25,907 nt of DNA from the IMG/VR virus record IMGVR_UViG_3300034073_002508, positions 1-25,907 of that record, one strand, 5' to 3'. This document shows positions 1-25,907 of this stretch, in pieces. A program made the translations under genes and the position numbers. The notes beneath the pieces were generated by a model. It was not told the DNA's origin. It saw nothing but the letters and a program-made list of their open reading frames with translations, and searched no databases. The DNA is from a virus. Each line of letters starts with the position of its first letter. The stretch's first letter is position 1.

Positions 1-153
1 CGCACAAACTATGTTGACGATTCACATGTGATGCCTTCTGAAAAGGCATACGGTGAGCCATTTACAAAGATTATCAACGGCCTTTATATTCACATACGTT
101 CGGCATCAGTAACTAAATGGGATGGCCAGCCACGATACAAAAGCGAATACTAA
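1..153 (+). CDS. C-terminal end of an unknown phage protein (partial)
   Basis: The reading frame is open from the first base of the window and ends at TAA 151-153, giving the last 50 residues of a protein that starts upstream. The tail is hydrophilic and mixed in charge, ending in RYKSEY; there is no membrane segment or motif that I recognise. It lies on the same strand as everything else and is followed by a short hairpin and then the next small gene, so it is probably the end of an accessory or replication-region gene. Function unknown. Confidence 0.6.
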   Translation, partial: RTNYVDDSHVMPSEKAYGEPFTKIINGLYIHIRSASVTKWDGQPRYKSEY

Positions 154-162
154 ACATAAACC

Positions 163-183
163 GGGCCGGCTAACCACCGGCCC
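163..183 (+). other. GC-rich hairpin after the first gene
   Basis: Perfect inverted repeat: GGGCCGG at 163-169, a 7-base loop, and CCGGCCC at 177-183. It begins 10 bases after the stop of the partial gene and ends 14 bases before the next start. An A-rich stretch follows on the + strand, not a T run, so it is not a standard intrinsic terminator. It could stabilise the 3' end of the upstream mRNA or act as a weak terminator. Confidence 0.5.
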
Positions 184-197
184 AAAAATAACTAATT

Positions 198-443
198 ATG
201 ACAACTCAACAACTTTGGAGCAAACTACAATTTAAAGCGGAATTTAGCGGCGTTGCTATTTGCCATTGGAATATTGACGGCAAATCAATTATCATCAGGA
301 GTACAGATAAGGCAGCCATTGCCGCCGTTGATCGCTTGGAGCGCTGTTTGTTAGATCCAAAAGACTCCTACAATGGATTGACAGTTCGTAAAGCTCTAAA
401 TATTTTATATAAGCTATGCAAGTCCTATATAAATCCGAAATAA
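198..443 (+). CDS. Small unknown protein, 81 aa
   Basis: Codes for 81 residues, beginning MTTQQLWSKL. The start is the first ATG of the frame and follows the A/T-rich leader aactaatt, a leader type shared with other genes here (for example those at 8806 and 23331), which supports it. The protein has mixed charge, two cysteines and no membrane segment or signal peptide. Its 3' end overlaps the start of the next gene by 28 bases, which suggests coupled translation. It resembles the small fast-evolving proteins found between replication and packaging modules. Function unknown. Confidence 0.6.
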   Translation: MTTQQLWSKLQFKAEFSGVAICHWNIDGKSIIIRSTDKAAIAAVDRLERCLLDPKDSYNGLTVRKALNILYKLCKSYINPK

Positions 444-643
444 CCTACACCGGCAACGGCGCCGGCTTGCTTTATCTGACTAACAAAGAAACGGGAAAAC
501 GGATCAACTACGACTCGCACATGCCCGCGCATCTTGCATCGGTAAAGTATCAGGAGTTGTTAAAGGTAGATGTTGTCATTGTTAAAGATGTCACTTTACT
601 TGACATTCCTATATTTTACTTAGCTACAAAAAAAATTGTGTAA
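416..643 (+). CDS. Small unknown protein, 75 aa
   Basis: Codes for 75 residues starting MQVLYKSEITYTG. Overlaps the upstream gene by 28 bases in a different frame; no later ATG would keep the same fold. The predicted content alternates short beta-like stretches (VDVVIVKDVTLLDI) with a basic C-terminus (ATKKIV). No membrane segment or familiar motif. The gene is followed by the best promoter candidate of the window. Function unknown; the overlap makes the start slightly uncertain. Confidence 0.55.
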   Translation: MQVLYKSEITYTGNGAGLLYLTNKETGKRINYDSHMPAHLASVKYQELLKVDVVIVKDVTLLDIPIFYLATKKIV

Positions 644-647
644 ATAC

Positions 648-678
648 TTGTACAAGAACTTTCAACTACTTACTTTTG
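648..678 (+). promoter_or_regulatory. Bacteroidota-type promoter candidate
   Basis: TTG at 648-650 and TACTTTTG at 671-678 are separated by 20 bp. This matches the consensus known for the primary sigma factor of Bacteroidota (-33 TTTG or TTG, -7 TAnnTTTG). The -7 box sits 19 bases before the ATG at 698, in the 54-bp gap between two genes, which is where a promoter would be expected. Transcription would give a leader of about a dozen bases and would also read into the structured interval at 926-1110. Single TAnnTTTG matches occur by chance in a sequence this long; the position and spacing are what make this one credible. Confidence 0.5.
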
Positions 679-697
679 TCAAATAATTGTTACCGAT

Positions 698-925
698 ATG
701 AAATGTTTATTATTCGCATTACTCACAATTGGCGCTAAATTAAGCGCACAAGGCCCGGCAATCATTCCCGCCGCGCCATTCCACCCACAAGAAGCAGTTA
801 AGAACATACCGACACCAAAGCCCGTGCGAATGAGCGCGGGCGCTCCAAAGATCATTAGTGACAGCATCACTCTTCCACCGGTAAAACCGACATTAGTGGT
901 AAGGCAACCGTCAAAGCGGTCGTAA
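698..925 (+). CDS. Small exported proline-rich peptide
   Basis: Codes for 75 residues. Residues 1-17 form a signal peptide: Lys2, a hydrophobic core (LLFALLTIGA), then LSA followed by Gln18, the expected signal peptidase I site with Gln at +1 as is usual in Bacteroidota. The predicted mature part is about 58 residues, rich in Pro, Ala and Lys, with several PP or KP pairs and no cysteines, so probably unfolded in the periplasm. The only cysteine (Cys3) lies before the core, so it is not a lipoprotein signal. A promoter candidate lies just upstream, so the gene may be expressed independently. Possible roles are a periplasmic effector, lysis aid or superinfection protein; none can be shown. Confidence 0.6.
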   Translation: MKCLLFALLTIGAKLSAQGPAIIPAAPFHPQEAVKNIPTPKPVRMSAGAPKIISDSITLPPVKPTLVVRQPSKRS

Positions 926-940
926 GATTGCGGAAACAAC

Positions 941-960
941 GGGAGTCAAATGAGGCTCCC
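941..960 (+). other. Hairpin at 5' side of structured interval
   Basis: GGGAGTC at 941-947 can pair with GGCTCCC at 954-960 (7 bp, one G-T wobble) around a 6-base loop. It starts 15 bases after the stop of the exported peptide gene and is followed by AAATAT, so there is no T run. It may mark the 5' boundary of the RNA structure that follows. Confidence 0.45.
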
Positions 961-965
961 AAATA

Positions 966-1045
966 TCAGGGCAATGGTTAGCGGTTTACACTCACAACTG
1001 AGAAGTATTTTTCGCCCGCTGCTGGTTCGATTCCGGCGCCTTGAC
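966..1045 (+). ncRNA. tRNA-like RNA without a D stem
   Basis: A T arm is plain: GCTGG 1021-1025, loop TTCGATT 1026-1032, CCGGC 1033-1037, including the typical GGTTCGATTCC. Directly after it, GCCTTGA 1038-1044 pairs with TCAGGGC 966-972 as a 7-bp acceptor-like stem with one G-T wobble. AGCGG 980-984 pairs exactly with CCGCT 1016-1020, which abuts the T arm. Between acceptor and this helix is only AATGGTT, containing a GG like that of a D loop. No normal D stem or 7-base anticodon loop fits; inside the 31-base loop is a small hairpin (CTCA 991-994 with TGAG 999-1002). No CCA follows. The layout recalls the tRNA-like domain of tmRNA or a degenerate tRNA. A T7 run at 1059-1065 could end the transcript. 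A tRNA-derived attachment site is another possibility. Confidence 0.4.
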
Positions 1046-1067
1046 GTGTGAAAGAATGTTTTTTTGT

Positions 1068-1095
1068 AGGGGCGTGGCGAACGAGTCGCGCTCCT
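1068..1095 (+). other. Hairpin at 3' side of structured interval
   Basis: AGGGGCG 1068-1074 can pair with CGCTCCT 1089-1095 (7 bp, one G-T wobble). Stacked inside it, CGA 1078-1080 can pair with TCG 1086-1088, leaving TGG as a bulge. It lies between the T7 run and the start at 1111, so it would sit in the leader of the small membrane protein gene and could affect its translation. Confidence 0.4.
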
Positions 1096-1110
1096 TTCCC
1101 TTAAAAGATT

Positions 1111-1242
1111 ATGGATACTCTTAGATATATACTTGGCTTTTTATTTTTACTTACTCATTGCGTGATGTTAATTTGCTTAATGCTGGGCTTTATAGGAGTA
1201 ATGATATTTCTTGTTAATGCGGCCATAAAAGGAGAAATGTAA
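1111..1242 (+). CDS. Small membrane protein, 43 aa
   Basis: ATG 1111 opens 43 codons ending at TAA 1240-1242. The protein is almost entirely hydrophobic from residue 6 to 38 (YILGFLFLL, then VMLICLMLGFIGVMIFLV), enough for one long or two short membrane spans, with a short charged end (KGEM). The stop overlaps the next ATG by one base (TAATG), so the genes are translationally coupled. Size and hydrophobicity fit a small phage membrane peptide such as an exclusion factor or holin-like peptide, but nothing in the sequence settles its role. Confidence 0.55.
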   Translation: MDTLRYILGFLFLLTHCVMLICLMLGFIGVMIFLVNAAIKGEM

Positions 1243-1490
1243 TGATAAAAGAAATAGTCACAGAAACGGCAATTGTTGATTTAGACAATTATGCGGAAGA
1301 GCTTGAAGTTCTTGAAGGCGTGTTGGATCAAAAGCTTAGGTTGATTTATTATAAAGTTTATCGATTGCAGACGTATGAAATAGACTTAATAAAAAAAACA
1401 GCCAATTGCGTTTGGTTAATAATGCCTAATAAAAAAACGCCGCCCGAATTACCTAAAACAACAAAACCTATCAATCAAATAGGCCGATGA
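1242..1490 (+). CDS. Small unknown protein, 82 aa
   Basis: Codes for 82 residues beginning MIKEIVTETAIV. The ATG overlaps the preceding stop by one base, and AAAGGAG lies a few bases upstream, one of the few Shine-Dalgarno-like runs here. The first half is acidic and probably helical; the second half holds a short hydrophobic strand (CVWLIM) and a Lys/Pro-rich tail (KKTPPELPKTTKP), probably disordered. The stop overlaps the next start as ATGA. By eye the gene is more A/T-rich than the head and tail genes. Function unknown. Confidence 0.55.
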   Translation: MIKEIVTETAIVDLDNYAEELEVLEGVLDQKLRLIYYKVYRLQTYEIDLIKKTANCVWLIMPNKKTPPELPKTTKPINQIGR

Positions 1491-1738
1491 CTAAATTTAA
1501 AGGCGCAAAACTGAAAGGGTTTAAAGATCCTAAAAAGTTTTTAGAGCTTATTAATCATCCGCTTATAAATGTAATAGACGCAAGTATAAAAGCAATAGAG
1601 CCGACTAATTGGAACCGTCACGGTTTTGTGGCTTATGTTTTGTACAAAGATGTAAGGTTTTTGTTGCCAACAAATATTACAGGCAGATTAAAGGCGTCAG
1701 GAAACTATCAATACACAAAAACAAAGATTAAGCGTTGA
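1487..1738 (+). CDS. Small basic unknown protein, 83 aa
   Basis: Codes for 83 residues beginning MTKFKGAKLKGF, overlapping the upstream gene by ATGA. The protein is strongly basic at both ends (GAKLKGFKDPKK and YTKTKIKR) with a hydrophobic middle that includes FVAYVLYKDVRFLLP. A basic charge could mean nucleic-acid binding, but no known fold is recognisable. It is the last gene before the hairpin terminator at 1781, closing the small unit 1111-1738. Function unknown. Confidence 0.55.
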   Translation: MTKFKGAKLKGFKDPKKFLELINHPLINVIDASIKAIEPTNWNRHGFVAYVLYKDVRFLLPTNITGRLKASGNYQYTKTKIKR

Positions 1739-1780
1739 ATAAAGAAGTTTTCATATTTTTTGGTTAGTTAGTTAAAGTTG

Positions 1781-1809
1781 CCCGGTGCGTTTAGGCGTGC
1801 CGGGTTTTT
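1781..1809 (+). terminator. Intrinsic terminator
   Basis: CCCGGTGCG 1781-1789 pairs with CGTGCCGGG 1796-1804 (9 bp including two G-T wobbles) around a 6-base loop, followed directly by TTTTT 1805-1809. It lies 43 bases after the stop at 1738 and ends 5 bases before the ATG at 1815. It probably ends transcripts of the small accessory genes, with read-through feeding the packaging genes. Confidence 0.65.
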
Positions 1810-1814
1810 GCATT

Positions 1815-2030
1815 ATGAGTGAACGAAAAGAACCTATATTTGTAATAAAGAATGGCATTGAAGTACTCAACGCAAAATCCGGACTATGTATGCTCACTGG
1901 CTTTATGTTTATGTCGAACGAATGGAGTAAAAGAGAGTATGCAGAAGCAAGAAGGAAACGCGGCGTTGATTTTAATGAACGAAGGCGAAAAGGATATAAG
2001 GAACAAATGCAAAGTAAGGATGCAAAGTAA
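1815..2030 (+). CDS. Small basic protein, probably truncated by a frameshift
   Basis: Codes for 71 residues from ATG 1815. An earlier in-frame ATG at 1785 lies inside the terminator stem and is not credible. The C-terminal half is very basic and probably helical (EARRKRGVDFNERRRKGYKE), which suggests RNA or DNA binding. The frame ends at TAA 2028-2030 inside a 13-bp tandem duplication. Removing one repeat copy joins this frame to the one ending at 2112 and gives a continuous 94-residue protein that ends with ATGA coupling to the HNH gene. I read it as the N-terminal part of a disrupted gene; reinitiation at ATG 2020 could still supply the rest. Function unknown. Confidence 0.5.
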   Translation: MSERKEPIFVIKNGIEVLNAKSGLCMLTGFMFMSNEWSKREYAEARRKRGVDFNERRRKGYKEQMQSKDAK

Positions 2031-2032
2031 GG
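2007..2032 (+). repeat. 13-bp perfect tandem duplication that shifts the frame
   Basis: ATGCAAAGTAAGG occurs at 2007-2019 and again, directly adjoining, at 2020-2032; an A follows both copies. Thirteen is not a multiple of three. In the upstream frame the first copy reads MQSKD and then meets a stop in the second copy. In the downstream frame the second copy again reads MQSKD and runs on to 2112. This is the pattern expected after a slipped-strand duplication inside a gene. Confidence 0.85.
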
Positions 2033-2112
2033 ACGATATTACGGTAACACAGGGTAACGCGCTCGCAACGCTGCAAAGTATTGCGGGCATTATTAAGCAC
2101 GATATAACATGA
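2020..2112 (+). pseudogene. C-terminal fragment of the disrupted small gene
   Basis: From ATG 2020 the frame codes for 30 residues (MQSKDDITVTQG..., ending IIKHDIT) and stops at TGA 2110-2112, overlapping the HNH start at 2109 as ATGA. That tidy junction argues that this frame is the genuine 3' end of the gene starting at 1815. The ATG lies 8 bases before the upstream stop, so reinitiation could produce this short peptide. The same frame is also open back to an ATG at 1852, but there it runs against the better frame. Treat as the second half of a split gene. Confidence 0.5.
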
Positions 2113-2441
2113 CACGTATAATAAAGCATCAGCCGCGACCGTGGCAGCCCGAAAGGAAGGCCCAAGAGAGGCGCCGCAATAATAACAACGAGTTTTACAA
2201 CTCCCAAGCGTGGAGGAAGTATCGCCGCGCGTTTATAGATAACAATCCTTTGTGCGTTGCATGCGATGGGAATGGATTGTTTGTTGTTGGTACGGTAGTG
2301 GATCACATTGTACCTATCAACGAGGGCGGCTCTAAATGGGATATATCTAACCTGCAAACGTTGTGCGATAGTTGTCACGCTATTAAGTCAGGAAGGGAGG
2401 CCCACACCGGGCGCAAACGTCAAGGGGATGGGGGGGTCTAA
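2109..2441 (+). CDS. HNH endonuclease next to the terminase genes
   Basis: Codes for 110 residues. The HNH beta-beta-alpha metal fold is visible: CVAC (Cys49, Cys52), VDHIVPI (Asp65, His66), GG at 73-74, Asn81, then CDSCH (Cys86, Cys89, His90). The four cysteines would bind a structural zinc and His66 is the general base. A basic, Asn-rich N-terminus (residues 10-27) precedes YNSQAWRKYRR, the usual lead-in of phage HNH proteins. Length is typical. HNH proteins beside small and large terminase genes are known in several phages to assist the terminase in cutting cos ends, so this one probably serves DNA packaging rather than homing. Starts by ATGA overlap; 104 bases separate it from the small terminase. 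Confidence 0.88.
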   Translation: MTRIIKHQPRPWQPERKAQERRRNNNNEFYNSQAWRKYRRAFIDNNPLCVACDGNGLFVVGTVVDHIVPINEGGSKWDISNLQTLCDSCHAIKSGREAHTGRKRQGDGGV

Positions 2442-2545
2442 TCTCTACGCGATCCTGGGCAACACCGCCGCTGCCACTTTTCGTAGGGTCGGGCAGTGTT
2501 TTGGGCCTATGGTATTAAGATTAAATCTAAACAAGCCGTAAAAAC

Positions 2546-3010
2546 ATGAGAAAGTTACCGGACAAAGTCAAAGAACAGCGCGGAACGCTTAAAAAAAGCC
2601 GCGTCAATCCGGGCCAACCAATCGCCCGACAAATAACAACAATTCCAACTCCGCCTCCATCATTGCCGGAATCCGCGCATCGTATTTGGTACGACCAATG
2701 TACTAATCTTTGCGAGATGGGAATTTTAACGGCCGCCGATCTTGCATTGGTAGAATCCTTTTGCGTCGAGAAAATGAAGTACGACCGAGCGACTGAGTTT
2801 CTCGAAACAAGCGGACTTAAAAAGCCGGGAGATATGCTTGATAGTACCAATAAGGGAAATACTAAGATGGTATCATTGTACATTAAGATTCAGGATCAAG
2901 CGTTGGCAAACATGATTAAAATAAGTAGCCGGTTTGGATTTGATCCTGTCAGCCGTACAAGTATTGGAGCGTCGGAGGTCAAGAACGATCCGTTAAGTGA
3001 TTTAATATGA
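2546..3010 (+). CDS. terS: Terminase small subunit, P27 family
   Basis: Codes for 154 residues. The order of elements fits the P27 family: a basic N-terminus with RVNPGQP (residues 19-25), a Pro-rich linker (PTPPPSLPESA), a helix with IWYDQC, then MGILTAADLALVESFC, and a helical C-terminal half. It recognises the packaging site and regulates the large subunit. Position just before the large terminase, with an ATGA overlap at 3007-3010, supports the call. The intergenic 2442-2545 contains no other gene that I can see; a 5-bp palindrome (2518-2528) lies close to the start and may be chance. Confidence 0.85.
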   Translation: MRKLPDKVKEQRGTLKKSRVNPGQPIARQITTIPTPPPSLPESAHRIWYDQCTNLCEMGILTAADLALVESFCVEKMKYDRATEFLETSGLKKPGDMLDSTNKGNTKMVSLYIKIQDQALANMIKISSRFGFDPVSRTSIGASEVKNDPLSDLI

Positions 3011-4707
3011 AAGCAGAGGAGGCGCGCAAATTAGTAGATGACTTTATTTCCGAAGGGCTCAATCCGGAATCGGTATTTAGTTCGTGGGCGCGCAAATTAG
3101 TAGCTCAACACGTTGCAGACTTGGAAGCGGCAAAGTCAAAAGATTATCTTTACTACTTTGACGAGGCCGCCGCAATGCACATTTTACAGTTCTTTGAACA
3201 TATACAATTTTCAGAGGGCAATTTTCGCGGCAAACCTTTTGATCTTCACGGATGGCAGGCTTTTACTTTGTGGTGCGTTTATGGATGGAAGGTAAAGAGT
3301 AATGACTGGCGGCGATATTTTAAAGTATATATCAAAATCGCCCGAAAAAACGGGAAGACAGAGTTTTTGAGTGGAATTGGCATCTACGGGCATCGCTTCG
3401 ACAAATACGAACGCGACGCGCAGGTATATTGGTTTGCGACCGCCAAAAAACAAGCGACAATCGGATTTAGGAAGCAGCAAGCAATGACGCGACTTTTGTG
3501 CGCGAAATCGCCAACGTATTCGAGTAAAGTTCGCGTCTATACTCATTCAATCTCCGATCGGGACGCCAATGGATTTACGTCGTATTTGGGCCGCGACTCA
3601 AAATCTGAAGATGGAACAAATCCTTTTTACGGTATTTGTGACGAGTACCACGCTCACCCAAATAACGATATGATGGACGTAATTGAATCCGGAATGGGCG
3701 CGCGTAAAAGCCCTTTGATTTGGGTAATTACGACAGCGGGTAAAAATCCGGATGGAGTTTGCGCGACATTTGAAAAAACCTGTAAACAAATACTTGATGG
3801 CGTAATACCTAATCCAGGTATTTTCCCTTTGATATTCGACATTGACCAAGATGACGACTGGCAGGACGAGCGGATATGGAAAAAGGCAAATCCTTCGCTT
3901 GGTGTATCCATCTCTTACGACTATCTACGCCGGGAGCTATCAAAGGCGCTCACAGAAGGAACCACCGCAAAAAACAACTTCCTTACCAAAAATCTAAATG
4001 TTTGGGTAACGTCGTTAGATAATTGGATTGATGATGCCGACTGGATGCAAGGCGCTGAGATTGTTACAGAGTCGGAGCTGATTGGCCGCTCTTGTGTTGG
4101 CGGGCTTGATTTGGCATCTAATTCAGATACTTGTTCCCTCATTTGGTTATTCCCTCCCGAAAACGAAGGCGAAAAAATAAAGATATTATTTCGATGTTGG
4201 GTCCCTGAGGATGAAGCGATAAAGGTCACAAAGCTTCGCGGCTTCCCTTACCTTAAATGGATCGAAGATGGCGAACTAACCGCAACTCCTGGCAACGTCA
4301 CCGACTACGACTATATTTTAAAGCAAATTGACGAAGACGCTCAAAAGTTTAAAATTCACTCTATTGGGTACGACCGCTATGGCGCCGGACAAGTTTCTAA
4401 ACGCCTAACTGATTCGGGAATAATGGTTTCTCCGTTTGGTCAGGGCTTTCTATCGATGTCGGCTCCTACAAAGGAATTGGAACGATTAATTAAAAGCGGA
4501 CAAATCCAACACGGAGGGAACCAAGTACTACGCTGGATGGCATCTAACGCAGTAGTTCAACAAGATCCACACGAAAACATTAAGGTTGTCAAAGGTGAAG
4601 CGTATGGAAAAGTAGATGGAATTGTTGCGCTTGTTATGGCCTTAGGGCAATGGGTGACTTTTAATGACGAAATAAACACGAATTACAACGTATTCACGAT
4701 ATTATGA
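3007..4707 (+). CDS. terL: Terminase large subunit
   Basis: Codes for 566 residues, the usual length for the Terminase_1 type of HK97-like phages. ATPase domain: FDLHGWQAF (78-86) is the adenine-binding region, ARKNGKT (112-118) the Walker A-like loop and YGICDE (208-213) Walker B with catalytic Glu213; ITTAGK (241-246) fits the coupling motif. Nuclease domain: Asp368 in GGLDLAS, Asp456 in GYDRYGAG and Asp537 in KVDGIVALVMA are the expected metal ligands. It translocates DNA into the procapsid and cuts the concatemer. All key residues are present. The N-terminus has ARKLV twice (residues 6-10 and 28-32), coded by a 17-bp repeat. Overlaps terS and thyX by ATGA. Confidence 0.95.
   Translation: MKAEEARKLVDDFISEGLNPESVFSSWARKLVAQHVADLEAAKSKDYLYYFDEAAAMHILQFFEHIQFSEGNFRGKPFDLHGWQAFTLWCVYGWKVKSNDWRRYFKVYIKIARKNGKTEFLSGIGIYGHRFDKYERDAQVYWFATAKKQATIGFRKQQAMTRLLCAKSPTYSSKVRVYTHSISDRDANGFTSYLGRDSKSEDGTNPFYGICDEYHAHPNNDMMDVIESGMGARKSPLIWVITTAGKNPDGVCATFEKTCKQILDGVIPNPGIFPLIFDIDQDDDWQDERIWKKANPSLGVSISYDYLRRELSKALTEGTTAKNNFLTKNLNVWVTSLDNWIDDADWMQGAEIVTESELIGRSCVGGLDLASNSDTCSLIWLFPPENEGEKIKILFRCWVPEDEAIKVTKLRGFPYLKWIEDGELTATPGNVTDYDYILKQIDEDAQKFKIHSIGYDRYGAGQVSKRLTDSGIMVSPFGQGFLSMSAPTKELERLIKSGQIQHGGNQVLRWMASNAVVQQDPHENIKVVKGEAYGKVDGIVALVMALGQWVTFNDEINTNYNVFTIL
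3021..3103 (+). repeat. 17-bp direct repeat in the terL start region
   Basis: GGCGCGCAAATTAGTAG is found at 3021-3037 and at 3087-3103. The 66-base offset is a multiple of three, so both copies code for ARKLV in the same frame. It may be a small in-frame duplication in the N-terminal helix, or a DNA signal within terL, for example near a packaging site. Confidence 0.7.
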
Positions 4708-5411
4708 TAAACGCAAACAAAGTTGAACTTTTAGGCTATTACGGATCGGACGAAACAATCGCGTTAAGCGCTTGGACTTCAACGAGCCGTGAATTATCGC
4801 ACGAAAAGCGCGAACGAATACCAGCGCTAATTAATCAACTTTGGAGCGCCGATCCAGTTCCACACGGAACGCCATTTGAAAAAGGAATGGTGCACTTTTT
4901 AGTTACAGCCGACATTGCAACGCATATTCATTTTTTAAAGCATCGAATTAGCAGCATAAACGCAGAAAGCGCGCGTTACAAAGAATTGAAGGAAGACAAA
5001 GTTTTTGTGCCGGTAGATTTTAAGCACGCTCAATTAAATTATGATGAAATAACAGATCCGGAGGTTAATGCTTTTTTTGTTACGCAATTACACGAACCGT
5101 ATAACTGGGGCAGCGCTTTATCATTATTCAGCAACTTATCAAACGCCCTATATCACGAAGCTGTTAAGCAGCTAACGCCGCAACTTGGCAGGAAGCGCGC
5201 CAAAGAGTCGGCAAGGTATTTTAAATTGTATAACTCGCAGATAACCTTTGACGTAATGTTTAATCTTCGATCCTTCCATAATTTCTACACTCAAAGAGCC
5301 GACAAGCACGCCCAGGTAGAAGTCCGTGAAATTGCCCTACAAATGATGGAATTGATTAAAAGCATTGAGGGCCAACCGTTTAAACACACCTTAAAAGCGT
5401 GGGGCGTTTAG
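4704..5411 (+). CDS. thyX: Flavin-dependent thymidylate synthase
   Basis: Codes for 235 residues. The ThyX signature RHRxxSxNxxSxRY appears at 79-92 as KHRISSINAESARY, with Lys instead of the first Arg. Other family marks are PHGTPFEKG (53-61), FNLRSFHNFYTQRAD (186-200) and KHAQVEVREIA (201-211), which supply FAD and dUMP contacts (Arg189, Gln204, Arg208). The enzyme methylates dUMP to dTMP using methylenetetrahydrofolate and FAD with NAD(P)H. Length is normal. It overlaps terL by ATGA and lies between terminase and portal, so it is expressed with packaging genes rather than with replication genes, an odd place for a nucleotide enzyme. It would supply dTMP during late phage DNA synthesis. Confidence 0.93.
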   Translation: MINANKVELLGYYGSDETIALSAWTSTSRELSHEKRERIPALINQLWSADPVPHGTPFEKGMVHFLVTADIATHIHFLKHRISSINAESARYKELKEDKVFVPVDFKHAQLNYDEITDPEVNAFFVTQLHEPYNWGSALSLFSNLSNALYHEAVKQLTPQLGRKRAKESARYFKLYNSQITFDVMFNLRSFHNFYTQRADKHAQVEVREIALQMMELIKSIEGQPFKHTLKAWGV

Positions 5412-5611
5412 TCGAAGCCCGTGAATTTAAAAAACAATACGATGACGCCTGTATAAACGAACCATACAAGGCGCGGTATTTGATTTATAATGAATTAGAA
5501 CAGGCATTTTTTGCGAAAAAAGGGCGTAAAAAGTATAAGAATTACGGAGTTTTCCGAAAATGCCTATCTATTATGCGAAAAAACGAACAGAAAAAGGTTA
5601 AACGCCTATAA
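5399..5611 (+). CDS. Small basic unknown protein, 70 aa
   Basis: Codes for 70 residues from GTG 5399, overlapping the end of thyX by 13 bases; no ATG is available in this frame before residue 59. The protein is rich in Lys and Arg, especially at the C-terminus (KKGRKKYKNYG, then RKNEQKKVKRL), and in Tyr. It has no membrane segment. The charge suggests nucleic-acid binding, perhaps related to packaging. Start codon and reality of the gene are less secure than those of its neighbours. Function unknown. Confidence 0.5.
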   Translation: MGRLVEAREFKKQYDDACINEPYKARYLIYNELEQAFFAKKGRKKYKNYGVFRKCLSIMRKNEQKKVKRL

Positions 5612-5663
5612 TGTTACCCAAAAAAAGCGGTAAAACGTGCAATATCCTACCATATTTGCACAA

Positions 5664-6899
5664 ATGGCACTATTTGACCAATTCAAGGCCTTAATCGGCT
5701 CAAAACCGGAACAGCGCTCGACGTTGTCGAATCCTTCAAGCTGGTTTATCGAATGGCTTAATGGCGGGCCTTCCGTTGCCGGTCAAAAAGTCAATCCGGA
5801 AACAGCACTAAAAGTATCTACCGTTTACGCGTGTGTTAGCCTACTTTCTCGCACAATTGCGAGCCTTCAATTAGGATTTTATAGAAAGTTAGAGGACGGC
5901 TCCGAAGAGATTACAGGCACTCCCGAGCAGTACGCCGTATGTATTGAGCCAAACGACCGGATGACATCCTACACTTGGCGGAGTACATTTATGCTCCATT
6001 TAATGATGAGGGGCAACGCGTATGCCAAATTGAAGTTTGACCGTACAGGCCGCGTTTCCGGATTCCAAATACTCCATCCGGATTTTGTCGAACCGTACCT
6101 TTACAAAGGAAAAATATTTTACAAGAACACAAACGAGGGAGTAAGCGAAACACTCGACTCCGGAGAGGTTCTCCACATTCGGAACTTCTCCGATGACGGC
6201 ATCGAGGGTAAAAGCCCGCTAACCTATGCGCGTGAATCCGTTGGAATGGCATTGGCCGCAAATGATTACGCCGCGGCGATGTATGAAAATGGCGGGGGGC
6301 TTCGTGGGATTGTAGAAACTCCTATACCGCTCGATCAAAAGCAGGCCGATTTTATGCGCGAAAATTTCCTTCGTGTAATGCGCAATTATAAAGAAACAGG
6401 ATCAATCGGTGTATTAGATCGCGGTGCTAAATTTCAACAAATCGCGCTCAGTCCTAAGGATGCACAATTCATCGAATCGTCAAATATGACTGTTCGCGAA
6501 ATTGCCCGTTTTTTTGGAGTTCCGCTCCACTTAATTGGCGACCTTGAACGCGCTACTTTTGGAAATATCGAACACCAATCAATCGAGTTCGTAACGCATA
6601 CAATTCGTCCAATCGTCAAGAACTTTGAGGATGAATTGAACCGGCGCGTTATACGCAAATCGGATCGAGCTAACTATTTTTTCCGCTTTAACCTTGATTC
6701 CTTGTTACGCGGCGACACCCAAGCGCGCGCGCAATACTACTCACAAATGTTAAATGCGGGCGTTATGAGTTTGGACGAAGTTCGCCGCCTTGAAAATATG
6801 AATCCAATCGCCGACGGGCTTGGCAAAAAGCATTATATCCAGGTCAATATGACTACTCTTGAAAATTTACAAGCTCCTAACAATGACCCACAACAGTAG
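5664..6899 (+). CDS. Portal protein, HK97 type
   Basis: Codes for 411 residues from ATG 5664 (MALFDQFKALIG). A GTG nine codons earlier (5637) is in frame, but the ATG gives the usual N-terminus of the family. Recognisable stretches include ALKVSTVYACVSLLSRTIASL, the MRGNAYAKL strand, VLHIRNFSDDGIEGKSPL and the stem region with EIARFFGVPLHLIGDLERATFGNIE. The C-terminal half has the helical crown region and LNAGVMSLDEVRRLENM. Twelve copies would form the ring through which DNA enters and to which the neck attaches. Its stop lies 17 bases inside the protease gene, so the two are coupled. Confidence 0.93.
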   Translation: MALFDQFKALIGSKPEQRSTLSNPSSWFIEWLNGGPSVAGQKVNPETALKVSTVYACVSLLSRTIASLQLGFYRKLEDGSEEITGTPEQYAVCIEPNDRMTSYTWRSTFMLHLMMRGNAYAKLKFDRTGRVSGFQILHPDFVEPYLYKGKIFYKNTNEGVSETLDSGEVLHIRNFSDDGIEGKSPLTYARESVGMALAANDYAAAMYENGGGLRGIVETPIPLDQKQADFMRENFLRVMRNYKETGSIGVLDRGAKFQQIALSPKDAQFIESSNMTVREIARFFGVPLHLIGDLERATFGNIEHQSIEFVTHTIRPIVKNFEDELNRRVIRKSDRANYFFRFNLDSLLRGDTQARAQYYSQMLNAGVMSLDEVRRLENMNPIADGLGKKHYIQVNMTTLENLQAPNNDPQQ

Positions 6900-7560
6900 A
6901 ACAATATCGGACGCAGAAGTACGCCTTGCAAATATTGGAGCGCTCGAACAACGCGCAGAGAATGACAATTCAATGAGAATTGGCGGCACTGCCGCAATAT
7001 TTGATACTTATACTTCGATGGGTTGGTACTTAGAAAAGGTGAACCGTTCCTTTTTTGATGGAATGGACACGTCCAAAACCGCCGCCCTAAAAAACCACGA
7101 TTCAAATTTAGTACTTGGCAGAACCGCAAATAACACACTCCGATTAAAAGTCGATGACAAAGGACTGCAATACGAAGTTGACCTACCGGACACGCAAATA
7201 GGCCGCGACACTTATGAGGAGGTTAAACGCGGCGATATATTCCAAAGCTCATTCCAATTTACCGTAAAGGACGAAAATTGGAGCGAATTGGATCCGGATG
7301 AACTACGCGGCAAAATTCCGGACGAATGGATTGACCGCGCAATTTACGGCGGTAAAGTACAAGTTAGGGAACTACTAAAAGGCGGCACGCTTTACGACGT
7401 TGCGCCTGTTACGTTCCCAGCCTACCAAGATACAACAGTGGCCAAGCGTTCATTTGAGGGCGCAAAAAAAGTAGAAGCTCCAAAAAACCAAAACATAAAC
7501 ATCCGGTTGGCAATTGCAAAAGCAAACGCGGCCGCTTTTTTAAATTCAATCAAATTTTAA
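6883..7560 (+). CDS. Prohead protease, HK97 type
   Basis: Codes for 225 residues from ATG 6883 (MTHNSRTI). An upstream TTG in the same frame lies deeper inside the portal gene and is less likely. The serine protease fold of HK97 gp4 is indicated by IGGTAAIFDTYT (33-44), LKNHDSNLVLGRT (69-81) with catalytic His72, and FQSSFQFTV (120-128) with the catalytic serine at 122 or 123, then LYDVAPVTFPAYQDT (170-184). It removes the delta domain of the major capsid protein and then itself during maturation. It lies directly between portal and major capsid. The C-terminal 40 residues are Lys- and Asn-rich, as in self-cleaved tails. Confidence 0.93.
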   Translation: MTHNSRTISDAEVRLANIGALEQRAENDNSMRIGGTAAIFDTYTSMGWYLEKVNRSFFDGMDTSKTAALKNHDSNLVLGRTANNTLRLKVDDKGLQYEVDLPDTQIGRDTYEEVKRGDIFQSSFQFTVKDENWSELDPDELRGKIPDEWIDRAIYGGKVQVRELLKGGTLYDVAPVTFPAYQDTTVAKRSFEGAKKVEAPKNQNINIRLAIAKANAAAFLNSIKF

Positions 7561-7561
7561 A

Positions 7562-8803
7562 ATGAACTTAGAGCAAATCCAAGAACTTAAAAAGCGGCAC
7601 GACAACGCAGTTAGTGCCATGAAGGAAGCTGCCTCCGCGCTCAACGTGGAAGGGCTTACCGATGTCCGCAAATCCGAATTAGAGGCAACTTTTGCCCGCG
7701 CTGAGAAGGAGCAGGAAGAAGCCTACCAATCCTTTCAACGCAGCCAAAAAGCTTTTGAAGCTGAAAAACGATCAGCAGAGCTTTTTTATGAGAACGAGGA
7801 GAGAGGAGGTCGCGCAAATGATAAGCGCAATCCTGAGGAAGTAAACGCCGACTTTAACGCCGTTTTCCGCAAATACATGATTCAAGGCGAAGCGCGTATG
7901 ACAGACGCCGAGCGTTCTATTTTGGAAAAACGTGGAACTAATACGCTAATCGCTGGCACTAACTCTTTGGGCGGTTTTACCGTTCCTGTAAGCCTTGCAA
8001 ATCAGATCATTGAGTCAATGAAGGCGTATGGCGGTGTTTTGGAAGTTGCAAATTTGCTTTTGACGGATTCCGGAAATACCCTAAATTTCCCTACTAACAA
8101 TGACACGAGCGCCAAAGCGGTACTCGTTGCCGAAGGTAGCGCCGCGACTGTTCAAGACACAACCTTCGCGCAGGTTGCCGTTGGTGCGTACACTTACCGC
8201 GATCTTATTAAGCTTTCAAAGGAGCTTATCCAAGATAGCGCATTTGACATTGAAGCGTATGTGGCTAATTTGATGGGTACGCGTTTTGGCCGTGCTGCAA
8301 ACGAAAGTTGTACAACCGGTACAGGGTCTTCCCAGCCTCAGGGAGTTGTAACAGGTTCAACACTTGGTAAAACCGCCGCGTCCGCTACTGCAATTACCTT
8401 TGCCGAGATTCTCGACTTGGTGCACAGCGTAGATCCTGAATACCGTCGGAACGGTCGCTTTATGATGCACGACAATGTACTTGCGTATATCAAAAAGCTA
8501 TCAATCGGAGCATCTGACGCGCGTCCATTATGGCAGCCTTCCTTTATCGTGGGCGAACCTGCAACAATTGACGGATTCCAATACGTCATCAACCAAGACA
8601 TGGACAGCACAATCAACACTGCTTCCAAGTTGATCTTGTTCGGCGATTTCAGCAAGTACTTGGTTCGTCAATCTCGCGCGTTGGAAATATTGCGGAATGA
8701 GTACTTATACATGGGTACTGGCGAAATTGGATTGTTTGGCTTCGCTCGTTGGGACGCGAAACTACTTGACACCGCAGCAGTTAAGCACCTAATCACCGCT
8801 TAA
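7562..8803 (+). CDS. Major capsid protein with N-terminal delta domain
   Basis: Codes for 413 residues. Residues 1 to about 75 are charged and coiled-coil (KKRHDNAVSAMKEAA, ARAEKEQEEAYQSF), matching the scaffolding delta domain of HK97-like capsids; no separate scaffold gene is present. The mature part begins near the conserved TNSLGGFTVP (133-142). Further family marks are YTYRDLIKLSKELIQDS and, near the end, EIGLFGFARWDAKLLDTAA. Removal by the protease is predicted somewhere between residues 75 and 125. It starts 2 bases after the protease stop, has no Shine-Dalgarno sequence, and is probably the most expressed gene of the window. Confidence 0.96.
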   Translation: MNLEQIQELKKRHDNAVSAMKEAASALNVEGLTDVRKSELEATFARAEKEQEEAYQSFQRSQKAFEAEKRSAELFYENEERGGRANDKRNPEEVNADFNAVFRKYMIQGEARMTDAERSILEKRGTNTLIAGTNSLGGFTVPVSLANQIIESMKAYGGVLEVANLLLTDSGNTLNFPTNNDTSAKAVLVAEGSAATVQDTTFAQVAVGAYTYRDLIKLSKELIQDSAFDIEAYVANLMGTRFGRAANESCTTGTGSSQPQGVVTGSTLGKTAASATAITFAEILDLVHSVDPEYRRNGRFMMHDNVLAYIKKLSIGASDARPLWQPSFIVGEPATIDGFQYVINQDMDSTINTASKLILFGDFSKYLVRQSRALEILRNEYLYMGTGEIGLFGFARWDAKLLDTAAVKHLITA

Positions 8804-8805
8804 TT

Positions 8806-8997
8806 ATGACTATTCGTGTTTTAGATAGTCTTGTTGGCCACGATGAGGATGGCGACTTTGGATACGGCAAAGGTATCCATAAAGACGTACCGGAGTCACG
8901 CGCCAAGCGGTTAATCAAAGATGGCTTGGCAGTTATTGCAGAAGTCCTAATTGAAGCGGCCACAGACGCAATCGTAAAAAAAGCAACAAAGCGATAA
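8806..8997 (+). CDS. Small capsid-adjacent protein, 63 aa
   Basis: Codes for 63 residues. The core (FGYGKGIHKDVPESRAKRLI, then KDGLAVIAE) fits a short phage domain usually found next to capsid genes, with the pattern of a G-rich turn, a hydrophobic strand, then 'A..LI..GLA'. The C-terminal tail is helical and basic. A similar pattern is found in the protein at 14261. It begins two bases after the capsid stop and ends just before the connector gene. It could be a capsid decoration or head completion protein; the precise role is not known. Confidence 0.75.
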   Translation: MTIRVLDSLVGHDEDGDFGYGKGIHKDVPESRAKRLIKDGLAVIAEVLIEAATDAIVKKATKR

Positions 8998-8998
8998 A

Positions 8999-9580
8999 AT
9001 GAAATACTTGCCGTCCGCAATAGAGCTAACCTACTCTTCCTCCTTGCCGGTCACAGTCGATGAGGCTAAAACGCATTTACGCGTTACCGGGAGCGCAGAG
9101 GATACTATCATAGAGGCCTATTTGCGGGCGGCAATTCGCTTTGTCGAACAGTACTGCCAAATGTCGCTTTTGGGCGCTACGGTAGTGGAAACTTACCGGA
9201 GTTTTCCGGATGATGACCAACCATTTAATTTGACCTACGCGCCATTTAGCTCGCTCACGTCGATAAGTTATTCAGTTAGTACAAATCCGGCGACGTTCAC
9301 CAATTTGGCATCGAGCGAATATGTTATTGAGAAGCACACACAAAGTCAAAGGGGAGTAGTCGTTCCGGTTGATGGATGGAACGCAACCGCAGAGCCATTC
9401 CAGGTTAAAGTCACGTACTCGACCGGATATGCGAACGCGGCGGCGGTTCCTGCTAACTTGAAAATAGCTGTTTTTTTGATTTTAGCTGACATTTACGAAA
9501 ATCGCACCGATTCACCGTCGGACGCTGTTATACGCGTATCCGAGCGCTTTATGTCACCCTATACTCGATTTGTGATATGA
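8999..9580 (+). CDS. Head-tail connector (gp6-like adaptor)
   Basis: Codes for 193 residues. The N-terminus has the typical connector start LPVTVDEAKTHLRVTGSAED, then IEAYLRAAIRFVEQYCQMSL, which form the helical bundle of HK97 gp6-type adaptors. A beta-rich insertion follows (FPDDDQPFNLTYAPFSSL ... VKVTYSTGYAN) and a last helix with IAVFLILADIYENR, a strongly conserved stretch in this family. The protein forms a ring under the portal. Its stop overlaps the next gene as ATGA. Confidence 0.9.
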   Translation: MKYLPSAIELTYSSSLPVTVDEAKTHLRVTGSAEDTIIEAYLRAAIRFVEQYCQMSLLGATVVETYRSFPDDDQPFNLTYAPFSSLTSISYSVSTNPATFTNLASSEYVIEKHTQSQRGVVVPVDGWNATAEPFQVKVTYSTGYANAAAVPANLKIAVFLILADIYENRTDSPSDAVIRVSERFMSPYTRFVI

Positions 9581-9912
9581 TGCGCAACAAAAAAGAAACC
9601 ATTGGTAAATTAGACCGCCAAATAACAATACAACGGCGCGCCCTTGTTGAAAATGCAACTGGCGAACGCGTAGAAACGTGGTCTAATTTATTGACTGTTT
9701 GGGCGTCTGTTATATATCCAAAAAGCGGAGTTCGTGAAGATGTCACAGAAGGCGCAGTCTATGCAACTAATCGGGCAAACTTTGAGATTCGTAAAACAGA
9801 CGTAACGGTAATTGATCGGATTGTTTACAATGGAGATAATTGGGACATAATACGTATATCCGAGCAAGGAAGAAACGATCGTTTAATACTTGAAACGCAG
9901 GTAACAGAATGA
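9577..9912 (+). CDS. Head closure protein (SPP1 gp16-like)
   Basis: Codes for 111 residues. The pattern is that of the phage head-tail joining family: IGKLDRQITIQRRALVENAT at the start, VETWSNLLTVWASVIYPKSG in the middle, then FEIRKTDVTVIDRIVYNGDN and WDIIRISEQGRNDRLILETQ. It is a small beta barrel that closes the neck after packaging. Two ATGs in tandem (9577 and 9580) are possible starts; the first gives the ATGA overlap. Order connector, closure, gp10-like, DUF3168-like is the standard neck order. Confidence 0.9.
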   Translation: MMRNKKETIGKLDRQITIQRRALVENATGERVETWSNLLTVWASVIYPKSGVREDVTEGAVYATNRANFEIRKTDVTVIDRIVYNGDNWDIIRISEQGRNDRLILETQVTE

Positions 9913-10421
9913 ACGAACAATTAGCAAAGGAAGTCGAGGAGCTGTTAAAAGAATTTAGGCAGATAGCGCGCAACGCCAAGCGCGGCACAAGCGCTATTTT
10001 AACCAAATCGGCTAAACCCGTAGTAGCAGCCCTTTACCGGGCAGCACCACACGGCCGCGAAGTCCATAAACGGTACAGTACTGCAAAACTCGTTAAGAGT
10101 ATGCGAGCGCCAAAGGGCCGCGGCAATGTAGTAGCGACCTATTATCCTGGCAACCTCGCTGCATCGTTTGACGTGCTACGGTTTAGGCAAAGTAAATACG
10201 CGGTTTTTGTAGGTGCGAAATTAGCAAAGGGAACCGCTCAGGGCGTTTTTGGGCCATTTGGCAAAACGGATGGATACTATGCTCACATGATCGAGAAAGG
10301 CACGCGCCACACGCCACCAAGACCGTTTATTTTGCCGACTTGGATAATGATGAAGGAGCGCACACAAAAAACGATTGTAGAGGGCTTAAAAGCCAAAATC
10401 AAACGCCTAAAAAAAGTATAA
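9909..10421 (+). CDS. HK97 gp10-like neck / tail completion protein
   Basis: Codes for 170 residues. Helical N-terminus (VEELLKEFRQIARNAKRG) is followed by KPVVAALYRAAPHGREVHKR and, towards the end, YYAHMIEKGTRHTPPRPFIL, the signature of the gp10-like family (Y....E.GT....PRPF). This protein belongs to the neck, at the junction between head closure and tail. Very basic C-terminus (KAKIKRLKKV). Starts by ATGA overlap and ends by TAATG overlap. Confidence 0.88.
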   Translation: MNEQLAKEVEELLKEFRQIARNAKRGTSAILTKSAKPVVAALYRAAPHGREVHKRYSTAKLVKSMRAPKGRGNVVATYYPGNLAASFDVLRFRQSKYAVFVGAKLAKGTAQGVFGPFGKTDGYYAHMIEKGTRHTPPRPFILPTWIMMKERTQKTIVEGLKAKIKRLKKV

Positions 10422-10975
10422 TGAACGTTCAAGGCCCAATCCGAAAAATAATAGCAGATAACACCGACGCGTTTGCCATCTTTGGTACGCGCGTTTATCC
10501 GGTCGTGGCTCCTCAAAACGCGGCCCTTCCATTCGCTGTTGTTACGGTAGTAGGCTCCAATCCAGCGCACAATAAAAGCGCAGCAAGTTGGGTAGATAAC
10601 GTTTTAACAGAGGTTGCAATTTGGGGGACGACATTTGACGAAGCGCGCCAAGCAGAGGAAGCGTTTAGACAGGCAATAGACTTTTTTCGGCGCGATGTTA
10701 CATTTCAGCTCGAACTAACAAGTATTGACGGCATTAGATACGAGCAAGTCCGACAAATTTACGACAACGATTCGGGTTATCATTGCCACATTGCACAGTA
10801 TACAATCCGGGTTAATCGACAAAACGCAGTCGGCCCACCATTGCCCGTGTACGGTCGTTTTTTCACCCACGATGCCGACGCGCTCGCGGCCGGTATGCAA
10901 TCGGGCGACCTCTACTTTTTATCAATCAATAACTATTACGGCCTTCCTTATGGGGTCGTTAAAATGATAGAATAA
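10421..10975 (+). CDS. Tail completion protein (DUF3168-like) with an added C-terminal module
   Basis: Codes for 184 residues from ATG 10421, which overlaps the preceding stop by one base; an in-frame upstream ATG (10340) lies inside the gp10-like gene and is rejected. Residues 1 to about 135 fit the tail completion/terminator family: QGPIRKIIADNTDAFAIFGT, LPFAVVTVVGSNP, EVAIWGTTFDEARQAEEAF and YHCHIAQYTIRV. It would cap the tail tube and join it to the neck. Residues 138-184 form an extra module (RFFTHDADALAAG, GDLYFL, YGLPYG) that is not part of the usual family and reappears as the separate gene downstream. Confidence 0.82.
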   Translation: MNVQGPIRKIIADNTDAFAIFGTRVYPVVAPQNAALPFAVVTVVGSNPAHNKSAASWVDNVLTEVAIWGTTFDEARQAEEAFRQAIDFFRRDVTFQLELTSIDGIRYEQVRQIYDNDSGYHCHIAQYTIRVNRQNAVGPPLPVYGRFFTHDADALAAGMQSGDLYFLSINNYYGLPYGVVKMIE

Positions 10976-11136
10976 TGATAGTTAATCCGGACGGCCCACT
11001 TCCATCGATCAAAGTACGCTTTTTTGATTCGGACGCCGACGCGCTCGCATCAGGTTTGAACGTTGGCGACCTTTATTTTTTGACTGCCAATAATTTTTAC
11101 GGCCTACCTTACGGAATTTTAAAAATTGTATTTGGA
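10832..11136 (+). repeat. Diverged duplication of a ~46-codon module
   Basis: The coding segment 10832-10972 (end of the tail completion gene) and 10993-11136 (most of the 54-aa gene) code for related sequences. Aligned without gaps from RFF to the last shared Lys, 25 of 36 residues are identical, including DADALA, GDLYFL and YGLPYG. The 161-base offset is not a multiple of three because a stop and start (TAATG) lie between the copies. DNA identity is lower than protein identity, with many third-position changes, so the duplication is old and both copies have been kept by selection. Confidence 0.8.
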
Positions 11137-11139
11137 TGA
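10975..11139 (+). CDS. Stand-alone 54-aa 'GDLY..YGLPYG' module
   Basis: ATG 10975 overlaps the preceding stop by one base and opens 54 codons to TGA 11137-11139, which overlaps the next ATG (11136). The protein begins MIVNPDGPLPSIKV and then repeats the C-terminal module of the upstream tail completion protein: RFFDSDADALASGLNVGDLY, then FYGLPYG and a final strand LKIVFG. Short sequences of the type 'D..AA...GL.VGDLY' are frequent in phage structural proteins, where their role is unclear. Tight coupling on both sides and conserved module suggest a real gene, possibly a small virion or tail-tip component. Confidence 0.7.
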   Translation: MIVNPDGPLPSIKVRFFDSDADALASGLNVGDLYFLTANNFYGLPYGILKIVFG

Positions 11140-13253
11140 GATATATATTAATAATTGCCGCGCTTTTTTGCAGTTTACCGCAAATTTTCGCACAAAATAA
11201 CATTACGTACGGCGCTGGCATCAGCTACACCAACGGCGCGCCTTCATTTACACCTCCCGCGCGTACTTCGCGAGTAGCAATTGACACCATAACAGGCAAA
11301 TGGTATCACTACAACACGCCCGGAGGTTGGCAGCTACTTGGCAACACGATTGAAGAAATTGCAGGATGCAGCGCACCAGCATACACGCCCACAAAAGGCG
11401 ATAGTAGGGTCGTTATTAATAACTGCACAAGTCCGGAGTTGTACTATTGGACCGGCTCCGCTTGGGTTTGGATTAATGAAGGGACAACCTACTACGCGGG
11501 CGAAGGCATCCGGATTCAAAATGACAGCATTATTCTTGACAGTCTATACTACTTGCAATTTAGGACAGGCGATACCACCGACTTAGACGCGGGTCGGCTT
11601 AGTTGGAACGCTCAGGAGGGAACCTTAGACGTTGTAATAAATTCGGGCAACGTCACCGGGCAAGTTTTTGAAGATGTATTTTTTAACTGCAAAAATCAAA
11701 CAGGCTCCACAATTACGAGAGGTACAGTAGTAATGGCGGTTGGTACTTTTGGCGCATCGGGCCGTATTTTAATCGCTCCTGCTATTGCCGATGGATCTGT
11801 AAACAGTGAATATATTTTAGGTACAGCGGCTCAAGATATTGCAAATGGTGGCGATGGTTTGGTTTACCATTTTGGCAAAGATAGAGGCTTAAATACAACG
11901 GGCGCGAGTTGTGGTGAAACGTGGGCAGATCGTGACGTACTTTATTGTAGCGCTACAACTGCGGGGTGCTTAACCAAAACAATACCAACAGCGCCTAACT
12001 TAAAGGTTCCTGTTGCTATTGTATTAAATGCAGCAAGCAATGGAACTATATTTGTCAGACCTTCGCACTTCCCAGACCTTAATCAAATAAACGACGTACA
12101 ACTAACAAGCCCGACAACAGGACAAACGCTAATTTATAACGCGAGTACAGGCGTTTGGTCAAATCAAACTCCAGCCGATCCAAGCCCTACCAACGAGCTG
12201 CAAACGCTATCAGTAGTAACGAACACAGCTACACTTTCAAGCGGTGGAGGGTCGGTAACTATTGCAGGTGCTGGTATTAATACAGTAGGTACAGCAGGCA
12301 CTACGATTACGGTGACAGGTACGGAGGTAGATGGAAGCGTAAGCAACGAGCTGCAAACATTATCAACTGGAACCAACACTTTAACTTTATCAAATGGAGG
12401 CGGCACCGTTACGGTTGATACCGATCCGTCAAGTGATGTGACAGGGTCAGGCGCGAGCGGACAGGTATCTTTTTGGACAGGTGCGCAGACGCAAAGCGGT
12501 GACAATGGATTATGGTGGGATAACACCAATAAACGATTAGGAATCGGCCCTACTTCGCCAAGCGACAATTTACATATTGTTGCTCGAACAGGAACAAATC
12601 CAAGATTAAAAATTGGAGATGCTGATTTAACAAATCCATTTTCAGGGATTGAGGGCGTAGCAAGTACAATAGGAACTATTGAATTATTTAATATATCAGG
12701 CGGAGGACTATTGCATAGAGGCTATTCGATGAATAACGCAACTCCTGGAATAGTTTTTTTGGGACTTATAGGAAGTAATACTCCTCAAGCATCTGCAATT
12801 GAATTTCGTTCAGCTAAATTATCTGGAAATACATTTGCAGCTATAGGAGATTCTGAAATAGCTTATAATTTTAGGAATTTTAATGGTACACAAAATTACT
12901 TTCAAGTTAGAGGATCTGGAGATTTTGGAATAAATGCATCACCAGCAGCCCGACTTCACGTAGTCGGCTCCGGCTCAACCTCAACCACTTGGACAGCGCA
13001 ATTTCACAACAGCGATGGCAATAATAACGCCCTGATGGTTCGTAATGATGGAATAGTTTCAATAGGAACTGCAAGCCCTAACGGTTCTGGAGTACTGGAG
13101 ATTAGCAGCACCACACAAGGCGTTCTTTTTCCACGCATGACCACCACCCAACGCAACGCAATAACAACACCAGCCGATGGCCTTGTAATTTACAACACAA
13201 CAGACAACAAACTGCAAGTAAGGGCCGCAGGCGTTTGGGTAGACCTTCACTAA
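11136..13253 (+). CDS. Exported fibre-like protein, 705 aa
   Basis: Codes for 705 residues. Residues 1-19 form a signal peptide (RYILIIAALFCSL core, IFA then Gln20). The mature part is beta-rich, full of Thr, Gly, Asn and Ser. NELQTLS...TL(S)GGG..T repeats occur at residues 353 and 404 (51-residue period). The end has VGSGSTSTTW, SIGTASPNGSGVLEISSTTQ, LFPRMTTTQRNAI and VIYNTTDNKLQVR, a pattern very common in fibre and surface proteins of Bacteroidota and their phages. This would fit a tail fibre or receptor-binding protein, yet a signal peptide is unexpected for a virion part. Codon use changes to A/T-rich between about 12570 and 12945, as if that segment was exchanged. It may instead act at the cell surface. 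Confidence 0.7.
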   Translation: MRYILIIAALFCSLPQIFAQNNITYGAGISYTNGAPSFTPPARTSRVAIDTITGKWYHYNTPGGWQLLGNTIEEIAGCSAPAYTPTKGDSRVVINNCTSPELYYWTGSAWVWINEGTTYYAGEGIRIQNDSIILDSLYYLQFRTGDTTDLDAGRLSWNAQEGTLDVVINSGNVTGQVFEDVFFNCKNQTGSTITRGTVVMAVGTFGASGRILIAPAIADGSVNSEYILGTAAQDIANGGDGLVYHFGKDRGLNTTGASCGETWADRDVLYCSATTAGCLTKTIPTAPNLKVPVAIVLNAASNGTIFVRPSHFPDLNQINDVQLTSPTTGQTLIYNASTGVWSNQTPADPSPTNELQTLSVVTNTATLSSGGGSVTIAGAGINTVGTAGTTITVTGTEVDGSVSNELQTLSTGTNTLTLSNGGGTVTVDTDPSSDVTGSGASGQVSFWTGAQTQSGDNGLWWDNTNKRLGIGPTSPSDNLHIVARTGTNPRLKIGDADLTNPFSGIEGVASTIGTIELFNISGGGLLHRGYSMNNATPGIVFLGLIGSNTPQASAIEFRSAKLSGNTFAAIGDSEIAYNFRNFNGTQNYFQVRGSGDFGINASPAARLHVVGSGSTSTTWTAQFHNSDGNNNALMVRNDGIVSIGTASPNGSGVLEISSTTQGVLFPRMTTTQRNAITTPADGLVIYNTTDNKLQVRAAGVWVDLH
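12570..12945 (+). other. A/T-rich segment inside the fibre-like gene
   Basis: Within the 705-aa protein, roughly residues 479-603, third positions become mostly A or T (for example aga, tta, ggaatagtt, ggagattttggaataaat), whereas both flanks use the GC-richer codons seen in the rest of the operon. The coded segment contains FNISGGGLLHRGYSMNNA and AIEFRSAKLSGNTFAAIG. This looks like a domain acquired by recombination, common in receptor-binding regions. The boundaries are by eye. Confidence 0.5.
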
Positions 13254-13269
13254 AAAAAACAGACATACA

Positions 13270-13884
13270 ATGAAAAATACACTAATATTTACCCTGCTCT
13301 TAACAGCGCTACAAATGCAAGCGCAAACAATTATAACAGATACTACCTTCATCACGCCAACCGCGCAGGGGTTATACCTTACGCACTTGACAATTGACGA
13401 TCAAGGCAAGCGGATGCAAACAGATGTACCCATCACCGATACGGTACAGCAGGCGCAAGCGCTTAGGCGGTTGTCAAGCCAAGAAATAGGCAGGCGGGTA
13501 GCAGATATGCGAGTAGTACAAAAATACCGGGCAGAGATAGGAGGGATGATTCGAGATGGCAACCAAATAGAAAGCGCCTACGGAGTAATTTTGTTTGACA
13601 CAACCGGACAGAAAGATTTAACGCTGCAAACATGGTCGCTAAAAGGTTACACCCAACAAACAACTATATTTTTTCGAGTGGTTAAAGTGCAGGGTTTAGA
13701 CCGCTTGCAATGGTCGTTTACAAAGGCCACAGGCACTTGGAAGCGGGCCTACTACTCACCGGGCTACCTTCGCCTTACGGAATGGGATAGTGAAGGATTT
13801 ATTGAATATTTCCAAAATGGAAACAACTGGTATTCATTGGGTACGGATTATGTGATTCGGCCCGCAACGGTTGTGAAGCGATGA
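13270..13884 (+). CDS. Exported protein of unknown function, 204 aa
   Basis: Codes for 204 residues. Residues 1-18 are a signal peptide (KNTLIFTLLLTAL core, MQA followed by Gln19). The mature protein begins QTIITDTTFITPTAQGLYLT and has mixed alpha/beta character, with a charged helical section around LRRLSSQEIGRRVADMRVVQ and an aromatic C-terminal half (YYSPGYLRLTEWDSEGF). No transmembrane part after the signal and no lipobox. It follows the exported fibre-like gene by 16 bases, so both are probably expressed together. The C-terminus overlaps the next small gene as ATGA. Could be a chaperone or partner of the fibre-like protein, or a periplasmic factor. I do not recognise the family. Confidence 0.65.
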   Translation: MKNTLIFTLLLTALQMQAQTIITDTTFITPTAQGLYLTHLTIDDQGKRMQTDVPITDTVQQAQALRRLSSQEIGRRVADMRVVQKYRAEIGGMIRDGNQIESAYGVILFDTTGQKDLTLQTWSLKGYTQQTTIFFRVVKVQGLDRLQWSFTKATGTWKRAYYSPGYLRLTEWDSEGFIEYFQNGNNWYSLGTDYVIRPATVVKR

Positions 13885-14000
13885 TAGAATTTTTGAAATA
13901 CGCGCTTTTTGGAATTTTCGCCGGTTTTGGATTTATGGCCGGTATGGTCTGTTTTACGTGGATTGAGGATAATTTTAAGCGACCGAAAAAACGATTTTAA
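13881..14000 (+). CDS. Small single-span membrane protein, 39 aa
   Basis: ATG 13881 (ATGA overlap with the exported protein) opens 39 codons to TAA 13998-14000. Residues 5-26 are hydrophobic and Gly-rich (KYALFGIFAGFGFMAGMVCF), followed by WIEDNFKRPKKRF, a basic cytoplasmic-type tail. This is one membrane span with the C-terminus predicted inside. Length and shape fit a small holin, antiholin or spanin-related peptide, but the lysis genes proper lie 8 kb downstream. Function unknown. Confidence 0.55.
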   Translation: MIEFLKYALFGIFAGFGFMAGMVCFTWIEDNFKRPKKRF

Positions 14001-14021
14001 GACAAATACCCAAATAAACAA

Positions 14022-14261
14022 ATGCAACAACTATACGACCTCTTCGCCGCAAAGCTAAAAGATCAAGGACTTTCAGTTATTTTTTTCGTTGGTTCAACTT
14101 GGTTTTTTTTCAATATGTGGGGATCGACTGAAAAGAAGTTGGAATCTAAAATCGAAGACCTAAACGCGCTTTTGGTTAATTGTGATCGAGAGCGTAAAGA
14201 TTTGGCCGTTGAGGTCGCTAAAATGCAAGAACGCTTAAACGCTATTCAACTTAAAAAGTAA
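14022..14261 (+). CDS. Membrane-anchored coiled-coil protein, 79 aa
   Basis: Codes for 79 residues. A membrane span (about residues 17-34, LSVIFFVGSTWFFFNMWG) is followed by a charged coiled coil to the end (EKKLESKIEDLNALL, RERKDLAVEVAKMQERLNAI). This plan, one N-terminal span plus a helical ectodomain, is that of inner-membrane spanin (Rz-like) subunits, but the same plan is found in some other phage proteins. No partner lipoprotein (Rz1) was found overlapping it. The stop overlaps the next ATG by one base. Function therefore open; spanin is one candidate. Confidence 0.6.
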   Translation: MQQLYDLFAAKLKDQGLSVIFFVGSTWFFFNMWGSTEKKLESKIEDLNALLVNCDRERKDLAVEVAKMQERLNAIQLKK

Positions 14262-14548
14262 TGGACAGATACCAATTTATTAAACAATGGGTAGATCAGT
14301 CAGCAGGCGGGAAAATCTATTTACCTGGCTATTGCGTTCGTTTAGGAGCAGACGCAAAGGCCTTGTTAGATCAGGGCATAATAAAACCGATTGCAGACTT
14401 TACACTTTGTCGAAAAAACGCGTTAGCGGATAACGCTTGCACGCCATTGACAGTAGAACAAGCCGCTGTCCTTGAAACGTTTGAGTCGTCAGTAGCTGAC
14501 GAAATAACAATACCTGCACCGCCCAAATCCTTTTCACGTTCTAAATAA
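14261..14548 (+). CDS. Small protein upstream of the tail tube, 95 aa
   Basis: Codes for 95 residues, starting by TAATG overlap. The N-terminal half (GGKIYLPGYCVRLGADAKAL, then LDQGIIKPIADF) has the same pattern as the protein at 8806 (a G-rich turn, 'PG' or equivalent, a strand, then 'A..L...GI'). The rest is Ala- and Glu-rich with three cysteines in all. It lies 8 bases before the tail tube gene, as the other lies directly after the capsid gene, so each could serve as an accessory to the major protein next to it. Precise function unknown. Confidence 0.6.
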   Translation: MDRYQFIKQWVDQSAGGKIYLPGYCVRLGADAKALLDQGIIKPIADFTLCRKNALADNACTPLTVEQAAVLETFESSVADEITIPAPPKSFSRSK

Positions 14549-14556
14549 ATTCCATT

Positions 14557-14970
14557 ATGCCAACAACAGGCGTTTTAAATTCCCGTTTGGCAGTAATACA
14601 AGTCGGAGCCGCGACCATTACTTGCCTCGTAGATGCCAATTTGAGTATCTCAATGTCGCCACGCGACACCACTTGCAAAGATACCGATTCGTGGGGCAGT
14701 CAGCTTCCCGGCCGGTTGTCGTGGGAAATGTCCGGTAGTGCCATGTTCGCATGGGATAGCACCTACACTTTTGACGACTTGTACGCTTTAATTAACGGCG
14801 GCACAACTGCCACAATCAAATGGGGCACGACCGTATCGGGCGACAAGATTTACTCCGGTACTGGCATGCTTACAAGTCTAAGCGCATCTTCATCCGGAGT
14901 GGATGAAAACGTAACCTACGATTTCACTTTTGTAGGCACAGGGGCACTTTCAGAAACAACAAATCCTTAA
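14557..14970 (+). CDS. Major tail tube protein
   Basis: Codes for 137 residues. The sequence fits the TP901-1 type tube family: MPTTGVLNSRLAVIQVG, then LSISMSPRDTTCKDTDSWGS, WEMSGSAMFAWDS and, at the end, VDENVTYDFTFVGTGAL. Stacked hexamers of this beta-sandwich form the tail tube. The length is typical. It is followed by a hairpin terminator, as is often the case for this abundant product, and then by the chaperone and tape-measure genes in the standard order. Confidence 0.88.
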   Translation: MPTTGVLNSRLAVIQVGAATITCLVDANLSISMSPRDTTCKDTDSWGSQLPGRLSWEMSGSAMFAWDSTYTFDDLYALINGGTTATIKWGTTVSGDKIYSGTGMLTSLSASSSGVDENVTYDFTFVGTGALSETTNP

Positions 14971-14975
14971 TGCTT

Positions 14976-15009
14976 GGCCCGGCTTATGTCGGGCCTTATT
15001 TCTTTTTTT
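14976..15009 (+). terminator. Terminator or attenuator after the tail tube gene
   Basis: GGCCCG 14976-14981 pairs with CGGGCC 14990-14995 around an 8-base loop, followed by TTATTTCTTTTTTT (14996-15009). The stem is short but GC-only and the T-rich tract is long. It starts 6 bases after the tail tube stop and its T tract ends 6 bases before the next ATG. Partial termination here would make tail tube mRNA more abundant than that of the downstream tail genes. Confidence 0.65.
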
Positions 15010-15014
15010 GAACT

Positions 15015-15362
15015 ATGGTCAATTATTTAGATTTTAACGGACAACAAACGCCTATCAAATTCGGATTTGGCGCACTTTACCACTACGAAAAATTAACAGG
15101 CCGTACAGCTTTACGGGATTTTTCGGAGTCCATTCAAGGCGGTGAGGCAGAAATTAAGATTAGCTTTATTGCCGACCTTGCATTTTCAGGATTTTTAAAC
15201 GGCGGCAAAGCAACAAAAAAACCTTTTGCGGCATCGGTTGAAGATGTTGCAGACTGGCTAACCGGAGAAACAATCGCTAAAATAATGGAGCTTTTTGCCG
15301 AGTCAATGCCGAAGGCGAAAGGAGATGAGGCGCAATCGGGGGAGCCGCAACCGACAGCCTAA
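15015..15362 (+). CDS. Tail assembly chaperone, G part
   Basis: Codes for 115 residues, starting MVNYLDFNGQQTPIKFGFGA. Helical stretches (YHYEKLTGRTALRDFSE; VADWLTGETIAKIMELF) and place directly before the tape-measure gene mark it as the shorter of the two tail assembly chaperones. It ends in an acidic, Gly/Pro-rich tail (KGDEAQSGEPQPTA) in which the frameshift to the T part is predicted. It binds the tape measure and tube protein during tail assembly and is not in the virion. Confidence 0.8.
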   Translation: MVNYLDFNGQQTPIKFGFGALYHYEKLTGRTALRDFSESIQGGEAEIKISFIADLAFSGFLNGGKATKKPFAASVEDVADWLTGETIAKIMELFAESMPKAKGDEAQSGEPQPTA

Positions 15363-15688
15363 CGGATTGGGAGTCGCTTGAACAAACGGCGGCTTGGGTT
15401 GGTTTGTCGGAGGATGATTTTTACAATACTTCGCCGCGCTATTTTACTGCAATGGTCAAAGCGAAGAATGATCAAATGAAGGAATCTTGGATTCAAGCGC
15501 GTCAAATTGGATACTGGGCTATATTGCCGCACACAGGCAAAAAAAGAATTAAGCCCACCGATTTAGGGCGTTTTGGATGGGAAGAAAGCAAGTTTAAAGG
15601 CATACAGGTAACGGAGGCGGAGTTAAAAAAACAAGCTGAGTTAATGCTCGCAATGTTTGAAGCAAACACTAAAAGAATTGTAAACTAA
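15329..15688 (+). CDS. Tail assembly chaperone, T part of the GT fusion (expressed by -1 frameshift)
   Basis: The frame is open from 15329 (after TGA 15326-15328) to TAA 15686-15688. It has no ATG near its beginning; TTG 15404 exists but would drop the evidently coding stretch TDSLTDWESLEQTAAWVGLS. The T part has DDFYNTSPRYFTAMVKAKND and GKKRIKPTDLGRFGWEESKF. Because it is in the -1 frame relative to the G part, overlaps it by 34 bases and comes straight before the tape measure, translation as a G-T fusion is expected as in lambda G/GT and many other siphophages. Fusion length would be about 224 residues. The stop overlaps the tape-measure ATG by one base. Confidence 0.75.
   Translation, partial: GAIGGAATDSLTDWESLEQTAAWVGLSEDDFYNTSPRYFTAMVKAKNDQMKESWIQARQIGYWAILPHTGKKRIKPTDLGRFGWEESKFKGIQVTEAELKKQAELMLAMFEANTKRIVN
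15338..15342 (+). promoter_or_regulatory. Likely -1 frameshift slip site
   Basis: In the G frame the codons read TCG GGG GAG. The GGGGG run 15338-15342 lets a Gly tRNA paired to GGG (15339-15341) re-pair on GGG (15338-15340) with no mismatch; the next codon is then GGA. The site lies within the only possible window (15329-15362), since the T frame has a stop just before and the G frame ends just after. It is not a perfect X-XXY-YYZ heptamer, as the A-site codon would mispair, so the exact slip point is inferred. Confidence 0.5.
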
Positions 15689-18279
15689 TGGCAGTTAGCG
15701 ACTTAAATGTACGAATAGCGGTCTATTTCAGAGAGTTTGACCGCTCGATGAGGCAAGTGGAGCGCAGGATGATGCAAACATCTGAAAAGCTCCGATCTAT
15801 TGCCGACGATATGTCGATGTCAATAACTTTGCCTTTAATTGGAGTAGGAGCCGCCGCAATTAAGGCCGCTGGTGACTTTGAAGCGCTTGACAAGGCATTG
15901 AATACTACAATGCGCAATGCCGGCTATACAACGCAGCAAGCGACCGAAGAACTCGAAAAGCTTCGCCAAATTGCGCTTGCTCCTGGTATTGACTTGGAAC
16001 AAGCTGTTAAAGGCTCCATTCGTTTGCAGTCGGTTGGATTTTCAGCCGAGCGCGCAAGAACGACACTTGTAGAGCTTGCTAACGCCTTAGCCGCGTCGGG
16101 CGGTAGTGCGGAGCAGCTTGACGGAGTTACTCGGCAATTCTCGCAGATGTCGTCTAAAGGCAGAATCTTACAGGAGGACTTGACAATCATCTTGGAAAAT
16201 ATGCCGGGCCTTGCAAAAACTATCAAAGACACCTTCGGTACAATTAGCGCCGAAGCATTAAGAAAAGCGGGCGTATCAGCGGACGAGTTCATCGACAAAA
16301 TTACACAGGGACTTGCAAAAACCGAGCGCGTACAAGGCGGAATTGCAAACGCGGTAAACAATGCGCAAAGCGCGTTAAAGCAGTTTTTTGCAACGATTGG
16401 CAACGAAATAAATAAGGTTTACAATGTCAATGAAGTTGCGGATAGATTTGGAGAAACATTAAATAGACTTGCTACTTATTTTCGCCTACTTGATCCCGAA
16501 ACAAAAAAAAGTATTTTAAACTACGCATTATATGCCGCAGCGCTTGGCCCGGCTATTAAAGTGATGCAGTTGTTTTATTCCGGAGGCGTTGCGGTTGTTG
16601 CTGGTTTGCGGGCAATAGGAGGTGGATTAGAGTTTATAATTAAAAAGATTTCTAAGACAATAGTTGCATTTGTAGAGCTAAATGCAGCGCAAAAAATATT
16701 TGCAAGTGCTGGCGCAATTATAGCTATTGCCGCAATTGTTCAAGTCTATAACTCCGTTACCGAATCGTTAAACGATTTGCGAAGCGAATATAACTTATTG
16801 AACGCAGCGAAAAAAACCGAAGCAGAAATAAGGCAACGCGGCAACGAATTAGCGGGCGAAGAATTAGGAAGAGTAAACGCATTAATTGCGGTAGCAAAAA
16901 ACGAAGCAGCAAGCAAGGACGAAAGAACGCGCGCTTTACTTGCGCTTCAAAAAGAATACCCAGCATACTTCGCAAATATTAAGGCGGAAAAAATAGATGT
17001 TGCGGATCTTGAAAAAGGATACATTGCGCTAAAAGATTCAATAACAAAAAGTGCGCTTGCAAGAGCTGGCACTGAAAGACTAACAAAGCTTTCAGATGAG
17101 CAATTAACACTTGAACAAGAACTTACAAAGCAGCAAGAGTACTACAATGAATTTTTGTCAAAAGAAACAGAGTATAGAATATTAAACAATAGTATTACAG
17201 AAGCTACAAGAACAAAGGAATTAAAACTATTAGCAGAAAAGCGCAGATCTTGGAAGATAGAGTTTGACGCAACGCAAAAAGCATTAGAGTACAAGAAAAA
17301 AGAAATTGACGCAATCGCAAACGGAGTAGCATCTGTTCAATCAAGCATCGCAACAACAAACGCAGCAACAACCGCAAATGAAGGCTTAGCGCAATCCAAC
17401 AACGAAGCAGCAGCGGCGGCGGCGGCACTGGCAGCAAGCGAAAAAAACAAGAACAAGGTTTTATCCGAACAAAAAGACCGATACAAGGAACTTTTTGACT
17501 TAATGGACGAAACAGAAGCGCGCGCGATAAAATTAGAAGCGGCAACGCGGGCTTATTATGATGCGATTGCAATACAGCGTTTTCAGGGCAATTTTGGAGC
17601 AGATCCGACCGCGCCAAGCGAGGGAGATATTATGTCCGCTTTTCCGCAGGCCGACCAACAAACGCCTGGTATATCATTTACGAACGAAGAGCTTTCAAGT
17701 TTAGACGCGCTAAGGGAAAAGCTAAAGCTAACAAGGGAAGAACAGGAAGCGTTTACCTATTCAACAGGCGATTTTTTTGCGATGTGGAAGGACGGCGGCG
17801 AAGCTCAAAAAGCGATGACCGATTCCGTTTTAAATTCGATACAGTCGCTAAACAGTCAAGGCTCCGCTTCGTTCCAGGAATATGCAGCGGCGGCGGTTAG
17901 TTCTGCATTGCAGGTCGCAAAATCAATGGCAATTGAAGGTATATTTAAAGCGGTTAGTTCTGCAATGAAGCTACCATTCCCGGCAAACATCGCAGCGGGC
18001 GCACTCGCAGCGGGCGCGGCATCGGCTCTGTTTAACGGCTTACAATCAAAGATACAACCTCCAAAACTTGCTCAGGGCGGTTTGGCATACGGGCCAACGC
18101 TTGCAATGGTAGGAGATAACAGAATGGCGGGAATAGATCCGGAAGTTATTGCGCCGCTTTCTAAGCTTCAAGATATGTTAGGCGGTTCGCAGCGCGTAGA
18201 AGTGATGGGTAAAATATCTGGACGCGATTTGATGCTTGTAATGAACAAAGAAATTGAATCAACAAATAGGTATAGATAA
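15688..18279 (+). CDS. Tape measure protein
   Basis: Codes for 863 residues. The N-terminal tape-measure domain is plain (about residues 55-250): DFEALDKALNTTMRNAGYTT, LEKLRQIALAPGIDLEQAVK, QEDLTIILENMPGLAKTIKD, LRKAGVSADEFIDKITQGLA. Two hydrophobic segments follow (LNYALYAAALGPAIKVMQLF to GVAVVAGLRAIGGG; IFASAGAIIAIAAIVQVYNS) and later ANIAAGALAAGAASALFNGL. Long Ala/Lys/Glu coiled-coil regions fill the rest. The C-terminus has LAQGGLAYGPTLAMVGDNRM, usual for this family. It sets tail length; at about 0.15 nm per residue, roughly 130 nm. Overlaps neighbours by TAATG on both sides. Confidence 0.93.
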   Translation: MAVSDLNVRIAVYFREFDRSMRQVERRMMQTSEKLRSIADDMSMSITLPLIGVGAAAIKAAGDFEALDKALNTTMRNAGYTTQQATEELEKLRQIALAPGIDLEQAVKGSIRLQSVGFSAERARTTLVELANALAASGGSAEQLDGVTRQFSQMSSKGRILQEDLTIILENMPGLAKTIKDTFGTISAEALRKAGVSADEFIDKITQGLAKTERVQGGIANAVNNAQSALKQFFATIGNEINKVYNVNEVADRFGETLNRLATYFRLLDPETKKSILNYALYAAALGPAIKVMQLFYSGGVAVVAGLRAIGGGLEFIIKKISKTIVAFVELNAAQKIFASAGAIIAIAAIVQVYNSVTESLNDLRSEYNLLNAAKKTEAEIRQRGNELAGEELGRVNALIAVAKNEAASKDERTRALLALQKEYPAYFANIKAEKIDVADLEKGYIALKDSITKSALARAGTERLTKLSDEQLTLEQELTKQQEYYNEFLSKETEYRILNNSITEATRTKELKLLAEKRRSWKIEFDATQKALEYKKKEIDAIANGVASVQSSIATTNAATTANEGLAQSNNEAAAAAAALAASEKNKNKVLSEQKDRYKELFDLMDETEARAIKLEAATRAYYDAIAIQRFQGNFGADPTAPSEGDIMSAFPQADQQTPGISFTNEELSSLDALREKLKLTREEQEAFTYSTGDFFAMWKDGGEAQKAMTDSVLNSIQSLNSQGSASFQEYAAAAVSSALQVAKSMAIEGIFKAVSSAMKLPFPANIAAGALAAGAASALFNGLQSKIQPPKLAQGGLAYGPTLAMVGDNRMAGIDPEVIAPLSKLQDMLGGSQRVEVMGKISGRDLMLVMNKEIESTNRYR

Positions 18280-21200
18280 TGGCCGCAATACGATTTAAGG
18301 CAGAATTTGACAGTTTTAGCGGCGACCGTTATACGATTGAGATTTGGGACAGATCCTACTCAGGCGATCCAATTCCGTTCAATCCTGACTCGCGTGGATT
18401 TGCGCTTACGCACGAAGCAAGCGACCGTATTAGTACCATAATGGGAACGGAGTGCCAATTCGTTATGTACGCCGAAAATACAGACCACGAGGCGTTTATT
18501 ACGGATTTGATTGCAAGTGAGGAAGGGCGATTTGTGGTAAACATAACCAAAGGCACAACGCCGGCGGCATACTGGCGCGGGGTTATACTTCCCGACATTG
18601 GCAGCTATGAGGATGCAAGTTATCCATACCAAATTAACATCACGGCGACCGATGGAATAGCGAGCTTAAAGGATATTAAGTACAACAACGCAGGAACGGC
18701 CTACACAGGAAAAGCGCGCCTAATGGATCATTTAATAAACGCGCTTTCAAAAATCCGATATGCTGATGTACTCTTTACACCAACTCAACACTTTGTAAGT
18801 TCCTTCATTGACTGGTGGGAAAACGATCACGCCGCAACCGCGTCAGATCCTTGTGCATTGTATCAAACGTACGCTGATCACGCCGTTTTTTACAAAGACG
18901 AAAAAGGAGTAAAGGATTATTTAAGCTGTTACGAGGTAATAGAAAATATCCTGACTAATTTTCAAGCGAGAATCACGTTTAACAACGGAACTTTTTGGAT
19001 TGAACAGATACCATACCGAACCGCCGCGACGGTGGTAGGGCGCAATTACGACCGGTCAAAGAACTATTTAGGATCGGGTAATTTTAGCGCTATTAACACA
19101 ATCAACCAAACAAACACACTCGCGCTCGAAGCGACTGGAAGGTACGAGTTTTTGCCACCGCTAAAAGAACACCGGCATACTTTTTTGGCGCTTGAACGGT
19201 TCAATTTGTTGTCAGGAGTTGCGGCGTTTACAGATACGAATTTCACAGCCGTAACAGTACCAAAGCCGATTAACAGCAACAGCGGAAACACTTATTTTAG
19301 GATTTCCGCTAACCTTCAATTTACACTATCAAGTAACACGGCGCCCGGATCGGCGTTTCAACCTTTTGTTTGTTTATTTAGATTTCGTCTAAAAATAGGC
19401 TCACTTTATGCGCGGCGTACATATACGCTCACTCCGCAATACCAGGTACAATACTCGCAGATTGATTTTGTGTCCGGAGTTGAATACATCTATTATGCCG
19501 TACCGATTTCCAACGGGTTCTTTTTAGGCAATACAACAAGCGCGATATTTAGCTTTACCAATTTGATAGAGCTTGTTACTACTCAAATTGGTATTAATTC
19601 GGACAACTTTGAATTTAACTTTGAGTTTATCAGGTACGAAAAGTACGACGGTACGAGCATAACCGGCACAACATTTGACCTTACCTACCAATTAGGCAAT
19701 CAAACACTTTTAATCCTTCCCGACATTGCGACGGATGAATACGAGTACACATCGACAAACTACTTATTCCCAAACAATAGCGTTGTTACTCAAACAAAGT
19801 CGCTGTTAGGCACGTCCGAAAATCCAAACGCATTGGGCGCTTTGTGGGTTTACAAATCAAGCGCTTACGAGCTTGCAAATCTTTGGGGGCCTGGCACAGA
19901 TCCAAAAAACAAGAGATTAGAATATTTACTTTGCGAGTTTATAGTAGCGGGGCAGTATGTACCAATTAGGAAGCTGCAAGGGAACGTTTTTGGGAACCTC
20001 ACTACATTAGGCCGCGTCAATTGGCGCTCTTCGGTTTGGTTGTTAATGCGCGGTACTTGGACAGCCAATGACGACACAATGTCGGGTGAGTGGTTTGAGT
20101 TAAAGTATGGTACAGGATTTAGTACGTCCGCTCCGGTCAAAAAAATAGTCACTGCCAACGATCCGCAAATACCGACCGTTCCACAAACATCAAGCTCAAC
20201 CGGGCCATCTTACGAACTTGTCGCCAAGCCTCCCGGCACTTTGATTGCGCCTTTGTCGCTAACAACGACAAGCGCTTTACAATTGAACGCAGGGCCAATT
20301 ACTACTATTGGAACGGCGGCGGCCTTAACCGGCGGAGATATTTACGCGGGAGATACGCTCGTTGTACTTAATCCGCTTACCGGCGATTTTAACGAGTTGA
20401 CAGTCGCTACCACTCCAACAACCGGAGCCACGTCAATCGCTGTTACGGGTACACTAACCGCAAGTTATCCGCAAAACTCGTTATTAATAAAAAAACCAAA
20501 AATCGGAACTTTTAGCCTTCCACCAGGTACGGCAAATGATCTACTTTACCACAACGGTACAGAATGGGCGGTATTTCCGGAGGGCAGCGCCTTGCAAGTG
20601 TTGCGCGTAAACGCAGCAGGTACGGCGCTTGAATGGGCAACTATTACAACGGCGTCCGGAACGGTCACAAGTGTAGGTTTAAGTTTGCCGGCTATGTTCA
20701 CGGTGAGCGGTTCTCCTGTGACGACATCCGGAACCTTAACGGCGGCCCTCGCTACTCAGTCAATAAATACAGTTTTTGCCGGCCCTTCGACCGGAGCCGC
20801 AGCGGCTCCAACGTTCAGAGTATTAGTAGCAGCAGATATACCAAATTTAGACACGTCTAAACTTACAAGCGGAACTTTGCCAATTGCGCGCGGCGGTACT
20901 GGTTTGGCGGCATTGGGTACAGCCTTGCAAGTATTGCGCGTAAACAGTGGAGCGACCGCGTTAGAGTACGCGACTTTATCAGCCATTACCGGCACTTTGG
21001 TAGCGGGCCGAATTGCCATCGCGGACGGGGCCGGATCGCTAACGACCGATGATGTTTTTTTGTACGACGCCTCCAACAACCGTTTAACAATTGGCAGCAC
21101 TTTGCACGGATCGTACTTGTACAACTTTTTAGGGCCGACACAGTCAAGTGTTTTAAGCTTATTTGACTTTAACGCAACAGTCAACGGCTCCAATGTTTAC

Positions 21201-21977
21201 GGGCAAATTCGGAATGGCTCAAACTTTAACTCAAATTCCAACACAATATTAAATATACAGGTTGGAGGTTCCATCGCAGGCGATCCAATAGTACAATGGC
21301 AAATACCTGGTACAAGCGGTACGACGTGGAGCGCTGGTATAGATAATTCAGCCGCCGACGTTTTCCGAATTGCACCGGATAACACGCCATCAGTAGGAAG
21401 CGCCGGTCTAACTATTTCCAAAGATAGTAGAGTTGGCATAAACAACTCAATTCCGATTGTTGGTTTGGATATGGACGCGGTCACGGATGGAATATTGATG
21501 CCTAACGGATCAACAGCGCAACGGCCTACCATTAGCGGCTCTTTAATATCGAAAGTGCTTAGGCACAATAACAATTTTGCAGGACTTGAATATCAGGACG
21601 GAAACGCTAAAGTGCAACATTTAACAAGTTCTGTATCTGTTTTAGGCACATCCTTGACCTGGTACTCCGGAGCCGGCACAACGGCGGCGACGGGCGTATT
21701 GTTTGGAACGGACTCTAATTTATTTAGCTATCAAATAACATTTACAACCACGTCAAGCCCAACCGGAAACGTGGACGTTTTTAAATATACTTTCCCATCC
21801 ACAGCGCAACCAAACCGAATTGGGCGCGTATTTATTACGCCGCGATCCTTCACCGCCGCAAGTCCTTCGCTTTGTTGGTGGGTTAGCGCACAATCTGAAA
21901 CCGAGTACACAATCGCAATTGCGGGTACTTTGTCAGCAACTACACAATATATCCTAAATATCGAAGTAAGATACTAA
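18279..21977 (+). CDS. Tail-tip / fibre protein, 1232 aa
   Basis: Codes for 1232 residues, starting MAAIRFKAEFDSFSGDRYTI. The first ~600 residues are beta-rich with hub-like character (TIEIWDRSYSGDPIPFNPDS; a segment with YEVIENILTNFQARITFNNG typical of tail-associated proteins of Bacteroidota phages). From ~640 the protein turns Thr/Ser/Ala-rich with fibre motifs: SGTLPIARGGTGLAALGTAL and LQVLRVNAAGTALEWAT at residue 771, repeated as LQVLRVNSGATALEYAT 111 residues on. The C-terminus has LDMDAVTDGILMPNGSTAQR and a compact last domain. It probably forms the tail tip (distal tail plus tail-associated functions) with a receptor-binding end. It starts one base inside the tape-measure stop, the normal position. 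No signal peptide, unlike the fibre-like protein at 11136. Confidence 0.82.
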   Translation: MAAIRFKAEFDSFSGDRYTIEIWDRSYSGDPIPFNPDSRGFALTHEASDRISTIMGTECQFVMYAENTDHEAFITDLIASEEGRFVVNITKGTTPAAYWRGVILPDIGSYEDASYPYQINITATDGIASLKDIKYNNAGTAYTGKARLMDHLINALSKIRYADVLFTPTQHFVSSFIDWWENDHAATASDPCALYQTYADHAVFYKDEKGVKDYLSCYEVIENILTNFQARITFNNGTFWIEQIPYRTAATVVGRNYDRSKNYLGSGNFSAINTINQTNTLALEATGRYEFLPPLKEHRHTFLALERFNLLSGVAAFTDTNFTAVTVPKPINSNSGNTYFRISANLQFTLSSNTAPGSAFQPFVCLFRFRLKIGSLYARRTYTLTPQYQVQYSQIDFVSGVEYIYYAVPISNGFFLGNTTSAIFSFTNLIELVTTQIGINSDNFEFNFEFIRYEKYDGTSITGTTFDLTYQLGNQTLLILPDIATDEYEYTSTNYLFPNNSVVTQTKSLLGTSENPNALGALWVYKSSAYELANLWGPGTDPKNKRLEYLLCEFIVAGQYVPIRKLQGNVFGNLTTLGRVNWRSSVWLLMRGTWTANDDTMSGEWFELKYGTGFSTSAPVKKIVTANDPQIPTVPQTSSSTGPSYELVAKPPGTLIAPLSLTTTSALQLNAGPITTIGTAAALTGGDIYAGDTLVVLNPLTGDFNELTVATTPTTGATSIAVTGTLTASYPQNSLLIKKPKIGTFSLPPGTANDLLYHNGTEWAVFPEGSALQVLRVNAAGTALEWATITTASGTVTSVGLSLPAMFTVSGSPVTTSGTLTAALATQSINTVFAGPSTGAAAAPTFRVLVAADIPNLDTSKLTSGTLPIARGGTGLAALGTALQVLRVNSGATALEYATLSAITGTLVAGRIAIADGAGSLTTDDVFLYDASNNRLTIGSTLHGSYLYNFLGPTQSSVLSLFDFNATVNGSNVYGQIRNGSNFNSNSNTILNIQVGGSIAGDPIVQWQIPGTSGTTWSAGIDNSAADVFRIAPDNTPSVGSAGLTISKDSRVGINNSIPIVGLDMDAVTDGILMPNGSTAQRPTISGSLISKVLRHNNNFAGLEYQDGNAKVQHLTSSVSVLGTSLTWYSGAGTTAATGVLFGTDSNLFSYQITFTTTSSPTGNVDVFKYTFPSTAQPNRIGRVFITPRSFTAASPSLCWWVSAQSETEYTIAIAGTLSATTQYILNIEVRY
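20589..20945 (+). repeat. 24-bp repeat within the tail-tip gene
   Basis: GCCTTGCAAGTGTTGCGCGT plus AAAC at 20589-20612 recurs with one change (A for G) at 20922-20945. The 333-base offset equals 111 codons, so both code for ALQVLRVN. The following residues stay similar (AGTALEWAT versus GATALEYAT) while the DNA diverges. It marks an internal duplication of a fibre unit and could support recombination between copies. Confidence 0.75.
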
Positions 21978-21978
21978 T

Positions 21979-22305
21979 ATGGCTCTAACAACATCAGATA
22001 CAATCGCAATTTTTGAGGACGCCGAAGGCATCGACTCGGCCGCGCGGCTCTTTAAAGTAGCATCATTGTCTATCAGCTTTAATCTTGAAAGCAATGACGA
22101 TATGATATGTCTTTTAACCTTAATAGACAACGAAGGCAATAGAGCGGGTAGTAACATTTATCAAATGACAGGCACGGAACTAACAGGTAAAGAGGCATCG
22201 TTTACTACTTCGCTTGCAACCGTTCGAGCGGCGGTTGAAAAAGTACTTAGGGATCGACTTTTAGCAATCCCGGCAAACTCAGGTAAAACCATTACTTACT
22301 CTTAA
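21979..22305 (+). CDS. Small unknown protein after the tail tip, 108 aa
   Basis: Codes for 108 residues. No signal peptide or membrane span. Content is balanced and soluble: VASLSISFNLESNDDMICLL, LIDNEGNRAGSNIYQMTG, then a helix (LATVRAAVEKVLRDRLL) and a final strand KTITYS. It begins one base after the stop of the tail-tip gene and ends 11 bases before the holin-like gene, so it belongs to the late operon; it could be a fibre chaperone or small tail protein. Function unknown. Confidence 0.65.
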   Translation: MALTTSDTIAIFEDAEGIDSAARLFKVASLSISFNLESNDDMICLLTLIDNEGNRAGSNIYQMTGTELTGKEASFTTSLATVRAAVEKVLRDRLLAIPANSGKTITYS

Positions 22306-22316
22306 ATTATACTATT

Positions 22317-22715
22317 ATGAACATTAAACAGAGCATTAATTCAACTAACTTCTATACCGCTGTTATCCTATTTTTAGGAGGGCTTTTTGTAGGATTTCCG
22401 GAGGGGGAAGGTAGAACAATTGCAGCGGGCCTTTTTGGGATTATTGGCGCGGCTGGCGCGCTTCGTGTGTATTTCAAAAATGCAAAGTTGGACATTAAAC
22501 AATGGGCGACCAACGCAAACACCTGGAACTATCTATTTACAATTTTGAGCGCTTTTTTCCCAGTGCTTACTCCTGAGATGTTTGAAAAGCTCCAATTAAT
22601 CGCAGCGGCGGCAATCGGCGGCAACTGGCAGGGCTTAATCCAAGCAGTTATTAGCTTAGTGACAATCCTTTACTTTGCCACAAAAAACAGCGAACCAAAA
22701 CCAATTCAGGAATGA
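22317..22715 (+). CDS. Holin-like membrane protein, 132 aa
   Basis: Codes for 132 residues with four probable membrane spans: FYTAVILFLGGLFVGF (12-27), TIAAGLFGIIGAAGALRVYF (34-53), NYLFTILSAFFPVL (71-84) and LIQAVISLVTILYFAT (107-122), and a short polar C-terminus. Place directly before, and ATGA overlap with, the endolysin gene makes a holin the likely function: it would open the inner membrane to let the endolysin out. The family is not identified from sequence alone. Confidence 0.7.
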   Translation: MNIKQSINSTNFYTAVILFLGGLFVGFPEGEGRTIAAGLFGIIGAAGALRVYFKNAKLDIKQWATNANTWNYLFTILSAFFPVLTPEMFEKLQLIAAAAIGGNWQGLIQAVISLVTILYFATKNSEPKPIQE

Positions 22716-23191
22716 ACCTACACGCGACCGGAGCCGTACTACCGGAGTTTTTCCGGTTGGAAGAATTTGTACACCCTATTATTTTTCGCACATTCGGAAG
22801 TCAGTCGATTAGGATGGTATCTGCCTTTCAAATCGAATACGCTACCGCGCTACGCAATTTAATGGGGCCTATACGGATAAACAATTGGCATTTGGGCGGC
22901 AACTTGCAAAACAGAGGGACGCGGCCGCGATCCGTCAAGCCAAAAGGCGGAGCGGAGTTTAGTCAACACTACCTAGCCAATGCGCTCGACACAGATACTC
23001 CGGATTACAAGCCTTCGGAAATGGTAGAATGTATACACGACAACTTTGACCTTTTTTTTAATCTTGGCCTACGAGCGATTGAGGACGTAAATTATACTCC
23101 TACTTGGCTGCACGGCGATTGCCGATTATTGTGGCCCGATCAAATCAAGCAAATAAAGGAAAGCAAGAAATTCATAACAGTACGACCTTAG
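22712..23191 (+). CDS. Endolysin, peptidase M15-type
   Basis: Codes for 159 residues. The zinc peptidase pattern of the M15 family is visible: FFRLEEFVHP at the start, IRINNWHLGGNLQNRGTRP, FSQHYLANALDTD (83-95) with ligands His86 and Asp93, Glu124 in RAIED, and TWLHGDCR (131-138) with ligand His134. Such enzymes cut peptide cross-links of peptidoglycan (DD- or LD-carboxypeptidase/endopeptidase activity). There is no signal peptide, so release depends on the holin-like protein encoded just upstream. The gene is the last of the late operon and is followed by a strong terminator. Confidence 0.85.
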   Translation: MNLHATGAVLPEFFRLEEFVHPIIFRTFGSQSIRMVSAFQIEYATALRNLMGPIRINNWHLGGNLQNRGTRPRSVKPKGGAEFSQHYLANALDTDTPDYKPSEMVECIHDNFDLFFNLGLRAIEDVNYTPTWLHGDCRLLWPDQIKQIKESKKFITVRP

Positions 23192-23208
23192 TTCCTTTTG
23201 CCTTTTTG

Positions 23209-23238
23209 ACGTCTTGTTGTAAAACAGGGCGTTTTTTT
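23209..23238 (+). terminator. Strong intrinsic terminator closing the late operon
   Basis: ACGTCTTGTT 23209-23218 pairs with AACAGGGCGT 23223-23232 (10 bp, two G-T wobbles) around the tetraloop GTAA, followed by T7 at 23232-23238. It lies 17 bases after the endolysin stop. It separates the structural and lysis genes from the recombination genes that follow. Confidence 0.8.
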
Positions 23239-23248
23239 ATGTATGTTT

Positions 23249-23256
23249 TATTTTTG
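23249..23256 (+). promoter_or_regulatory. Possible -7 element for the recombination operon
   Basis: TATTTTTG matches the Bacteroidota -7 consensus TAnnTTTG and lies just after the terminator and about 75 bases before the likely start at 23331. No TTG or TTTG is found about 20 bp upstream, so only half of a promoter is visible. A new promoter is needed here if the terminator is effective. Confidence 0.3.
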
Positions 23257-23330
23257 TATAAAAACTATGTTAAAATTTTGGAAATAAAGTTGTAATGTAT
23301 TTACATTTGCAAAAACAAAAACAGCTAATT

Positions 23331-23897
23331 ATGAAGGAAATTAATGAGTTTCGCAAGCGCTGGCGAATTTATGAAGCGCACGGATTAACGTCGCCTATAT
23401 GGCGCGAAATTGAAGGTAAGGGAGAAATATACACTCCTTTAACTTTGGTAATTTTTCACAATGGAAATATCAAGGAAGATAACATCCGGTACTACATTGG
23501 CAAACTTTATCAGGGTGGATTTTTGGAGCGCTCACCGGATAATAAAGCGTTTTACCGAGCTAACAAAAAGGCGGTGGAGGGAATGCAGCATATCAGCAAG
23601 CAATTAGGAAGCAAGCTCCAAGCGCAGACATTTTTGAATGCACTTTGCAACGGAACAGGCCGCAAAATATTTGACTGCCTATTTGCAAGTCCTACCAAGT
23701 CGGCGACGTTGGCGAATATTTACGACTATTGCAAGGCAGACACCGACAACAAACAAAGTACAATTCGTCAATTTGTCGGGAAGTTTGTTCAGGTCAACAT
23801 CGCACACAAAAACAAAAAGGTAATTACCTTGAACGCGGACGCGCTCAATATCATTCAACAAATAAAAGAGTTTATTAATGGAACTAACAAAAAGTAA
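23331..23897 (+). CDS. Unknown protein with two winged-helix-like halves
   Basis: Codes for 188 residues from ATG 23331 (MKEINEFRKRWRIYEAHG). An in-frame ATG at 23295 would add 12 residues; I prefer 23331 because it has the leader ctaattATG, as in other genes here. The two halves look alike in plan: a helix pair, 'IRYYIGKLYQGGFLERSPDN' with FYRANKKAV (first), then 'STIRQFVGKFVQVNIAHKNK' with VITLNADAL (second). The order helix, recognition-type helix, two-strand wing suggests tandem winged helices, thus a DNA-binding regulator or replication initiator. The end overlaps the annealase gene by 20 bases. Function not proven. Confidence 0.65.
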   Translation: MKEINEFRKRWRIYEAHGLTSPIWREIEGKGEIYTPLTLVIFHNGNIKEDNIRYYIGKLYQGGFLERSPDNKAFYRANKKAVEGMQHISKQLGSKLQAQTFLNALCNGTGRKIFDCLFASPTKSATLANIYDYCKADTDNKQSTIRQFVGKFVQVNIAHKNKKVITLNADALNIIQQIKEFINGTNKK

Positions 23898-24591
23898 CCT
23901 CCAAGCTCTTGAAAGCGCGGGAGTAATTCCACCAGGAACGCCACCGGCCCAAGTCGCCATTTTTGCCGAAGCGAGTAGACAACACGGACTAAGTCCTTTT
24001 AAGAAGGAAATTTACCTTACTCGCTATCGTACGCGGGATGGGGATAAGTATGCTATTATCGTGGGTATTGATGGATTCCGGATTAAGGCCGCGCAAACGG
24101 GACAGCTCGCAGGATGTGACGATATAAAATACAATTTAAAAAACGATGGAAGCTTTTTGACCGCCGCCGACATAAAGGAAAGCGGAAAGTTACCACTAAC
24201 AGCGACCGCGACCGTTTATCGAGTTATTGCCGGCGTTCGTTGCCCTTTTACCCACACCGCTGTATTTGCCGAGTTTTACCCAAACGTTGTCACCGGTAAA
24301 GACTTCTCAAAAGCCGCTCAAATGCCGCTCCAAATGATTGCCAAGTGTGCGGAGGCGTTCGCGCTTAAAAAAGGATTTAGCGATGAATTAAGCGGACTGA
24401 ACATCGAAGAGGAAAGGCAGGCGTTTGAAGGGCCACAGGTGCAAACAATTAGCCTGGATCAAATTGACGTCGAAGCAAAGGTAAAGTCGATTACAAGCGT
24501 GGCCGAACTTGGCGCACTTTGGAAGGAATTGAATGCTCCGGATTTATATATAGACTTATTCACACAAAGAAAAAAGGAACTAACAAAATGA
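23878..24591 (+). CDS. bet: RecT/Bet-type single-strand annealing protein
   Basis: Codes for 237 residues. Signature stretches of the Bet/RecT family: VAIFAEASRQHGLSPFKKEI, YAIIVGIDGFRIKAAQTGQL (with G and F conserved), FAEFYPNV, and QMPLQMIAKCAEAFALKKGF with SDELSGLNIEEE. The protein anneals complementary DNA strands in homologous recombination, together with a 5'-3' exonuclease; the nuclease encoded next downstream is the likely partner. The C-terminal ~50 residues are less conserved. It starts within the preceding gene (20-base overlap) and ends by ATGA overlap with the nuclease. Confidence 0.9.
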   Translation: MELTKSNLQALESAGVIPPGTPPAQVAIFAEASRQHGLSPFKKEIYLTRYRTRDGDKYAIIVGIDGFRIKAAQTGQLAGCDDIKYNLKNDGSFLTAADIKESGKLPLTATATVYRVIAGVRCPFTHTAVFAEFYPNVVTGKDFSKAAQMPLQMIAKCAEAFALKKGFSDELSGLNIEEERQAFEGPQVQTISLDQIDVEAKVKSITSVAELGALWKELNAPDLYIDLFTQRKKELTK

Positions 24592-25424
24592 CTAAACAAG
24601 AATTAATTGATAAGCTAAGCGAAGGCGATTACAAACTCTCCTTTTCCGCTTTATCAGCCTTCGCAGTAAGCCCGCGTAATTTCATCGCCTACAAGCTCCA
24701 AGAGCGCGCACCAACAAAGGCAATGATATTAGGCGAAGCGCTGCACGTAGCTGTTTTGCAGCCTCATTTATTCAAAGTACTTTACATTGCCGGGCCAAGC
24801 GTAAACGCGGCAACAAAGGAAGGAAAAAGGGCCTGGTTAGATTTGGCCCAACAGTATATTGACGTTACAGACGAAAAAATGACCGTTGGCGAAATTCAAC
24901 AAGCAGTCAAAGAGCGGGCCGGCGTTACGATTTTGGATAATTCAGGCATTGAAGAGTTAAAGCGCAAACAAGAAGCAGTCCTTAACAATTTCGTTTGCAA
25001 ATCTTTTTTGGATCGTTTGCAAGTGGCTGAGGTAGATATACCGGAGGTTATTATTAACGATATTACGTTTCGAGGGCGTGTAGATGGGTTAGGCGACGAC
25101 TTTATAATTGATTTGAAGAATGTACCGAACGCACAAATAAAACGCGCAGAGAACGAAATTAGAGGGCGTCGCTTGCATTGGCAGGCGTTTATTTATTCTT
25201 ATGCGTACGATATGACAAAGGCGCCCTATATTTTAGCCGTAGACGACGACGGGGAAACGAGCGTACATAAGTTCTCCAACTACCAATTAGACGAAGCAGA
25301 GCGGCAAATAATGAAGCTAACGGACGCTTTTAAACGCCGTTGTCTTGAAGGTTCGTTTGATCCACGCGTTTGGGACAGCTCACAGGATTTTTGGACTCCG
25401 GATGGAATTAACCTAATTTTATAA
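24588..25424 (+). CDS. PD-(D/E)XK exonuclease (RecE/YqaJ-like)
   Basis: Codes for 278 residues from ATG 24588 (MTKQELIDKL), coupled to bet by ATGA; an in-frame ATG at 24519 inside bet is not needed. Nuclease motifs: LGEALHVAVLQP with His53, RGRVDGLGD with Asp166, IIDLKN with Asp175 and Lys177, and WQAFIYSYAY with Gln199 and Tyr203. This order (H, D, DxK, QxxxY) is typical of RecE/Cas4-like phage exonucleases. It would resect DNA ends so that the annealase can bind the 3' overhang. All catalytic residues are present and the length is usual. Confidence 0.87.
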   Translation: MTKQELIDKLSEGDYKLSFSALSAFAVSPRNFIAYKLQERAPTKAMILGEALHVAVLQPHLFKVLYIAGPSVNAATKEGKRAWLDLAQQYIDVTDEKMTVGEIQQAVKERAGVTILDNSGIEELKRKQEAVLNNFVCKSFLDRLQVAEVDIPEVIINDITFRGRVDGLGDDFIIDLKNVPNAQIKRAENEIRGRRLHWQAFIYSYAYDMTKAPYILAVDDDGETSVHKFSNYQLDEAERQIMKLTDAFKRRCLEGSFDPRVWDSSQDFWTPDGINLIL

Positions 25425-25426
25425 AT

Positions 25427-25873
25427 ATGAAAACTCCACTTGAAAAAATAGAATCCATCATCACGGCGTACAATTCAAAGCGGTGGGAACCACACGAAAT
25501 AGAACGCTTGGTAAACGCTTCCAGGTCTTTGGCGACTGAAATATTTTTTTTCTCGTTCGAGGTAGGCGAACTTCACAAACAAATGACGCGCACCGAGTTC
25601 AACCGGAAAGTAATGTTTGCCCGCTCTTGTCAAATTCTAAACGAAGATAAAAGTAAAGCAGGCGAAAAAGCCGTGCAGACTGTAATTGAGCGCGAAGGAC
25701 TACTAATGAGTCAAAAGGTGTTAGAAGAGGAGAAAATGAGTGAAAGCGAATACCAGGCCGCAAAGCTTTTGTTGGATTCCGCACGCGACGTACTCGACGC
25801 AATTAGATCACAAATATCATATTTTAAAACAGAAAAAGCGCTTGAACAAAGCGCGCAAGGTTCGCAACGATGA
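25427..25873 (+). CDS. Unknown coiled-coil protein, 148 aa
   Basis: Codes for 148 residues. Mostly helical: WEPHEIERLVNASRSLATEI, then a Phe-rich patch (IFFFSFEVGELHKQM), then long charged helices to the C-terminus (LLMSQKVLEEEKMSESEYQA). No membrane span. It comes 2 bases after the nuclease gene and overlaps the next ATG, so it belongs to the recombination operon, where such small helical proteins are common and usually uncharacterised. Function unknown. Confidence 0.65.
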   Translation: MKTPLEKIESIITAYNSKRWEPHEIERLVNASRSLATEIFFFSFEVGELHKQMTRTEFNRKVMFARSCQILNEDKSKAGEKAVQTVIEREGLLMSQKVLEEEKMSESEYQAAKLLLDSARDVLDAIRSQISYFKTEKALEQSAQGSQR

Positions 25874-25907
25874 CAACTAAAAACAGATTAACGGAAATTT
25901 ACTTCAC
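25870..25907 (+). CDS. Start of a further gene (partial)
   Basis: ATG 25870 overlaps the preceding TGA as ATGA and is open to the last base of the window; 12 codons are visible (MTTKNRLTEIYF). Too short for any call. The coupled start suggests that the recombination and replication operon continues. Confidence 0.45.
   Translation, partial: MTTKNRLTEIYF

Follow-up and report, generated by a model that had tools for sequence, protein, structure and literature searches.

A 13-bp tandem duplication lies where a small gene (hereafter gene A), a short leader ORF (ORF B) and an HNH endonuclease gene meet in a cos-type tailed phage with a small genome of about 36.4 kb; judging from related sequences, the duplication is probably old and fixed, with termination-reinitiation as the simplest account of how the boundary is translated. 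The window analyzed here is the whole of one IMG/VR virus record, 25,907 bases in length. Its relevant features are the following.

1780-1805, + strand: terminator-like hairpin with an 11-bp stem and a 4-nt loop, followed by a T run (z = -2.67; exact in five relative contigs)
1815-2030, + strand: gene A, a complete 71-aa ORF (judged by its pN/pS and by a stop kept in all relatives)
2007-2032, + strand: the repeat, two head-to-tail copies of ATGCAAAGTAAGG (TRF, direct scan), within the variable C-terminus of gene A and containing the gene A stop and the ORF B start
2020-2112, + strand: ORF B, 30 codons, overlapping gene A by 11 nt and the HNH gene by 4 nt (pN/pS 1.4; ATA start in the relative L006)
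2038-2092, + strand: frozen core of ORF B, 55 nt (one variable column among the window, L003, L005 and L006)
2061-2088, + strand: weak candidate for an RNA hairpin in the core, with an 8-bp stem, an inner 3-bp stem and a GCAA loop (z = -0.55)
2109-2441, + strand: HNH endonuclease gene of the packaging type (PF01844, 2e-10; PHROG 589, 9.8e-30)
2465-2475, + strand: putative cos overhang CCGCCGCTGCC, an 11-nt 3' overhang (from contig ends)
2546-3010, + strand: terminase small subunit gene, terS (PHROG 83, PF05119)
3007-4707, + strand: terminase large subunit gene, terL (PHROG 9, PF20441, PF03354)

The head-to-tail duplication described in the initial annotation is real: TRF reports period 13, 2.1 copies and a 100% match at 2007-2033, and a direct scan of the window for exact tandem duplications with periods of 8 to 30 found this case only. 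The chance expectation, from 40 simulations with the same trinucleotide make-up, is about 0.025 exact tandem duplications with a period of at least 13 per window. The frame that opens at ATG 1815 stops at TAA 2028-2030; ATG 2020 opens the +1 frame, which ends at TGA 2110-2112 and overlaps the HNH start (2109) in an ATGA. The annotation was likewise correct about this early stop and the ATGA junction, about the 94-residue length of the frame that results when one copy is removed, and about the packaging neighbors (HNH endonuclease and the small and large terminase subunits). Both copies do encode MQSKD, in two different frames. The motif TGCAAAGTA, a part of the 13-bp unit, occurs in the window at 2008, 2021 and 2072, and the third occurrence falls inside the possible hairpin of the ORF B core.

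A search of the IMG/VR viral contigs with the 71-aa gene A protein matched five contigs, namely one from the same phage (L002) and four from distinct strains (L003, L004, L005 and L006) that are all close relatives (80-96% identical in gene A); queries with gene A, with ORF B and with a DNA pattern for the ORF B core each returned the identical five. One end of the L002 contig (36,536 bases) corresponds to window positions 1-14643, and its positions 4484-11391 correspond to 19000-25907, with 100% agreement at every place compared; as far as this comparison goes, the window and L002 are two assemblies of one phage. The two ends of L002 coincide over about 127 bases in its coordinates, which implies a circular map of about 36.4 kb. 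Since L002 also carries two copies of the repeat, an assembly error, named in the initial annotation as a potential refutation, is unlikely.

The 11-nt overlap between A and B and the ATG restart recur in the strains L003 and L004, whose repeat copies have diverged and read ATGCAAAGCAAGG followed by ATGCAAAGTAAGG and ATGAAAAGCAAGG followed by ATGCAAAGTAAGG, respectively. In L006, the overlap is kept, with the stop of gene A at the matching TAA; the first copy survives in degenerate form, and a single change in the second copy converts the restart codon to ATA. The shared arrangement with diverged copies indicates that the duplication is old. In L005, gene A ends with NE-stop and is followed by a 75-aa ORF and then by ORF B, which has its own ATG 4 nt past the stop of the 75-aa ORF; the spacing from the core to HNH is unchanged. 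The alignment with relatives that had been proposed as a check for one-copy versions encoding the 94-aa protein produced none: no fused or one-copy form of A-B is present among L002-L006, with the overlap retained in L003, L004 and L006 and the additional ORF intervening in L005. This 75-aa ORF (L005 positions 1110-1337) weakly matches the Acb2/Tad1 hairpin domain (12.8 bits vs a cut-off of 27), has a single-sequence fold with a pLDDT of 60, and is a possible anti-defense gene.

Beyond these strains, gene A is absent from 12 other contigs that share TerL, an absence that carries little weight because most of these contigs start at cos, downstream of it or within terL. Genome contigs queried with gene A and with TerL yielded no relative; INPHARED phages gave no match to window positions 1-8000 (blastn) or to the gene A protein, and their TerL matches are all less than 60% identical, the best about 39%. 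Upstream of the distant HNH relatives L012-L015, no A- or B-like frame was seen when the frames were read by eye.

Gene A and the HNH gene are under purifying selection, whereas ORF B shows no protein-level signal. Over its first 60 codons, gene A shows pS of 0.297 and pN of 0.052 (pN/pS 0.17), and the HNH gene, over 85 codons, shows pS of 0.218 and pN of 0.035 (pN/pS 0.16); these ratios identify both as real genes and gene A as complete at its present length. In the ORF B segment (26 codons from D5), pS is 0.065 and pN is 0.091, and the resulting ratio of 1.4 makes the segment after A unlike what a conserved end of the 94-residue protein would show. Neither gene A nor ORF B matched Pfam or PHROGs, and the AlphaFold model of gene A has a pLDDT of 49.9, too low for use. 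The terminator-like hairpin that ends 9 nt 5' of the gene A start is a strong one and is included in 54 invariant bases (1757-1810). Because L003 and L004 differ just upstream of this stretch, it looks like a mosaic boundary.

Contig ends suggest that the junction lies near a physical end of the genome. Four contigs with different metagenome ids (L023, L026, L027 and L031) all start at the same base, ACTTTTCGTA, equivalent to window position 2476, and L004 ends with CTGGGCAACA, equivalent to position 2464, followed by one odd base; the 11 nt CCGCCGCTGCC between these contig ends suggest a 3' overhang lost during library making. With cos so placed, A, B and HNH would be the last genes before the right-hand end. 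The adjacent HNH, terS and terL genes fit a module of the HK97 type; in HK97, the HNH protein gp74 promotes cleavage of cos, and the 3' overhangs are given as 10 nt and, elsewhere in the same paper, as 12 nt (PMC9410871). The present phage resembles HK97 in this gene order and in a putative 3' overhang of about 10-12 nt (PMC9410871) and differs in that the overhang is deduced from contig ends and that no counterpart of A or B is stated for HK97. A gene for a ThyX-type thymidylate synthase (4704-5411) lies directly 3' of the TerL gene.

The reading that we favor is that the variable tail of gene A acquired a tandem duplication long ago, which would have been fixed before the known strains diverged. 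The repeat contains the end of the A C-terminus together with its stop, and the second copy provides the start of ORF B; ribosomes that end A would restart at ATG 2020, traverse B and restart again at the HNH ATG, with HNH synthesis thus following A synthesis. We infer this translational coupling, and the leader role of B, from the layout of the junction: the frames are on the same strand with overlaps of 11 nt (A/B) and 4 nt (B/HNH), and the A/B overlap with its ATG is found in the window, L003 and L004 (ATA in L006; an ORF ending 4 nt before B in L005). The co-directional frames, the ATGA at B/HNH and the short A/B overlap are shared with overlapping gene pairs coupled by termination-reinitiation (PMC6728339, PMC10666635). 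Among such pairs, a spacing of -4 nt is the commonest, followed by -1 and -8 nt, and reinitiation drops steeply with a wider gap (PMC10666635). The 11-nt A/B overlap, created by a tandem repeat, is unlike these common classes and exceeds them, which argues against coupling. The ATA in L006 also argues against the chain: either a rare start is needed there or the chain does not work in that strain. The evidence for this reading comes from only four distinct relatives, all close (at least 80% in gene A).

The initial annotation offered three options, of which the stop/restart arrangement alone survives, its coupling being presumed; the other two fall to the refutation that the annotation itself had named, since the relatives keep the frames apart. 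Slippage between one and two copies, which would toggle the 94-aa protein on and off, draws on the perfect repeat in the present phage and on the frame shift that a 13-bp change causes, and the head-to-tail repeat whose copy number would alter the frame is indeed reminiscent of phase variation by tandem-repeat slippage. Unlike such loci, however, the present repeat has two copies only, which are fixed across the relatives and diverged (in L003, L004 and L006), the frames in L003 and L004 having stayed apart in the process; among the contigs found, copy number does not vary between close relatives and no one-copy version exists, and the segment that the 'on' state would add shows no protein-level constraint. 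A switch, contradicted by the relatives, is therefore very improbable. The identity of the copies in the present phage is also what would be expected had a mutation recently inactivated a 94-aa gene, but this option is contradicted by the stop and overlap that L003, L004 and L006 share with the window, an arrangement that, with its diverged copies, must be old, and by the purifying selection on gene A at its present length; we give it hardly any credence. A programmed +1 frameshift joining A and B would fit the +1 offset seen in the window, L003, L004 and L006; it is extremely improbable, given that the AAG-decoding tRNA cannot re-pair at AAG TAA, that A and B in L005 are separated by an ORF that starts and stops independently, and that B lacks protein-level selection. 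The duplication might have split an ancestral A-B fusion before the known relatives diverged, the two-frame state then becoming fixed. This scenario concerns origin only and is thus compatible with the old junction and reinitiation that we prefer. The frames are out of register by exactly one unit length, the unit reads MQSKD at the end of A and at the start of B, and degenerate traces of a second copy are seen in L006 and perhaps in L005; yet no fused relative was found, and the changes in B are not those of an evolving protein, which leaves chance as a possible source of the continuous frame. We consider such an origin unlikely.

A less likely alternative is that B is not a gene and that the frozen core acts as a site in the DNA or RNA (an HNH leader, an operator or a signal for packaging located upstream of cos), the overlap with A being incidental. 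The last codons of ORF B drift, whereas the core hardly varies, even at synonymous sites: synonymous-only changes affect 0 of its 20 codons vs 35 of the 145 codons of A plus HNH (Fisher p = 0.008, for a test chosen post hoc with the data already seen). The pN/pS of ORF B, the missing ATG in L006 and a spacing to HNH that stays constant even with an ORF inserted upstream point in the same direction. On the other side, the terS start (2591-2661), cos (2460-2524) and the hairpin region before A (1757-1810) are as frozen or more so, the B frame is open in all relatives, and no Rfam family matched window positions 1600-2700. The core hairpin with its GCAA loop can form in all five sequences, but its stability is no better than that of shuffles, and covariation is absent because the sequence is invariant. 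A resemblance of the core to the cos sequence was unconvincing (GGGYAACRC occurs three times in the window, chance 0.97). Since L006 has ATA at the restart and B changes in a way unlike a protein, this ORF may be just a leader or an element that acts as nucleic acid, and possibly no more than a translated leader or bridge. The pattern that the initial annotation named as refuting its interpretation, two separate conserved proteins with the same overlap, is seen in part: the frames are apart in the relatives and A is conserved as a protein, but the conservation of B lies in its nucleotides and does not look like that of a protein.

Under the preferred reading, then, a repeat that in one genome resembles a switch or a broken gene turns out, once relatives are compared, to be a stable and ordinary gene boundary. 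It is a speculative and rather improbable extension that the frozen 55-nt stretch is a control or packaging element (an RNA leader or a DNA site), translated in passing as a short ORF, and that it would link cos cleavage or HNH production to the end of the late transcript. If the leader does act on the HNH gene, it would add a minor detail to how cos-type phages adjust the level of their packaging endonuclease.
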